Part shown: piece by piece, positions 1-64,000 of the stretch
How the letters are laid out: each line of letters begins with the position of its first letter
Numbering within the stretch: the first letter of the stretch is position 1
Source of the DNA: Deltaproteobacteria bacterium
GTDB lineage: Bacteria > Desulfobacterota_D > UBA1144 > Nemesobacterales > JAJCZQ01
DNA: 64,000 bases
Assembly (NCBI GenBank): GCA_029262335.1
Contig: JAJCZQ010000019.1
Span: forward strand, 1 to 64,000
Reading direction: 5' to 3'
Notes under the pieces: generated by a model
Database searches by the model: none
Told to the model about the DNA's origin: nothing
The model's input: only the letters and a program-made list of their open reading frames with translations
Translations under genes and position numbers: made by a program

Positions 1-39
1 ATATTAAAGAATATGGACTGAGGATTTAAGATATAAAAC

Positions 40-789
40 TTAATTATCGTTAAGAGTCCAGTCGTAATCAGTATATTTAATCTGGTAGGTTTTTAAATCT
101 TCAGGATTCCTGGAATAGTAAGGTGCGAGAAATGCAACTACCGAACCTGACTGCGCCTCAAAATCGCCGGCAAACCAGTCAAATATAGAGGAGACTACAA
201 TTACCTGGTTAGCATCATCGATTTTATTTTTATCATCTGCTGATAAAAAGTTTTTTGTAACAGCATCAAGCTGGGATTCGAGCTTACCGCCAAGGTATGC
301 ATCACTTATAAGAACCGGGCAGCCCTTTGCCGCACACACAAGTGCAAAATGTATTCTTGGTTCTTTATAATTTTTTCTTATAACTTCATGTTCAAGCTCG
401 TTAAGTGAAATAGTGTTTCCGTGAAGATTTACAATTTTTTTGTCCCAGGGGCTTCCTATATCTTTAATACTCTTTAAAGGATAGTTATCTGCAACAAGGT
501 CAAGTGTAGCGGCGTTATAAAGATTTATAAGATAGGCAAGCTGTTTTTGACTGTCCCAACTTTCAAACTGCGCCTTTGTAACTCCCTCAAATTCCACTAA
601 GACAAGGTCAAGGTCAGCAGAATTTGTTTTCAGCTTACCGTAATCTACCCTGCCGCTGCTTACATGGTCATTTAGAATCAGCCCGTAGTTTTTATAGCTA
701 TGATCAAAATTTGTGTCCGAGGCAAAAACGCCCCCTCCACCGCTAAAACTGAGTAAAACAAACAGTATTGGTAAAATTTTTCTTATCAT
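40..789 (-). CDS. DUF547 domain protein, secreted
   Basis: A 249-residue protein with an N-terminal signal peptide (charged start, hydrophobic stretch to about residue 22, then a mature part beginning near SDTN). The central region is a recognisable DUF547 domain: LINLYNAATLDLV around residues 87-99, then LNELEHEVIR and RIHFALVCAAKGCP around residues 128-158. DUF547 proteins are widespread in Gram-negative bacteria and have no established enzymatic role; the conserved His and Cys residues in RIHFALVCAAKGCP suggest a papain-like fold, which is inference. A purine-rich AAAGGAAA precedes the ATG. It is transcribed divergently from the helicase gene at 887 and seems to stand alone. The family call is firm; the function is unknown. 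Confidence 0.85.
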   Translation of the reverse strand: MIRKILPILFVLLSFSGGGGVFASDTNFDHSYKNYGLILNDHVSSGRVDYGKLKTNSADLDLVLVEFEGVTKAQFESWDSQKQLAYLINLYNAATLDLVADNYPLKSIKDIGSPWDKKIVNLHGNTISLNELEHEVIRKNYKEPRIHFALVCAAKGCPVLISDAYLGGKLESQLDAVTKNFLSADDKNKIDDANQVIVVSSIFDWFAGDFEAQSGSVVAFLAPYYSRNPEDLKTYQIKYTDYDWTLNDN

Positions 790-874
790 TTTTATTTCCT
801 TTAACTAAATTAATATACGATTATTGTTAATTCTTAGATTTAAATACTTTATCTAAAGATTCAGTTTAATTCGG

Positions 875-880
875 TAGATT
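875..880 (+). promoter_or_regulatory. -10-like hexamer, possible leaderless start
   Basis: TAGATT ends exactly 6 nt before the ATG at 887, and there is no Shine-Dalgarno sequence. That is the spacing expected for an mRNA starting at the start codon. No convincing -35 is visible, so this is weak on its own. It is listed because the same arrangement recurs at other genes in the window. Confidence 0.35.
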
Positions 881-886
881 TTTCAA

Positions 887-3544
887 ATGGGTATAAATAA
901 GGAAAAACAGGACATAATTGATACAAAGGGCAATATACTCGTTACCGCCAACCCGGGTACGGGAAAGACCCTGCTTCTTGCGCATAAATACCTTTCCCTG
1001 ATTAACCAGGGCTTCACACCCGAACGTATTCTTTGCCTTACTTTCACTGAGAAAGCCAAGAGCGAAATGGAAGAAAGGATTTTAAAACTCAGGCAGGAAG
1101 AAGGGATAGATTTTGATACTTCAAAGCTAAATGTTTTTACTTTCCATTCTTATGCCCTTAGCAGTCTGGACAGCCAGGACATTATCTCATCCAACTTATT
1201 ACGTTTTTCAATCTACCTTTATATAAAGGAAAACAGGATCCTTAATTACTCCGAAAAATACATTCTGGATTCTCTTGTTCCCAAGATAGAAAACCATATC
1301 CGTTTTCTTAAAAGTTTTGGAATACTGCCTCATGACATTAATATTGAAGATTCTGCAAAGCACCTGCCTGCTGAGTCCAAAATCAGCAGGGCCGAACTGG
1401 AAAAGTTTCTTGCAGAGTTTGTAAATATTTACAGGCACTATGAGAGTGTAAAAGAGTCCGAAGGGTTTGATTATGCCGACCTTCTTATTGAGTACCTCAA
1501 GCTCAACAGGGATCCGGATTTTGATTTCGTACTTGTTGATGAACTCCAGGACGTAAACAAAATGGAAGCAGATATTGCTATTAAGTCCGGGCATAAATTC
1601 ATTGCTGTTGGCGATAAGAAGCAGGCAATTTTTGGATTCCAGGGCGGTTCTATTTCAAACTTTGAACTGTTTAGTGACTCTACACATTTTGTGCTTTCCG
1701 AAAACTTCAGAAGTACCAACCAGATACTGGGTTTTTCAAGGGACTACTTTATTTCAAAGACAGCAGACAGTTCACACAAAGAAGAACTCAAGGGCCTTAC
1801 GAATGCTCTAGGCGTAGAAGGAAACAAACCCGTGATTATACCGGCTGACAAAAAGCACCTTATACCTCATGCACTCAACCTTGTAACAGGCATCACCGAA
1901 GACGGAAAGACAACTGCGGTAATTCTAAGGACTAACAGCCAGATTACAGACCTCGGAAGGGAACTTGATCTGCTCGGGATAGAATATTCATCAACATTTT
2001 TCAGCGGGTCTGATGATGCGAAAAACGATATTATTACTTTTTTAAGGGCGGTACTGAGTAAAAACATCCAGGAAGTTAAAAACGCAATGTTTACCCCCTA
2101 CTTTCCTGTTTCAATTCAGGACGCTTTTGAATTTGCCGATAAAAAATATGAAAAGTTCGGTGACCTTCTAAAAGACCTTCCCGGATTTAAAAAACTGCGG
2201 GAAAAAGTAAAAACCAAGTACGACCTAATTAAACTTTTCAAAGAGCTTATAATTCCGGTCTCACTTTCATATGGAAAAGAATACTATTCAGCCGCAGAAA
2301 AAATTAACGGCGCATTTTTTGAATCACTTAACCTGCTTGAGCACAAGGGACTTGGCCATATTTTTGACTATCTCCAGTCTTTTGACCTTTCAACCGATGA
2401 TATTGAAGACGAAAAGAACATCGTCCTAACAACAATCCATAAGGCCAAGGGCAGGGAATTTGATAACGTTATCTATATACCTTCCGTAACGAGAAGCCAG
2501 ACCAATTTTGTGGACGAGGTAGTAGAGGCGATACTCAGCTCAAAAGGTATTCACGCCGAGGAAGAACTCGAAGAAGAACTGCTTAGGATAAATTTTGTAG
2601 CTTTCACAAGGGCAAAGGAAAACTTATACGTTATTACCGACAAATCTGCGGAATACACTAATGATTCGGCCGTGGAATCGACACTTGGGGAAATTACACG
2701 GAATGAAAATAACGAAAACAATTCATATCAAAAAGATGCCTACAGCCTTTTTGTGAATAAGGAATATGACAAGGCAAAAGAGCTTCTGGAGTTTAACAGG
2801 AGCTGGCTGATAGATTTTGTGCATAATCATTTTAGCAAATTAAACAGCCTTTCTTTTACATCTGCCAACGCAAAACCTTTTGATTACCTTGTAAACAACA
2901 TTATGAACATCAGGGAATACTCCCCTGCCCTCAAACTCGGGAGCGAAGTACACCTTGCCGCTGAAAAGTATCTTAAAGGCGAAGAGCATATTGTTGAAGA
3001 GGAGTACAAACCATTTCAGGACAATATTGTAAATATAGCTGAACAGGTGAAAGTAAATTTTCCCGAACTTTACCAGGTAGAGAAGTTCTTTGATATTCCA
3101 TTTTCTGAAATTTCTGACATTGAGGAAGATATAAAATTCAGGGGAAAAATAGATGCAGTATTTACTAACGGCAGTAAATATATGGTCCTTGACTGGAAAA
3201 CCGACAGGAACAGGGAGCAGGACTCCAAACACCGCCAGCAACTTGAGTCATACAAAAACGCTTTTTGCGAACTAAACAAAATCCAAAGTGAAGCTGTCGA
3301 AGTGGGCATTGCATTTATCGGGCTAAGGCCTTCAGTAAACACCGGCTTTGTAGACTGTGAACTGGACACTAAAAAACCCGGCAAAAATGTGTTTAACACC
3401 TTCCTTAAAAGGGTAGATAAGATAATAGAATGGAAAAACGACCCCGACCTTTTCTTAAAGGAACTGTCAGAAGAAAAAGTAAAAATCAACCGAAGACTCT
3501 GGCAGAGTGTTGTGGATCAATACATGATAGAACTCAGAAAATAA
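887..3544 (+). CDS. UvrD/PcrA-type helicase fused to PD-(D/E)XK nuclease
   Basis: An 885-residue SF1A DNA helicase with a C-terminal RecB-like nuclease. Visible motifs are Walker A (ANPGTGKT, residues 21-28), TFTEKAKSEM (motif Ia), Walker B/DEXX (LVDELQD, 216-222), GDKKQAIFGFQGG (motif III), SENFRST (motif IV), TTIHKAKGREFDNV (motif V) and FVAFTRAKENLYV (motif VI). From about residue 680 comes the nuclease part: GSEVHLAAEKYL, then GKIDAVF and LDWKTDRN near 750-770, matching the GxxxD...DxK core of the RecB family. AddA has this architecture but is longer and normally adjacent to addB; no AddB is visible here. It probably unwinds and resects DNA in repair. It lies between a divergent DUF547 gene and the surface-protein gene at 3665, so the neighbours give no pathway clue. 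Confidence 0.9.
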   Translation: MGINKEKQDIIDTKGNILVTANPGTGKTLLLAHKYLSLINQGFTPERILCLTFTEKAKSEMEERILKLRQEEGIDFDTSKLNVFTFHSYALSSLDSQDIISSNLLRFSIYLYIKENRILNYSEKYILDSLVPKIENHIRFLKSFGILPHDINIEDSAKHLPAESKISRAELEKFLAEFVNIYRHYESVKESEGFDYADLLIEYLKLNRDPDFDFVLVDELQDVNKMEADIAIKSGHKFIAVGDKKQAIFGFQGGSISNFELFSDSTHFVLSENFRSTNQILGFSRDYFISKTADSSHKEELKGLTNALGVEGNKPVIIPADKKHLIPHALNLVTGITEDGKTTAVILRTNSQITDLGRELDLLGIEYSSTFFSGSDDAKNDIITFLRAVLSKNIQEVKNAMFTPYFPVSIQDAFEFADKKYEKFGDLLKDLPGFKKLREKVKTKYDLIKLFKELIIPVSLSYGKEYYSAAEKINGAFFESLNLLEHKGLGHIFDYLQSFDLSTDDIEDEKNIVLTTIHKAKGREFDNVIYIPSVTRSQTNFVDEVVEAILSSKGIHAEEELEEELLRINFVAFTRAKENLYVITDKSAEYTNDSAVESTLGEITRNENNENNSYQKDAYSLFVNKEYDKAKELLEFNRSWLIDFVHNHFSKLNSLSFTSANAKPFDYLVNNIMNIREYSPALKLGSEVHLAAEKYLKGEEHIVEEEYKPFQDNIVNIAEQVKVNFPELYQVEKFFDIPFSEISDIEEDIKFRGKIDAVFTNGSKYMVLDWKTDRNREQDSKHRQQLESYKNAFCELNKIQSEAVEVGIAFIGLRPSVNTGFVDCELDTKKPGKNVFNTFLKRVDKIIEWKNDPDLFLKELSEEKVKINRRLWQSVVDQYMIELRK

Positions 3545-3601
3545 ATTCACTTCCATAGTGCTGTATTTGTAATATTCATCATCTGTAACAAAAGAGCTTT
3601 A

Positions 3602-3631
3602 TTGACAGTTTAAGTAGTTATATAATATATT
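3602..3631 (+). promoter_or_regulatory. Sigma70-type promoter for the CSLREA protein gene
   Basis: A perfect -35 TTGACA (3602-3607), an 18-bp spacer and -10 TATATT (3626-3631) lie upstream of the ATG at 3665. A GAGGTG Shine-Dalgarno lies just before the start. This gives a leader of about 27 nt. Confidence 0.6.
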
Positions 3632-3664
3632 AATCATAATATTCTCTTCCAAATGAGGTGAAGG

Positions 3665-6235
3665 ATGAATTCCAATATTTTTAAATTATCTTTTTTAAGT
3701 CTTTCTCTATTCTTTTTATTTACTTTGAATTCAAATGCTCAGATAACTGTAGATAATCTTGCTGACGGCCCGGCAAATGCAGGAGACTGCGAAATTGATG
3801 CCCCGCCTGTTGGCGGTAATTGCTCATTACGTGATGCTATAGAAGCCGCTAACGGCAATGCAGGTGCAGATGAAATAATTTTTAACGGTGGTCTTGCCCT
3901 GCCCGGCACTATTACACTCACTGATGGCCAGATGACAATAACTGATGATCTTACAATTACAGGCCCCGGTGCTAATATGCTGACAATTGATGCGGATGAC
4001 CTTTCAAGGATATTTCTGATCGATGACGGCTCGGATATTAATGTAATAACAGTTGAAATAATAGGGATTGCTATGATTAATAGCTTTGCCCAGGGCGATG
4101 GTGAAGATAATGACGGTGGCGCTATATTCAACAGGGAGAATCTTACTATTGAATCATGTGACTTTGTTGATAATGTAGCTGGAAGCAGCGGCGGTGCTAT
4201 AAATAATGTTGATATAGATGCTGTATTATCTATAAGAAATTCCTTATTTGATGGCAATAGTGCAGGACGTAATGGAACCAGCCAAAGCCATTCAGGAGGC
4301 GCAATTCAAAACGCTGTCGGTACAATTTCTGAAATTGTAAATACTCAATTTATAAATAATTTGGTTGAAAATACAGGGAATAGAGGCGGCGCAATTTTTA
4401 ATTTTGGATTAATAAGAGATATCAAAGGATGTCTTTTTATGAATAACAGGACTAGTTTAAATATAGCTGGTGACGGCGGTGCAATACATAACGTTGAAAC
4501 TATTGAGCAAATTATTGATACCGAGTTTATTTCAAATCGTGCTTTTAATCATGGCGGAGCTATCACCACTAATGGGGATATAGGTTTGATTGATAACTGC
4601 TTATTCGAAGGAAATAGCACTTCGGATATAGAATCAATAAGGCTTCCAGGCGGTGGTGCAATTAATCTGGGTTCGGACTCAACAATAAATGAAATTAGAA
4701 ACAGCACATTTGATGATAACAACGCTTTTAACGGTGGTGCTATATATACTGAAGGTTCTAATCAATTTTTTACAACGGAGATAACAAGAATTATAAATTC
4801 TACATTTAGCAGAAATGAGGCTTTACAAAATGGAGGCGCTATTAATTTTGCCAGAGCATCTGAATCATCAAACATTATTAATTGTACATTTGCTTTAAAT
4901 GAACATGTTAATGGAGCAGGAGGCGCCATATTCTTAAACGATGATAATGGGTTTATTGATCCTATTAATATTTCATTTACTACAATTGTAGATAACAGCA
5001 GCGGCCTGGAAAGCAACTCTAATCTGGAGTCAACATTTCAAATTCGCAATTCAGTTGTTGCAAATAACGGTGATTCCAACGATGCCAACTGCGATGCAAA
5101 TTATACTGATCTGGCAAGCGAAACCAACAACTTTTCTAATGATGATTCATGCGGCTTTGATAATGGTAGCAATCTTTCAATTGTAATTGGAAATCTTTTA
5201 GATAATGGCGGCCCTACTGACACAATCATTCTTGGCGGTGACCCTATTGACAATGCATCTGCTGATTGTGATACCTTAAATGCCGGAGGCAGTGCCACTG
5301 GAGTGCCGCTAACAACAGACCAGAGATCATTTACAAGGCCGGTAGGTGCAGCTTGTGATGCAGGGGCATTTGAAAATGGTGCCGCTCCTGAAACAGTTAC
5401 TATAAATCTTACAAAAGTTACCAACCCTGAGGGTGGATTAGGTTTTGACTTTACAAGTACAAACTTTGGTGCATTAATCGGGTGCATGATTGATGACACA
5501 TTTACTATGGACCATAACGACACATTTACTTGCGATATACCTGTTGGTGACTATACCATCGATGAAGATATCCAGGGGGACCAGGAACTACAGATTGTAT
5601 GCAACGAAGGGCCTGCAAATCTGATAGCAAATAACCTGACCGGGGAAACCACATTTACGGTAATCAATCCAAATGATGATATCAACTGTGTTTATATAAA
5701 CTCAAGCCCTGATTTTCTTTCACTTGTAACTCCGGAACCCGAAGGAGCAAACTGTGAATTTGGAGGTGTTAGGGTTGATACAGGTTTTGATGATAATTTT
5801 GATGGTGTATTAGACCCGGGAGAAATAGACGATACCCAGTTTTTCTGCAACACACAGCTTCCTCTTGTAATTATCCCCGGACCACCACAGGGTGATGATG
5901 ACGATGATGATGACAACAACGATGACCTGGAAAGTCTTGTAGACCTGAACGTAGAACCTGCCGGGGCAAACTGTGAATTTGGTGGTGTAAGAGTCGATAC
6001 CGGAATTGACGAAAATGGCGACGGGGTTCTCCAGGCAAATGAAATAGATGACACAAATTTTATATGCAATGATGATCCTGATAATAACAACAGCAATAAC
6101 AGTAATAACAGCAGCGATAGTGGATGCAGTATTGCCAGAAGTGGTGATGATACAAATGGATTATCACTATTTTCTGCACTTCTTCCGTTTTTAATGGTTC
6201 CTTTTGTTGTGTTTAGGAGAAGGAAAAGAAAATAA
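3665..6235 (+). CDS. Large secreted CSLREA-domain surface protein with C-terminal anchor
   Basis: An 856-residue exported protein. Residues 1-25 are a signal peptide ending SNAQ. A CSLREA-type segment follows (NCSLRDAIEAANG near residue 52). Residues of about 100-560 are rich in GGAI, NCxF and FxxNxA strands typical of right-handed beta-helix (choice-of-anchor or Pmp-like) proteins. Near residues 690-815 are two copies of an about 40-residue module containing GANCEFGGVRVDTG and GEIDDTxFxCN (a DUF7151-like module, named from memory), separated by an acidic DDDDDDDNNDD linker. The C-terminus has Asn/Ser-rich linker, GCSIAR, a hydrophobic segment and RRRKRK, the layout of Cys-containing sorting tails (MYXO-, JDVT- or SYNERG-CTERM class). 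It is probably surface anchored and adhesive. No matching processing protease is seen in this window. Confidence 0.85.
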   Translation: MNSNIFKLSFLSLSLFFLFTLNSNAQITVDNLADGPANAGDCEIDAPPVGGNCSLRDAIEAANGNAGADEIIFNGGLALPGTITLTDGQMTITDDLTITGPGANMLTIDADDLSRIFLIDDGSDINVITVEIIGIAMINSFAQGDGEDNDGGAIFNRENLTIESCDFVDNVAGSSGGAINNVDIDAVLSIRNSLFDGNSAGRNGTSQSHSGGAIQNAVGTISEIVNTQFINNLVENTGNRGGAIFNFGLIRDIKGCLFMNNRTSLNIAGDGGAIHNVETIEQIIDTEFISNRAFNHGGAITTNGDIGLIDNCLFEGNSTSDIESIRLPGGGAINLGSDSTINEIRNSTFDDNNAFNGGAIYTEGSNQFFTTEITRIINSTFSRNEALQNGGAINFARASESSNIINCTFALNEHVNGAGGAIFLNDDNGFIDPINISFTTIVDNSSGLESNSNLESTFQIRNSVVANNGDSNDANCDANYTDLASETNNFSNDDSCGFDNGSNLSIVIGNLLDNGGPTDTIILGGDPIDNASADCDTLNAGGSATGVPLTTDQRSFTRPVGAACDAGAFENGAAPETVTINLTKVTNPEGGLGFDFTSTNFGALIGCMIDDTFTMDHNDTFTCDIPVGDYTIDEDIQGDQELQIVCNEGPANLIANNLTGETTFTVINPNDDINCVYINSSPDFLSLVTPEPEGANCEFGGVRVDTGFDDNFDGVLDPGEIDDTQFFCNTQLPLVIIPGPPQGDDDDDDDNNDDLESLVDLNVEPAGANCEFGGVRVDTGIDENGDGVLQANEIDDTNFICNDDPDNNNSNNSNNSSDSGCSIARSGDDTNGLSLFSALLPFLMVPFVVFRRRKRK

Positions 6236-6238
6236 TAT

Positions 6239-6276
6239 CACCCCCACCCTGACCCTCCCCCCTCAAGGGGGAGGGG
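6239..6276 (+). repeat. Family A palindromic repeat, + copy
   Basis: An about 40-bp element that begins CACCCCCACCCTGACC and then forms a C-rich/G-rich hairpin (CCCTCCCCC...GGGGGAGGG). Other copies lie near 6402, 6460, 42210, 42322, 42511, 44321, 44539, 44596, 51634 and 53025. It sits directly after the surface-protein stop codon and could act as a transcription terminator or mRNA 3'-end stabiliser. Confidence 0.8.
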
Positions 6277-6298
6277 AAATACTTAGTCATCACTGTAT

Positions 6299-6355
6299 GT
6301 CATTACGAACGCAGTGAAGTAATCTCTTTGTGATTGGCAAGAGATCGCCTCGCTT
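6299..6355 (+). repeat. Family D repeat (GTCATTGCGAACGNAGTGAAG type)
   Basis: Begins GTCATTACGAACGCAGTGAA and continues to GAGATCGCCTCGCTT. Related copies are at 10857-10928 and 37265-37332. This is a widely dispersed intergenic repeat type in bacteria. Confidence 0.7.
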
Positions 6356-6401
6356 AAAGTACTAGAGAACAGGGGAAATATACAAAATTACAATATATTT
6401 T

Positions 6402-6442
6402 CTTCCCCTGCGCATTCGCGGGGGAAGATTAAGATGGGGGTG
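6402..6442 (-). repeat. Family A palindromic repeat, - copy
   Basis: Contains TTCCCCTGCGCATTCGCGGG and ends AAGATGGGGGTG, the reverse complement of the CACCCCCATC start of family A. With the copy at 6239 it forms an inverted pair. Confidence 0.8.
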
Positions 6443-6459
6443 CATAAATATTTTATTTT

Positions 6460-6663
6460 CACCCCCACCCTGACCCTAATGGTTAAGAGTGTTTGGGAAA
6501 CAAATTCTAAATATAAATTTACGAACTATGGGTAATAAAAGTATGGCTAACTAAAGATAAAAATGATTTCTATCATGACACAAGATTCCCAAAATAAATT
6601 ACAGTGGGCTTTTGTTTGCAATAAATTTTATGAACCATAGTTATCCCTCAAAGGGGGAGGGAA
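6460..6663 (+). repeat. Family A repeat split by an insert
   Basis: The left half (CACCCCCACCCTGACCCT, 6460-6477) and right half (CCCTCAAAGGGGGAGGGAA, 6645-6663) together make one normal family A copy, but they are separated by 167 bp. The rest of the 600-bp gap between 6235 and 6836 holds only repeats and an A+T-rich promoter region. Confidence 0.7.
6478..6644 (+). repeat. Insert B1 nested in family A repeat
   Basis: 167 bp starting near GGTTAAGAGT, containing CTAAATATAAATTT and ending CCATAGTTAT. The insert at 42346-42430 shares all three landmarks and also sits inside a family A copy. No coding capacity is seen. It is possibly a small non-autonomous element. Confidence 0.45.
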
Positions 6664-6744
6664 TAAACGTGACAAAATTTCGAAATAGAAATTTCATGCA
6701 CCACTAGATGCTTTACCTACTTAGTGCTTCATTTCTGAAACATA

Positions 6745-6773
6745 TTTACGTAAAAATGATTTATATTTATAAT
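6745..6773 (+). promoter_or_regulatory. Possible promoter for the M23-Deg pair
   Basis: TATAAT at 6768-6773 with a weak -35 (TTTACG, 6745-6750) and 17-bp spacing, 63 nt before the chosen start at 6836. Confidence 0.35.
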
Positions 6774-6835
6774 AGTATTTCTTTATTACTAGAACACATA
6801 TATTGAACTATTTATTATTAAGGTTTAAGGAGAAA

Positions 6836-8194
6836 ATGATGATGAATTTTAAGGCAGGAAAGCACCTTTTATTAATTCCACTTTTATTTATGGCACTATT
6901 ATGGCTTGGCTGTTATGAGAATAGCGAGTCAAATGACCAGGAAGAGGATCTGTTTAGTTTTCAAATCTCACCAGATGATACTAATCTTTTATCCCCGTTA
7001 ATTATAGAAGTTATAAAAGAACCAATACCAATAAGGGCAAATGACGGACTTGTTCATCTTGTATATGAAATACAGATAACCAATTTTACTACTGCAACGA
7101 TTGATTTAAACAAACTTACTGTCTTTGGAGACAGCGTAAATAACAGTCCTCTCCTGATTCTTGAGGGAGATGACCTTAAACAAAAAACTATTTCACTTGA
7201 GTACCATCCTTTCAAGATGGCCCCATTAGATCAGGTTGTAATAGACCAGATAGGCCCCGGCAAAACTGTCGTGTCTTTCCTTGATATAACTATTAATGAC
7301 TTTGACTCCATACCTGGAAAATTATTCAACGAGATTGAAGTTGACGGACCCCCTATAATTGCTCAGGTTCTAGGCAATGAATCATTGTCCATGAGTTTAG
7401 AAGTAAACATTGATAAAAGTGATGTGCTGGTCCTTGGTGAGCCTATTAAAGGCGGCCGTTGGATAAATTTAAACGGCTGTTGTGATTTTTCAAATTCTGC
7501 CCACAGGCGTGTTATACGTTCTGTAGACGGCAAAAAGTTCTTCCCTGAGCGTTACTCAATAGACATTATGGAAGTTGATTCTGAAAACAATTTATTTACC
7601 GGAGATTCCAATAACAATGAAAGCTGGCTTGGCTATGGAGCAGAATTAATTGCGGTTAGTGACGGCGTTGTCAGCAGAGTAGTCAAAGGATTACCGGACA
7701 ACAAACCTGGTGAGTCACCCCCGTTTCCAATAAGCCTTTCCGATGGAGCAGGGAATATTGTAATCCTGCATATTGGTAATGGAATCTACGTGCTGTATGC
7801 ACATCTAATACCTGGTAGCAACGACCACCTGGAAGTAGGAGATTTTGTAAGCAAGGGTGACATGATAGGACTATTAGGGAATACGGGCCAAAGCGGCGCT
7901 CCGCATCTTCATTTTCAGGTAATGGACGGTAACTCCATAGCACAGGCTGAAGGTGTCCCGTTTGTATTCGAAAACTTTGTCAACCTCGGAATGCTTATTG
8001 ATGTTGAGGAAGAAGACGGAGACAACGAGGGAGACGGATTGGATCTTGATGATATAATTGACACTGACGAAGAAGAAAATTTTGAACAGAACAGCCCAGG
8101 AATATTCCTTACCGATGTTGATCTTCTTGAAATACCATCCTCAAGAGTAAATGAACATCAGCTGCAGTTCACCATTATAGAATTTCCTGAATAA
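6836..8194 (+). CDS. M23-family peptidase-like lipoprotein
   Basis: The start is set at the first of three consecutive ATG codons because AAGGAG lies 3 nt upstream; the in-frame TTG at 6803 has no ribosome site. Residues 1-26 are a lipoprotein signal ending in a lipobox (WLGC). The C-terminal half is an M23 (LytM/peptidase) domain: RYSIDIM, YGAELIAVSDGVVSRV, YVLYAHLIPGS and GAPHLHFQV. The zinc ligands Asp (SID) and His (HLHF) are present, but the first His of the usual HxxxD motif is Arg (RYSID), as in some envelope M23 homologues. The tail is acidic and low complexity, then turns ordered again. It is probably an outer-membrane-anchored cell-wall hydrolase or an inactive scaffold. A Deg-type protease follows after 52 bp and may be cotranscribed. 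Confidence 0.85.
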   Translation: MMMNFKAGKHLLLIPLLFMALLWLGCYENSESNDQEEDLFSFQISPDDTNLLSPLIIEVIKEPIPIRANDGLVHLVYEIQITNFTTATIDLNKLTVFGDSVNNSPLLILEGDDLKQKTISLEYHPFKMAPLDQVVIDQIGPGKTVVSFLDITINDFDSIPGKLFNEIEVDGPPIIAQVLGNESLSMSLEVNIDKSDVLVLGEPIKGGRWINLNGCCDFSNSAHRRVIRSVDGKKFFPERYSIDIMEVDSENNLFTGDSNNNESWLGYGAELIAVSDGVVSRVVKGLPDNKPGESPPFPISLSDGAGNIVILHIGNGIYVLYAHLIPGSNDHLEVGDFVSKGDMIGLLGNTGQSGAPHLHFQVMDGNSIAQAEGVPFVFENFVNLGMLIDVEEEDGDNEGDGLDLDDIIDTDEEENFEQNSPGIFLTDVDLLEIPSSRVNEHQLQFTIIEFPE

Positions 8195-8246
8195 TTACTA
8201 ATCAGGCATAATTATTACTCATTATTGTTGAAATCCGGAGGCCTTA

Positions 8247-9722
8247 GTGAAGTACATCATCATATTACTTACTGTTATTTCTATTCAGTTTATTGCTGTA
8301 GATAAGGCATCTGCAGAGTACGACATCAGGAACTCAATTGTTAAAATCTATACACAGATGGTAAGCCCCTATTATTCTGACCCGTGGACAATGGACAGTG
8401 CAGAATTTCACACAGGCTCAGGCTGTATAATTAAAGGAAACAGAATCCTTACAAACGCCCACGTTGTGGCTAACAGCACACATATTCAGCTAAGAAAATA
8501 CGGAGAAGCAAAAAGGCACACTGCAAAAGTATTATATGTCTCCCATGAAGCCGATCTTGCCGTACTAACAGTCGATGACCCGGCATTCTTTGAAAATACT
8601 AAGCCAATAATGCTTGGCCCACTGCCAAATACGCAGGAAGAAGTCCTTGTATACGGTTTCCCAAAAGGCGGTGATACACTAAGTATTACAAAGGGAGTTA
8701 TTTCGAGAATAGAACACGAAGTATATGCGCAGAGCAACCTCCCCTTTCTTGCTGCCCAGATTGATGCCCCTATAAACCCCGGAAACAGCGGCGGCCCGGC
8801 AATAAACAACAATAAAATAGTTGGAATTATTATGCAGACGTTACTAAAATCTGAAAGCATAGGCTATATGGTCCCGCCACCGGTGATAAAACATTTTCTT
8901 GATGATATTGAGAATGGAAAGTACAACGGCTTTCCGTCCATTGGAGTCAGGACTCAGAACATAGAAAATGAAGGGCTTAAAAGTAAATACAAAATGAGTA
9001 ACGCTGATACAGGCGTTTTGGTAACAGGTATTGTGGCTGGATCACCAGCTGAGGGAGTGCTTCAGAAAAAAGATGTAATTCTTAAAGTAGATGGCAGGTC
9101 CGTGTCAGGCAACAGCACTATAGAGTTTCGCCCCAAAGAAAGGACCCACTATTCTTATTTAATTCAAAACAAACAGGTTGGCGAAAATATAGGTATGGAA
9201 ATACTTAGAAATGGTAAGAAGAAAAATATTACTATCCAGCTTGATACACCCATCCAGGACATTCAGCTTGTCAGGATACAGAATGACATTTTACCCAGCT
9301 ACTACATATACGGTGGACTAGTCTTTTCAACACTTACCATTAACTACCTGAAAGACTGGGGAAACCAGTGGTACAGGAAAGCACCATCAGAACTCATATC
9401 CGTTGCCAAATCAAATACAAAGACTAAAAAGGATGAAGAAGTGGTACTTCTGATAAGAGTATTGGCTTCAAATGTTAATCTCGGCTACCACGAGAATGAA
9501 AACCTTATAATAAAGAAGGTAAACAACAGGGAAATAAGCAATTTAGAAGAACTCGTATCAATAGTAGAAAATTCAAATGATGATTTTATTACTTTTGAAG
9601 ATGCCAATGGTAAAGAACTTGTAATTGACAGGAGTAAGGCAGGGACAACTAACCCGGCACTTCTGAAAACTTACAGGATCAATTCTGACAGGTCTGATAA
9701 TTTGAGACAAACAAGTAATTAG
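8247..9722 (+). CDS. Periplasmic HtrA/Deg9-like serine protease
   Basis: A 491-residue protein with a GTG start preceded by CCGGAGG. A signal peptide covers residues 1-23 (ends KASAE). The trypsin-like domain carries a full triad: His72 (TNAHVV), Asp103 (EADLAVL) and Ser181 (NPGNSGGP). The sequence after it (VIKHFLDDIENGKY, GFPSIGVRTQNIEN) matches the Deg9/DEG10 subgroup better than classical DegP. A PDZ domain (TGVLVTGIVAGSPAEGVLQKKDVILKVDG region) lies near residues 240-340, and a second, more divergent C-terminal region around 370-460 may be another PDZ. Its role is probably protein quality control in the envelope. The stop codon overlaps that of the convergent gene at 9719. Confidence 0.9.
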   Translation: MKYIIILLTVISIQFIAVDKASAEYDIRNSIVKIYTQMVSPYYSDPWTMDSAEFHTGSGCIIKGNRILTNAHVVANSTHIQLRKYGEAKRHTAKVLYVSHEADLAVLTVDDPAFFENTKPIMLGPLPNTQEEVLVYGFPKGGDTLSITKGVISRIEHEVYAQSNLPFLAAQIDAPINPGNSGGPAINNNKIVGIIMQTLLKSESIGYMVPPPVIKHFLDDIENGKYNGFPSIGVRTQNIENEGLKSKYKMSNADTGVLVTGIVAGSPAEGVLQKKDVILKVDGRSVSGNSTIEFRPKERTHYSYLIQNKQVGENIGMEILRNGKKKNITIQLDTPIQDIQLVRIQNDILPSYYIYGGLVFSTLTINYLKDWGNQWYRKAPSELISVAKSNTKTKKDEEVVLLIRVLASNVNLGYHENENLIIKKVNNREISNLEELVSIVENSNDDFITFEDANGKELVIDRSKAGTTNPALLKTYRINSDRSDNLRQTSN

Positions 9723-10141
9723 AGATCGTTTAACTGAATTTGTCTTGCTTTCATTACGTTCTTGTATTTATTAAAGACAAACTTCTTACTTTTACTGTAT
9801 CTCCCATGTACCCTGACATCAGAACCTTCCTCTAGGCCATCTACAGTGCCCCTGGCATATACATTGATTTTATTATTATTTTCATCCTCAACAATAAAAA
9901 GTGTAAACTTTTTACCTCCGACGAATTTTTTATACTTAATTTTGGATAATTTTCCTTCTATTATTATGATTTCCCTGTGATATTTATCCCTTTCCAGAAA
10001 AATCATATCAATTGGTACAATTGGTCCTTCAATAGAACCGATATCAGTGTAATCCTTATACCCCTTTTCCTGAGAATAAGAATTAATAGTAAATAAACTA
10101 ATAATTATCAAAACCAAAAATCCGGTTCTTTGTATCTTCAT
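9719..10141 (-). CDS. Small secreted OB-fold-like protein
   Basis: The start is placed at the tenth codon of the longest frame (10141) because the signal peptide begins there (MKIQRTGFLVLIIISLF, cleavage near SYSQ). The mature part of about 115 residues has the alternating strands of an OB-fold (IIIIEGKLSKIKYKKFV, LFIVEDENNNKINVYARG, EEGSDVRVHGRYSK), like YgiW/NirD or tRNA-anticodon OB domains, so it may bind a ligand or nucleic acid; this is inference. TATATT lies 8 nt before the ATG and no Shine-Dalgarno is visible, which would leave almost no mRNA leader. It converges on the Deg protease with a 4-bp overlap. Confidence 0.6.
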   Translation of the reverse strand: MKIQRTGFLVLIIISLFTINSYSQEKGYKDYTDIGSIEGPIVPIDMIFLERDKYHREIIIIEGKLSKIKYKKFVGGKKFTLFIVEDENNNKINVYARGTVDGLEEGSDVRVHGRYSKSKKFVFNKYKNVMKARQIQLNDL

Positions 10142-10295
10142 ATCAATTAAATATAAGTCTAATAACATTTTTATAATACAATAAACTGTTTTTTCCCGTA
10201 AAAGTTAACATTTAAAATTAGCAAAAATTTAAATTATATCTCATTCATTACTTGAAGTAATTAACGTAATCAAAGAATATGATTGATTATTTTAT

Positions 10296-10323
10296 TTGAC
10301 AATCCGGATTAAGTAGGTAAAAA
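10296..10323 (+). promoter_or_regulatory. Promoter of SnoaL-like gene
   Basis: A perfect TTGACA (10296-10301), a 16-bp spacer and a weak -10 TAAAAA (10318-10323). The ATG at 10330 follows after 6 nt, so the mRNA may be nearly leaderless. Confidence 0.4.
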
Positions 10324-10329
10324 AATATT

Positions 10330-10743
10330 ATGGTACTAGAAACGAAAAAGGCAATAGCCCGAAACTACATAGAAGAACTTCAAAACGCTAAAAATCTCGA
10401 CATTATTGATGAAGTTATGACCGAGGACTGCGTAATTCACCTGGGTTCACGGTATGTGGATAAAGAAAAATACAAGAATATTGTTAAGTCCAACTACCAG
10501 ATTTTCCCCGATACACATGTTACTATTAAAAAACAGATTGCCGAAGACAACAGGGTCGCCACGCAGTGGAAAAGCAGTTTTACTCACTCCCATGACCTGA
10601 TGGGAAAATCTCCCACTTACGAAGAAATAATCGTATCCGGAACATCAATACACAAAATAATAGGTAATATGATTGTAGAGGTATGGATTTACTGGGACCG
10701 ACACGAGCTAATTGAACAACTTGGAATTGCACCTAAGTACTAA
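10330..10743 (+). CDS. SnoaL-like ester cyclase family protein
   Basis: A 137-residue single-domain protein of the SnoaL/NTF2 fold. Typical features are an N-terminal helix (KAIARNYIEELQNAKNLDIIDEVM), DCVIHLG, FPDTHVTIKKQIAEDNRVATQW in the middle and a C-terminal IVEVWIYWDRHELIEQLGI. The FPD...D/E...VATQW...W.D pattern is the family signature. Members include polyketide cyclases and many uncharacterised proteins. With no cyclase pathway around it, the substrate cannot be told. No signal peptide is seen, so it is likely cytoplasmic. It stands alone between repeat-rich gaps. Confidence 0.85.
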   Translation: MVLETKKAIARNYIEELQNAKNLDIIDEVMTEDCVIHLGSRYVDKEKYKNIVKSNYQIFPDTHVTIKKQIAEDNRVATQWKSSFTHSHDLMGKSPTYEEIIVSGTSIHKIIGNMIVEVWIYWDRHELIEQLGIAPKY

Positions 10744-10764
10744 AATTTACTCTATTCCCTATTA

Positions 10765-10791
10765 GTCATTCCCGTGAAAACGGGAATCCAG
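10765..10791 (+). repeat. Family C repeat (GTCATTCCCG...CGGGAATCCAG)
   Basis: An inverted-repeat element with arms ATTCCCGT and ACGGGAAT. Relatives occur at 42557, 46461, 51235 and 53077 in this window. Confidence 0.7.
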
Positions 10792-10856
10792 TTACCCTTC
10801 GAGTACTTTAACAAACTTAAAAACTCCTCTTTAGAATATAAGAACTTAGTTCAAAT

Positions 10857-10928
10857 GTCATCGCGAGCCGTAGGCGTGGCGATCTCTTGCCAAATCCCTA
10901 GGGATTGCTTCGTTACTCTCGCAATGAC
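10857..10928 (-). repeat. Family D repeat
   Basis: GTCATCGCGAGCCGTAGGCG at one end and GATTGCTTCGTTACTCTCGC followed by AATGAC at the other. The two ends are imperfect inverted repeats. It lies 3' of fumC. Confidence 0.7.
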
Positions 10929-10971
10929 AACTAAATTATTATGATAAGGTTTAAATCCTGCTTTAATTCTA

Positions 10972-12378
10972 TTAACTACTTGGTTCAGTCATTGAATAAG
11001 GATCAAGTACCTTGTTAAGTTCTTTTTCCGGAAGTACCTTCTTTTCTATTGCAACTTCTCTTACTGTTTTACCCGTTGCAAAAGCTTCTTTTGCAATAGC
11101 AGCTGCATTGTCATAACCAATAATAGGTGCAAGGCTTGTACACATAGCGAGACTCTTTTCTATCATCTCACCACAGCGCTTTTTGTCAGCCTGTATGCCA
11201 TCAATACATTTATCCACAAACACAACAGATACTTTTGATAGTAGCCTTATTGATTCAAGAATATTATTTGCCATCATGGGCATCATTACGTTGAGTTCAA
11301 AGTTCCCTGCCTGGCCCCCGATAGTAATCGCAGCATCATTACCTATCACCTGCGCTGCAACCTGTGTCACAGATTCACCTATTACAGGGTTGACTTTGCC
11401 GGGCATAATAGAAGATCCCGGCTGAATTGCAGGAAGCACTAACTCCCCTATTCCGCACCTTGGCCCGCTTCCAAGCAGTCTTATATCGTTTGCAATCTTC
11501 ATGAGGCTTACGGCTACTGTTTTCAGTGCTCCGCTTGCTTCAACAATTGCGTCTTTTGAGGCCTGTGCTTCAAAATGGTTTGATGCTTCTTTGAATTTAA
11601 CCCCTGTTAATTTGCTTAACTTACCTGCAACTTTGGAACCGAATTTCTTATGTGTATTAATCCCTGTTCCAACTGCCGTACCGCCAATGGCAAGTTCAGA
11701 AAGATTCTCCTTTACATTTTCGAGCCTTTTAATACCGTGGTTTATCATACTGGCATAACCGCTGAATTCCTGGCCAAGCCTTATTGGGGTTGCATCCATA
11801 AGGTGCGTGCGCCCGATCTTTACGATCTTATCAAACTGACTGGCTTTTTTATTCAGTGCTTTCTCAAGATATTTTAAGGAAGGTATCAGGTCCTTTTGAA
11901 TTGAGACAAGGGCCGATACATGCATAGCTGTAGGTATCGTATCATTGCTTGATTGTCCATAATTTACATGGTCGTTAGGATGTACATTTGATTTGTCACC
12001 AATCTTACCACCCAGCAGTTCATCAGCCCTGTTGGCTATAACTTCATTGGTGTTCATATTTGTTGAGGTTCCAGAGCCTGTCTGGAAAATATCAACTACA
12101 AAGTGTTCATCAAGTTTGCCTTCAATAACTTCCTTTGCAGCCCTGACAATTCCATTACCAGTTTTCTTAGTTATATGACCAAGCTCTATATTTGTCTCTG
12201 CAGCAGCAAGTTTGATCATACCCATTGCCCTGATAAATTCGCGGGGGAGTGTTTCGCCGCTTATAGGAAAATTGTCCACTGCCCTTGCGGTCTGCGCCCC
12301 GTAATATGCATTCTTGGGTACTTCCATCTGCCCCATAGAATCGGACTCTATCCTGTAACCTGCTCTTGCCTTAGCCAT
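10972..12378 (-). CDS. fumC: Class II fumarate hydratase
   Basis: A 468-residue protein interconverting fumarate and malate in the TCA cycle. Family landmarks are MGQMEVPKNAYYGAQTARAV near the start, GSGTSTNMNTNEV (about residues 100-112), the SSNDTIPTAMH segment, GRTHLMDATP, TAVGTGINTH and the fumarase/aspartase signature GSSIMPGKVNP with the mobile loop. The length and motif order are those of FumC rather than aspartase, though aspartate ammonia-lyase is the closest alternative. AGGAGG precedes the ATG. It is cytoplasmic. The RND genes are upstream on the same strand, with no functional link obvious. Confidence 0.95.
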   Translation of the reverse strand: MAKARAGYRIESDSMGQMEVPKNAYYGAQTARAVDNFPISGETLPREFIRAMGMIKLAAAETNIELGHITKKTGNGIVRAAKEVIEGKLDEHFVVDIFQTGSGTSTNMNTNEVIANRADELLGGKIGDKSNVHPNDHVNYGQSSNDTIPTAMHVSALVSIQKDLIPSLKYLEKALNKKASQFDKIVKIGRTHLMDATPIRLGQEFSGYASMINHGIKRLENVKENLSELAIGGTAVGTGINTHKKFGSKVAGKLSKLTGVKFKEASNHFEAQASKDAIVEASGALKTVAVSLMKIANDIRLLGSGPRCGIGELVLPAIQPGSSIMPGKVNPVIGESVTQVAAQVIGNDAAITIGGQAGNFELNVMMPMMANNILESIRLLSKVSVVFVDKCIDGIQADKKRCGEMIEKSLAMCTSLAPIIGYDNAAAIAKEAFATGKTVREVAIEKKVLPEKELNKVLDPYSMTEPSS

Positions 12379-12444
12379 TGTAATGCCTCCTGAAATTAAA
12401 TATGAAGATGTTATTATGCCACAGCATTTAGAATTTTCTATTGT

Positions 12445-15400
12445 TTAAGAAGAACTTTTATTCCTGAGCTTCAGCACAAGACTGAAAACGGAAGGGACTA
12501 AAAAGAGAGTAAATATTGTAGAGACAAGCAGGCCGCCGACTATTACACTTCCTAGCCCCCGGTAAAGCTCAGACCCTGCGCCCGGAAGGACCACAAGAGG
12601 CATCATCCCGAAGATACTTGTCATTGTACTCATAAAGATCGGCCTGATCCTGGAATTTACCGAAGCTAGTATAGCTTCGTTAGGCAGAAGCGACTCTTCT
12701 CTCATAAAGTTAAGAGACTGGTGAACAATCAGTATAGCGTTGTTTATAACAATCCCGATTAAGATAACAAACCCAAGCATAGTAAGTATATCGAGAGGCT
12801 GGTAGGTAAAGAGATTAAGGACTCTTAACCCAAGGAACCCACCGAGTGATGCAAGCGGAACGCTAAACATAATAACAAACGGGTATATAAAACTTTCAAA
12901 GAGTGATGCCATCAAAAGAAAAGAGATCAATATTGCAAGCAGAAAGTTCCACTGCAATGAGTCTTTGGTTTCTGTGAGTTTATCTGCTGTCCCGGTCAAT
13001 AGAACATTAAAATTATCAGGTATCTGCCCACCGCTTTGAAGGGGAATAAGTACTTCATTTTGTATTACTTCAATTGCTGTTTCAAGAGGCATGGTTTCCG
13101 GAGGGTTGACCTGTATGGCAATGGTCCTTTCCCTTTCAAAATGGTCAATTCTTTCCGGCCCATTTGTTAATTTTATGTCTGCTATGGAACCAAGCGTTAC
13201 AAGGTTGTTGTTATTAGTCTGAATCATTATATCTTCGATGCTTTGAGTCCTGTTGCTGTATTGCTCCTGCCCTTTTATTACAAGGTCTATTTCCTGGCCA
13301 TCAATTGTGTAATCACTTACTTTTGCACCGTTTACAAGTGCTCTGACCGAAAACCCAAGGTCCTGGTTCGATACCCCTACATCAGAGGCCCTTTCCCTGT
13401 CCGTGATTAGCTGAAGTTCCGGATTGCCAAGATCGAGGCTTGGTATCGGGCGCAGCTGTGCATCCGGCATTGCCTGCATTGAAGTAAAAAATATTTTCCT
13501 GGCTACTCCTACAAGTCCTTCAAGCTCGGCACCGGTGATCTGTATCTTAATTGACCTGCCCTCACCCAGTGCACTTCTGAACAGGCTTGACTGCGTAACC
13601 ACTGCAAACATTCCGGGTATTTTAGAAAGTGCTCCCTGCATAAGTGGAAGCAGTTTCTTTATATCATTCGGGTCCTGTGCAACAGCGCCCATAAATACCT
13701 GCCTTCCCCTTGCCACGTAAAAAAAGTTTTTAATTTTAGGATACTTGTCCTTTCCAATCTCCGTATCAGCATTTTCGTAAAAGTAAGGTGAAAGATCAGC
13801 TTCAATTGTCTCTCCTATACTTACAAACTCATCAATATTGTATCCCGGGGGAGGAATAAGGATCCCGAATACGAGGTTTCTGTTCCCGGTTGGAAGGTAT
13901 TCAGTTTTTGGAATTAAGAGGTAACTAAAAAGCAGTGACCCTATAGTAAATATAAGAATCACCATAATTCTCAGGCCGCCGTTATTAAGAATCAATTTAA
14001 CGGTCCCTGTAATAAAATCTGATACTTTGCCGCCAAAAGTATATATAAAGGAGAAAATTGATTTACTGCCTTTTTCAATACTTCCTGCAATACTTAATAT
14101 CATTGACGAAGCAGTCGGTATTACAGTTATTGAAACAATAAGGCTAAGTATCACCGAGACACTGATTGCAATTGCTATGTCTCTGAAAAGCTGCCCTGCC
14201 TGTTCTTTTATAAAAATAATTGGAAGAAATACTGCTGCGGTAGTCAGTGTACTTGCAAGCACCGCACCCCATACTTCAACAGTACCGTCGTAGGCAGCCT
14301 TCAAACGGGACTTTCCCATCTGCATATGCCGGTAGATATTCTCAAGAACAACAATGGAGTTGTCTATCACCATACCCACAGCAAAGCTCATACCGGCAAG
14401 ACTGATAACGTTTATGGTCCTTCCGAGAAGTGCCATAACAACAAAAGTACCAATAATACTAATGGGGATTGCAGCTGCAACAATCAGCGTACTGCTGCCG
14501 CTTCTTAGAAACATAAACAGGACCGCTATTGCGAGCAGTCCTCCAATAATCAGGTTCTGTTTAACAAGGTCTATGGCATTTGCGATATAACCTGATTCTT
14601 CGTATACGTTATAAAGGTATAGGCCGTTGTCTTTTAGAAGCCCAGCGTTCAAGACATTTACTTCTTCAAGTAAGCCATCAATGACTGCAATTGTATTTGC
14701 CCCGCTTTCTTTGAGTGCATTTATAGCGATTGCAGGATCGCCATTTTGCCTTACGGCATAATCTGCATCCTTATAACCGAGAGTTACTTCAGCTACGTCT
14801 CTTATATATATCGGTATTCCGTTTACATTTTTTAATACAACATTATTAATATCATCAGTTGAAATATATTCCCCGATTGTCCTTACAACATATCTTCTTT
14901 TACCCTCATCAAAAGAGCCTCCGCTAAAGTTTTCATTCTCACGGCTTATAGCGTCCGCAAGCTCTCTAATGGTAATACCTCTTACAGCAAGTTCATTAGG
15001 ATCAAATACGACCTGTATCTCTCTTTCCTGCCCCCCGAAGATATTTGAAGACCCAACCCCTGCTACTCTTTCGAGCCTGGGTTTAATAAACTCATCGGCA
15101 AAATCATGGTAGTTATAAATATTTTCGTTGTTTTCGGGAAGCGGTTTCAGGATAAACCAGGCTATAGCACTGGATCTTACATCCACACTGCTGATTGTTG
15201 GATTGTCGGCATCATCGGGATAGTCCTTGACCTGGTCAAGTTTGTTAGAGACCTTTACAAGCTTGGAATCAATATCTGTGCCGACTTCGAATTCAAGGAC
15301 TACAGAGCCCCTGTCCTCGGAACTTTCACTTGTCATCTCGACAAGCCCTTCAATGCTCTTAAGCTCGTCTTCCTGCTCTCTTACAATTTCATTTTCTACT

Positions 15401-15573
15401 TCTGTGGGGCTTGCACCGGTCCATACCGTATCTACTGTGATCTTGGGATTGTCTACATCAGGGGTAAGTTGTACGGGAATACTATAAAGGGCTATAAAAC
15501 CAAACAATACAATGAATATTACGGCGACGGCGACAGTCACCGGGCGTTTGATCGCTGTTTCTACTAGTTTCAT
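12445..15573 (-). CDS. RND-family efflux transporter permease (AcrB/MdtBC-like)
   Basis: A 1042-residue inner-membrane pump subunit. The N-terminal transmembrane helix (VAVAVIFIVLFGFIALYSIP) is followed by porter-domain sequence (GASPTEVENEIVREQEDEL). The first TM bundle contains GMSFAVGMVIDNSIVVLEN with the Asp of the proton relay, and there is a second periplasmic domain and a second TM bundle (LLMASLFESFIYPFVIMFSVP, then MLGFVILIGIVINNAILIVHQ). The internal duplication is intact and the length is normal. Its start overlaps the adaptor stop by 4 bp (ATGA), so the two are translationally coupled. No outer-membrane TolC-like gene is in the operon. The substrate (drug, metal or lipid) cannot be told from sequence. 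Confidence 0.93.
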   Translation of the reverse strand: MKLVETAIKRPVTVAVAVIFIVLFGFIALYSIPVQLTPDVDNPKITVDTVWTGASPTEVENEIVREQEDELKSIEGLVEMTSESSEDRGSVVLEFEVGTDIDSKLVKVSNKLDQVKDYPDDADNPTISSVDVRSSAIAWFILKPLPENNENIYNYHDFADEFIKPRLERVAGVGSSNIFGGQEREIQVVFDPNELAVRGITIRELADAISRENENFSGGSFDEGKRRYVVRTIGEYISTDDINNVVLKNVNGIPIYIRDVAEVTLGYKDADYAVRQNGDPAIAINALKESGANTIAVIDGLLEEVNVLNAGLLKDNGLYLYNVYEESGYIANAIDLVKQNLIIGGLLAIAVLFMFLRSGSSTLIVAAAIPISIIGTFVVMALLGRTINVISLAGMSFAVGMVIDNSIVVLENIYRHMQMGKSRLKAAYDGTVEVWGAVLASTLTTAAVFLPIIFIKEQAGQLFRDIAIAISVSVILSLIVSITVIPTASSMILSIAGSIEKGSKSIFSFIYTFGGKVSDFITGTVKLILNNGGLRIMVILIFTIGSLLFSYLLIPKTEYLPTGNRNLVFGILIPPPGYNIDEFVSIGETIEADLSPYFYENADTEIGKDKYPKIKNFFYVARGRQVFMGAVAQDPNDIKKLLPLMQGALSKIPGMFAVVTQSSLFRSALGEGRSIKIQITGAELEGLVGVARKIFFTSMQAMPDAQLRPIPSLDLGNPELQLITDRERASDVGVSNQDLGFSVRALVNGAKVSDYTIDGQEIDLVIKGQEQYSNRTQSIEDIMIQTNNNNLVTLGSIADIKLTNGPERIDHFERERTIAIQVNPPETMPLETAIEVIQNEVLIPLQSGGQIPDNFNVLLTGTADKLTETKDSLQWNFLLAILISFLLMASLFESFIYPFVIMFSVPLASLGGFLGLRVLNLFTYQPLDILTMLGFVILIGIVINNAILIVHQSLNFMREESLLPNEAILASVNSRIRPIFMSTMTSIFGMMPLVVLPGAGSELYRGLGSVIVGGLLVSTIFTLFLVPSVFSLVLKLRNKSSS

Positions 15574-16628
15574 TCTATTTCAGATGTAACATTCACAGGC
15601 TGCATTGGCTGGAGCCTTTCATTACCCCTGACAACCACCTGCTCGCCTACATTCACCTCACCCTCAACCTGTACGCGGTCTTCATGTTCAAGCCCGGTAA
15701 TTACAGGAAGCGGGACTGCTGCTCCGTCCCTAACAACAAAAAGCATTTTTACTCCGTTACTATCGGTAAGTGCATCTTTTGGTACAAGTTTTACCTCAAC
15801 TGTTTCTCCGAGTTGAAAAGATACTCTTGCAGACATAGAGGATTTTATGACATGGCCTTTGTTATCAAGATTTATTTTTACGGGGAAGGCCCTTGAAGAC
15901 TGGTCTGCCTGGGGAACTATTGACACAATTTCACCTGTAAACTCCTGTCCGGGAAGTGAGTTAAAAGTAATAATTACCTCTTCACCTTTCCTGACCATGT
16001 GCACATACTTCTCAGGCATATCGACTTTGATCTGAACTGTATCTATATCTATAAGTTCAACCACATTGTCGCCGCTATCCAGCCACTCCCCTACCTGGCT
16101 GTGTTCTTCAGTTATATATCCATTGAATGGGGCCTTAATATTTGTATGTGAAACATCATACTGGTACTGGTTAATCCTGCTTTGAAGCAGTTTTTGCCGT
16201 GCCAGCAGTGCATCTTTTTCGGAGACAGCGTTATCCAGCTGGCTTTTGGAAACAATACCCTTATCATGCAGTTCATTCATTCTTACAAGTTCATCCTCTG
16301 CGAGCTTAAGCCTGGCCTTGGATTCGTTTTGAGTATTTATTGCTTCATTTAATATTAACTTCAGCCTGCTCCCGTTTTGCCTGGCTATAACCTGGCCTTT
16401 TTCGACATACTCTCCCTCGGCATACGGGTATTCAACCACAATGCCGCTTATCTCGGCTGATACGAGGCTTTTTCGAAGGGGTTCCACATTTCCAACCAGT
16501 GTTACGGGTTTACGCACCTCTTTTTGTGTAACTACAGAAACTGTTACCGGGGATGCAGGGGGAGCCTGGGCATGTAAAGACTGGCTACTGAGAACAAGTA
16601 GTAATAAAATGGTAAAAACTGTCTGCAT
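15570..16628 (-). CDS. RND efflux periplasmic adaptor (HlyD/MFP family)
   Basis: A 352-residue membrane-fusion protein. The signal peptide (residues 1-20, ending LHAQA) is followed by the adaptor core: VTLVGNVEPLRKSLVSAEISG, EYVEKGQVIARQN (lipoyl-like half-motif), a helical hairpin (residues of about 85-150), then NIKAPFNGYITEEHSQVGEW, the second lipoyl half, then the beta-barrel and membrane-proximal domains. It links the inner-membrane pump to an outer-membrane channel. TATAAT lies 6 nt before the ATG and no Shine-Dalgarno is visible, so the operon mRNA may be leaderless. Confidence 0.92.
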   Translation of the reverse strand: MQTVFTILLLLVLSSQSLHAQAPPASPVTVSVVTQKEVRKPVTLVGNVEPLRKSLVSAEISGIVVEYPYAEGEYVEKGQVIARQNGSRLKLILNEAINTQNESKARLKLAEDELVRMNELHDKGIVSKSQLDNAVSEKDALLARQKLLQSRINQYQYDVSHTNIKAPFNGYITEEHSQVGEWLDSGDNVVELIDIDTVQIKVDMPEKYVHMVRKGEEVIITFNSLPGQEFTGEIVSIVPQADQSSRAFPVKINLDNKGHVIKSSMSARVSFQLGETVEVKLVPKDALTDSNGVKMLFVVRDGAAVPLPVITGLEHEDRVQVEGEVNVGEQVVVRGNERLQPMQPVNVTSEIE

Positions 16629-16634
16629 ATCTAT

Positions 16635-16640
16635 ATTATA
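16635..16640 (-). promoter_or_regulatory. -10 TATAAT, leaderless arrangement
   Basis: A consensus TATAAT on the minus strand is separated by 6 nt from the adaptor ATG (16628-16626). The -35 17 bp upstream is poor. There is no ribosome site. Confidence 0.5.
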
Positions 16641-16770
16641 TTAACTATTTATTGTCCTGTTTGTGGACAGAACCTTATATTACCGATTATATTTTAAAGG
16701 TAAAACATTTATTGGTTTGAAACTTTATTCTTATATTCTTATCAATAATACTATTAATACAGAATTCATC

Positions 16771-16798
16771 TTGACAAGCTATAGTAAAGACATAGATT
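16771..16798 (+). promoter_or_regulatory. Promoter of trxA
   Basis: TTGACA (16771-16776), 16-bp spacer, TAGATT (16793-16798). The gene itself has AAGGAG at 16818-16823. Confidence 0.55.
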
Positions 16799-16829
16799 CT
16801 TATATACAAAATTTAACAAGGAGAAAATA

Positions 16830-17159
16830 ATGGCAAGTGAAGCAATAGTAGAACTAAATGATGCAAGCTTCGACTCTGAGGTTATTAGCAGTGATAAACC
16901 AGTCCTCGTAGATTTCTGGGCTCCCTGGTGCGGGCCATGTAAAGCACTTGGGCCTGTAATTGATGAGATATCCAATGATTTTGTTGATAAAGTAAAAGTT
17001 GGAAAAGTAAACGTCGATGAAAACCCTGAAATCTCCATGAAGTTTGGTATCAGGAGTATTCCTACACTTATTGTTTTTAAAAACGGTGAAGTACAGGAAC
17101 AGATCATCGGAGCAGTACCAAAAAGTGAAATAGAAAAAGCACTCCAAAAAGTTGTTTAA
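16830..17159 (+). CDS. trxA: Thioredoxin 1
   Basis: A 109-residue classical thioredoxin with the active site WAPWCGPCK (residues 28-36), the buried Asp of VDFWAPW, KVNVDENPE, and the cis-proline loop SIPTL (near residue 75). The C-terminal helix is complete. It reduces protein disulfides in the cytoplasm with NADPH-thioredoxin reductase. The start is set by AAGGAG 6 nt upstream. It is a single gene, with a GC-rich hairpin just after its stop. Confidence 0.97.
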   Translation: MASEAIVELNDASFDSEVISSDKPVLVDFWAPWCGPCKALGPVIDEISNDFVDKVKVGKVNVDENPEISMKFGIRSIPTLIVFKNGEVQEQIIGAVPKSEIEKALQKVV

Positions 17160-17164
17160 TTATT

Positions 17165-17188
17165 ACGGGTCCGGTTATCCGGGCCCGT
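17165..17188 (+). terminator. GC-rich hairpin after trxA
   Basis: A 10-bp stem (ACGGGTCCGG / CCGGGCCCGT with one G-U pair) with a TTAT loop, 6 nt after the stop codon. There is no proper U-tract, so termination efficiency is uncertain. Confidence 0.5.
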
Positions 17189-17310
17189 ATACTCTCCCCA
17201 CGTAATACCGGGATTTCCTTTTATCAACTAAATTTAATCCATCAATTGCGTTATAAATATGAGAAGTTAATATTTAACCGAATATTTAACACTTAATCAG
17301 GAGCTTTATA

Positions 17311-17610
17311 ATGGGCAAGTACATAATGCTTTCAACACTTACAGATGAAGGCAGAAAGACAGTTAAGATGAGGCCGGAAAGAATCAAGGAAGTTAACACC
17401 GAACTCGAAAAAATGGGTGTAAAGGTGTTGGCCCAGTATGCTGTACTCGGCCCCTATGATTTTATTAATATTCTCGAAGCCCCTGACAATGAATCCATAT
17501 CTAGGGTGGTAATCGAACTTGGTGCCAGAGGTACTGTACAGATAGTTACACTTTCGGCAATTCCAATTGAAAGCTTTGAAAGACAGCTCCAGACAAAATC
17601 AGAAGAATAG
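17311..17610 (+). CDS. GYD domain protein
   Basis: A 99-residue cytoplasmic protein of the GYD family: MLSTLTDEGRKTVKMRPERI, then GVKVLAQYAVLGPYDFINILEAPD and RGTVQIVTLSAIPIESF. The family motif (G-x-YD) appears here as GPYDF. GYD proteins are small ferredoxin-like alpha/beta folds with no well-defined role. A Shine-Dalgarno (AGGAG) precedes the start. It converges on the DUF3943 gene with only 4 bp between the stop codons. Confidence 0.85.
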   Translation: MGKYIMLSTLTDEGRKTVKMRPERIKEVNTELEKMGVKVLAQYAVLGPYDFINILEAPDNESISRVVIELGARGTVQIVTLSAIPIESFERQLQTKSEE

Positions 17611-17614
17611 ATTC

Positions 17615-19117
17615 TCAAAACCTCATCGTAAGGTCTAACAGGTAACTTACCACGGTGTTTTCGTTGCTTGTGCCGGTTATCGGGACCTGGACTGCAAAAC
17701 CCGGGGAGAACCTTTTCCCCAGCCTTATACCGCCTGTCATAAAAAGGTCCGTTCCTTTATATATATCAGTCGTAAAGTTAGTAATGCCGTCAAACTCCGC
17801 AAATATTATCGGGTTAAAAAACTCAAGCGGCACGGAAACACCTGCTGCCGAGCTGTACTTAAGCCTTGTTTCAACGCTGTCTCCCTCAAGGTTTTCAGCA
17901 CGTGTAACAAGGTCAAACCCAACATTGTTCTGGAGACTAAACCATTTGTAGAAATGAAGAGTGGAAATGTAAGGGGTAAAGGTAAATGCACCTTTCAGAT
18001 ATAGTGGATAATCTCTCGGGCTGTTATTCACAATGGTATTTAACCTGTCGATATTGTCCTTGAATGCCAGAGGCAGTATAACGTCCATACCGAGTGTATA
18101 GACTGAGTTGTCAGTTTTATACATTACGGCCTTTCCCCCAACCAGAAGGTTGGCAAGTTCAAAGCCGTCATTTATCTGGTCTCCATTATCAACAATACTG
18201 TTTACACCAGCCTGGGACACTCTGATATAAGCACTGTATAAGTTATTTTTAGAAGGGAATTCCGCTTTAATATGGTACATAATAAATTCACCACTACTAA
18301 GCTGCTGGTCCTGCTGTGCTATTTCAATAAATGCCCTGAAATAACCGGTAGGAATAGCCGGTTCGAAAAACAGTGGATACGCATATTGTATTGATTTCTG
18401 TTTTGCAGGTGGAAGTGCAGTCTGAAACTCACCGCTGAATTCGTACTGGCCAGTAAGCGGATTAAAAAGTACAAGCTGACGGTCGTGTACAAAATTACGC
18501 ATCGGGTTTAATATATGTGCTGCGACTTTAGCTGCACCGTTATCAGTGTTGTAGAGCCAATCCGAAGTTTTCTCAAGACCGTATCCCATCGGGGCGCCAA
18601 TGAGGGGTGTTGATAAAAGGTCAGGAAGTGACGGGGTCTCTACCAGGCCTTCAATTGTGTATTCAAATAGCGTGCTTTGTGCTACTGAACCAAGAAAAGA
18701 ATACCACACGTCATGGCCCATTTCGCGGTAATAAAGAAAAGACATAGCACCTGAAAATGGGTGTATCACATAGTTTGTAAAAAATGAATCACCATCATTT
18801 GTGACAGGCCACTGGGACACATTGTCCCACCAGTCTTCAAATGAAGTATCAAAAATCCTCGAATTTTTATTTCTTACATAGAAAAACCTGAACGCCCATA
18901 TGAATGTGTAGTAGATAGCAGTATCACGAAGAAATTCCTCTGCACCAAGTTCTTTGTCTATCTTATCTCTGTCCAGAGTCTCACCATCAGGCACTTTTAC
19001 TTCATATGGTTGAGATTCGGCAAGATATTTCTCAAAAGTACTATTCTGGGCGTGGGAAGCAGAAATACTTAGAGCAAGGTTGCTTAATATTAATAAAAAA
19101 TATATAAAACGTTTCAT
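17615..19117 (-). CDS. DUF3943 family outer-membrane-type protein
   Basis: A 500-residue protein with a signal peptide (residues 1-23, ends SHAQN). The central part matches DUF3943: FTNYVIHPFSGAMSFLYYRE, WYSFLGSVAQSTLFEYTIEG and LPDLLSTPLIGAPMGY. The C-terminal 250 residues are alternating amphipathic strands ending in the aromatic residue Phe (LDLTMRF), as in outer-membrane beta-barrels. It is probably an outer-membrane protein of unknown function. It is a single gene, convergent with the GYD gene. Confidence 0.75.
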   Translation of the reverse strand: MKRFIYFLLILSNLALSISASHAQNSTFEKYLAESQPYEVKVPDGETLDRDKIDKELGAEEFLRDTAIYYTFIWAFRFFYVRNKNSRIFDTSFEDWWDNVSQWPVTNDGDSFFTNYVIHPFSGAMSFLYYREMGHDVWYSFLGSVAQSTLFEYTIEGLVETPSLPDLLSTPLIGAPMGYGLEKTSDWLYNTDNGAAKVAAHILNPMRNFVHDRQLVLFNPLTGQYEFSGEFQTALPPAKQKSIQYAYPLFFEPAIPTGYFRAFIEIAQQDQQLSSGEFIMYHIKAEFPSKNNLYSAYIRVSQAGVNSIVDNGDQINDGFELANLLVGGKAVMYKTDNSVYTLGMDVILPLAFKDNIDRLNTIVNNSPRDYPLYLKGAFTFTPYISTLHFYKWFSLQNNVGFDLVTRAENLEGDSVETRLKYSSAAGVSVPLEFFNPIIFAEFDGITNFTTDIYKGTDLFMTGGIRLGKRFSPGFAVQVPITGTSNENTVVSYLLDLTMRF

Positions 19118-19192
19118 AAATCGCTATTTTGTTTTGATTTAATATATCTTAAAAGAGAACTAAGATAAGAAATTATAATATAAAAATAATTA

Positions 19193-20338
19193 TTAAAAAG
19201 GGATTTTTAAAATTTTTCTGACCCTGGCCTCCCATGTATATTCCCTTATTTTATACAAAGAGTTCTCAGATAAGGTTTTAAGATAATGTGAGTCACCTAG
19301 TAATTGGTCCAGATTGTTGCAAAATGATTCAATATTTTCAGGCTCAAACAGTAAAGCTGTCTTTTTATCCTCAAGGATCTCCCGGATCGTAGGCAGGCCA
19401 CTTGCCAGTATAGGCTTACCGGCTGCCATGTATTCAAAAAGTTTTATAGGTGAAGTAAATTCAGCTGCGTTTGTACCGCCTTTAATAGTAATTTCACCTG
19501 AATATGGGATTACAAGAATATCAGATGCAAGTAAATATTTTGGGACTGATGTATGGGCAACAAAACCCGTTAGCTCAAAGTTTTTAATATTCCTAGATAC
19601 CGCAGAACCTGCATATCTTTCATTATCTTCATCGAGTCCTCCGACAAGAAGAAAATGAAGTTCCTTATACCTTTCGGCAGCATCAATCAGCAGTTCGATG
19701 CCCCTTCCGCGGTATGTATTACCGCAGTAACAGACAATTGTTTTATTTTCCGGAAGCCCCAGTTCTTTTCTTAACTGCTCGCGTGATTCAGAGATATAAA
19801 ACCTTGCAAGATCAACTCCGTTATGAGCTACAACAAGTTTTTTTTCATTCAGCCCTTCTTTAAGATATATTTCGGCAAGGCCCCCGGAGTTGGTGGTAAA
19901 CCTCTTTAAATTGTCAGAATTCTTAAAACTATTAAACATCCAGCGGGCAGCACCATTTACGAGGGGGTGGTGTGCATCATAGATGGTCGGTATCCCGAAC
20001 AACTTCGTAGCAAAATATGTAAACACAATATTCCTTGTAACAACAATGTCGTAACTGCCTTTATTAAAGAAGCAGTAAAGAGAGCTTAGAAATCCATGGA
20101 CAACCTGTCTCCCGGGAATATTTGTAAAAGGAATTGTACGGATTTTAAATTTGTCTTTAATTCCATAATAATCGAAGATGTCCCTGCTCTTATCGTAATC
20201 AGGAAATAGAAGCTCTACATTTATGTCCATACCTTTCATTGCCTGGCACATCTTCATCATATGAATGGCGCTAGCACCCTTTGAAAACAATGGCGGGCTT
20301 CCAACATAAAGGACATTGGGTTTTTCAGTCTTAGTCAT
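19193..20338 (-). CDS. GT4-type glycosyltransferase
   Basis: A 381-residue GT-B fold glycosyltransferase. The N-terminal half has VLYVGSPPLFSKGASAIHMM (acceptor loop). The C-terminal Rossmann half has KTIVCYCGNTYRGRGIELLIDAAE and, near residues 310-340, the donor-binding EX7E-type motif (SPIKLFEYMAAGKPILASGLPTIREIL, E...E spacing as in GT4). No signal peptide or transmembrane segment is present. It likely transfers a sugar in envelope polysaccharide or glycolipid synthesis; the donor and acceptor are unknown. It is alone, divergent from hisS. Confidence 0.88.
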   Translation of the reverse strand: MTKTEKPNVLYVGSPPLFSKGASAIHMMKMCQAMKGMDINVELLFPDYDKSRDIFDYYGIKDKFKIRTIPFTNIPGRQVVHGFLSSLYCFFNKGSYDIVVTRNIVFTYFATKLFGIPTIYDAHHPLVNGAARWMFNSFKNSDNLKRFTTNSGGLAEIYLKEGLNEKKLVVAHNGVDLARFYISESREQLRKELGLPENKTIVCYCGNTYRGRGIELLIDAAERYKELHFLLVGGLDEDNERYAGSAVSRNIKNFELTGFVAHTSVPKYLLASDILVIPYSGEITIKGGTNAAEFTSPIKLFEYMAAGKPILASGLPTIREILEDKKTALLFEPENIESFCNNLDQLLGDSHYLKTLSENSLYKIREYTWEARVRKILKIPF

Positions 20339-20391
20339 ATGGCCTGTAAATAACTTTCAATTAATTTCTGTTTTTAAGTAATAAGGTACGA

Positions 20392-20397
20392 TATAAT
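20392..20397 (+). promoter_or_regulatory. -10 element of hisS
   Basis: TATAAT 33 nt before the hisS ATG. The -35 region (TGTTTT/CTGTTT) is poor. Confidence 0.35.
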
Positions 20398-20430
20398 AAC
20401 ATTTTTAAAAATTAGAAAACATAAATCAAT

Positions 20431-21690
20431 ATGAAATATAAAATTATAAGAGGTTTCCACGATATACTGCCGGGGCAGATAGAAAGATGGCATTTTATTG
20501 AAAACACCGCCAGGCAGGTTTTTGAATCTTACGGGTTTAATGAACTAAGGATTCCGGTACTTGAATCAACAGATATCTACTGCACCGGGATTGGTGACAC
20601 AACAGATATTGTGGAAAAAGAGATGTATTCATTTGATGACAGGGACGGCTCTTCCCTTACATTAAGGCCGGAAGGCACTGCCGGGGTTGTCCGTTCATTT
20701 ATTGAAAATTCATTTTACAAAAAAACACCCGTATCAAAGTTTTATTATATGGGCCCTATGTTCAGGCACGAACGCCCTCAAAAAGGAAGATACAGGGGAT
20801 TTAACCAGATAGGCTGTGAATACTTTGGTTCCCAAAGTGCTGCGGCTGATGCAGAAATAATACTAATGCTCTGGTATTTCTTTCAGAAAATCGGTTTTAC
20901 AGACTCAGTAAAAATTGAGATAAATTCCATAGGTGACGAAGAATCAAGGGAAAACTATAAAACAGCTTTAGTAAATTACCTGACCCCGCTGAAGGAAGGC
21001 CTTTGTGACCAGTGCAATAGAAAACTTGGGACTAACCCACTTAGAATACTTGACTGCAAAAATGAAAGCTGCAGAGAAATCACAGTTAATGCTCCGAAAA
21101 TAACAGACTATCTTTCTGAGGCAAGCGGTGTTCATTTTAACAAACTTATCCAAATACTTGATGACCTATCCGTACCCTATAACGTTAATGATAAAATTGT
21201 CCGCGGCCTGGATTATTACACCGAGACTGTGTTTGAATTTACAACCGATAAGCTTGGGTCACAAAACGCAATCGCTGCAGGCGGAAGGTATAACAACCTT
21301 GTTGAAAAGATGGGCGGCCCCCCAACTCCTGCCACCGGATTTGCCCTCGGCCTCGAACGTATTGTACTTCTTCACGAACAGCTTTCAGATAAAGAATTTA
21401 AGTTTCCCACAGACGTCTATATTGCATGGATCGGCGAAGACACTTTTATCCCTGCAATGAAAATTGCAACTGAACTTAGAAACAATGGTAAATCCGTTTA
21501 TATAGAACACGAAAGTAAAAGCATTAAGAGCCAGCTTAAAAGAGCTAATAAACTTGATGCCGGCTATACTCTGATAATTGGCGAAGAAGAGTTAAAAAGC
21601 GGCAGGATTATTGTAAGAAACATGAAAAAAAGCAGCGAAGAGAGCATAGGTATTGAGGATACCGGGAGTCTTCTAAGCTATATTAATTAG
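20431..21690 (+). CDS. hisS: Histidyl-tRNA synthetase
   Basis: A 419-residue class II synthetase charging tRNA-His. Visible are RGFHDILPGQ at the start, motif 2 (PMFRHERPQKGRYRGFNQIG), the HisA signatures RGLDYYTETVFEF and GGRYNNLVEKMGG, motif 3 (GFALGLERI), and a C-terminal anticodon-binding domain (residues of about 325-419). A CDQC...C pair near residues 191-215 is found in many HisRS. The length is normal. Its last 8 bp overlap the convergent gene at 21683. No Shine-Dalgarno is evident. Confidence 0.97.
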   Translation: MKYKIIRGFHDILPGQIERWHFIENTARQVFESYGFNELRIPVLESTDIYCTGIGDTTDIVEKEMYSFDDRDGSSLTLRPEGTAGVVRSFIENSFYKKTPVSKFYYMGPMFRHERPQKGRYRGFNQIGCEYFGSQSAAADAEIILMLWYFFQKIGFTDSVKIEINSIGDEESRENYKTALVNYLTPLKEGLCDQCNRKLGTNPLRILDCKNESCREITVNAPKITDYLSEASGVHFNKLIQILDDLSVPYNVNDKIVRGLDYYTETVFEFTTDKLGSQNAIAAGGRYNNLVEKMGGPPTPATGFALGLERIVLLHEQLSDKEFKFPTDVYIAWIGEDTFIPAMKIATELRNNGKSVYIEHESKSIKSQLKRANKLDAGYTLIIGEEELKSGRIIVRNMKKSSEESIGIEDTGSLLSYIN

Positions 21691-22210
21691 CTCCGTTTAC
21701 AGATATAAAATCATTTATAAACAGGTCTAAAAGTTCGTTTATACCCATCTGTACACAGGTTTGAAATTTTTCCTGGTTACATGAAAACAGTTTACCCGTA
21801 GTCCATGAAGAAGCATTTACACCCTTGTTTTTATTTATTGATTCGCCGAGTACCACGACCGGCCTGTAAACAGAAGCATCTATATATACCGCAAAATTTT
21901 CATGCCCGGTAAACTTGCTTGAAATAATTTTAATCTTTATAAAAGCCCCTCCCCACTGGTTTTTCCACTGCGAATCCCTGTAAACCTTTATTTTTGCTTT
22001 TTCGAGCCTGTCAGAAGACAGTTCGTAAATGTTTTCAACATTCAGTTTTTTTGCTTCCTTGTCCATTGTCCTGTTTTCAAAAAACAGGCCTACTCCTGAA
22101 ATATTCTTTAGAAAAAGCCATGTAGCCGAGTGTACGGGTTTAGGAAAAATTAATATTAATAGAAATACTAACATTCCGAGAGAAATTAATTTTTTTCGAG
22201 AAGAGTTCAT
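21683..22210 (-). CDS. Secreted protein of unknown function downstream of giant TPR gene
   Basis: A 175-residue protein with an N-terminal signal peptide (residues 1-28, KKLISLGMLVFLLILIF...VHSA). The mature part is mixed alpha/beta with two Cys (FSCNQEKFQTCVQ) that could form a disulfide. I do not recognise a family; it loosely resembles small 'surface-adhesin' periplasmic proteins that describe strain response after LKNISG. It begins 29 bp after the stop of the 3771-residue TPR protein on the same strand, so it is probably the last gene of the c-di-GMP-riboswitch operon. Its end overlaps hisS by 8 bp. Confidence 0.6.
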   Translation of the reverse strand: MNSSRKKLISLGMLVFLLILIFPKPVHSATWLFLKNISGVGLFFENRTMDKEAKKLNVENIYELSSDRLEKAKIKVYRDSQWKNQWGGAFIKIKIISSKFTGHENFAVYIDASVYRPVVVLGESINKNKGVNASSWTTGKLFSCNQEKFQTCVQMGINELLDLFINDFISVNGAN

Positions 22211-22239
22211 ATTAGAAAAGTAAAAACAGCAGTTTGTAA

Positions 22240-25200
22240 TTATGCATCTACTAATGTTTTAACATAATTTATGCTATCTTCAATCATTTCAAAGTATTCA
22301 GGGTATTTGTCTTTGGAAAAAACCTGCTGGGCTTCCTTGTAACAATTAATGGCATTTTCTCCATTTGTTTTTGCCTCTTCGGTTTCCGCCAGTGTTGTGA
22401 ATGCCCCGGCAATATTATTTTTTGTTGTTGCATACTGAATTGGAAACTGGTCGAGTGTATAAACTATCAAGGCCGCTTCATATGCTTCAACTGCCCTTTT
22501 ACAGTTTCTTGCTTTGTTCTCCACATCGCTTAAGGTCCTGTAGGCAACCCCAAGGTTATTCTGCGTAGCGGCAAACTGCACGGGCATCTGCTGGATACTC
22601 CTTACCTTTAATGCCTCTTTATATGCCTTAACCGCATTCTTGCAGTGTTCAGATTTATCTCTTTCTTCAGCAAGTGTCCTATAAGCAGAACCAAGGTTGT
22701 TTTGTGTCGACCCGTACTGAAGTGGAAATTCCTTTAATTTATAAACATTTAATGAGTTCTTATATGCATTTATGGCTTTAATACAGTTGTCGGCCTTATT
22801 GTCATATTCTGCAAGAGCCCTGTACGAAATACCCAGGTTGTTATTCACCGCGGCAAACTCCATAGGGTTATCGTTAATATTATAGACCTTTAATACTTCC
22901 TCGTAATATGCAATGGATTTATAGCAGTGCGTAAGGTCTTCATCAAGATCAAAAAGCGAATTATAAAGTGTGGCCAGCCTGTTGTTTATATCCGCAAAAT
23001 CAATAGGACTGAGTTCAATGTTATAGTAGGCAAGGGACTGTTCAAATGATTCCGCCGCATTCCTGATATTTTCGGCCTTATCTTCAAATTCGGCAAGTTT
23101 AATATACAGAAACCCCATATTCTTATTTACCAGTCCATAATCACTCAGATATTTTTCTTTGGTATAGAATGTAAGTGAATCTCTATAATTTTGCACTGCT
23201 TTTTTAAGATTTTCCGGCACCTCATCACTTGAAACAAGTGCATTATAAGAAATTCCAAGATACTTATTTATAATGGCTTTTTCTTTCAGGTTTTCTGCTT
23301 CGGTAAAGATTTCAAGTGCACTCTGATAAGAATTAATCGCCTTCTTGTTCATTTCAGAATCAGAGGTCAGTTCGGCCATAATACCGTAAGAAACGCCCAG
23401 GTCCTTATGTATCTCTGCAAATTCATCGGGTGTATTTTCTTTATTATAATATTTAAGTGCATTATTAAAATTTACTATCGCCGTCTCATAGGATTTAGGG
23501 TTCCCGCTGTTTTCGGCAAGATAATAATTTGATTTTCCGAGTTTGTAGTTAATCTCTCCGTTTTCCTTTGGAAACTGTTCCGTTGAATAATAAGAAAGAG
23601 AGCGTGAGTAACAGTTTATCATGTCCTTATACTGTCTGAGATCGTTGCTCTGCTTTGTAAAATCATTATAAGTATTGGCAATGCACATATTTACTTCGGC
23701 AAATTTCTGGTTGTCGATTTTTTCAGTAAATACTTTTAATGCATTCCTGAAAGACGTAATTGCCATTCCGTAATATTTTGAACTTTTTTCATTATTAGCG
23801 AGCATATGATAGGCATAACCAAGCTCAATTGAGACCTTTCCGTATTCCTCCGGATTTTCATCAGAATTTACAGCAGACAATGTTTTCTCAAGAGACTTAA
23901 CAGTATCAAGCTGGTTATCAGCAGGTATTTCCTCTGTATCAACAACCGGCTGTTCGGTTTCAACTAATTCATCGGCAACAATCTCCGGTTCAAATCCGGT
24001 AATTTCCGGGGCCTTTTCAGTACCTTCTTCGCTAATATCAAACACTTCTTCTTTCTCTTCAGTGCTTTGCGGTTCTTCTTCCTGAACTTCATCATATAAC
24101 TCAAGCTCACCGGTAATACCTGAATCTTCGGAATCAAAGGCCGTTTGCAGCTTTTCGGTAATTTCTTTAATTTCAGCCTGCCTTTCTTCATCAGCAGTAT
24201 CCAGCGCCTGGTTAAAACTGTTTATAGATTCGAAAATCTGCTGCTTATCGAGGTTTTGTTCCCATTTTCTTTTATAAAGCATTCCCAGCTGATAGTAAAT
24301 TTCGCTTTTTTGTGGAAATTCTTTAATTGTATTTGAAAGTTCAGCAGCGTTATTCAAAAGCTCCCCTGCATTTGTAAAATCATTAACCTGGCTGTGCCGG
24401 GTCCCAAGAGCAAGATAGGCTTCGGCCAGGTATCTGTCCATCTCTTCTTCATAAACTGTAATTTTTGAACTTTCTGCAGTCTTTTTAAATTCATTAATAT
24501 AGTCTGCAATTAATCCTATGTTCTCGATTGATACCAGTTTTCTAAGTTCAAGTAAGAACTCATACTTCAATGTTGTACATTCTTCTTTACCTATCCTGGA
24601 TTCATGAGTATTTAAAAAACTCGACAGGAATTGAATAGCATTAGCAATATTTCCTGTATTTGCCTCCAGGTAAACAAATAGGGAAAGGTTTTCAATGAGT
24701 TTTGGTTTAAGAACACCCAGACTCTCTTCATCACCGGATTTATCATACAACTCCCATGATTTTACGGCTGATTGGATAGATTCGGATACCAGGTTTTTAT
24801 CCGTACCCCTGGCAAGCAGTTTATAGGAATCAGAAAGGTTTTGATATATGTTTGCCTGATCAACTGTCTTGTTAGTCTCTGGAATAATTGGCAGTAATTT
24901 GTTATATGACTCTATACTCTTTGATATATATTCGTAGTTCTTTCTGTCTCTTCCAAACTCAAAATAACAGTATGTGAGATTTTTTAGTACATCGCAGTAC
25001 TCATCAGGGTTTTTATTAATATCTGTTTGATCCAGAATATCTTCAAGTTTTTTAATCCTTGTCTCTATATCTTCATTTTCATCAATTACAGACTCAACTT
25101 TATCAGCACCACCGATTAATTCATTTATCTCATTATATTTTTCCGGGAAATCCTTTTCATTGTAGAATATGAGCGAGTTACTTAAATACTCTTTTGCTTT

Positions 25201-28200
25201 ATTTAAGTCGTTTTCATCCCCGGTTTCTTTATATCTATTATTTATTAGTTCATATAATTTAATATTTGTATCTGCATACAACTCACTATCCTGCTTACTG
25301 AAAGCATCTGTTTCGAATACCCTGTTATACATTTGCTCTGCAATTTCAATATTGTTTCTGGATGCTTCAAAATCACCCATCTCTTTGTGAATTACAGCAA
25401 TATTCTGCCCTGTTATTTCTGCTGCTTTATCATTACCGGCGTCTTTATAATAGTTAAGGACACTGTCATAACAACTAAGGGCAAATGTAAGGTTTTCGCC
25501 ATATTCAGTAATTCCGGAAAGAAGTTTATATGAATCAGCAAGTTTAGTATTTACCTGAGCTTCCATCTCTAACTTACTGCATTTATTGTAGTAATTACAT
25601 GCATTTTTGTAATAATCAATAGAAAGCCTGATGTTTTCTTCGCTTGACTGCTGACTGTTTAATTTAAGAATCCGGTCAGCAATTTGTTCATTCTGAACAG
25701 CAAATTCCTCATTGCGGTCTGCTACAGGGCCGGGTTCGATGACTTTATTTATGATTGGTAAGATTGTGTCTCTGGAACTTTCTTCCAGGTCGGAAATAAG
25801 TACTGTTACAATTTCATTTAATCCATTAAATACAGTTTGATGTAACTCAGCTTTCCCGCCAGTAGTATTGGCATTAAGGGTATCAGAAAAGTACTCTATG
25901 GATTTAACAGAGTTTTCCGGTTCCTTTGTATCGATATATAGCCCTTTATATTGCTCTGCCAGCTTTAAACTAAGTTCCGAGTATTTATCGGGATCATTGT
26001 CCGGGCTGTAGTCTTTCCTGGCTTCAACATAGCTGTTAATTTTCTCTACGGGGTCTTCAATGCTATCTATATTATCTTCAAGTATTAAGTTTAGTTCCCT
26101 GACAGCCTCTTCAATTTCTGCATTTTGGGTCTTAAAATTGTCAGGGGTATAGAATTTTAAAGAATCGTTATAACTGTCCCGGGATTTTGTGAGATAGTCT
26201 TCCTGATTGTCAAATTTATATAGTTCATGATAAACAGAGCCAAGACACCTTGTTACCTGCCCAAAATACTCGCCGAATTTCAGTTCGTTGAACACACTGT
26301 GTGATTCTTCAAGGAAGCTGAGAGCGTTAAAATAGTTTTCCCTGCTTTTTTCTCCAGTGGCTATTTTATAATAGCTTCTTCCCGCAAGGTAGCTGAATTT
26401 TGCATAAGTGGAGGGGTTTGTTTCCTTGCTGAAAATACTTAGTGAATCTTTTGCTACTTCAACAACAAGGCTTTCACTGCCTTCTACCACGTAAAAATTA
26501 ATCAGTCTCTCATACAGGCTCTCAAGTTGTTCATCAACGTTTTTTAGTTCCTGCTTAAGCTCTTCATTTTTAAAGTATTCCCTTGAAATTTTAAAATGGT
26601 TAATTGCTTTTGTGACAGTATTGGAGTTAGTATCTTCGTTATCTACCTTAGAATAGATCTCACCGACTTTATAATTAGTGAAATAAAAATCAGACTGTTT
26701 CTTTTCATCAGTAATTATATTAAGGTATTTCTCATAATATGATGCGGCCTCAATATAACCCGAACTATCCCCGGAGAGTTCTGCTTCTGATTCAATTAAC
26801 TGTCCTAATTCCTTATTAATTTTTGCATAACCACTCTTGTCATTATCTACATCTATGTAAGGTTCTATTCCCTTTAATATTTCTTTTGCAACTCCGCCTG
26901 CAACATCTTTTTTCTCGATTAAGTGGTTCTGTATAACATCAAAAGAACTAATAATTTCTCCGAACTCAGCAGGGAAATCTTTATTATTGTAGTAATCCAG
27001 GCATTTACTAAATGAATCAAATGCGTCTTTTATTTGTCCGATATTCTTATCGTCCTGCATCGAGAGCGTGAGATATATCCCGGCAGTCTTTTTATCTAAA
27101 AATGCAGTTTTTTCAGGAGACTCTGCTGCACCTGCCATCTCCCCTGCTTCCCTGTACAGGTTAAGCGCAATTGAAAGATTGCCGTTCTTTTCCTCTTCTT
27201 CTGCAAGTTTGAGGGTCAGTTCTGAGATACTATCAACAAGTTGCTTATGAAGCTCACCATATTCATCTGCGTTATAAAATTTTAGTGCATTTTTATAACG
27301 GGAAACCGAAGTTAGAAGGTCATTTTTTTCATGGTTAATGTTGTAAAGTTTTTCATAAAGTGATGCCAGGCTAAAATTAATCTCAGCTGATTTCTGGGGG
27401 TGTTCTTCATGGCTGAAGATATCAGCAACATCTTTATAACAGTTTACAGAATTAATAATATTGTCATTCTGATCATCATCTTCAACTTCAGAAAGTTTTT
27501 CATAAGACACAGCTTTTAGAAGATTTAAATTAGCAAATTCAGTTTTTAGCTGTTCGGTATAAAGTCCTTCGTCGAGGTTATTAATTATTTGTATACATTT
27601 CACATATTCTCTTTTATTTAAATAACTGCCGGCACTGTTATGAGTCCTGTTTAAAATAGATTTAAGTACTTGAGTGTATTTTTCGTTTTGACTCTCTTTA
27701 TCATACACATTCAGGCATTTACCCAGATATTCAATTGATTTAAGTTCGTATTCGCTATTTGTTTCTTCATCTCCAACTCTTCCATATATTTCTGCAAGTG
27801 CCAGATTGATCTCTGTATACTCATCCGGATTGTTATCGTGAGCATAGTAATCATTTGCTTTTTCAAGGAATACAATACTGTTCTTAAAATTATCAATATT
27901 ATTAGTTTCGATCGCCTGATTATAAGAGGCAAGTCCCATCTTGTAGTTTATCTCTGCAAATAAATCTTCCTTCCCGCCGGGCTGAACAAGATCGAAAAGT
28001 AAGTTATATATCCGGATTGATGCTTCATTATCACCTCTTTCAAAAGAAGAGGAAGCAAGTTCCTTATAAATAGAAATTTTTGATGATTTTATTCTTTCGA
28101 TTAGATCTTCATGTTCGTCCGGGCCAAAACATTTAAGTGCTTCATCATAATGCTTTACAGATTCTTCCAGACTGCTTTCGTCTTTTAATTCTTTAAATGA

Positions 28201-31200
28201 ATCGGCAATAAAATTATTTATCTGTCCGTAAAGGTCTTTTTCATTTTCAAGACTGTAGTATTGAAGCGACTTCTTATAATATTTTATTGAGTTGTTTAAA
28301 TTGTCCTTTGAATCTTCTTCAGGGCCATTATTTTGATAGAGTTTACCAAGTGACCTGTAAATATTTGCATTCTCTTCGTTAACCTCAGACTCATCTAAAT
28401 TCTCAAGTGCATTTAAGTAAAGAGTTAACGCATGAGCAGGATTGCTCGTTTCATTCAAACCGGCTTCTTCTATATAACAGCTGCTTATCTGTTTCTTTAT
28501 TACCGAATGTTTTTCAGGAAATTTATCAGCTTCAAAATAGTTAAGTGATTTTTCAAAGTGGCTTACAGCATTTTCTGTATTATGAAATTCCCTTTCAAGT
28601 ATTCCGAGGGTCTGGTAAACGTTACCAAGCTTCTCACGTACTGCAGGCCCGTGTTCCCCATCATTGTCTGTTGTGTTAAGTCCCAGAGATTTCTGGTAAT
28701 AATCTTTTGAACTAATCAATGGAGTGATATTCTGATCGAGTTCATAGACCTGAAAAAATACATCCCCTGTCTTTTCAAGAAGGTCGGCAGATTCGTCAAT
28801 CATCATGTTATCATCATAAAACTGAATTGCCTTTTCATAAGAATTTATGGCTATATTAAGGTATTCGGGATTTTTATCGTTACTTCCCAAATAGTTATAT
28901 ATCTCACCTGTTTTTACATTGACAGAAGCTTTTAGCTCTTCACCTGAATCATCTGCAAAAAAATCACTGGCTTTTAAAATCAGGCCAAGGGCACTCTCAT
29001 AATCTCCACCTTCTGCTATTGCAGCATCTGAAAGCTCAATATAGAGGTTGGCCATGTTTGATGATATTTTGCTGATTTTTTCAGTGTTTGAATGTTCTTC
29101 GTAATAAGCAAGTGCCTTGTTAAAGGATTCGGCTGTTTGTTCCAGACTCTTGTAATCCTTATTTTCACCAGAAATTACGTAATAACAGTTGCCGAGATTA
29201 AAGTATATTTCTGCAACTTCTTCCGTGTTGGGGTTATCTCTTAGTGCATTTAATGATTTGTTGTATGTAAGGACAGCGTTTTCAACATTTTTAATATTTC
29301 CATCATTTTCATAAAGCTTAAAATAAGAATCTCCAAGTTTTTTCTGAGTACCTGCAAACTGGACCGGGAACTCACTGAAAGTAAATGTCTCGGAAAGGTT
29401 TTGGTAATGTTCAACTAATTTTACAGGGTCATCTCCCAGATTTTCCAGACTCTCGAGGCTGTTGTATGTATCCGCAATAGCATCTCTTATCAGTCCATTT
29501 TCCTGTGGATAATTTTCAGAATCAAAAAACTGTATCGCATCCCTGTAAGAATTTATACCTTTCATATATGAATCGGTATCATTTTCGCTCTTACCAAGCT
29601 CCACAATAATCTCAGCAAGAATCAATTTGTTACAGGCATGGTGGTAGGGGAAATTATCAGGATCAAAAATATCCAGTGATTTACCGGCAAATTCCCCTGC
29701 AAGTTGCAGCTGCAAATTATCGTCGTCATTTTTGCTGTTTGAGACATAAGCTCTGGCTATAAAATAACAGACTGTCCCAAACTCATATGGATTATCATCC
29801 GGATTATATATCTCTATTACTTTTTTAAATTCTTCTATTGAATCGGCAATTTTTTTATCGTCTTTTTCTTCAAGGCCGAGTTCAAAATTTAGTTTGGCAA
29901 GATTAAATTTAATAGATGCATACTGAAGGGGACGCTCATCCCTGTTGTAGTATCTAAGCGAGCAGTTATATGCCTCAACAGCTTCACTCTTGTAGTGACT
30001 GCTGTCTTCTAGCCTGGACATTGTTTCCATGGCATAGGCATAATTGTTTTTAACTACACCACACTGAATATTGTTTGGCTCACTCTTAAAAAGCTCCATG
30101 GAGTTCTGAAAATACACTGAAGATTTCTGGCAGTTTTCGTAGCCGTCAATTTCACCTGAAAGGTTAAAATAGGCCACACCTATATTGTTATTAATAGTTG
30201 AATTGAAGTACTGGTTTTCACCAATATGGTTTAGTGAATTGTCATAATGCTTTATCGCTGTTCCGCTGTTTTCAATTTTATGTTCGTAATTTGAGAGTTT
30301 CAGGTACGCATTGCCAAGGCTGTTATTAAGTATGGAATACATTCTTGGGCTCTGCTCTCCGTCGCAGAATTCCAGTGCACTGTTTATGGTCTCAATGGCC
30401 CTTCCGCAATTATCAACATTGCCTTCGTCTGCGGCAAGTAAAATGTAGGCCTCGGCAAGATTGTTGCTGGCAATAAAAAAATCATCCGGCTGTCCGGCAG
30501 GATCAAAGATGTTTAGTGCTTCATTAAAACAGTTAATTGCCTGCTTACAGTTATTTTCAATATCATCATTATCTGAGCTTTGTATAAGTGCATTACCAAG
30601 GTTGCTTGAAATCGTGGCATATACCAGTGGGTGTTCGTCTTTACTTAAATTACTTAGTGAGTTTCTGAATGACTCTACTGCTTTTATAGAATAATTATCT
30701 TCGTCTGAAACATCCGCAAGCAGGCTGTATGAACTTCCGACATTGTTGCCAATTACTGCAAACCTGAAAGGCTGCTGTGCGGGATCAATAACTTCGAGTG
30801 CATTCCTGTAATACTCTACGGCTCTTTGAGAATTAACAGTCCTGTTTTCTATTTCCGAAAGTTTCTTATACTGGTTGCCAATGTTATTAGCTATATCAGA
30901 ATAATATTCCGGGTAAGTATCAGAACCATAAAACTCCATTGAGCTTGTATATGCATCAATTGAAAGTTTTATTGTTTCTTCATCTGTTTCTGATTCAGTA
31001 ATATTGGAGTAAAGATCGCCGATATATTTATTTATTAATCCATGCTCTTCAGGCGACTCTTCTTTTGTAAAATACTCCAGGGAATTTTTCAGGCTTTGTA
31101 TTGCCGATTCTGAATTATTTTTATAATCCTCATGCCTTGAGAGTTCGAGATATGATTTGCCTGTCTTTCTTTCCAAAAGGGCAAAATTATCGGGATAGTT

Positions 31201-33555
31201 TTCCCTGTTATAATATTTTTTTGAATCGTTATATGATTCTATAGCCTTTTTAAGCCATTCCGGTTCGTTGTTTATTGAAAATATTGACGAGTAGGTATCA
31301 CCTATATTGCTATTTATCATTCCAAAGTTCTCGTCAGAACTACTGCCGTTCATTACATCAATGGAATTATTAAAACACTCAACCGCTTTTTCCAGCTTAG
31401 TAATATCTTTTTCCAGCTCACCTGATGTCCTGTAAGCAACTCCAAGATTATTTTTGGTCATTGCATAATCAGTAGGAGAGTCTTCGGGGTCTATCAAATC
31501 GAGAGCCGAGTTGTATGCCTGAATTGCATTAGAGCTGTTAAGTTCCTGTTCTTTTACATTAGCAAGTGAACTGTAGGAATTTCCAAGATTGGTCTGAATG
31601 TCAGCATACTGAAGCGGAAACTCGGACTTATTAAAAATATTTAATGATTCAATATAAGATTCTATTGCTTTTTCAAGATATGAAATGTCTTCTTCGATCT
31701 CACTAAGTACCTCGTAGGTTTTTGAAAGGCCGATCTTTGTATTTGCAAAATCAACAGGGAAATTTTCATGATTATATACCCTAAGTGCTTCTTCATATGA
31801 TTCTGCTGCCCTGATACAAAGCTCATGATCATTATTAATAATGGCCAGTCCCCTGTAGCTGTCTCCAAGTTTTCTTTGTATACCGGCATATGACTTTGGA
31901 TGTTCGGAATATCTTAGAAAAGTAATAGATTCTTCGTAGTGTTCTATTGCTGCCTCAAAATTTAGATGCAAATCATTAGTATCCGTGCTGAGGGCCAGTA
32001 AATCGGCGGCATTGCTCTTTGTAAGAGCATAAAATATGGGATACTCATTTACGGAAAATACTTTTAAAGATTTATCAAAACATAAGGACGCCTCGGCCCT
32101 GTCATTATCTGATTCTCCAATTTTGGTTTTGAGCGTATAACATCTTCCAAGTTCATTTTGAATACGCCCGAAAGCCTTGGGAAATTTATCAACTGTGTAA
32201 AAGGAGAGCGCTTCATTGTAAAGATCAACTGCCGCACTTATATCCTCTGCATTTCTGTCTATATATCCAATCTCCCTATGAATATTTGCCAGATGGATTT
32301 TGGCATCAAAATATTCTTTGGGGAAATTTACTTCAGAATAAGTTCCGCTGTACTGATTAAAAGAATTCAGAGAATTTTGATATTCCTCTTTTGAATTCAG
32401 GAGTTCTGCTTTCTTAAAATAAGCAAGTCCCAGGTTCTTATGGTAAAGCCCGTATTCGAGGGGAAATGATTTTTGCAGAAAATCCGTAAGAGAGCTTAAA
32501 AAATATTCAATTGCATCGTCTAAATAATTAATACCGCCCTGCACATCTTCAATAGCAAGCAGGTTTACACCGAGATTATTAAAAACCTTGGTCCTGTAAA
32601 GTGAGCTGTCCTCTTGTATACCTTCTTCAATAACTTCCTTTAGTGTATCAACAGCTGCTTCGCAGTTTTCTACCTTCTCATCATATACCGACATCAGCGT
32701 ATGTGCATCGGCATACCTTCTCTTAATTTTACTTTTATCTTCTTCGCTTACGGAACTGAAAATATCCTCAAAGAGCTGCTTTATATTATTGATACATTTC
32801 TTTAGCTCTACCGGGTTAAGAAGAACAGTTTCAAACAAACCAAGATATACCGCCGGCAACAGGCTGTATATATAAGGCGGGAAATTTACTGCGTTATTTT
32901 TTTCTATATTACTTATTGTTTCGTATATCTCGTTGACCCTGTCCATGGAAGGTTCATCAAGCCCGAGATAGTACTCTATAATTTCCTGTGAAAGATTGGA
33001 AACATGTTTTATAAGATCAGCGTCGTTTATGTTGCTGATCAATAAATTTTCAACAACAAGGTCCTGTATGATTTCATCAGAATTCTCCGAGAGATATGAA
33101 TCAAGGATATTATTGATCTGAACCGAGATATAGTTTGGGTCCTTTTCACTTATATCAACGGATATTATATTTGATGAATCGGAAAATATGGTTAAATCCC
33201 CGTCCTCTTCACCTTTTGTATTAAAGATCGGGAAAATATTTTTTTCCTTACCTTTAAAAAACCCATATGAATAAAGAATATTGGCGTTCAGTCCGTCAAG
33301 AAGAATAATGGTAAAAGAACTTTCTTCAGAATTCTTTTCAACCATTTCGGCATCAATTTCATGATGATCAAAGGTTTTTACATAAAATCCTTTTTTGAGT
33401 AACGAATACTTTATGGGTTTGACAACATCTTCTATGTAATCAACTATCTCTTCATGTGGATGAAGTATCAGGCACGGAATAGCACCATCCAGTATAAGGC
33501 TAAGCACCTCTCCGCTTGTTAATTCAATATTGGAACTGATTTTATTGCGTTTCAT
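22240..33555 (-). CDS. Giant 3771-residue TPR protein with N-terminal nucleotide-binding-like domain
   Basis: A single uninterrupted frame of 3771 codons. Residues 26-150 look like the nucleoside 2-deoxyribosyltransferase/TIR-like fold: CLILHPHEE at the first strand, VVKPIKYSLLKKGF, DHHEIDAEMVEKN, then LDGLNANILYSYGFFKG (86-102), which aligns with the DLTGxNPNVxYELGxAxG motif of that superfamily. The usual catalytic Glu (YELG) is Ser/Tyr here, so activity is doubtful. From about residue 165 to the end is a TPR solenoid with a 47-residue period (unit core NNLGxAYRxLAE and AIxxYxxALxxY); length implies roughly 75 units. This unit type occurs in CHAT-associated TPR proteins. An acidic linker interrupts it at about 3142-3215. 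No signal peptide or transmembrane segment is seen, so it is probably cytoplasmic. The leader carries a c-di-GMP-I riboswitch. Function unknown; scaffold or sensor is inference. Confidence 0.9.
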   Translation of the reverse strand: MKRNKISSNIELTSGEVLSLILDGAIPCLILHPHEEIVDYIEDVVKPIKYSLLKKGFYVKTFDHHEIDAEMVEKNSEESSFTIILLDGLNANILYSYGFFKGKEKNIFPIFNTKGEEDGDLTIFSDSSNIISVDISEKDPNYISVQINNILDSYLSENSDEIIQDLVVENLLISNINDADLIKHVSNLSQEIIEYYLGLDEPSMDRVNEIYETISNIEKNNAVNFPPYIYSLLPAVYLGLFETVLLNPVELKKCINNIKQLFEDIFSSVSEEDKSKIKRRYADAHTLMSVYDEKVENCEAAVDTLKEVIEEGIQEDSSLYRTKVFNNLGVNLLAIEDVQGGINYLDDAIEYFLSSLTDFLQKSFPLEYGLYHKNLGLAYFKKAELLNSKEEYQNSLNSFNQYSGTYSEVNFPKEYFDAKIHLANIHREIGYIDRNAEDISAAVDLYNEALSFYTVDKFPKAFGRIQNELGRCYTLKTKIGESDNDRAEASLCFDKSLKVFSVNEYPIFYALTKSNAADLLALSTDTNDLHLNFEAAIEHYEESITFLRYSEHPKSYAGIQRKLGDSYRGLAIINNDHELCIRAAESYEEALRVYNHENFPVDFANTKIGLSKTYEVLSEIEEDISYLEKAIESYIESLNIFNKSEFPLQYADIQTNLGNSYSSLANVKEQELNSSNAIQAYNSALDLIDPEDSPTDYAMTKNNLGVAYRTSGELEKDITKLEKAVECFNNSIDVMNGSSSDENFGMINSNIGDTYSSIFSINNEPEWLKKAIESYNDSKKYYNRENYPDNFALLERKTGKSYLELSRHEDYKNNSESAIQSLKNSLEYFTKEESPEEHGLINKYIGDLYSNITESETDEETIKLSIDAYTSSMEFYGSDTYPEYYSDIANNIGNQYKKLSEIENRTVNSQRAVEYYRNALEVIDPAQQPFRFAVIGNNVGSSYSLLADVSDEDNYSIKAVESFRNSLSNLSKDEHPLVYATISSNLGNALIQSSDNDDIENNCKQAINCFNEALNIFDPAGQPDDFFIASNNLAEAYILLAADEGNVDNCGRAIETINSALEFCDGEQSPRMYSILNNSLGNAYLKLSNYEHKIENSGTAIKHYDNSLNHIGENQYFNSTINNNIGVAYFNLSGEIDGYENCQKSSVYFQNSMELFKSEPNNIQCGVVKNNYAYAMETMSRLEDSSHYKSEAVEAYNCSLRYYNRDERPLQYASIKFNLAKLNFELGLEEKDDKKIADSIEEFKKVIEIYNPDDNPYEFGTVCYFIARAYVSNSKNDDDNLQLQLAGEFAGKSLDIFDPDNFPYHHACNKLILAEIIVELGKSENDTDSYMKGINSYRDAIQFFDSENYPQENGLIRDAIADTYNSLESLENLGDDPVKLVEHYQNLSETFTFSEFPVQFAGTQKKLGDSYFKLYENDGNIKNVENAVLTYNKSLNALRDNPNTEEVAEIYFNLGNCYYVISGENKDYKSLEQTAESFNKALAYYEEHSNTEKISKISSNMANLYIELSDAAIAEGGDYESALGLILKASDFFADDSGEELKASVNVKTGEIYNYLGSNDKNPEYLNIAINSYEKAIQFYDDNMMIDESADLLEKTGDVFFQVYELDQNITPLISSKDYYQKSLGLNTTDNDGEHGPAVREKLGNVYQTLGILEREFHNTENAVSHFEKSLNYFEADKFPEKHSVIKKQISSCYIEEAGLNETSNPAHALTLYLNALENLDESEVNEENANIYRSLGKLYQNNGPEEDSKDNLNNSIKYYKKSLQYYSLENEKDLYGQINNFIADSFKELKDESSLEESVKHYDEALKCFGPDEHEDLIERIKSSKISIYKELASSSFERGDNEASIRIYNLLFDLVQPGGKEDLFAEINYKMGLASYNQAIETNNIDNFKNSIVFLEKANDYYAHDNNPDEYTEINLALAEIYGRVGDEETNSEYELKSIEYLGKCLNVYDKESQNEKYTQVLKSILNRTHNSAGSYLNKREYVKCIQIINNLDEGLYTEQLKTEFANLNLLKAVSYEKLSEVEDDDQNDNIINSVNCYKDVADIFSHEEHPQKSAEINFSLASLYEKLYNINHEKNDLLTSVSRYKNALKFYNADEYGELHKQLVDSISELTLKLAEEEEKNGNLSIALNLYREAGEMAGAAESPEKTAFLDKKTAGIYLTLSMQDDKNIGQIKDAFDSFSKCLDYYNNKDFPAEFGEIISSFDVIQNHLIEKKDVAGGVAKEILKGIEPYIDVDNDKSGYAKINKELGQLIESEAELSGDSSGYIEAASYYEKYLNIITDEKKQSDFYFTNYKVGEIYSKVDNEDTNSNTVTKAINHFKISREYFKNEELKQELKNVDEQLESLYERLINFYVVEGSESLVVEVAKDSLSIFSKETNPSTYAKFSYLAGRSYYKIATGEKSRENYFNALSFLEESHSVFNELKFGEYFGQVTRCLGSVYHELYKFDNQEDYLTKSRDSYNDSLKFYTPDNFKTQNAEIEEAVRELNLILEDNIDSIEDPVEKINSYVEARKDYSPDNDPDKYSELSLKLAEQYKGLYIDTKEPENSVKSIEYFSDTLNANTTGGKAELHQTVFNGLNEIVTVLISDLEESSRDTILPIINKVIEPGPVADRNEEFAVQNEQIADRILKLNSQQSSEENIRLSIDYYKNACNYYNKCSKLEMEAQVNTKLADSYKLLSGITEYGENLTFALSCYDSVLNYYKDAGNDKAAEITGQNIAVIHKEMGDFEASRNNIEIAEQMYNRVFETDAFSKQDSELYADTNIKLYELINNRYKETGDENDLNKAKEYLSNSLIFYNEKDFPEKYNEINELIGGADKVESVIDENEDIETRIKKLEDILDQTDINKNPDEYCDVLKNLTYCYFEFGRDRKNYEYISKSIESYNKLLPIIPETNKTVDQANIYQNLSDSYKLLARGTDKNLVSESIQSAVKSWELYDKSGDEESLGVLKPKLIENLSLFVYLEANTGNIANAIQFLSSFLNTHESRIGKEECTTLKYEFLLELRKLVSIENIGLIADYINEFKKTAESSKITVYEEEMDRYLAEAYLALGTRHSQVNDFTNAGELLNNAAELSNTIKEFPQKSEIYYQLGMLYKRKWEQNLDKQQIFESINSFNQALDTADEERQAEIKEITEKLQTAFDSEDSGITGELELYDEVQEEEPQSTEEKEEVFDISEEGTEKAPEITGFEPEIVADELVETEQPVVDTEEIPADNQLDTVKSLEKTLSAVNSDENPEEYGKVSIELGYAYHMLANNEKSSKYYGMAITSFRNALKVFTEKIDNQKFAEVNMCIANTYNDFTKQSNDLRQYKDMINCYSRSLSYYSTEQFPKENGEINYKLGKSNYYLAENSGNPKSYETAIVNFNNALKYYNKENTPDEFAEIHKDLGVSYGIMAELTSDSEMNKKAINSYQSALEIFTEAENLKEKAIINKYLGISYNALVSSDEVPENLKKAVQNYRDSLTFYTKEKYLSDYGLVNKNMGFLYIKLAEFEDKAENIRNAAESFEQSLAYYNIELSPIDFADINNRLATLYNSLFDLDEDLTHCYKSIAYYEEVLKVYNINDNPMEFAAVNNNLGISYRALAEYDNKADNCIKAINAYKNSLNVYKLKEFPLQYGSTQNNLGSAYRTLAEERDKSEHCKNAVKAYKEALKVRSIQQMPVQFAATQNNLGVAYRTLSDVENKARNCKRAVEAYEAALIVYTLDQFPIQYATTKNNIAGAFTTLAETEEAKTNGENAINCYKEAQQVFSKDKYPEYFEMIEDSINYVKTLVDA

Positions 33556-33814
33556 AATTCTACTTTAATTTATATGCAAAAATATTGCCAAAATATTAAG
33601 TTTTGGCTTAATCTTTAAAGAAATATTTTAAATCTGCATTAACTTATAATATTATTCAATAATTTAAGTACTTTACAGAAGTTAAAATATAATCCACTTT
33701 ATATTTAATCCCAACCTCGTTTAAATATTTTGGTAAATAATAATGGTTTATAGCAGGTAACGGCTTATTGAAAGGGAAAAATAGAACATTTTACAAAAAA
33801 AATACCCCATTTTC
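33556..33814 (-). other. Long leader between aptamer and giant gene
   Basis: 259 nt of A+T-rich mRNA leader follow the aptamer. Apart from the U8 tract right after the aptamer I see no small ORF with a good ribosome site and no strong second hairpin. The giant gene has only a weak ribosome site (AAAGTAGAATT before ATG). Confidence 0.5.
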
Positions 33815-33835
33815 GGCAGTCTGGCAGCCGGTAGC
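33795..33835 (-). terminator. Possible attenuator of the riboswitch
   Basis: On the minus strand the 3' half of the aptamer (CTACCGGC...GCCG) can pair internally (CGGC/GCCG, with TACC/GGTA outside) and is followed within 12 nt by eight T residues (plus-strand A run, 33795-33802). This would be a Rho-independent terminator competing with ligand-bound aptamer. The helix is interrupted, so the call is tentative. Confidence 0.4.
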
Positions 33836-33886
33836 ATTAAGCCTTAGGCCCTAAACTTTGCGTCCCACTCTTTCAAATGGTTTGCC
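33815..33886 (-). promoter_or_regulatory. Cyclic di-GMP-I (GEMM-I) riboswitch aptamer
   Basis: Read on the minus strand, all GEMM-I landmarks occur in order: GGCAAACC, a hairpin CCATTT-GAAA-GAGTGG with a GNRA tetraloop, the invariant GGGACGCAAAG, the second stem beginning AGGGCCTAAGGC (which holds the tetraloop receptor), and a 3' arm GCTACCGGCTGCCAGACTGCC-like closing P1 (GGCA/TGCC). It lies 259 nt before the start codon of the giant TPR gene and about 20 nt after the predicted transcription start. c-di-GMP-I aptamers bind the second messenger c-di-GMP and switch transcription or translation of the downstream gene. Confidence 0.95.
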
Positions 33887-33915
33887 ATTATCATTTATCA
33901 CAATATTTATTAAAA

Positions 33916-33943
33916 ATGTTAATACTCTTATAAATATTGTCAA
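33916..33943 (-). promoter_or_regulatory. Promoter of the riboswitch operon
   Basis: Minus-strand TTGACA (33938-33943, perfect -35), 16-bp spacer, TAACAT (33916-33921). Transcription would start near 33909, about 20 nt before the aptamer. Confidence 0.6.
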
Positions 33944-33983
33944 TCGTTATTAGTGAATGGTTTGAGTAAGTTATAATAGAATC

Positions 33984-34346
33984 TTAACTTTGGTCATCAG
34001 GTTTGGAAATTGCTTTTAATTTACCAAGTTCATGCAGTGCACTTTCATGAAGAACCTTCAATTCTTCTTCCAGGTCGGTTTGTTCCTGTTCAATTTTTGC
34101 AATTTCAACACATTTGTTTCTAAGGCTTTCATTATCAAAAGAATCCTTTAGTTTAAACATTTTGTACACGGATTCACCAATTTGGTTAATTGCTTTGGCC
34201 TGTTTCTTTTTATTGCCTGATATTTTATTCTTAATTTTTACAGTTCCATATGCTTCTTTAGACCTGATATTTACGACTCTCAGCCCCTTACTTATACTGT
34301 TTTTTAATACCGACAAAATATCGCCGTTATCGTTGTGTTCAGACAT
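33984..34346 (-). CDS. Small coiled-coil protein of unknown function
   Basis: A 120-residue soluble protein. The N-terminal 50 residues are basic (SISKGLRVVNIRSKEAYGTVKIKNKISGNKKKQAKAINQIGE region) and residues of about 70-110 form a heptad-rich coiled coil (CVEIAKIEQEQTDLEEELKVLHESALHEL). It has no signal peptide. A GGGAG Shine-Dalgarno sits 7 nt before the ATG. I do not recognise the family with certainty; similar small proteins sit near stress or phage-shock genes, but nothing here supports that. It is upstream of the riboswitch operon on the same strand with its own ribosome site. The giant gene has a separate promoter, so cotranscription would be read-through only. Confidence 0.65.
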   Translation of the reverse strand: MSEHNDNGDILSVLKNSISKGLRVVNIRSKEAYGTVKIKNKISGNKKKQAKAINQIGESVYKMFKLKDSFDNESLRNKCVEIAKIEQEQTDLEEELKVLHESALHELGKLKAISKPDDQS

Positions 34347-34526
34347 TACATACTCCCTGTTACTATATTATTTATAATGATTACCTTTCTATTTATATAA
34401 AATCAATTAAATAAAATTATGGCAAACCCAAATTCTGAAATTATTAAAAATTATAACCATTATCAGGTATCATTATTTTCAAATTTCAGCATATTCCCTT
34501 GATTTTAAATTTCCGGAAATTAAAAC

Positions 34527-35747
34527 ATGTTTAGAAACATATATTACGGTTGGTTCATTGTAGCAGCCGGACTGTTAATTATTTCACTCGACGGCATTCT
34601 TCTTTATTCTTTCGGGATTTTTGTACCATATCTTGAGGAATCTTTTGATGCCAGCCACCTGGAAATCTCTTCACTCATTACCATAAGAAACATATTTTTT
34701 GCATTTTCCATGATTATTGCCGGCCGGTTAATAGATAAATACAATCCGAAGTATGTAATTTTTATTGGTGGTCTGACAGCGGTAATAGGCATGTTTCTTA
34801 CAGCATCGGCCGATAATCTTTGGGAACTTACACTCTCTTATGCAGTACTACCGGGTATTGGAAACGGGTTCTTTTACATCCCAAGTCTGGCAATAATAAG
34901 CAGGTGGTTTAACGAAAGAAGGGCACTGGCTATTGGTATTGCAACTCTTGGTGTACCAATTAGCGGTATGATTATCAACCCGCTTGATGCATGGCTTATT
35001 TCCACAGTGGGGCTTGAAAGTGCCCTTATAATTCTCTCTTTGATAATTCTTTCAATACTGCTTTGTGCATTTGTAATGCGTAGGGCCCCTGAAACTGAAA
35101 TCAATAATGTTACCAAAGTTGTATCACCCCCTGTTGAATCCGAAGACGATACAAGTATGGGTGTAATGGAGGCCCTCAGGACTAAATCTTTTTGGGTCCT
35201 TTACCTTATATTTTTTCTGGGCATGAACACTTTTTTAATAATACTTATAAATCTGTTTGATTACGGCATTGAATCCGGGATCGACCCCTTAACAGCTTCG
35301 GGTGCACCCGCGGCTCTTGCCTTTGGCAGTATATTTGGAAGGCTCTTCTTTTCGGGCGTTTTAACAAAATATATTAATAATAAACAGGTGCTTTTTACGA
35401 GTTATTTTCTGGAAGCACTATCAATACTGATTATTATATATTTCCAGACGGTCTGGGCATTTTACCTTTTCGGGTTCCTGTTTGGCTTTTTCTACAGCGG
35501 GCATATGCCTATCTTTCCGACAATTCTGAGTCAGTATTTCGGCACAAAAAATATAGGATCTATAATGGGCGTCTCAGCAACAGGATTCTCACTTGCTTCA
35601 ATCACAGGGCCGCTCCTTGCTGGTTATCTGCACGATACATCCGGCAGTCATTACAATGAAATTATCCTTGCAGCTGTAATATGCTTTATTACGGCAGCTA
35701 GTACATTCCTGATTACCACGCCAAAAAGAGGAGAAGCAGCAACTTAA
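34527..35747 (+). CDS. MFS transporter, oxalate/formate antiporter-like
   Basis: A 406-residue major facilitator superfamily protein with about 12 hydrophobic helices. The start (GWFIVAAGLLIISLDG), the loop 2-3 motif GRLIDKYNPKYV, GIGNGFFYIPSLAIISRWF and RALAIGIATLGVPISG are typical of the OFA (oxalate:formate antiporter) and monocarboxylate transporter branch. It probably moves a small organic anion across the inner membrane. The substrate is unknown; the fairly hydrophilic central loop after helix 6 is normal. No Shine-Dalgarno is seen. tatA/B follows 42 bp later but has its own promoter. Confidence 0.88.
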   Translation: MFRNIYYGWFIVAAGLLIISLDGILLYSFGIFVPYLEESFDASHLEISSLITIRNIFFAFSMIIAGRLIDKYNPKYVIFIGGLTAVIGMFLTASADNLWELTLSYAVLPGIGNGFFYIPSLAIISRWFNERRALAIGIATLGVPISGMIINPLDAWLISTVGLESALIILSLIILSILLCAFVMRRAPETEINNVTKVVSPPVESEDDTSMGVMEALRTKSFWVLYLIFFLGMNTFLIILINLFDYGIESGIDPLTASGAPAALAFGSIFGRLFFSGVLTKYINNKQVLFTSYFLEALSILIIIYFQTVWAFYLFGFLFGFFYSGHMPIFPTILSQYFGTKNIGSIMGVSATGFSLASITGPLLAGYLHDTSGSHYNEIILAAVICFITAASTFLITTPKRGEAAT

Positions 35748-35754
35748 TTCGGTA

Positions 35755-35782
35755 TTGTTTTAGCCGTTATTTAAAATATACT
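35755..35782 (+). promoter_or_regulatory. Promoter of tat gene, leaderless arrangement
   Basis: TTGTTT (35755-35760), 16-bp spacer, TATACT (35777-35782). The ATG at 35790 follows after 7 nt and there is no ribosome site. Confidence 0.45.
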
Positions 35783-35789
35783 CTTAACT

Positions 35790-36068
35790 ATGTTTGGTGT
35801 AGGAACAAGTGAACTTGTAATAATACTGATAATTGCCCTTCTGATTCTGGGTCCAAAGGAAATTCCAAAGGTAGCCAGGACCATTGGAAAGGGTATGCGA
35901 GAACTCCAGAGGGCAAAGGACGAACTCAAGAAAAATATTGAGTTTGAGGATGACCCCATTTCTGACATTAAATCAGACCTTACCGATATGATAAATGAGA
36001 CAAAAGAAGATATACAAAGTGAGTTTAAAAGCCCTGCTTCAGATGACAAAAAGAACCTCAGATCATGA
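35790..36068 (+). CDS. Sec-independent translocase TatA/TatB family protein
   Basis: A 92-residue protein with the family architecture: a short N-terminal transmembrane helix (ELVIILIIALLILGP, residues 8-22), the LGPKEIPKVARTIGKGM hinge, an amphipathic helix rich in Arg, Glu and Lys, and an acidic C-terminal tail. The GPKxxP hinge without the FG pair of TatA points to TatB-like proteins, but single TatA/B members often do both jobs. It helps move folded twin-arginine substrates across the inner membrane. No tatC is in the window. The stop codon overlaps a hairpin terminator shared with vapC. Confidence 0.88.
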   Translation: MFGVGTSELVIILIIALLILGPKEIPKVARTIGKGMRELQRAKDELKKNIEFEDDPISDIKSDLTDMINETKEDIQSEFKSPASDDKKNLRS

Positions 36069-36095
36069 TTTATAAATATTATTTATAAATTTTTT
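36068..36095. terminator. Bidirectional terminator between tat gene and vapC
   Basis: Inverted repeat ATTTATAAAT (36068-36077) and ATTTATAAAT (36081-36090) with an ATT loop, followed by TTTTT on the plus strand. The 10-bp arms overlap both stop codons. Confidence 0.6.
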
Positions 36096-36427
36096 GCTAT
36101 TTTATCAAGACTTTTATCCAGTGTCCAAAGCCTGAAACCACTCAGCAAAGAAGATGCCAGTATATTTAGGTCGATCCACCCAAGGCCAAGTCCATACAGC
36201 TTTTGTTCTTCAATGAGTCCCAGAACTTCCTGATAACTGGCAGTATCTGATTTTGGCAGATTTTTTATAAGTCTTAATATTTGGGCCCGGTTTTTAAAAT
36301 TGCCGCATGCAAGTTCGCCCAAAATATATTCATTTGTGGAGACGAGGCCCTGTTCAAGTAAAGAAATAAGGCCTTCATTCCCTGTTCTGAAATGGTCAAT
36401 CCAGACCGATGTATCAACCAAAACCAT
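36083..36427 (-). CDS. vapC: VapC-type PIN-domain ribonuclease toxin
   Basis: A 114-residue PIN domain. The acidic active-site residues are all present: Asp5 (VDTSVWID), Glu38 (ILGELACG), Asp86 (GWIDLNIL) and Asp104 (WTLDKSL). VapC toxins are Mg2+-dependent endoribonucleases that cleave tRNA or rRNA and are neutralised by VapB. It lies 4 bp after vapB on the same strand. The length is normal for the family and nothing suggests inactivation. Confidence 0.9.
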   Translation of the reverse strand: MVLVDTSVWIDHFRTGNEGLISLLEQGLVSTNEYILGELACGNFKNRAQILRLIKNLPKSDTASYQEVLGLIEEQKLYGLGLGWIDLNILASSLLSGFRLWTLDKSLDKIAKNL

Positions 36428-36431
36428 GCGA

Positions 36432-36623
36432 TTAGTTATTGCGTCTTCTTTTTACAGTCTTGGCATTCTTTTCGGTACCACCTAGTTTTGCCAGTCTTTT
36501 TGCACTTTCTGCAGAAATAAGTGCTTCGAGGCCAAGCTTTACGAGGGAAGTTTTTTCTTTTATCCCTGTTAGTGCCGCTGCATCAGCTATTAATTTTTCA
36601 TCAATATTTAACGTAGTTCTCAT
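36432..36623 (-). CDS. vapB: VapB-type antitoxin
   Basis: The start is placed at codon 13 of the longest frame (MRTTLNIDEKL), which is where this VapB class normally begins; the upstream codons would lie inside the operator. The 63-residue protein has the beta-strand MRTTLNID and helices LIADAAALTGIKEKTSLVKLGLEALI typical of VapB antitoxins fused to SARRLARLGG-like tail (here SAKRLAKLGGTEKN), which wraps around VapC. It binds its own operator. The -10 is only 7 nt before this ATG, and there is no ribosome site. Confidence 0.85.
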   Translation of the reverse strand: MRTTLNIDEKLIADAAALTGIKEKTSLVKLGLEALISAESAKRLAKLGGTEKNAKTVKRRRNN

Positions 36624-36659
36624 ATGCACAAGTATGCATGTTTCATGCATATGAGTCAA
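36621..36659 (-). promoter_or_regulatory. vapBC operator-promoter
   Basis: Minus strand -35 TTGACT (36654-36659), 17-bp spacer, -10 CATACT (36631-36636). Nested perfect inverted repeats overlap it: CATATGCA/TGCATATG (36621-36628 and 36646-36653) and ATGCATG/CATGCAT (36634-36640 and 36644-36650). The ATG lies in the outer arm. Confidence 0.65.
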
Positions 36660-36684
36660 ATTAGGTAAACATCATGATTAAGAT

Positions 36685-37086
36685 TTATTTCTCATGGGCC
36701 TTTAGCTCACTCATCAGTTCTTTTGCCTCCTGGTCCCTTATCTGTTTTAGTTCACCCATCTGCTCGGCTGAAAGAATCTGGTCCAGCTTACTGTCTGTCA
36801 CTTTCTGGTTTTTCACAATCTCTTTTTTCATGTCCTCGAGTTTAAAAATTCCCGGTTTTTCACCTTTTTCAGGATTGAAACCATATTTTTGAAAAGTACT
36901 CAGGTTCTCCTGGTAGCTTTGTAGAAATATTGGCCTGGTTTCTTTCTCCTGCTCAGGAGTCATACTGAGCTTTTCGGAAACATTGCTGAAATATTTATCA
37001 AAAGCAGCAGATTCTTCCGCAGCTGCTGAGAAAGGCAATACAAGAACAAAAAGTAATATTACAATTGATGCGCTTAATAATTTCAT
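36685..37086 (-). CDS. Spy/CpxP-like periplasmic protein
   Basis: The start is set at the ATG at 37086 because AAGGAG lies 5 nt upstream; the GTG two codons earlier overlaps that site. A signal peptide (about 22 residues, ends SAAAE) precedes an all-helical mature part with LSMTPEQEKETRPIFLQSYQ and LDQILSAEQMGELKQIRDQE, resembling the LTPEQ...LTxEQ repeats of Spy/CpxP-type envelope chaperones. A role in envelope stress is inference from that pattern. It stands alone between vapBC and nuoG. Confidence 0.6.
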   Translation of the reverse strand: MKLLSASIVILLFVLVLPFSAAAEESAAFDKYFSNVSEKLSMTPEQEKETRPIFLQSYQENLSTFQKYGFNPEKGEKPGIFKLEDMKKEIVKNQKVTDSKLDQILSAEQMGELKQIRDQEAKELMSELKAHEK

Positions 37087-37092
37087 ATTCAC

Positions 37093-37522
37093 TCCTTAGT
37101 AAATAGTTTTGGATAAGTTAACACCAATTAGAGGAGAAAGATAATAAAAGTCTGTCATCTCTTAACTCCGGTATTCAAAAAATAGTGCAATTAGTTTCTA
37201 TTCAAATTTATATTTTGGTTACTTAACCACATTGATATTAATCAGTACATGTAAGAGATCAGCTGTCATTGCGAACGGAGTGAAGCAATCTCATGAAAAC
37301 GGGAGATCGTCACGCCTTAGGCTCGCGATGACATATTAATTACCCTAAATTTCCGCCTTCACAGGAATGACATTGTACATAGTGTGTCATCTCGAAGGAT
37401 TGAAACGACTGAGAGATCTAAGGTTTTTCCAGATAGTAAAATTACATATATATAAGGTTAAATCTTGAATTAACACCTACCTTAGATAAACTCTTGATGA
37501 GTTTTTTCCCGGAGTATTTAAA
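37093..37522. other. Repeat-filled gap upstream of nuoG
   Basis: 430 bp without a supportable gene. It holds a family D repeat (37265-37332, GTCATTGCGAACGGAGTGAA to GGCTCGCGATGAC) and a related element at about 37383-37425 (GTCATCTCGAAGG...GAGAGATCTAAGG). The nuoG ribosome site (GGAG) is at 37511. Confidence 0.6.
37265..37332 (+). repeat. Family D repeat
   Basis: The two ends (GTCATTGCGAACGGAGTGAAG and GCTCGCGATGAC) are partial inverted repeats, as in the copy at 10857. Confidence 0.75.
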
Positions 37523-39115
37523 TTGCCAAAAATTACAATTGATGATATCGAAATTGAAGTAGAAGAAGGGCAGAATATTATTCAGGCTGCATCTGGACTT
37601 GGTATAGAAATACCTCATTTTTGCTACCACCCTTCCCTGAGTGTCGTGGCCCAGTGCAGGCAGTGCCTTGTCGAAGTTGACGGTGTACCCAAAGTCCTTC
37701 CGGCATGTAACACTTACGTTAGAGAAGGCCTTGTAGTAAAAACAAACTCTGAAAAAGCTGTTAAAGCACGTGAAGCTACCGTAGAGTTCACACTGATAAA
37801 CCACCCACTCGACTGCCCAATATGCGATAAAGGTGGAGAATGCCCCCTTCAGCTTACCACATTTAATCACGGCCCCGGCTACAGCAGGGTTGAAGGCCCC
37901 CAGGAAAAGAAAGTAAGACAAAAATATTACCTCAGTGACAGGATCATGTACGACCCTAACAGGTGCATAATGTGTACCAGGTGCATGAGGTTTACAGATG
38001 AAGTTACAGAGACAAAAGAACTCGGAACAAACGGCAGGGGATTCAGAAAGAAAATTGATATTTTCCCTGGCAAAAAGCTTGATAATGAACTTGCAGGAAA
38101 TGTAATAGACCTTTGTCCTGTCGGGGCTCTTCTCGACAAGGAAAATCTTCATGAAGAAAGGGTCTGGTACTGGGAGTTTACAGACAGCATTTGCACACTA
38201 TGCAGCAACGGCTGCAATTTCACAGTAGGAGTTGACCCAAGGAAGGGAAAAGTATCACGCATTAGGCCAAGGCCTAACCCTGATGTAAATGAATACTGGA
38301 TATGTGATAAAGGCAGATATGGCTTTAAGGAAGTACAGGAAGAAAACCGCCTTAGGGAACCCATCATTAAGAACGGCGACGGGTATGAAACAACTACCTG
38401 GGATAATGCACTTGATCTATTTTATAAAAAACTAAGTGAGATTTCAGCGCTGGCTCATCTTAATATTGCTATTGTTGCTTCACCAACTCTTACAAATGAA
38501 GAACTCTTTCTCGCATCAAAGCTCAGTGAGAAACTCCAGGCTGACCACCTGGTATCAAATATAGGTTTTAACAACGGCAAAAAGAAATTCAAAATTATCA
38601 GCTCAGACCCCTACCCAAATTCACGAGGTGTAAGGGATATGGGTATATCAACAAACCTGAGAGAAATAATTCAGCTTATAATAGATAAAAAAATAGATGC
38701 AGTATTTGTAATTGGTGACGACCTGATTGGATATGCTGAGGAACCTGATCTTTCAAAACTAAAGGAAGCCTTAGGCAGCCTTTCTTTCCTTGCGGTACTT
38801 GATTCAAAGCTTACCGGGACTGCACATTTTGCTGACCTTATAATGCCCGGGGCGACTGCTTATGAAAAAGACGGTACTTATACAAATGACCAGGGAAGGG
38901 TCCAGCAAATAAAGGCCGCGATTAAACCACCTGGTACTGCAAAACCTGAATGGGAAGTACTAAATCTTATAGGCAGCAAATTTGACGAGTTGGGATTCAA
39001 TTTTTCCCATCCGAGTGAAATAATGGCCGACCTTTCGGGTAAAAACAAATCATTCAGCGGGATAAATTATGAGAGGGTCGGTTTTTTGGGATCTTCTACT
39101 GCTCTTGAAAACTAA
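37523..39115 (+). CDS. nuoG: NADH-quinone oxidoreductase subunit G
   Basis: A 530-residue complex I subunit with a TTG start and GGAG 8 nt upstream. Iron-sulfur ligands are clear: a [2Fe-2S] ferredoxin site (Cys34, Cys45, Cys48, Cys62), a His-Cys cluster (His94, Cys98, Cys101, Cys107), a [4Fe-4S] site (CIMCTRC...CPVGAL) and a further site CTLCSNGC...CDKGRYG in the molybdopterin-like domain. The C-terminal molybdopterin-like domain is shortened compared with the about 900-residue E. coli protein, as in many non-enteric NuoG. It passes electrons along the peripheral arm. nuoH follows 17 bp later; nuoE/F upstream and nuoI downstream are absent. Confidence 0.95.
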   Translation: MPKITIDDIEIEVEEGQNIIQAASGLGIEIPHFCYHPSLSVVAQCRQCLVEVDGVPKVLPACNTYVREGLVVKTNSEKAVKAREATVEFTLINHPLDCPICDKGGECPLQLTTFNHGPGYSRVEGPQEKKVRQKYYLSDRIMYDPNRCIMCTRCMRFTDEVTETKELGTNGRGFRKKIDIFPGKKLDNELAGNVIDLCPVGALLDKENLHEERVWYWEFTDSICTLCSNGCNFTVGVDPRKGKVSRIRPRPNPDVNEYWICDKGRYGFKEVQEENRLREPIIKNGDGYETTTWDNALDLFYKKLSEISALAHLNIAIVASPTLTNEELFLASKLSEKLQADHLVSNIGFNNGKKKFKIISSDPYPNSRGVRDMGISTNLREIIQLIIDKKIDAVFVIGDDLIGYAEEPDLSKLKEALGSLSFLAVLDSKLTGTAHFADLIMPGATAYEKDGTYTNDQGRVQQIKAAIKPPGTAKPEWEVLNLIGSKFDELGFNFSHPSEIMADLSGKNKSFSGINYERVGFLGSSTALEN

Positions 39116-39132
39116 AATTTTAAAATAAGAAC

Positions 39133-40182
39133 ATGACTGGAATTGAGATAGGAATAGTATTAGTAAAAATTGCGCTTATGGCCTTTGTGGTCCTTACAGC
39201 CGTAGCGTATCTTACATATGCTGAAAGGCGTGTGAGTGCTGCCATCCAGGACAGGATAGGCCCAAACCGTGTCGGGCCGTTCGGCCTTCTTCAGCCCCTT
39301 GCGGATGGAATAAAATTTATATTCAAAGAAGATATAATTCCTGCCAATACAAGTAAGGTACTGTTTGTCATTGCACCTGCTTTTACACTCGTCACAGCAC
39401 TTGCTGCACTCGCGGTAATACCTATAGGACAGGGGTTTGACACGAACCTCTTTGGACTTTTAAGTGAAACAGTAAGGATAAATTTTCAGATCGCAGATGT
39501 TAACATTGGCCTTCTGTATGTGCTTGCCATAAGCTCCCTCAGTGTTTACGGGATCGTACTTGGCGGATGGGCATCCAACAGTAAATACTCACTTCTTGGC
39601 GGCCTTCGCGGCGCAGCCCAGATGATAAGTTATGAACTTGCCCTCGGACTTTCATTACTAGGCGTAATCGCCATAACCGGATCACTTAGGCTTGGGACTA
39701 TCATAGAATATCAGCAGCAGTGGTGGTTTATGTTTTTACAGCCACTTGGTTTTGTAATTTTTGTTATCTCTGCATTTGCGGAAACCAACAGATTACCTTT
39801 TGACCTCCCGGAAGCAGAACCGGAAATTGTTGCAGGTTATCACACCGAATACAGTAGTATGAAATTCGCCATGTTTTTTATGGCTGAATACACTCATATG
39901 ATTGTTGCTTCGTGTATGATCGTGGCTCTTTTTCTGGGTGGTTGGTATCCGCTTCCTTATATTGGATGGGGTGAAATTGATATTGTAAAACACTGGTACC
40001 TGCCCCCGCTTATATTCCTCGGCAAAGTTGTGTTTATGCTGTTTGTATTTATATGGGTCAGGTGGACACTGCCAAGATTCAGGTACGACCAGGTAATGAA
40101 ACTCGGCTGGAAAGTCCTTTTGCCTCTTGCTATTTTAAACCTGATTGTAACAAGTGTATTGATTCTTTTTGGTCTACTCTAG
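39133..40182 (+). CDS. nuoH: NADH-quinone oxidoreductase subunit H
   Basis: A 349-residue membrane subunit of complex I at the quinone-binding site. Hallmarks are AYLTYAERRVSAAIQDRIGPNRVGPFGLLQPLADGIK-type sequence near residues 25-60 (split here as YAERRVSAAIQDRIGPNRV), LGGWASNSKYSLLGGLRG, ISYELALG, and FAETNRLPFDLPEAEPEIVAGYHTEY near residues 215-240. About 8 transmembrane helices and normal length. It follows nuoG with 17 bp between and no clear ribosome site. The next gene is on the other strand, so this is a two-gene nuoGH unit. Confidence 0.96.
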   Translation: MTGIEIGIVLVKIALMAFVVLTAVAYLTYAERRVSAAIQDRIGPNRVGPFGLLQPLADGIKFIFKEDIIPANTSKVLFVIAPAFTLVTALAALAVIPIGQGFDTNLFGLLSETVRINFQIADVNIGLLYVLAISSLSVYGIVLGGWASNSKYSLLGGLRGAAQMISYELALGLSLLGVIAITGSLRLGTIIEYQQQWWFMFLQPLGFVIFVISAFAETNRLPFDLPEAEPEIVAGYHTEYSSMKFAMFFMAEYTHMIVASCMIVALFLGGWYPLPYIGWGEIDIVKHWYLPPLIFLGKVVFMLFVFIWVRWTLPRFRYDQVMKLGWKVLLPLAILNLIVTSVLILFGLL

Positions 40183-40200
40183 ATAGTTTTTATCGCAAGA

Positions 40201-40950
40201 CTAGAATAATTTATTTACCAGTTCCGAAACAAGATTACCAATATATTCCCTGTTAAAATTACCGGTACGCAGTTTTATTTTGTCATTAATACTTTCTCTT
40301 GCCCTTTGAAAAGACCTGCCTCTCCCATGGATTATTTTAACTTTCATGTCACCTGCAAAATAAGGATAGATAGTCCTTAAATTATATTCCGGTGGAAGGA
40401 TGTAAAATCTTATAGTTGAACTATAAAGTGCTTTTCTAAAACTCGGCTGGTCCTGCGAGCTAATATTTTCTACCCTGAATTCATTATAGATATTAATCCA
40501 GCTGTTAAAAAATTCTGATATTTTTTCACTTTTTCTATAAAGCAGTACGCCGGTATTACACTCAGGAAAACATTCAAGTCCCGGATTATCCATCAATCTG
40601 CCCGACCTTTTTGGTGCATGGGCAGCTGCAAGATCAAAGTTGTCGAGTAATTCAAATAATTCATTAATGGGTTCTAATAGTTCAGTATCTGAATCGAGAA
40701 AGAGCGTCTTATCAAAAGGAGAATTTAGAAGGGACTCAATTCTTTCAGTTTTATGCCCTGTCCCTGAGGTTGAAGTAATTATTTTATCAAAAAGTTTGTC
40801 ATCTATAAAATCTTTTCCCTTGCCATCTGTAAAGATAGCAATAGGTATGTCCGGCAACATTGATTTAACAGATTTAGCAGAGTTATTTGCTTCCTTAATA
40901 TAGTCTTCTCCGGAAACAAAATATATTATACCTCGGTCATTTTTTTGCAT
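40201..40950 (-). CDS. GT-A nucleotide-diphosphosugar transferase-like protein
   Basis: A 249-residue soluble GT-A fold protein. It has an N-terminal strand-helix (GIIYFVSGEDYIKEANNSAKS), IAIFTD, the metal-binding DxD in KTLFLDSDTEL (near residue 95), CNTGVLLYRKSEK and a late His-containing KIIHGRG. This is the layout of GT8-like and related putative nucleotide-diphosphosugar transferases. The substrate is unknown. It lies 13 bp after the cupin gene on the same strand, so the two are probably cotranscribed. The end faces nuoH convergently. Confidence 0.75.
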   Translation of the reverse strand: MQKNDRGIIYFVSGEDYIKEANNSAKSVKSMLPDIPIAIFTDGKGKDFIDDKLFDKIITSTSGTGHKTERIESLLNSPFDKTLFLDSDTELLEPINELFELLDNFDLAAAHAPKRSGRLMDNPGLECFPECNTGVLLYRKSEKISEFFNSWINIYNEFRVENISSQDQPSFRKALYSSTIRFYILPPEYNLRTIYPYFAGDMKVKIIHGRGRSFQRARESINDKIKLRTGNFNREYIGNLVSELVNKLF

Positions 40951-40963
40951 TTTATTTAAATTT

Positions 40964-41320
40964 TTAATCTTTTAAAATTTTTATGTGGTCATCGCCATTA
41001 GGAACTAAACAAAGAAACTCAAAAGGTTCATCACCCGTAACTTCATACCAGTGAGGAGTACCTGAGGGGATAAAAACCACATCATCTTTTTCAACTTCGT
41101 AAATTTCATCACCTATCCCAATGCGTGCCTTACCTGATAATACGTACTGCTCATGTTCTACAGTATTGGTATGAGCTGGCATTCCTCCCCCGGGATTTAT
41201 TACAAATTTCCTCATTGCAAAGTTTGGCGCTTCTTCAGGGCTTATTAGTATTTGCCTTGTAGTACCTTCACCTGCTTTGACTTCTTCGGATGGTATGTGA
41301 TTAACTTTTTTAACTGTCAT
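40964..41320 (-). CDS. Cupin-domain protein
   Basis: A 118-residue single-domain cupin. Motif 1 appears as INPGGGMPAHTNTVEHEQYVLSGKARIG-like sequence (PGGGMPAHTNTVEHEQYVL, residues of about 50-70, with two His and one Glu as metal ligands) and motif 2 as DVVFIPSGTPHWYEVTG. Such small cupins bind a metal and act as isomerases, oxygenases or ligand sensors. No reaction can be assigned. It is the first gene of a two-gene unit with the glycosyltransferase. Confidence 0.85.
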   Translation of the reverse strand: MTVKKVNHIPSEEVKAGEGTTRQILISPEEAPNFAMRKFVINPGGGMPAHTNTVEHEQYVLSGKARIGIGDEIYEVEKDDVVFIPSGTPHWYEVTGDEPFEFLCLVPNGDDHIKILKD

Positions 41321-41360
41321 AATCTAAAAGAATATCATATAGTTTAAAGTTTTCTCTAAA

Positions 41361-41389
41361 TGCCCTTAGATTCAGAGTGCTGTAGCGCT
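41361..41389 (-). repeat. 29-bp direct repeat, copy 1 (remnant of a gene 3' end)
   Basis: Identical over 29 bp to 41443-41471. Read on the minus strand it encodes ALQHSESKGI and then a stop, almost the same C-terminus as the RHH gene next to it (ALQHSESKGN). It appears to be a duplicated 3' end with nothing of the rest of the gene. Confidence 0.7.
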
Positions 41390-41437
41390 TGACCGTTTAG
41401 AAGTGGAACCTATTCCTAATTAGCGAATTGAATTTCC

Positions 41438-41710
41438 TTAATTGCCCTTAGATTCAGAGTGCTGTAGCGCTACCCAATCTTTCATAAGATTTTTAATTTG
41501 TGTCTGGTACTTTACGCCGTTTAGATCTGATTTAGCCCTGAATGCGCCTAGTAAATCTTCAGGAATTTTTATACTTATAAGTTTTGTTTTCTTTGGCTTA
41601 GCCTGAAAAAAAATAGTTCTATAATCATCTAAAAATACGAGTATCTGCTCAGGCTTCATTTTTGAACATTTCTCAAGATACTCTGGTGTGAAGTACTGTA
41701 TAGTTTTCAT
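41438..41710 (-). CDS. RHH/CopG-like DNA-binding antitoxin-like protein
   Basis: A 90-residue protein. The C-terminal half carries the BrnA/CopG-like pattern KLISIKIPEDLLGAFRAKSDLNGVKYQTQIKNLMKDWV: a strand followed by two helices (ribbon-helix-helix). The N-terminal half (YFTPEYLEKCSKMKPEQILVFLDDYR) is a helix pair common in antitoxins paired with nucleotidyltransferases. Its start overlaps the end of the nucleotidyltransferase gene by 4 bp (ATGA). It probably represses the operon and neutralises the partner. The last codons lie in a 29-bp direct repeat. Confidence 0.75.
   Translation of the reverse strand: MKTIQYFTPEYLEKCSKMKPEQILVFLDDYRTIFFQAKPKKTKLISIKIPEDLLGAFRAKSDLNGVKYQTQIKNLMKDWVALQHSESKGN
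41443..41471 (-). repeat. 29-bp direct repeat, copy 2
   Basis: The intact copy. It codes for the last ten or so residues of the RHH protein, 82 bp away from copy 1. Confidence 0.75.
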
Positions 41711-42171
41711 TTTCTAATCATCCTGAGGGCTTTTACATCTTCTATGTCCTGTGCCCTGTTACTCTTATCCTTTAATTTTATGAGGTCATCAATTGAAATA
41801 ACCCTTAAATTTTGCCCGTGAATTTTTATATTTTTTATTTTATAGTTCTTAACATCCTCGGTGATCAATATATCTACTGAATCTGCAGGATTATCCGGTC
41901 TGGTAAAATTCCAGGCCAACATATTTTTATTCTTTATATACTCTTCCCTGAAATTAAATACATCTTCTGCTTTTAACGGAAGTTTAGAAATTAACCCAAG
42001 CTCTTTAAGGGCTATTTCTGCATTAATCATACTGTCTTTATTAAGTTGAATAATAATATCAATATCCACAGTACCCCTTACAACTCCGTGCAGGGCAACC
42101 GCGTATCCACCGACAATTGCATAATTGACTTTATGCTTTTTTAGAACTTCAACAACATCCAGGATAAACAT
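41707..42171 (-). CDS. Nucleotidyltransferase, MNT/AbiEii-like toxin candidate
   Basis: A 154-residue protein of the polymerase-beta nucleotidyltransferase superfamily. It has VNYAIVGGYAVALHG (GG motif, residues 15-29) and RGTVDIDIII with the DxD metal site, then the C-terminal VISIDDLIKLKDKSNRAQDIEDVKAL helix typical of AbiEii/MntA-like and DUF6036-like proteins. Partnered with the overlapping RHH gene it forms a likely toxin-antitoxin module. A perfect 16-bp palindrome lies 3 bp before its ATG and there is no Shine-Dalgarno. Confidence 0.8.
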   Translation of the reverse strand: MFILDVVEVLKKHKVNYAIVGGYAVALHGVVRGTVDIDIIIQLNKDSMINAEIALKELGLISKLPLKAEDVFNFREEYIKNKNMLAWNFTRPDNPADSVDILITEDVKNYKIKNIKIHGQNLRVISIDDLIKLKDKSNRAQDIEDVKALRMIRK

Positions 42172-42190
42172 TAGTATATACTAGTATATA
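42172..42190 (-). promoter_or_regulatory. Palindromic operator of the nucleotidyltransferase/RHH pair
   Basis: TATATACTAGTATATA (42175-42190) is a perfect palindrome, and TAGTATATACTA (42172-42183) is another that overlaps it. TAGTAT on the minus strand ends 6 nt before the ATG, a leaderless -10 arrangement. Confidence 0.55.
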
Positions 42191-42209
42191 TCATATTATT
42201 TTTAATAGC

Positions 42210-42235
42210 TACCCTCCCCCTGAAATGGGGAGGGA
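42210..42235 (+). repeat. Family A repeat, partial
   Basis: Only the hairpin part is present (ACCCTCCCCCTGAAATGGGG and AGGG). This gap (42172-42697, 526 bp) has no supportable gene and is nearly all repeats. Confidence 0.6.
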
Positions 42236-42242
42236 AAAAGGC

Positions 42243-42298
42243 ATGTCATTCCCAACATGCTGAGTCATGAGCTTGTCGAATGGATTGGGAATCCAGAT
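42243..42298 (+). repeat. Family C repeat with embedded element
   Basis: GTCATTCCCAACATGC at one end and ATTGGGAATCCAG at the other, with AGCTTGTCGAATGG inside, a motif also seen at 42594 and 53168. Confidence 0.55.
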
Positions 42299-42321
42299 CC
42301 TGTCATTGCGAATCAATAACC

Positions 42322-42447
42322 CCTTCCCCTGCGCATTCGCGGGGGTTGAGAGTATGTGCATGTTGTTACTTAACCTAAATATAAATTTGAATTGAGTTTG
42401 GAGATCGTATTTATATGTTGCCATAGTTATAGGCTGGGATGGGGGTA
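42322..42447 (-). repeat. Family A repeat split by insert B2
   Basis: The halves at 42322-42345 (CCTTCCCCTGCGCATTCGCG...) and 42431-42447 (AGGCTGGGATGGGGG) form one minus-strand copy, separated by 85 bp. Confidence 0.65.
42346..42430 (-). repeat. Insert B2 nested in family A repeat
   Basis: 85 bp starting TTGAGAGT, with CTAAATATAAATTT and ending CCATAGTTAT. It is a shorter relative of the insert at 6478-6644, in the opposite orientation relative to its host repeat. Confidence 0.45.
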
Positions 42448-42510
42448 AGTTCTATCAAAATAGTAATTTTATTAGACTATTTCTGCCCCAGAAATATTTT
42501 GCCGTATTAC

Positions 42511-42548
42511 TACCCCCACCCTGACCCTCCCCCCTCAAGGGGGAGGGA
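42511..42548 (+). repeat. Family A repeat, + copy
   Basis: Starts TACCCCCACCCTGACC and closes with GGGGGAGGGA; nearly identical to the copy at 6239. Confidence 0.75.
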
Positions 42549-42556
42549 AAAAGACT

Positions 42557-42584
42557 GTCATTCCGGACTACGATCCGGAATCTC
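42557..42584 (+). repeat. Family C repeat
   Basis: ATTCCGGA and TCCGGAAT arms around CTACGA; followed by CTCGCTTTT, so it could also terminate transcription. Confidence 0.7.
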
Positions 42585-42593
42585 GCTTTTATC

Positions 42594-42634
42594 CTGCGAA
42601 GTCCTGAGCCCGGTCGAATGGCATCTTGTATCAT
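42594..42634 (+). repeat. Family E repeat (CCTGAGCCCGGTCGAATGGCATCTTG type)
   Basis: Related to the element at 53168-53219 (CCTGAGACTTGTCGAAGG). Confidence 0.5.
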
Positions 42635-42697
42635 TTGTTATATTCCTCATACTATCGCAATATTTCCCAATTTCAGTAAAATGAATGGCTTAATAAA

Positions 42698-44314
42698 ATG
42701 AGTTATAAGCAACAGATCAGCAAGAGAAGAACATTTGGAATTATCAGCCACCCTGATGCCGGGAAAACTACGCTTACTGAAAAACTCCTGCTTTTCGGCG
42801 GAGCAATCCAGACGGCCGGTGCTGTTAAAAGCAATAAGATAAAAAAGACTGCAACCTCTGATTTTATGGAAATAGAAAAGCAGCGCGGTATTTCTGTGGC
42901 TACGTCAGTAATGGGTTTTGAATACGAGGACTTTAAAATTAATATTCTTGATACCCCGGGGCATAAAGACTTTGCCGAAGACACTTACCGGACACTTACC
43001 GCTGTGGACAGTGTAATACTGGTTGTAGACTGCGTGAAAGGGGTTGAAGAACAAACCCGCAAGCTTATGGAAGTCTGCAGGATGAGAAACACCCCTGTAA
43101 TAATTTTCATTAATAAACTAGACCGTGAGGGGCAGGACCCCTACGAACTACTCGATGAGATCGAAAAAGAGCTGAGTATTAATGTCCGACCTCTTACATG
43201 GCCTATTGGCATGGGATCAGGTTTTAAAGGTATCTATAACCTATATGAAAAGAACTTACAGCTCTTTAAATCCGGCAAAACCAAAATTAACGACGACGAT
43301 ATAATATCTATTTCTGACCTTAATGACCCTCTTCTCGATAAACAAATTGAAAAAGGAAATGCCGACAAACTAAGAGAAGATACAGACCTTATAGAAGGGA
43401 TTTATGAACTATTCGATGAAGAACTATATAAGGAAGGCCTTTTGGCACCTGTATTCTTTGGAAGTGCTATAAACAACTTCGGTGTTAGGGAAATGCTAAA
43501 CACCTTTATTAAAATTGCTCCCGAGCCAAGACCGCGCCCTACAGACAAACGTGACATAGACCCTTACGAAGATAAATTTAGTGGGTTTATTTTTAAGATT
43601 CATGCTAACCTTGACCCAAATCACCGTGACCGGATTGCTTTTTGCCGCGTAGTATCAGGCAAATTCGAACGAAACACATTTTATCATCATTCAGGTATTG
43701 ATAAGAAGCTCAGGTTTTCAAATCCAACAAGTTTTATGGCAAATGACAAACAGATACTGGAAGAAGCCTTTCCGGGAGATGTGGTAGGCCTTTACGATAC
43801 CGGCAACTTTAAGATTGGCGATACCCTGACCGAGGGAGAAAAAGTCCAATTTAGGGGAATACCAAGTTTCTCACCCGAAAAATTCCGCCAGCTTGTAAAC
43901 AATGATCCCATGAAATCCAAACAGCTTGATAAAGGAATACGTCAGCTTACGGATGAAGGGGTTGCACAGCTGTTTTTACAGGAACTTGAAAACATCAAGA
44001 TCATCGGCACAGTTGGCGATCTGCAGTTTGAAGTAATCCAGTTCAGGCTTTTACATGAATACAGCGCGGCCTGTTCATTCAAACCGCTCAACTATTTCAA
44101 GGCATGCTGGATTACGACTGAAAATAAGGAAGAACTTGAAAAATTTATCCTTCATAACAAACGTTTTGTTACCAAGGACAAAGACGAAAGGCTTGTATTT
44201 ATGGCAGAAAGCGCCTGGGCACTAAAAAACCGCCAGGAAAACTTCCCCGATATGGAATTCCACTTTACCTCAGAATTCAAAACCGACCAGGAGTATATAA
44301 AACAGTTGTATTAA
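42698..44314 (+). CDS. prfC: Peptide chain release factor 3
   Basis: A 538-residue translational GTPase that recycles RF1/RF2 from the ribosome after termination. G-motifs are visible: G1 [15 protein letters not shown], the G2 region [12 protein letters not shown]3 DTPGHKDF and G4 NKLDREG. The [13 protein letters not shown] segment and the RF3 domains II and III are intact, and the length is normal for RF3 rather than EF-G. No clear Shine-Dalgarno. It stands alone; a family A hairpin follows the stop and may terminate transcription. Confidence 0.96.
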
Positions 44315-44320
44315 CTAATT

Positions 44321-44362
44321 CACCCCCATCCTGACCTTCCCCCTACTGTAAGGGGAAGGAAT
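44321..44362 (+). repeat. Family A repeat, 3' of prfC
   Basis: CACCCCCATCCTGACC then CCTTCCCC/GGGGAAGG stem. Its sequence is intermediate between the + and - forms of the family. Confidence 0.75.
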
Positions 44363-44538
44363 TTGTATTGTAATAAAATTTTATTTTCAAACTGTAGCAA
44401 TATATAAATATATCAACTGCTGTTTATTTGAATTTTTATTTAGACTTTGAAACGTCCTGGCTATTGAATCATTGGAAAGAGTAAAAATCTAATACTCACA
44501 TAAACAGTTGTACTAAATATGCCATCTCAATTTTAAGT

Positions 44539-44580
44539 CTCTTCACCTGCGTATTCGCGGGGGAAGATTAAGATGGGGGG
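44539..44580 (-). repeat. Family A repeat, - copy
   Basis: CTCTTCACCTGCGTATTCGC then GGGGGAAGATTAAGATGGGG. The gap 44315-44769 (455 bp) holds no gene besides these repeats. Confidence 0.7.
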
Positions 44581-44595
44581 ACATATATTTATTTT

Positions 44596-44634
44596 AACCC
44601 CCACCCTAACCCTCCCCCTGCGATGGGGAGGGAA
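44596..44634 (+). repeat. Family A repeat, + copy
   Basis: ACCCCCACCCTAACCC with a CCCTCCCC/GGGGAGGG stem; faces the copy at 44539. Confidence 0.75.
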
Positions 44635-44769
44635 CAAAGTGTCATTCTGGACTACATCCCGAATATTTCATAGTAACAAATTTCCATTATATCAGTTAAT
44701 ATTATTAAGTAATTAAAAATTCTTATATAATATTAACTACTAAAGCCAGACAAAGGAGTAGTAAAATCG

Positions 44770-46335
44770 ATGAGATATTTATTTGTAATATTCTTTTTAT
44801 GTACTTTTATATTTAATACAAATGCTTTTGCCGGCTCAAATGGCTCCCCTCTCTCCCAACTCAAAACAGACAACGCCACTTACCAGCTTTATTCATTTTT
44901 TGATTTAAGAGACAGAGAAAGTTTTATCCAGGTCACAAGCCCCAACAGCCAGACAACTGTCCATTTCCAGGTTTTTGATGTAGGAAACCTTTGCACTGAA
45001 AATAATTTCTTCGATACTTACACTCCCAATGACACGCATGTTTATAATATGAGAGACATTCAGACCAACAACGGAAACACCTCCGGTATTAGCCTGCCGG
45101 AAGACGCATACGGATTTGTAGTAGTCACAGCTGTACCTGGTATAGGCCTGCAGGCAGATCAGGAAGCTGAGATTATTGGTAATTTCAGGATTATTGACGG
45201 TTCGGGTTATGAATACAGGACAAACTCCCTCGGCCCGGATATTTTTCTTGAGAATGAGAGCGGTTCTTATAATTTTAATTTCAACCAGGCAGAAGGTGTA
45301 AACTCTTCTGATGTAATAGGCATTACCTTAAATAATATAACAAGCGGCGAAGTGTCTGCCGCGGGTTCATCACTGCTGTTTAACACAACACTCTATAATG
45401 ATAACGAAGTACCTTTTTCATGTAGTGACACTGTATTTTCATGTACCGCTGACACTTTTGAATACGGGATAAACAATGCACTTCCAAGCAGCAAAAATAA
45501 AGCAGACGTATGCGGATCTAACAACATACAGGAAGGAATAGTTGTTCTTGATCTGATTTCCAACAACTCTACCGAAGCCTTTGCCGGTTATGTGGGGCTT
45601 AATAACGGAAACGGCAGAGGAAGTATGGACTCTATGTGGACCGAAAATATATTTGAAACAGAACCTATGGAAGAGCTTGTTGAGATTTGCGGCGACGGAA
45701 TAGATAACGATGGAATAAATGGAACAGACTGCGTGGATATTGCCTGTGATGGTTCAGTAATAGATACCGGAGGCGGCCCGTTTATGTGTGAACCAACAGG
45801 AGAATCCAGCTGTGAAGATGGATTTGATAATGATCAGAATGATTTTATGGACTGCGCTGATCTTGGCTGTGATGGATCCATAGTCAATACAGGCGGGGGT
45901 AGTTTTGAATGTGAACCTGACGGTGAAACATTATGCGAAGATGGTTTTGATAATGATGGAGATGACTTAATAGATACTGATGACCCGGACTGTCCGGAAC
46001 CTCTTATGATTAATCAGCAGAGTTTTGATGTTTGTATAACAAATGCTGATAGAACAATTACCGGGTCAGTTATGGTTTCAGGGGCTGCTTCCTGTACCGC
46101 ATCTTCAGCATCTTTTAGGAGTTCAGGCGGGGTTTTTATCAATAATTTTATTGGAGACCGTCCATTTTCTCAAAATGGCGATATTTGGTCGATAACATAT
46201 ACGCTTGGTTCATTAAGTCCTACAATTGTAAGACAAATTTCCATAACATATTCATGTACAGATTTTCAGGGCAACACTATGAATGCAGGCTATAATCCAC
46301 AAGATTTTACAGTTCAGATTGGTGAATGTAATTAG
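44770..46335 (+). CDS. Secreted protein with DGxDND calcium-binding-like repeats
   Basis: A 521-residue exported protein with a signal peptide of about 21 residues (ends NAFAG) and a good AAGGAG ribosome site. The N-terminal half is beta-rich with a repeat of FDLRDRESFIQVTSPN-like strands and has no family I recognise. From about residue 310 come three Cys-rich modules with CGDGIDNDG, CEDGFDNDQND and CEDGFDNDGDD, each with DCxDxxCDG, the MopE-like or 'put. metal-binding' repeat of many secreted proteins. The last 100 residues are again beta-rich and carry paired Cys. It probably binds calcium extracellularly. It has no C-terminal anchor like that of the protein at 3665. Confidence 0.75.
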   Translation: MRYLFVIFFLCTFIFNTNAFAGSNGSPLSQLKTDNATYQLYSFFDLRDRESFIQVTSPNSQTTVHFQVFDVGNLCTENNFFDTYTPNDTHVYNMRDIQTNNGNTSGISLPEDAYGFVVVTAVPGIGLQADQEAEIIGNFRIIDGSGYEYRTNSLGPDIFLENESGSYNFNFNQAEGVNSSDVIGITLNNITSGEVSAAGSSLLFNTTLYNDNEVPFSCSDTVFSCTADTFEYGINNALPSSKNKADVCGSNNIQEGIVVLDLISNNSTEAFAGYVGLNNGNGRGSMDSMWTENIFETEPMEELVEICGDGIDNDGINGTDCVDIACDGSVIDTGGGPFMCEPTGESSCEDGFDNDQNDFMDCADLGCDGSIVNTGGGSFECEPDGETLCEDGFDNDGDDLIDTDDPDCPEPLMINQQSFDVCITNADRTITGSVMVSGAASCTASSASFRSSGGVFINNFIGDRPFSQNGDIWSITYTLGSLSPTIVRQISITYSCTDFQGNTMNAGYNPQDFTVQIGECN

Positions 46336-46465
46336 AAGCTTATTGACAAAGATGGAATACTTTAAACTATCTTAATCAAATTCCATTCAAAATAAGTAAT
46401 AAACTTATTCTGTTTAATATTTACTAATGTTCTTACTTACCCAAACCTCTTTTTTTGTGTGTGTC

Positions 46466-46496
46466 ATTCCGGACTTGATCCGGAATCTCGTTTTTT
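46466..46496. terminator. Terminator formed by a family C repeat
   Basis: ATTCCGGA (46466-46473) and TCCGGAAT (46479-46486) with a 5-nt loop, then CTCG and TTTTTT. It lies between convergent genes ending at 46335 and 46526. The same repeat is dispersed in the window, here with a U-tract. Confidence 0.65.
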
Positions 46497-46525
46497 ATCC
46501 TGTATCCTTCTTCTTGAATCCTGTA

Positions 46526-46786
46526 TCATAAACCCTTTCTCTCTCTTTCCTTCTCCCGGCACTTCCTGCACCTCACTGCAACTGCAAAAAAATATCCCCC
46601 GGCTTCCTCGTACCACCATTTCTGCTGCGACGCTGTCCATATCTCATGTGAGCCGCAGTCTTTGCAGTCAAACTCCGCATCGTAATAATACTCCGGCGGA
46701 CTTGAATAGGTATTACCCATATTAAGCTTATCGGGATCGACTTTAATTCTGTCTTCTTTTTTAGATTTTTTCCTTACAATTTTCAC
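46526..46786 (-). CDS. Probable zinc-ribbon protein
   Basis: An 86-residue protein with two CxxC pairs: FDCKDCGSHEIWTASQQKWWYEEAGGY, then AVRCRKCREKERERK. This pattern (C-x2-C...TxxQQKWWYE...RCRxCR) matches the probable zinc-ribbon family PF13451, whose members are small and of unknown role. Basic N-terminus. The overlapping 88-residue plus-strand frame is a shadow in repeat-rich DNA. It lies 15 bp after the SAM methyltransferase on the same strand. Confidence 0.75.
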   Translation of the reverse strand: MKIVRKKSKKEDRIKVDPDKLNMGNTYSSPPEYYYDAEFDCKDCGSHEIWTASQQKWWYEEAGGYFFAVAVRCRKCREKERERKGL

Positions 46787-46801
46787 AATACTATTCTACC
46801 A

Positions 46802-47356
46802 TCAGGACTTTTTATCTATCACATAAAGCACAGGCGTTGTATCATCCGGTTTTTCGGAAAGATGTTCTGATACAGTAAACTCATCTTTATTTAATTTACT
46901 AAGCCAATTCATTACTTCCCGGGTCTCCACCCTGCCCTCATCTGTCCCCGGATAGCAGAGCACTGTAATCAAACCTCCTGCCCTGAGAATATTTGTTGCC
47001 GAATCAAGTGCAGTAATTGTTGTTTCAGGTTTCGTGCAGATATTTCTTTCCGAATTGGGAAGATATCCCAGGTTAAACATCACAACATCAACCTTAGGCT
47101 TAATTACCTTCTCCATATTCTGATGGCCGGAATTTACGAACATAACACTTGTTGGCATGTTATGATCATTTAGAAGTTTTTCAGCAATATCTATTGCTTC
47201 TTCCTGTATATCAAAGCTGTATATCATCCCTTCCTGACTGCATAAACCCGCAAGAAAAAGCGAATCATGGCCGTTACCGCATGTTGCATCCACCCCGTAA
47301 TCGATGGAACTTAATTTTTCAGAAATTAATATTTGAGCAAGCTTAGTGAGAGACAT
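46802..47356 (-). CDS. SAM-dependent methyltransferase, YtqB-like
   Basis: A 184-residue class I Rossmann methyltransferase. Motif I is DYGVDATCGNGHDSLFLAGL (residues 18-37), the acidic end of beta2 is YSFDIQEEAID, and motif IV is VMFNLGYLPNS, where NLGYLPxxxK/xT matches the YtqB/'putative rRNA methylase' family. The target is not experimentally fixed from sequence, but the family is linked to tRNA or rRNA modification. The gene has no Shine-Dalgarno. It is followed by the zinc-ribbon gene. Confidence 0.8.
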   Translation of the reverse strand: MSLTKLAQILISEKLSSIDYGVDATCGNGHDSLFLAGLCSQEGMIYSFDIQEEAIDIAEKLLNDHNMPTSVMFVNSGHQNMEKVIKPKVDVVMFNLGYLPNSERNICTKPETTITALDSATNILRAGGLITVLCYPGTDEGRVETREVMNWLSKLNKDEFTVSEHLSEKPDDTTPVLYVIDKKS

Positions 47357-47424
47357 TTTTAATTTTAAAATATTTTACCTAATCTTCAGCTCCATAATAT
47401 TTATTTATTATTATATTTATTATT

Positions 47425-47453
47425 TGCATATTTATGTATATATGTATATTATA
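47425..47453 (+). promoter_or_regulatory. Promoter-like sequence before a short transcript
   Basis: TTGCAT (47425-47430), 17-bp spacer, TATTAT (47448-47453). It points toward the terminator at 47518. Confidence 0.4.
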
Positions 47454-47459
47454 ATTATA

Positions 47460-47563
47460 CATACCTCAGATCAATGACCAGGGATCAATATGAATTAAGG
47501 GGTAAAGGGAAGACTATAATACGAAAGAGGCTATGAAAAGTCTCTTTCGTATTTCATTTTTTT
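47460..47563 (+). ncRNA. Candidate short transcript (small RNA or leader)
   Basis: About 105 nt between a promoter-like sequence and a perfect terminator, with no gene after it. It contains a 20-codon frame (47474-47536, starts MTRDQYELRGKG) whose TGA lies in the terminator loop. It may be a small RNA or a tiny basic peptide gene. Neither is shown. Confidence 0.35.
47518..47563 (+). terminator. Strong Rho-independent terminator
   Basis: A 12-bp perfect stem (AATACGAAAGAG 47518-47529 with CTCTTTCGTATT 47542-47553), 12-nt loop, then TTCATTTTTTT. Confidence 0.85.
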
Positions 47564-47647
47564 AAAGAATAATAATTTATAAAACTTAATTTTATGAAAA
47601 TGTAAATATAAAAAGGTTTTAAAAAGAAAGGCAATAATCAAAACAAC

Positions 47648-47809
47648 ATGAAGCACATAGATTGGAAAAAAAATATATTAAAACAAAAAACTTATACTAA
47701 CTCACTTGAAAATAGTATAAAATCCAAACATCAAAGAAAAGTTTTAAAACAGTTTGCAAAGAGTTTAGAAGATTATGAATATTTATATTTAAAACTTACT
47801 AACAAGTAA
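47648..47809 (+). CDS. Hypothetical 53-residue Lys-rich small protein
   Basis: ATG to TAA, 53 codons: it begins MKHIDWKKNILKQK and ends YLKLTNK, highly basic with no signal peptide. The ribosome site (AAAGAAAGG, 17 nt upstream) is poor. It lies between two terminators in a 625-bp gap with no other gene, which is the main support. It may not be translated. Confidence 0.3.
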   Translation: MKHIDWKKNILKQKTYTNSLENSIKSKHQRKVLKQFAKSLEDYEYLYLKLTNK

Positions 47810-47843
47810 AATATCAATAAACTTTAAGGAGCTCTTCATCATA

Positions 47844-47933
47844 TTGAGAAACAGCAATACAAATGTTTCATGCACAAGGATTTCAGATAACCAGGTACAG
47901 GAAGTAGATGTAAGTTGTAATTTACAGCTTTAG
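47844..47933 (+). CDS. Possible 29-residue peptide
   Basis: A TTG start with AAGGAG 12 nt upstream; it encodes LRNSNTNVSCTRISDNQ and ends VSCNLQL, with two Cys. A strong hairpin terminator follows at 47949. It could be a small secreted-peptide or bacteriocin-type precursor, but nothing proves translation. Confidence 0.25.
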   Translation: MRNSNTNVSCTRISDNQVQEVDVSCNLQL

Positions 47934-47948
47934 AAAATTAATGATTGG

Positions 47949-47988
47949 AAAAAAGAGGATTCTAGAAACAGGGTCCTCTTTTTATTTT
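47949..47988. terminator. Bidirectional terminator
   Basis: AAAAAAGAGGA (47949-47959) and TCCTCTTTTT (47974-47983) with a 14-nt loop and T-rich flanks on both strands. It ends the small transcript on the left and the nuclease gene on the right. Confidence 0.75.
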
Positions 47989-48641
47989 CTCCTGCAGTAA
48001 GGCTGTACATAAGTTCCGTCTTTACGGTAATACCCTTTAACCGGGACCTTGCCTATACCGCACTTAACAAAATCTATACTGTTTCCATCGTCTGTAAGCG
48101 GAATTTTTTGTTTTGGCAGTAAATCGACTTTACGGTAACTCCCTTTTTTTCCTGGAGAAAATGTTGAACCTGAAATTGTAGATTTGGGATAATAAATGCC
48201 TTCTATCTCTTCCATTTCAAATGTTGAATAAGAATATGGATTAATTTTGGCCCTTTTCATAGACCTTTTTGAATAAACACTTTTTGAGCGTTTATCATAT
48301 CCATGTTCCCTTACAATATCTTCGTACCTCTTACCACTTCTGAGTTTTACATTAGCAAGTCGTCTCCCGTACTTATCAACTGCATTACCGGAAAGGAACA
48401 CGAAGTTATCTTCCAGGAAAAATACCGCCAGATTTTTCGCGCCCTCCCCTCCTTTTTCTTTAGGTTTATAAGGATGGTTAGTTTCCGGGGTATCAATATT
48501 TTTGATTCTTACTTTTGTACCGTCAGATATTACAAATGTGTCACCATCAATTACACGATTTACACGAACCCATTCCGCATTTACTATGGGAGTTAAGATG
48601 AATAGAAACAAATATATAGTTAATAATTGCTTTCTTTTCAT
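47982..48641 (-). CDS. Secreted thermonuclease-family (SNase-like) protein
   Basis: The start is set at the second in-frame ATG (48641): the signal peptide begins there (MKRKQLLTIYLFLFILT, ends VNAE) and TATAAT lies 7 nt upstream. The 219-residue protein has the staphylococcal-nuclease OB-fold: RVIDGDTFVISDGTKVRIKN, IDTPET, KGGEGAKNLA and DKYGRRLANV, which supply the Ca2+ ligands and catalytic Arg/Glu residues of SNase. The last 90 residues are outside the SNase core and include two Cys. It is a probable periplasmic or extracellular nuclease, but the SNase family also contains non-nucleases. It is divergent from the lipoprotein at 48693. Confidence 0.8.
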   Translation of the reverse strand: MKRKQLLTIYLFLFILTPIVNAEWVRVNRVIDGDTFVISDGTKVRIKNIDTPETNHPYKPKEKGGEGAKNLAVFFLEDNFVFLSGNAVDKYGRRLANVKLRSGKRYEDIVREHGYDKRSKSVYSKRSMKRAKINPYSYSTFEMEEIEGIYYPKSTISGSTFSPGKKGSYRKVDLLPKQKIPLTDDGNSIDFVKCGIGKVPVKGYYRKDGTYVQPYCRRK

Positions 48642-48648
48642 AACAAAC

Positions 48649-48686
48649 ATTATATCATTGATTAACTATTACTATTATTATATAAT
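48649..48686. promoter_or_regulatory. Divergent overlapping promoters, both leaderless
   Basis: On the plus strand TTGATT (48658-48663), 17-bp spacer, TATAAT (48681-48686), then 6 nt to the ATG at 48693. On the minus strand TATAAT (48649-48654) then 7 nt to the ATG at 48641. Neither gene has a ribosome site. The two RNA polymerase sites overlap, so their transcription may compete. Confidence 0.6.
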
Positions 48687-48692
48687 TCTTTT

Positions 48693-49070
48693 ATGTATGC
48701 CGCTCTATTTATTCTCATTACTTCATCGATTATTACAGCATGTACGATTACTTCAAACCATTACGATCCTTCATCCATACATACGAAAGAAACACCGGAC
48801 GGGGACCTAAAAGCAGAGATTACCAAAGGAATACATATCTCGGAATTGCCCGGAATACTCGGAGCACCCAGTATTGTGATTAAAGATGAAAAGTCTGAAA
48901 AATGGGTATATAAGAATATATCTTCAACAACCTATTTTGAAAATAAGGTGCCTGCATCAGAGCAATTACCAAAGCTGGTAATTATAAATCCCAACTCAGG
49001 GAAAAACGATAGTAAAACCGTTGTAATAAATATAATAAATAACAGGGTCTACTCTTATTCGCATGAATAA
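48693..49070 (+). CDS. BamE-like lipoprotein
   Basis: A 125-residue protein with a short lipoprotein signal (lipobox ITAC, residues 14-17). The mature part has KGIHISELPGILGAPSIVIKDEKSEKWVYKN, the pattern (x-G-M/I-x-x-x-x-V/LxxxLGxPs...WxYx) of SmpA/OmlA/BamE-fold domains. These lipoproteins help outer-membrane protein assembly, but many are uncharacterised paralogues of that fold. The chosen ATG is exactly 6 nt after a consensus -10 and there is no Shine-Dalgarno. Longer plus-strand frames overlapping it at 48502-48810 are shadows. Confidence 0.6.
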   Translation: MYAALFILITSSIITACTITSNHYDPSSIHTKETPDGDLKAEITKGIHISELPGILGAPSIVIKDEKSEKWVYKNISSTTYFENKVPASEQLPKLVIINPNSGKNDSKTVVINIINNRVYSYSHE

Positions 49071-49224
49071 AAAAACACACCACAAATAAAGTTACATTCA
49101 AAACCCTTCCCACTTAGATTTCATCAATCCTCCAAGAATGATAAATCGGGAAGTGTTTTTAAATTCGACCCATCTTTATTTTCATTTTTGACAGCCCAAA
49201 CACATTTATGTGATAATGATTTAA

Positions 49225-50373
<1,149 letters not shown>

Positions 50374-50375
50374 TT

Positions 50376-51224
50376 ATGATTGAAATAAAATTAAAACAAA
50401 AGCATAAGTCATTCGGCGGTTCTACCGAATTCTATACACATCGATCAGAAGCTACAAAAACCCAGATGACTTTTTCAGTCTTCAGGCCCAAAGAAGAACA
50501 AACTTCAAAAGTCCCGGTACTGGTATTCCTGTCCGGATTAACCTGTAACGAGGAAAACTTTATAACCAAGGCAGGTGCTCAGCAATGGGCTGCTGACAGT
50601 GGAATGATGATTATTTGCCCTGATACAAGCCCAAGAGGTACTGATATACCGGGAGAAAGGGACGACTGGGATTTTGGAGAATCAGCCGGCTTTTATCTTA
50701 ATGCAACAACTGATCTATGGAAAGCAAACTACAATATGTATGACTATATTGTTAATGAAATCCCTGAAATTCTGGAATCATATTTTAATGCTGATATGAG
50801 CAGAGTTGCAATCTCGGGCCATTCAATGGGCGGACACGGAGCCCTGGTAATCGGACTTAGAAACCCGGATATTTTTAGATCAATTTCAGCATTCAGTCCT
50901 ATTTGTGCTCCCATGCAGTGCCCGTGGGGACAAAAGGCCTTTACAAACTACCTGGGAGAAGACACTGAGACCTGGAAAGAATATGATGCTTCAGAGTTGG
51001 TAAATAATGCAGAAGTTAAGTCAGAAATACTAATAGACCAGGGAACTGGGGATAAATTTCTTGAAGAACAGCTTAAGCCTGAAATATTTGAGCAAAAATG
51101 CAGAGAAGCAGGCTACCCGCTAAAATTAAGGATGCAGACCGGATACGACCACAGCTATTACTTTGTATCAAGCTTTATTAAAGACCACATTGAGTTTCAT
51201 ATTAAAAATTTGAATGAGAAATAA
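50376..51224 (+). CDS. fghA: S-formylglutathione hydrolase
   Basis: A 282-residue esterase of the alpha/beta-hydrolase fold hydrolysing S-formylglutathione to formate and glutathione. Signatures are VPVLVFLSGLTCNEENF, the nucleophile elbow SGHSMGGHGAL (Ser near residue 150), and the His region in YDHSYYFVSSFIKDH. It starts 2 bp after the adhC stop, so it forms a tight two-gene formaldehyde-detoxification operon. Length is normal. Confidence 0.95.
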   Translation: MIEIKLKQKHKSFGGSTEFYTHRSEATKTQMTFSVFRPKEEQTSKVPVLVFLSGLTCNEENFITKAGAQQWAADSGMMIICPDTSPRGTDIPGERDDWDFGESAGFYLNATTDLWKANYNMYDYIVNEIPEILESYFNADMSRVAISGHSMGGHGALVIGLRNPDIFRSISAFSPICAPMQCPWGQKAFTNYLGEDTETWKEYDASELVNNAEVKSEILIDQGTGDKFLEEQLKPEIFEQKCREAGYPLKLRMQTGYDHSYYFVSSFIKDHIEFHIKNLNEK

Positions 51225-51234
51225 TTCTTAATTC

Positions 51235-51263
51235 CTGGATTCCCGATCGTAGTCGGGAATGAC
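51235..51263 (-). repeat. Family C repeat
   Basis: CTGGATTCCCGATCG then TCGGGAATGAC; nearly identical to 53077-53105. It lies 3' of fghA and may end its transcript. Confidence 0.75.
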
Positions 51264-51450
51264 AATTTCCTGACCTACCCCCTGGGATTTTTATCATGCT
51301 TACAGGGAATTTATTTTCATGATAGAAATCATATAAGACTTTACTTACCATGGCTTTATTTTGATATATTAACGAAATATTTATATCTTTTATCAGTGAA
51401 TTCCATTATACTTATTTTCAGGGACATATAAAATACAGGGGGTATTAAAT

Positions 51451-51630
51451 ATGAAAGTCACATGGGACCAGGAAGTATGTATACATGCAGGTGAATGTGT
51501 AGGCGGCCTGCCAACAGTTTTTAAAGTTATTGATGACCAGTTTGTGATTGACCAGTCAGGTGCTTCGGAAGAAGAAATCAGGGCAACAGTAGCAAAATGC
51601 CCGTCCGGTGCTCTAACAATTACTGAATAA
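51451..51630 (+). CDS. Divergent 4Fe-4S mono-cluster (YjdI-type) ferredoxin
   Basis: A 59-residue protein with CAGGGGGT upstream as ribosome site. It reads MKVTWDQEVCIHAGECVGG, then TVFKVIDDQFVIDQSGAS and VAKCPSGALTI. Three cysteines are visible (C10, C16 and C49, within KCPSGAL); the spacing is that of the divergent mono-cluster 4Fe-4S family (PF06902, YjdI). Such proteins often sit next to GNAT or oxidoreductase genes, but no partner is seen here. It was too short to be listed among the long frames but fits the family well. Confidence 0.75.
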   Translation: MKVTWDQEVCIHAGECVGGLPTVFKVIDDQFVIDQSGASEEEIRATVAKCPSGALTITE

Positions 51631-51633
51631 TTC

Positions 51634-51675
51634 TTCACCCCAACCCTGACCTTCCCCCTACTTTATGGGGAAGGA
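51634..51675 (+). repeat. Family A repeat
   Basis: TTCACCCCAACCCTGACC followed by CCTTCCCC and GGGGAAGG; directly 3' of the mono-cluster ferredoxin gene. Confidence 0.7.
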
Positions 51676-51800
51676 ATTTTGGGGCATCCCAACAAGATTA
51701 ATATCTTCCTCCAATGTATAAACACAGAGGAGTGTTAAGATGGGATTACAAATTAAAACATTAAATTACAACCTCATGTATTACCTATAATCATTTGTAT

Positions 51801-52301
51801 TTATTGTATATTTTTTACAATCCTCGAGTCAATTATTAACTTTTTGGGGCTTTCAATACTGATCTTGTTAAAATCTTTATGAGCAGGATTTAGTATATAA
51901 TTATATTCCTGCATTACGACACTGCTTGGAAGTCTCAGTACAGCGGAGATGTCCTCATTTACCCATTGGTCTCCTACAATTTGAGTAGATATATTAGGAG
52001 GGTTTTTGTACCAGTCTTTGGGAAAAAGAGAATTATCCGGAATTTCTACAATCATTTCGGGAAACTCTATTTTAATATAAGAAAAGTTTTCATTAAGGAC
52101 AGATGCGTCTTCAAGATGGACAAGAATTTCAAGTGTGGCAAGAGAAAGGCTTTCCGCTGTGTATATTACCGGGGTCCCTTTACTGTTCCATCTTCCCCCG
52201 TATTTCCTGGCACCACCACCATCAAAAGCATTCTTCACATACCTGTTATGGACTATCCTAAAGGCTTCTAGTTTTTTTGCCGGACTTTTAGAAGTAGCCA
52301 T
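51801..52301 (-). CDS. RES-domain toxin
   Basis: A 166-residue RES family protein. The name residues are visible: RIVHNRY, then the core GGARKYGGRWNSKGTPVIYT and AESLSLATLEILVHLE, with the conserved Arg, Glu and Ser of the NAD-degrading RES active site. RES toxins hydrolyse or phosphorolyse NAD+ and are controlled by Xre-type antitoxins. Its ATG overlaps the antitoxin TAA by one base (TAATG), so the two are coupled. Length is normal; nothing suggests decay. Confidence 0.9.
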   Translation of the reverse strand: MATSKSPAKKLEAFRIVHNRYVKNAFDGGGARKYGGRWNSKGTPVIYTAESLSLATLEILVHLEDASVLNENFSYIKIEFPEMIVEIPDNSLFPKDWYKNPPNISTQIVGDQWVNEDISAVLRLPSSVVMQEYNYILNPAHKDFNKISIESPKKLIIDSRIVKNIQ

Positions 52302-52849
52302 TAACTGAATACGCCGTGTTCTATCCTGCCAATCAGGTTTTCAACTTCCCTTGCACCGGGTTCAGTATCACAATATTCAAAAGGAGATTTCCCTCCAAGT
52401 GCTTTTTTGGGGCTTGAGACCCACCTTCTGCATGAATCCAGGTCACCAAAAACCTCAAGTACATGCTGAAATACTTTGGCTATCCTGATAATTCTCTCTG
52501 ATTCGTCAGGTTTGAATACTTTTCTGCGTGCAAGTGTACGCTCAGGCACACCCATTACAATACTCAGGTCATGTGCGGTAAAGTTAGTAAGCTCTTTTAA
52601 TCTTAGATAAGTTTCTCTTGGAAGGCCTTTGTTAATATATTCGCGTATGGTCCCTACAGACCCGTTCCTTGAATCAAGGTATTCACCGGTAAGGTTGCTT
52701 AAAACAAGATAGTAGTAATCAAGATCACTTTTTGGGAATCGTGTGATCCAGCTGCCTTTGTTTTTATATTCCCTCTTAAGTGCATTAACAGTTTTAATAC
52801 TCTTTTCGGGGACTATATTTAATCTTGTAGTTGCTCCATTATATGCCAT
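52301..52849 (-). CDS. Xre/MbcA/ParS-type antitoxin of the RES pair
   Basis: A 182-residue antitoxin with an Xre-like helix-turn-helix region (FTAHDLSIVMGVPERTLARRK, residues of about 90-112) and the C-terminal MbcA/ParS (DUF2384) toxin-binding domain: FGDLDSCRRWVSSPKKALGGKSPFEYCDTEPGAREV region. It begins MAYNGATTRLN. The ATG is inside a perfect 24-bp palindrome (52838-52861), and TATATT ends 9 nt upstream, so the leader is at most a few nt. It binds its operator and neutralises the RES toxin. Confidence 0.85.
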   Translation of the reverse strand: MAYNGATTRLNIVPEKSIKTVNALKREYKNKGSWITRFPKSDLDYYYLVLSNLTGEYLDSRNGSVGTIREYINKGLPRETYLRLKELTNFTAHDLSIVMGVPERTLARRKVFKPDESERIIRIAKVFQHVLEVFGDLDSCRRWVSSPKKALGGKSPFEYCDTEPGAREVENLIGRIEHGVFS

Positions 52850-52886
52850 ATGGCATATAATATATACAATTATGGCATGATATCAA
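52838..52886 (-). promoter_or_regulatory. Operator-promoter of RES/Xre module
   Basis: Minus strand -35 TTGATA (52881-52886), 16-bp spacer, -10 TATATT (52859-52864). A perfect 24-bp palindrome centred on CCATATGG spans 52838-52861 and contains the ATG (52847-52849). A further half-site ATGGCATGA is at 52872. Confidence 0.65.
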
Positions 52887-53024
52887 GAGCCATTCCGGTC
52901 TTCAAGAAGGATTTCTTCTTTTTTCTCTCCCTTATTTGTATGGGGGAAGAAAAAAACAATTTCCCCTCTCAAATGGAGAGTTAAAACAAGTCATCTCGAA
53001 TGTATGTGAGAGATCTAAGTTTCC

Positions 53025-53064
53025 CTTCCCCTGCGCATTCGCGGGGGAAGACCTAGATGGGGGT
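53025..53064 (-). repeat. Family A repeat, - copy
   Basis: CTTCCCCTGCGCATTCGCGG then GAAGACCTAGATGGGGGTA. Confidence 0.75.
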
Positions 53065-53076
53065 ACAACAATATTA

Positions 53077-53105
53077 CTGGATTCCCGATCGCAGTCGGGA
53101 ATGAC
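53077..53105 (-). repeat. Family C repeat
   Basis: CTGGATTCCCGATCGCAGTC then GGGAATGAC; one base different in the loop from the copy at 51235. Confidence 0.75.
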
Positions 53106-53221
53106 AGTATAAAGATTTTTTGTTTACAAACAATAGTTAAGCTCGCGATGACAGAGTATTTTATTCCTGTATCCTGAATCCTGCAAAGTCCTGAGACTTG
53201 TCGAAGGGCATCTTGTATTAA

Positions 53222-53653
53222 TTACTTAATATAATATCCTGACACTTTCCACGAACCGTCCTTTTCTTTCATGGGCGTAAGTGTCTCTATGGCATTGGCT
53301 TTATTAGAGAAGACTGTAAAAAACTGGATCACAACATACTCCCCGTCAGGTGCCCCCGGAAGTTCTGTCATATATCCTGCCGACTCGAGTTTCCTGCTTT
53401 CCACTTTTCCAAGTGGGGGCCGAACGCCCTTAATAGTCTTTATCCAGTCTTTTTTTGTTATTGCCTTCTGAAACAGCACTGCGGATGTATCCCAGCTTTT
53501 GCCGTATTCACCGCTATCGATAAGCTTTAGCCACTTCTCGGCAGATTGTAATGCTTCCTGCTTCGCTTTGTCGTCACCAGCGCATGATATATGAGGAACA
53601 GCAAGAAACATTACCAAAATTGTAAAAAATAATATATTTAAAAATACTTTCAT
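53222..53653 (-). CDS. DUF4019 domain protein, secreted
   Basis: A 143-residue protein with a signal peptide of about 25 residues (ends ISCAG). The mature part is the DUF4019 domain: SAEKWLKLIDSGEYGKSWDTSA, WIKTIKGVRPPLGKVESRKLE and YVVIQFFTVFSNKANAIETLTP with DGSWKVSGYYI at the end. It is an NTF2-like small fold of unknown function. AAGGAG precedes the start. It is the last gene of a minus-strand run, 12 bp after the next protein. Confidence 0.85.
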   Translation of the reverse strand: MKVFLNILFFTILVMFLAVPHISCAGDDKAKQEALQSAEKWLKLIDSGEYGKSWDTSAVLFQKAITKKDWIKTIKGVRPPLGKVESRKLESAGYMTELPGAPDGEYVVIQFFTVFSNKANAIETLTPMKEKDGSWKVSGYYIK

Positions 53654-53665
53654 GAAATATTCTCC

Positions 53666-54505
53666 TTATTTATTTAATTCCCCCGATACCCACGCTTCAA
53701 GGTTCACTTTCCATCTTCCATTTTCCTTTATCATATTAATTGTCCCTTCGGCATTATCAGGCCCCCTGCTGCCTGCAACCTTTATAATAGCACTGTCTTT
53801 TTTTACGATACTGCTGACTATCCGCAAATTATCCGGGCTCATTGCCTGCTGCATCTCTATAAAAAAGTCCAACATACCCGGTTCTGCCTCCATTTCAGCA
53901 AGCCTTGCATTTGCAATATATTTTCTGAATTCTTTTGCTTTCCCTGCCATCACCGCCCTGTAATATTCAGAAAAAGCCCTGGAGGGTCCATCATCCGCTC
54001 CTGTAATTTTTACCTGTACCGGCTCTTTTTTTATGTCTGCCGTAAACTCTATATCGTATGAAAAGGTATGGCCGTTCCAATTATTTTCAGAAGGGGTGTA
54101 TATTCTGCCCCTTATTGTGTCATCACTATACGATAAGATCTCTATTTCACTATTGCCAATTGTACCAAGCTGCTCCCAAACAGGATAAAAATGTAGCGAC
54201 TGGATTGATTCCCCTTTCCCAAGAAGCCTCCTGTTCTTAGCCGACAACGAAAACATAATTCCCCTTATCTTTTTTTCTTCTGACAGTCCCAGAATTCCGT
54301 CCGGCACCATTTCTTTGGGAATTGAATTATCGGAAAGGACAACTATTATGTCGTCAAAAAGGGGGCGTGCAACAGTATGTCTTATTCTTACTTCTATCCC
54401 GTCAACAACAATAAAACCTTTTGCACTATTAACAGCATGGGCAATATCAGATGTAAATGAAAGTAATAAAAACAGAAAGAATATATAGTTAATACAAGAT
54501 CTAAT
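53666..54505 (-). CDS. Secreted protein of unknown function with an apparent ATT start
   Basis: The open frame is 279 codons, longer than the 214 from the first ATG (54310). Upstream of that ATG the frame continues without a stop and encodes a signal peptide (FLFLLLSFTSDIAHA) followed by KGFIVVDGIEVRIRHTVARP, so the gene clearly starts earlier. No ATG, GTG or TTG occurs in frame; the best initiator is ATT at 54505, 5 nt after AGGGGGG. The mature protein is beta-rich with a C-terminal NTF2-like segment (FSEYYRAVMAGKAKEFRKYIANARL...GRWKVNLEAW) resembling lumazine-binding-like/DUF4878 folds. It neighbours a DUF4019 gene (12 bp). Function unknown. Confidence 0.65.
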   Translation of the reverse strand: MRSCINYIFFLFLLLSFTSDIAHAVNSAKGFIVVDGIEVRIRHTVARPLFDDIIVVLSDNSIPKEMVPDGILGLSEEKKIRGIMFSLSAKNRRLLGKGESIQSLHFYPVWEQLGTIGNSEIEILSYSDDTIRGRIYTPSENNWNGHTFSYDIEFTADIKKEPVQVKITGADDGPSRAFSEYYRAVMAGKAKEFRKYIANARLAEMEAEPGMLDFFIEMQQAMSPDNLRIVSSIVKKDSAIIKVAGSRGPDNAEGTINMIKENGRWKVNLEAWVSGELNK

Positions 54506-54559
54506 GACGGCCCCCCTGTTTTCTATAATTTAAAAACCAATTAGGGAATTTAATTAATA

Positions 54560-57040
<2,481 letters not shown>

Positions 57041-57176
57041 TTAAGAGCCTCCATGCAATTTGGAAGGGATAAAACAAGATAACCGAAAATCGTATAAAAG
57101 TAAATAAAATCAGGGGTTTTAGAAACATTTATAACCCTTCTGAATGACACGTTTTTTTTCAGGGATTTACTGCAAT

Positions 57177-57734
57177 TTAAGAAATTCTTGGTATGGTTAT
57201 TCCCGTCTGTTTCTGATATTTACCTTTTTTATCAGCATATGAGGTTTCACATACCTCATCACCTTCAAAAAAGAGCACCTGGGCAATACCCTCATTTGCA
57301 TAAATCTTGGCAGGAATAGGTGTCGTATTTGATATTTCAAGAGTAACAAATCCTTCCCACTCCGGCTCAAACGGGGTCACATTTACGATTATTCCACACC
57401 TTGCATAAGTGGACTTACCAAGGCACACGGTAAGGGTACTTCTGGGTATACGAAAATATTCAATTGTCCTTGCAAGTGCAAAAGAGTTTGGGGGAACAAT
57501 ACATTCAGGCGCTTTTATTTCCACAAATGATTTTTCATCAAAATTTTTGGGGTCTACCAAAGAGTTATGAACGTTGGTGAAAACCTTAAACTCATCACTT
57601 ACCCTTATGTCATATCCATAGGAAGACAGTCCGTATGAGATAACACCCTTACTGACCTGCCCTTCAACAAAAGGTTCAATCATTTTTTCTTCCAAAGCCA
57701 TTTTTCTTATCCAGTGATCTGGTTTGATACCCAT
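57177..57734 (-). CDS. dcd: dCTP deaminase
   Basis: A 185-residue trimeric enzyme that deaminates dCTP to dUTP for thymidylate synthesis. Signatures are [17 protein letters not shown] (residues 29-45), [31 protein letters not shown] with the conserved Arg and Ser, and [18 protein letters not shown] with the catalytic Glu, followed by the C-terminal [17 protein letters not shown] lid. AAGGAG before ATG. It lies 82 bp downstream of the kinase gene and 136 bp upstream of gyrB. Confidence 0.96.
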
Positions 57735-57816
57735 AATGTATTCTCCTTTCTGGTCTGAAAATTAGTGATGCATACTACCATAGCAATTTTAGGAACTCAA
57801 TTCTATGAACAAATAA

Positions 57817-58878
57817 TTAGTCTTTACTGCAGTTGTAAATAATTCCGTCCAGATACTCCTCATTTTTTTGAGTTTCCCTGTAAAAACTGATAAGATCCGA
57901 CGCCTTTTTACTGTTCTGTTCATATAGAGAATCGTACTTTGAATGATCAAGTTTAAAGTACTTCTCTTCAAAAGCATCATTTATATACCTTGCACAAAGA
58001 TCCAGTGTCACAAGCTGTACGCCTTTAATAATAGCAGAAATTTCGGGGTTTGTTAAAAAATCAGCTGAAGAAAAATAACCCTCTATAAATGATGTAAATA
58101 TATCAGTATTAAAAACCGGACTGCCTGCTTCCCGGGAGTGGCACATGCTTCTTATGGCATCTCCCAGTTCCATGACCAGATTATCACGGGAAACCGTATC
58201 AAGGTCGATAAGACATACTGCTTTATCTTTTGTATTCTCAAATATGAAATTACTGATTTTTGGGTCTCCATGCACCACACGCTGCGGGAGATCGTTTAGA
58301 TCTAAACAGTTCTCTTCATATTCGTTTAGAACAAATCCGCCGGGAACCTCAAGTTGCTTATATTTATCTGAGCCGTTAAATGCAGACAAGCTCTTTTGTA
58401 ATTTTTTTATACTGGAACTAGTATCATGAAAACCCTGTATTTTATGCTTAAACTGATAATCGAAATTTAAAAATATTTTATGAAACCCGGCAAGAATACT
58501 GCCCGATGACCCGGCAAGTGCACTGTTTGGCTTAATGACCGTCCTGCCCGGAATAAAAGTCATCATTCTCCACATACCACTGCCGTCTGTAAGCCCTGGG
58601 AGTCCTTCATCAGTATAGATTAATCCCGGAGTTACGTGCCTGTGTGACTCAAGATGTGATATAACTGCCTCATTGTCATAAAAAAGGTCAAAAGAGAATA
58701 TATCATGGAGTTTTTGGAGTATATATTTTTTATTTGAGGAGGAAGATCCAACAATGAAGGTATCATTTATTACTCCCGTATTAACAGCGTTAACGAAATC
58801 CACTCCTTCAATACAAAACCTTTTTACTATCCCAAAAAGGTCCCTTTCATTAAAAAAGGAGTTATCGGTGTTATTCAT
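57817..58878 (-). CDS. APH-family kinase, NahK-like
   Basis: A 353-residue protein kinase-like phosphotransferase of the aminoglycoside phosphotransferase superfamily. The catalytic loop VVHGDPKISNFIFEN (near residue 190-205) and the metal-binding CLIDLDTVSRD are clear. The LIDLDTV motif and the N-terminal GVDFVNAVNTGVINDTFIV are closest, from memory, to N-acetylhexosamine 1-kinase (NahK, often mislabelled mucin desulfatase), but homoserine-kinase-like proteins cannot be excluded. It sits after two lipoproteins with predicted alpha/alpha barrels, 18 bp apart, which suggests a sugar-related operon; this is inference. Confidence 0.75.
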   Translation of the reverse strand: MNNTDNSFFNERDLFGIVKRFCIEGVDFVNAVNTGVINDTFIVGSSSSNKKYILQKLHDIFSFDLFYDNEAVISHLESHRHVTPGLIYTDEGLPGLTDGSGMWRMMTFIPGRTVIKPNSALAGSSGSILAGFHKIFLNFDYQFKHKIQGFHDTSSSIKKLQKSLSAFNGSDKYKQLEVPGGFVLNEYEENCLDLNDLPQRVVHGDPKISNFIFENTKDKAVCLIDLDTVSRDNLVMELGDAIRSMCHSREAGSPVFNTDIFTSFIEGYFSSADFLTNPEISAIIKGVQLVTLDLCARYINDAFEEKYFKLDHSKYDSLYEQNSKKASDLISFYRETQKNEEYLDGIIYNCSKD

Positions 58879-58896
58879 ATGGTTGAGTTATTACAG

Positions 58897-60237
58897 TCAG
58901 TTAATGTAACGATATTTTAGTGCAAGAATAACTGCATGCATCTGGTGCTGGGTTACATCAATCCTTAGTAAAGGCTCTCTTCTGTGGTTCATAATTCCAC
59001 CGATTGCTATTGGCGGAAATTCGTCAAAAGAACTAAGGAATTTATTTCTATTCTCAAGAGGGCCGCCAACCTGCCAGCTGGTAATTTTTGAAAACCCCCT
59101 GTCAATGGTAAAAGAAAGTGTACTTTTTGCAGTTTCATTATTCCTTGCATTTGCAATCTGATAGGCAGGAATAATTCCTTCATAAGCATAAGCTGTATTC
59201 CTGGTCCTTTGAAGGGTCCTGTGCGTAAAAATCATCCACCATGCCATATTTACCACATAATCGGCATAATACTCCGAATCCTCCCATCCTGTATCCTGGT
59301 ATTCCCAAAAAGCCATACTGCTCCACTGATAGAAGCCTTTTGTGAGATTAGAATCAGGATCTCTTGGCCACTGGTCCATTGTATAGTCTTTGGCGATTAA
59401 AAGGGCTGAGTCCTGGAAAACGGGTTTTAATTCTTCATAACCCAGATATTTTGCTGCCTTTATAAAAACAAGCAGTACTTCCCCGTCAGCATATGGATTA
59501 TATCTTTTCGATATAAAGTTCGTATTTTTATCAGAAATATAGGAGTCTCCAAAATGCGCATTTTCAAGCTGGAGTGAAAGAAGGTGCTGAATATAACCAT
59601 GAAGATATTGTTCCAGCTTTTGGCGATACTTATCATCAAGCTTTACAAGCCCTGCCCTGTCTGTCCTGAGGTACTCAATTATACCAAGGCTTACAAGCGC
59701 GACTGTCCCGGTCTTACAGCTTTTTTCATTATTATAAAATATTGCTTTTGAGCCATCTACTGTTCCGGGTTTTGTAAAACCAAAAAAGAATTCCAGGCTT
59801 TTATCGAGGGCCTTCTTTAATTCCGGGTCTTGGTTATAGGCATAGATCAGTGATATTCCCCAAAGTGCACCGGCCTGGCGTACCTGGTTATCACCGGTTG
59901 CAAATGTATTAGTTACGAAATCATATTCATAGTTAAAATTGCCGGCAGGTTTCTGGTTATTAATTAGAAAACTGCTCCCGAGGGAAAGTGACGTATTTAA
60001 AATCTCTGCATTAAGAATATTTTCTTTTTCAAACGTCCCCCACTTCAGTTTTTCGTGTTTGATTTTAATCCACTGTTTAAATTTAGATTTTTGTTCATCA
60101 GCACCGGGCAATGCAATTTTATTTATTGTAAAACCTTTGCCGGGGTTAGCAATTGGCGAAATTTTATCCTTGCAGCCAGTAAAGAAAATTAAAATTGCAA
60201 TAATTAATATTGAAGAATATTTATTCATACTGTTCAA
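58897..60237 (-). CDS. Lipoprotein with predicted alpha/alpha-barrel fold, copy 1
   Basis: A 446-residue protein with a lipoprotein signal (lipobox FTGC, residues 18-21). The body is all-helical with paired helices and aromatic-rich loops (NYEYDFVTNTFATGDNQVRQAGALWGISLIYAY and WPRDPDSNLTKGFYQWSSMAFWEYQ regions), like (alpha/alpha)6-barrel glycosidases and epimerases. The C-terminus RIDVTQHQMHAVILALKYR shares the RIDxxQHxxxA motif with the next gene, which starts 6 bp upstream. It is probably anchored in the outer membrane facing the periplasm and acts on a polysaccharide; this is inference. Confidence 0.65.
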   Translation of the reverse strand: MNSMNKYSSILIIAILIFFTGCKDKISPIANPGKGFTINKIALPGADEQKSKFKQWIKIKHEKLKWGTFEKENILNAEILNTSLSLGSSFLINNQKPAGNFNYEYDFVTNTFATGDNQVRQAGALWGISLIYAYNQDPELKKALDKSLEFFFGFTKPGTVDGSKAIFYNNEKSCKTGTVALVSLGIIEYLRTDRAGLVKLDDKYRQKLEQYLHGYIQHLLSLQLENAHFGDSYISDKNTNFISKRYNPYADGEVLLVFIKAAKYLGYEELKPVFQDSALLIAKDYTMDQWPRDPDSNLTKGFYQWSSMAFWEYQDTGWEDSEYYADYVVNMAWWMIFTHRTLQRTRNTAYAYEGIIPAYQIANARNNETAKSTLSFTIDRGFSKITSWQVGGPLENRNKFLSSFDEFPPIAIGGIMNHRREPLLRIDVTQHQMHAVILALKYRYIN

Positions 60238-60243
60238 AGCCCC

Positions 60244-61476
60244 CTATAACTTTCCAAACACTTTTTTATAGTCCAGGAAAGCACTGAGTGCATGCTGGAC
60301 ATAATCAATCCTTACGATAGCAAGTTTTACCTGACTCTTTTTCAACTGATTTATATCGGGGATATAACCCTGGGGTATTGCCCCTTTGTATTTTCCCTCT
60401 TTTACCTGCGTCTTTATTATGAATTCAATACCTTTTTTTGAAGCATTTGATATTGTTTCTTTTAATTCATTATCTTCGGGGCCGAGGACTTTATAAAATG
60501 AAATAAGGCCTTCCAGCCTTGTAGAAGTGGGTGTTGTCCTGCAGCCTCGCGCAAGGCATCCGTAGTTAGGATTAGATTCAGTGTAACGGGGTATACCCGA
60601 AACTATACTGTCAACAACCTGTTTGCCATGACCAACAATAAGCCCGGTTGGAATTTGCAGGTTTTGTTTTTTGGAAATTTCAATAATTTTTGATGTAGCG
60701 AGCAGTGCCCAGTGGTCTGCAGGTACAACTTTATCATTTTTTCTTGATTCTGAGAGATACGTAAGAACCTTTACCGCATGATTAAACCATTTGGGCTGAG
60801 GGTCATATTCATAGAGCATTACAAGTCCGAGTGCAGCTTCGCCCGGATAATAAAGTGAGGTCCAGCTGTCGTCTCTCCCGACTCCTGAGGGTATATATTT
60901 TGAATAAAAATTCCCCTCGTCTTTCTGCAAATAAATTATAAAATTGCCGAGTTTTCTGAGTGTGTCGGCATCAGTTGTGCCCGGTTTTACTTTTTCCATA
61001 CTTAGTAATGCAACAAGCCCGAGTCCCGTACCGCCCAGTTTCAGCTGGTCTATGTTCATGGATTTATTTATGGATTTTAGTGACCATACGCCGAGAATGT
61101 CTTTCAAATTATCAACCGGCTTAATGCAGCACGACTTTAGATATTGTGTGGCCTGTTCAAGTGTTTTGAGGGATTTGCTGTTTTTATTTTCCAGGTAGTA
61201 ATTAGCAAGTGCATATATTGTCCCCGAGTGCCGCAACATATTATAATTCCTGTCCGATACCCTGCCGTTCAGCATATTTACTTCATAATCAAACATACCG
61301 TTTGACTTGCTAAAATTATCTATATACTCGGCAGATAAATTAATTGAGCTTGATAGTTTGTCTTCAGAACGGCAACTGGAAAAGGTAAGAAAGATAAAGG
61401 AAAAAAATATTAAGAATAAGAATTTATTGTTGAATTGTAAATTCTTGAATTTTTTCGGCTTATAATTTAATTTCAC
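60244..61476 (-). CDS. Lipoprotein with predicted alpha/alpha-barrel fold, copy 2
   Basis: A 410-residue paralogue-like neighbour of the protein at 58897. The lipoprotein signal is longer and ends FSSC (residue 35). Shared features are GMFDYEVNMLNGRVSDRNYN-MLRHSGTIYALANYY-type sequence, near-identical helix spacing and a C-terminal IVRIDYVQHALSAFLDYKK (RIDxxQHxxxA motif). Four to five Cys near residue 130 and 290 could form disulfides. It starts 11 bp after pheS and ends 6 bp before the next gene, so all belong to one transcript. Function unknown; carbohydrate processing is inference. Confidence 0.65.
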   Translation of the reverse strand: MKLNYKPKKFKNLQFNNKFLFLIFFSFIFLTFSSCRSEDKLSSSINLSAEYIDNFSKSNGMFDYEVNMLNGRVSDRNYNMLRHSGTIYALANYYLENKNSKSLKTLEQATQYLKSCCIKPVDNLKDILGVWSLKSINKSMNIDQLKLGGTGLGLVALLSMEKVKPGTTDADTLRKLGNFIIYLQKDEGNFYSKYIPSGVGRDDSWTSLYYPGEAALGLVMLYEYDPQPKWFNHAVKVLTYLSESRKNDKVVPADHWALLATSKIIEISKKQNLQIPTGLIVGHGKQVVDSIVSGIPRYTESNPNYGCLARGCRTTPTSTRLEGLISFYKVLGPEDNELKETISNASKKGIEFIIKTQVKEGKYKGAIPQGYIPDINQLKKSQVKLAIVRIDYVQHALSAFLDYKKVFGKL

Positions 61477-61487
61477 AATTAAACCAC

Positions 61488-62507
61488 TTAAACAAACTGT
61501 TTTAAAAATCTAATATCATTTTCGAAGAACAGCCTGATATCGTTTATTCCATATTTTAACATAGTAATCCTCTCAACACCCATACCAAAAGCAAACCCGG
61601 TATAAATATCGGGATCATAATTCACACTTTTAAATACTTCAGGATCAACCATACCGCAGCCCATAATCTCAAGCCACCCGGTCTGTTTACATACCCTGCA
61701 CCCATTGCCCTTACATATCGTACACTCTATATCTACTTCGGCACTTGGCTCTGTAAAAGGGAAAAAACTCGGCCTGAACCTGACATTGGTATTCTTGCCA
61801 AAAGTCAGCTGTATGAACTGTGTAAGGACTGATTTTAGGTTTCCAAAAGTTACGTATTTATCTACAAGCAGGCCTTCTATCTGGTGAAACATAGGTGTAT
61901 GTGAAACATCACTGTCACACCTGTAGACTTTGCCGGGAGCAATAATTTTTACAGGCGGGGACTGTTTCTGCATTACCCTGACCTGTACAGGGGAAGTGTG
62001 TGTGCGCAGAACAATATCATCGGATATATAAAAAGTGTCCTGCATGTCGCGGGCAGGATGGTCCTTGGGGATATTAAGTGCTTCAAAGTTATAATAATCA
62101 AGCTCGACTTCCGGCCCCTCCGCTACATTGAATCCCAATCGTTCAAAGTTGTAAACAATCTCATCCATTACTCGGTTAATAGGGTGTTTCCCTCCGGGAG
62201 GAAGGCCCCTTCCGGGCAGTGTTACATCAATCTCTTCCTGACTTAGGGATTTTGCTTTAATGCTTTCCTTGATCTCTGTAAGCTTATCTTCAATCCTGGA
62301 TTCTATATCAGTCTTTACAACGTTTATGGCCTGCCCCATCTCTCTTTTTTCTTCAGGGGTAAGGTCCCGCATGGATTTTAATAGTTCGGTTATTAATCCT
62401 TTTTTTCCTACATATTTGGATTTGATCTGCAAAAGTGCATTTTCATCCTCCGCACCTTTAAGGTCTTCAATAATCCCGGTTTTGGCTTCTTCTAGTATTT
62501 CTATCAT
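61488..62507 (-). CDS. pheS: Phenylalanyl-tRNA synthetase alpha subunit
   Basis: A 339-residue class II synthetase subunit. It has an N-terminal coiled-coil (MIEILEEAKTGIIEDLKGAEDENALLQ), the PheS signature PPGGKHPINRVMDEIVYNFERLGF (residues 105-128), motif 2 TSPVQVRVMQKQSPPVKIIAPGKVYRCDSD, and motif 3 FAFGMGVERITML. A CxxC...CxxC cluster (CTICKGNGCRVC) around residue 265-276 resembles the zinc site of many PheS. The beta subunit gene pheT is not in this window, which is unusual because pheST are usually adjacent. Confidence 0.96.
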   Translation of the reverse strand: MIEILEEAKTGIIEDLKGAEDENALLQIKSKYVGKKGLITELLKSMRDLTPEEKREMGQAINVVKTDIESRIEDKLTEIKESIKAKSLSQEEIDVTLPGRGLPPGGKHPINRVMDEIVYNFERLGFNVAEGPEVELDYYNFEALNIPKDHPARDMQDTFYISDDIVLRTHTSPVQVRVMQKQSPPVKIIAPGKVYRCDSDVSHTPMFHQIEGLLVDKYVTFGNLKSVLTQFIQLTFGKNTNVRFRPSFFPFTEPSAEVDIECTICKGNGCRVCKQTGWLEIMGCGMVDPEVFKSVNYDPDIYTGFAFGMGVERITMLKYGINDIRLFFENDIRFLKQFV

Positions 62508-62555
62508 TTTATTGCTCTTCTGAGGTTTGAAATTTTAATAAATCCCTGAAAAATA

Positions 62556-63062
62556 TCAATTGTTAAAATAACTGCTAAGCGTAATTACCACCATTACTAT
62601 ACCTATAAAAATCTTTGCAAAAGAGCCGCCTACCCTGCCGAGAAATGTTCCCCAGCCTGATGAAACTGCCTGGTTTATTCTTTTGCCCTGAAACAGTTCA
62701 GTAATAACAGCACCTGCAAAAGCCCCTGCGAAGGCGCCAATTACCGATCCGATACCCAGGAAAAAAGGGGCTCCTAAAATTGCGCCAATTATGCCGAAGA
62801 TTATAGAACCTACAATTGCCCTGTTACTTGCCTCGTATTTTTTTGCACCTATTATTCCAAGCAAAAACTCAACAAGTTCGCCGAGAAGTGTTAAGGCAAG
62901 GAGGACTATTAAGGTATTAATCTGTATTTTGTCAAAGTGGCCGGCCCATGCCAGGAGAAATGAAACACCAAGAATTACCCAGTTGCCCGGTAGGCCGAAA
63001 AAGTGGCTTATAATGCCTGCTATTGAAAAAAGAAAAAATACTATTAGTAGAAATATTTCCAT
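62556..63062 (-). CDS. DUF456 family membrane protein
   Basis: A 168-residue integral membrane protein with 4-5 transmembrane helices: LLIVFFLFSIAGIISHFFGL, then PGNWVILGVSFLLAWAGH, LGELVEFLLGIIGAKKYEASN, and a glycine-rich GAILGAPFFLGIGSVIGAFAGAFAGAVITEL. The G-rich segment and the GLPG-W motif are typical of DUF456. Function unknown. The stop of secF and its start are separated by only 2 bp, and pheS follows after 48 bp, so it is cotranscribed with secF and pheS. Confidence 0.85.
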   Translation of the reverse strand: MEIFLLIVFFLFSIAGIISHFFGLPGNWVILGVSFLLAWAGHFDKIQINTLIVLLALTLLGELVEFLLGIIGAKKYEASNRAIVGSIIFGIIGAILGAPFFLGIGSVIGAFAGAFAGAVITELFQGKRINQAVSSGWGTFLGRVGGSFAKIFIGIVMVVITLSSYFNN

Positions 63063-63064
63063 AT

Positions 63065-63988
63065 CTACATAACTTTTTCAGCTTCTTTTCTCTTCCTCCA
63101 GTAAACAACAAAGGCACTTGCAACAAAAATGGATGAATATGTACCAATTAGTACACCTACAATTAACGTAAACGCAAAGTCATGGATTACCGCACCGCCT
63201 AGAAAAAAGAGAGGTATTAATACAATAAACACGGTTACACCGGTAAGAATTGTACGGGATAAAGTCTGGGATACACCTTCATTAACAATATTGGGGAAAC
63301 TCTTTTGCAGGGACTTAGCCATGTTCTCCCTGATCCTGTCAAAAATAACGATAGTATCATTTACAGAGTAACCTATCACGGTTAACAAAGCGGCCACAAT
63401 AGCCAGTGTAAACTCTTTATCCATAAGCGAAATTGCGCCAACAGTAATAATTGTATCGTGAAAAAGTGCTATTACGGCTCCTACAGCAAATCCAAATTCA
63501 AAACGAAAAACAAGGTAGATAAGGATACCCACACAGGCAAGCAGTATGGAAAGGATCGCTTTTTGTACCAATTCTTTACCAATCTTTGGCCCGATATAAT
63601 CAATCCTTTGTATCTGTGCATCGGCAAATTCAGGAGTTGTAGTTATAACTTCATTTAATTTTTCTTTAAAATCCTGTATCTGATCAAAACTTACAACTTT
63701 TGGAGAAAAGGAAATCAGGTATTCGTGGTCTGACGCAAGTCCAAACTGCTGGACTGCTTCAGCTTGGTACCCCTGGGTTTCAAGGCTGTCACGTATGAAC
63801 TTTACTTCGGGCCCCTGAGGAAAGTTAACCTGAACCTCAGTACCCCCGGTAAATTCAACGCCCCAGTTAGGCCCACCATGATATATAACCGAGCCAAGAG
63901 ATATTACGATCAGTAGAACCGAGAATTTGACCGCAGTCGGGATTTTGCTTACAAAGTCATATGTGTTATCTAATTTAAATATATCCAA
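63065..63988 (-). CDS. secF: Protein-export membrane protein SecF
   Basis: A 307-residue SecDF partner subunit that uses proton flow to help Sec-dependent protein export. The N-terminal helix (VKFSVLLIVISLGSVIYHG) is followed by NWGVEFTGGTEVQV (the GVDFxGGT signature), the periplasmic domain, then helices with RIDYIGPKIGKELVQKAIL, FTLAIVAALLTVIGYSVNDTIVIFDRIREN and the final ILTGVTVFIVLIPL pair. The start codon is 12 bp from the end of the window; secD is expected upstream outside it. SD: GG is weakly placed before ATG. Confidence 0.95.
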   Translation of the reverse strand: MDIFKLDNTYDFVSKIPTAVKFSVLLIVISLGSVIYHGGPNWGVEFTGGTEVQVNFPQGPEVKFIRDSLETQGYQAEAVQQFGLASDHEYLISFSPKVVSFDQIQDFKEKLNEVITTTPEFADAQIQRIDYIGPKIGKELVQKAILSILLACVGILIYLVFRFEFGFAVGAVIALFHDTIITVGAISLMDKEFTLAIVAALLTVIGYSVNDTIVIFDRIRENMAKSLQKSFPNIVNEGVSQTLSRTILTGVTVFIVLIPLFFLGGAVIHDFAFTLIVGVLIGTYSSIFVASAFVVYWRKRKEAEKVM

Positions 63989-64000
63989 AGTTAATTTCTC

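Follow-up and report, generated by a model that had tools for sequence, protein, structure and literature searches.

The locus

The window analysed here is a stretch of 64,000 nucleotides (64 kb) from a genome of Candidatus Dadabacteria, among which the uncultured host has its nearest named relatives. Its minus strand carries a gene of unusual length, referred to below as the giant gene, together with a c-di-GMP-I (GEMM-I) riboswitch aptamer that ends 257 nt before the start codon on the same strand (Table 1). The proteins encoded by the flanking genes, of 120 and 175 aa, were searched against Pfam and NCBIfam, and neither returned a match. Relatives of the 120-aa protein are small Dadabacteria proteins with the sequence SKGLRVVNIRSKEAYxTVKIKN, encoded next to the giant gene or the hisS region, and many of them have a C-terminal CxCG...CxxC motif.

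Table 1. Features of the giant-gene locus, in window coordinates
Feature	Position	Strand	Basis or remark
Gene downstream of the giant gene and syntenic with it; 175-aa signal-peptide-like product	21683..22210	-	Synteny
Giant gene, 3771 aa, 11.3 kb	22240..33555	-	Open reading frame
Predicted sigma-54 (-24/-12) promoter, TTGGCA-ATATTT-TTGCA	33575..33591	-	Exact element ending 19 nt before the giant ATG
7-bp hairpin, GCCAAAA-UUUUGGC then AAUAUUUUUG	33587..33607	-	Terminator-like, or simply an inverted repeat that shares letters with the sigma-54 -24 box
U8 tract, ~10 nt after the aptamer	33795..33802	-	Sequence; not a terminator on the evidence obtained
c-di-GMP-I (GEMM-I) riboswitch aptamer, full length	33812..33896	-	RF01051 covariance match
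Candidate distal promoter, TTGACA, 16 nt, TAACAT; would transcribe the aptamer	33916..33943	-	10/12 consensus, weak -10
Gene for a 120-aa protein (SKGLRVVNIRSKEAY family), synteny marker	33984..34346	-	Conserved in relatives

The giant protein

The first-pass annotation of this DNA had described the gene product as a 3771-residue TPR solenoid with a nucleotide-binding-like head. The solenoid is upheld by an open reading frame of that length, a profile match to TPR_12 (5e-28) and a strict repeat period of 47 residues. It is joined through a helical linker to an N-terminal domain (~residues 25-135) that is TIR/deoxyribosyltransferase-like. In a model of residues 1-332 (mean pLDDT 70), strands and helices alternate over residues 26-112 and are followed by helices, and a structure search with this model returned weak matches (E 0.015-0.05, TMt 0.48-0.65) to DNPH1, purine deoxyribosyltransferase and bacterial TIR proteins (DNPH1, PdTIR, BtpA and 1s2l), which have the alternating beta/alpha topology in common with it. 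Set against this likeness are the E-values themselves, the moderate confidence of the model and the absence from the window copy of the Glu that is usual in the superfamily, since its motif region reads YSYGFFKGKEK, with Ser at the catalytic position, where relatives have YELGYLRGRGK or YEYGFFRGKGK and some keep the Glu. The head is accordingly retained as a resemblance of modest confidence to TIR, DNPH1 and deoxyribosyltransferase domains, but one that lacks the usual catalytic residue. The giant protein is probably a cytoplasmic scaffold, because no signal peptide is apparent in it. A reading as part of a defence system was considered and set aside, the only PADLOC match being a weak one to the TPR part.

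Identity of the aptamer and its expected ligand

When the window was compared with the whole of Rfam (Infernal cmscan), a single match exceeded its gathering score: the minus-strand interval 33896-33812 was assigned to RF01051 (c-di-GMP-I), with 68.1 bits against a gathering score of 35 bits, an E-value of 3.4e-11 and coverage of model positions 1-87 of 87. A covariance search with this model was a check proposed in the first-pass annotation, which had recognised the element from its landmarks at 33815-33886, an interval that is the core of the full aptamer. All of the landmarks listed there are read in the sequence, namely GGCAAACC, a GAAA-capped P2, GGGACGCAAAG, GGGCCUAAGGC and the closing ...UGCC, and the likeness to RF01051 extends to the GGCAAAC and GACGCAAAG core and to the position in a 5' leader. 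The letters of the ligand pocket are intact (the G of GGCAAAC, the A of GACGCAAAG and the CC of UGCC); these correspond to G20, A47 and C92 in the numbering of the Vc2 structure. Of the elements for tetraloop docking, GAAA and CCUAAG are present, whereas the 3' half of the receptor is UACCGG instead of the usual UAUGG; the receptor varies in many of the order's other copies as well. The idea that giant-linked copies are distinguished by having lost the tetraloop receptor was rejected, since the association was not significant (p 0.30, with a loose regular expression). The aptamer is a genuine and ordinary member of the well-known class-I c-di-GMP type, and it was found independently in the named Ca. 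Dadabacteria relatives.

The expected ligand is c-di-GMP, because the letters diagnostic of the GGC and cGAMP variants are absent and the GGDEF enzyme of the genome has the motifs of a diguanylate cyclase. That the aptamer might instead be a c-di-GMP-I-GGC switch (RF03167) or a 3',3'-cGAMP switch of the position-20 A type is suggested by overall similarity, as the RF03167 model scores 58.5 bits in the window, below its gathering score of 59, and exceeds that score in the aptamers of several relatives. The diagnostic letters nevertheless make either variant very improbable, and both were discarded on these grounds. The A-to-G change at A47 that marks RF03167 (GACGCGAAG) is absent from the window, which has GACGCAAAG there, and (A/G)CGCAAAG occurs in the window and in all giant-linked relatives, with GCAAA in place of the diagnostic GCGAA. 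The letter at position 20 is the G of GGCAAAC, not the A of the cGAMP type; in Vc2 numbering this is the G that cGAMP riboswitches have exchanged for A. The only GGDEF protein of the genome, a GAF-GGDEF protein of 709 aa, has an intact GGDEF motif and the sequence GHQAGD, as in a diguanylate cyclase. The Hypr enzymes that make cGAMP have Ser where canonical enzymes have Asp (PMC6456294), a position that would correspond to the Asp of GHQAGD.

The giant gene as a probable conserved target

The host genome has four c-di-GMP-I riboswitches, and at least one is present in 21 of the 44 genomes of the order. All 21 of these riboswitch-bearing genomes encode GGDEF proteins, and the riboswitch is missing from each of the 16 genomes that lack GGDEF, a comparison in which kinship is ignored. 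An aptamer lies 161-259 nt upstream of an orthologous giant gene in eight genomes (G000, the host; G001, its sister; G003, G008, G017, G027, G035 and G043), with a ninth probable case in G037, where the giant gene is broken by contig ends. Orthology was defined by a similar N-terminal domain, TPR repeats and the same flanking genes. The upstream synteny gene encodes 120-149 aa across the giant-linked genomes, and the downstream gene for a secreted protein and hisS are conserved too wherever the contig permits. The giant-linked aptamers belong to families f1, f3 and f7 of the order; in three f5 genomes (G005, G013 and G025) the giant gene is present and no riboswitch match was found.

Because different genera and families have retained the linkage, the giant gene is regarded as the target of the aptamer, and the comparison across genomes indicates that the association did not arise by chance in a single genome. 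The proposal of the first-pass annotation that this gene is the riboswitch's target has been strengthened accordingly, and the gene appears to be an unusual but evolutionarily conserved one. Known members of RF01051 differ from the window copy in this respect, and within the library searched no paper links a c-di-GMP-I riboswitch with tetratricopeptide proteins. The other conserved targets found in the order are the pilM operon, a T2SSE (PilB-type) ATPase, a PilZ-domain protein, secreted CBM96/PKD proteins, a UDP-sugar dehydrogenase, a LuxR-type regulator and a histidine kinase, with the giant gene and pilM being the two most recurrent by genome count. On the strength of these other targets the giant gene is grouped with surface-lifestyle genes. 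The c-di-GMP-I regulon would thereby gain a giant, costly and probably cytoplasmic repeat protein, for whose function a surface or pilus lifestyle is the first clue.

Architecture of the leader

Sites as good as the candidate distal promoter are about as common in shuffled sequence (9 found against 7.4 in shuffles), and its TTGACA recurs at the corresponding place in G001, G003, G008, G027 and G035. The first-pass annotation had noted the order of promoter, aptamer and U8 tract and had read it as a transcription attenuator with the U8 tract as its terminator tail. The order itself stands, with a TTGACA -35-like hexamer, the aptamer and then U8 at close range, but the terminator hairpin is missing. 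No stem of at least 5 pairs precedes the tract, the only hairpin there being one of 4 bp that ends 11 nt before it, and the stretch folds no better than its shuffles (z +0.31). Furthermore, the sister species retains the aptamer but has AUAUUUCUGUAUUAG where the tract would be, and the f3 leaders have no U8-like tract. Attenuation at the U8 tract was consequently rejected and is given very little weight.

An intrinsic-terminator test found no GC-rich hairpin directly joined to a U tract after the aptamer, and in the window, G001, G003 and G017 the stretch from aptamer to giant gene holds no strong terminator. The sole terminator-like site on the leader strand is the gene-proximal hairpin at 33607-33587 (-7.3 kcal/mol, z -2.7), which is weaker in the sister species (-6.2, z -2.0) and could serve as an attenuator controlled by the aptamer, given that its 3' arm, UUUUGGCA, is by inspection able to pair with the aptamer's 3'-terminal UGCCGAAA. 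This is a doubtful reading, however. The hairpin coincides with the -24 box of the predicted sigma-54 promoter, which constrains the same letters; it is weak, and its U tail is degraded in the sister species. It is also uncoupled from the aptamer in folding, as forcing the aptamer to form left both the hairpin (0.93 in both folds) and the accessibility of the start site (0.57 in both) unchanged, and the scanned f7 and f3 leaders contain nothing terminator-like. Taken together, the analyses demonstrated neither a terminator nor a structure sequestering the ribosome site in the window leader. Long and puzzling platforms are known among c-di-GMP riboswitches, as for Bc1 (PMC11218506). The Cd1 (Clostridioides difficile) and pilM (Geobacter) riboswitches have the same aptamer class, and the pilM operon is a target in other Dadabacteria, but terminator-based platforms were demonstrated in those systems (PMC9262584) and none was found for the giant gene of the window.

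Pairing between the leader and the 5' arm of the aptamer was also considered. Over 60 sites this complementarity is above chance (Fisher p 4e-6, the sites not being phylogenetically independent), but for the giant leaders taken together it is not significant (Fisher p 0.14), and anti-aptamer pairing was set aside as a general platform. The complement of the aptamer's GGCAAAC, GTTTGCC, occurs in 6 of 72 leaders against 0.5 expected and is never found upstream. It is present at G003:C9, G008:C119, G027:C2, G000:C39, G001:C240 and G003:C4b, its conservation in f3 leaders is suggestive, and it is possibly a shared anti-aptamer strand; the window leader lacks it. The complementary stretch that the window does have, CCATTATTATTTA, pairs into an outer stem, most of which persists when the aptamer is formed in the constrained fold, and thus was ruled out as a clear switch. 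A small leader open reading frame after the aptamer (GGGATATG...) was likewise dismissed, as it is not conserved and reaches a stop at the third codon in G027.

A predicted sigma-54 promoter between aptamer and gene

The predicted sigma-54 promoter just before the giant gene was absent from the first-pass annotation. Such sites were defined as GG-N10-GC with TTGGCA/TTGCW at -24/-12, together with an RpoN gene in the genome; the element at 33591-33575 has this form, and RpoN is encoded by the host. Promoters of this class start transcription 11-12 nt beyond the -12 box and depend on an enhancer-binding protein. A single strict match in a 64-kb window is not rare (17 of 100 shuffles). Genome-wide, the strict pattern has 15 sites versus 1 for a reversed-pattern control, and most of the 15 lie 20-55 nt before genes, including those for a prepilin-like protein, secreted proteins and sensor proteins. 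Two of them are located between a riboswitch and its gene, at the giant gene and at a C25-family secreted peptidase (G000:C31), versus an expectation of ~0.004 in riboswitch leaders (15 sites per 4.2 Mb of strand and ~1.2 kb of leader). The site of the giant gene is kept in sister genome G001, and TTGGCATAGTTATTGC(A/T) stands at the matching place in G013 and G025, where the giant gene has no riboswitch; no strict site was found between aptamer and giant gene in f3 and f7. As the promoter sits between the aptamer and the start codon, a transcript initiated there would lack the riboswitch, and the giant protein could then be expressed without it.

Proposed regulation of the giant gene

The favoured reading, which is probably correct, is that a canonical c-di-GMP-I riboswitch in the long leader of the giant gene has this gene as its conserved target, with two predicted transcription starts in the genus and a place in a network of c-di-GMP and sigma-54. 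The distal TTGACA promoter would produce a leader of ~350 nt, in which c-di-GMP would change onward transcription or translation. The sigma-54 promoter, driven by an enhancer-binding protein, would produce an mRNA without the aptamer. The giant gene would in this manner be tied to a surface-lifestyle network to which, in this order, type IV pilus genes, PilZ and secreted proteins belong as well. From the aptamer match, its linkage and conservation and the enrichment of the sigma-54 motif, all established computationally, we infer ligand binding, the use of both promoters and regulation of the gene.

Chances are about even for the further proposal that the giant gene has two functional promoters, the distal one giving a c-di-GMP-gated mRNA and the inner one a riboswitch-free mRNA, and that its input has shifted over evolution. 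The layouts across families are consistent with such a shift, as two f5 genomes have the sigma-54 site without the riboswitch, f1 has both, and f3 and f7 have the riboswitch but no inner sigma-54 site. Should it hold, the locus would be a clear example of a riboswitch open to bypass by an internal sigma-54 promoter, and one suited to ordinary reporter fusions.

The aptamer could instead belong to a stand-alone short RNA, with the sigma-54 promoter as the sole source of giant-gene transcripts. A complete sigma-54 motif 19 nt before the ATG is in keeping with this, as is the outcome of the folding and pairing analyses, which established no expression platform. There is also precedent in the merRNA of Bdellovibrio, a c-di-GMP riboswitch with no gene under its control (PMC3627812), and in an orphan copy of the same genome (G000:C39) that has no gene behind it and a strong terminator at its end. 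The merRNA is a good fit for that orphan; the window aptamer differs from it in having a conserved gene in the same orientation behind it. Moreover, f3 and f7 retain the aptamer in front of the giant gene despite the lack of a strict sigma-54 site between the two, and the leaders of the window, G001, G003 and G017 have no strong terminator to separate aptamer and gene. A stand-alone RNA is therefore unlikely, and the leader riboswitch remains the preferred reading.

Other riboswitch loci in the order

The orphan c-di-GMP-I riboswitch follows mqnD and has no same-strand gene behind it. It occurs at L002 1501-1585 (G000:C39:64012-64096), L034 (G001:C240) and L019 (G017:C66). It is followed, in both G000 and G001, by a terminator made of a strong hairpin and U8 (-15.5 kcal/mol, z -4.7 at G000:C39), close to where the convergent gene ends. 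Conserved in two families, this element may be a merRNA-like or antisense-acting RNA.

The dual layout of the giant gene is repeated at G000:C31 (L007), where a riboswitch at 5255-5359 and a predicted sigma-54 promoter at 5455-5471 precede the gene for the C25 (gingipain family) secreted peptidase at 5551-9048 (1165 aa). Elsewhere the arrangement is reversed: at G005:C1, G015:C9, G025:C23 and G025:C68 a strict sigma-54 site precedes the aptamer by 68-94 nt, and owing to this position sigma-54 may drive transcription of the riboswitches concerned in G005, G015 and G025. The riboswitch at G025:C23 is followed by a gene for a PilB-type ATPase. Lastly, a c-di-GMP riboswitch precedes a gene for a PilZ-aminotransferase-acetyltransferase fusion of ~920-940 aa at L063 1783-4551 (G003:C3), with orthologues in G008, G015, G027, G037 and G042, a combination of RNA and protein sensors of c-di-GMP in one gene.
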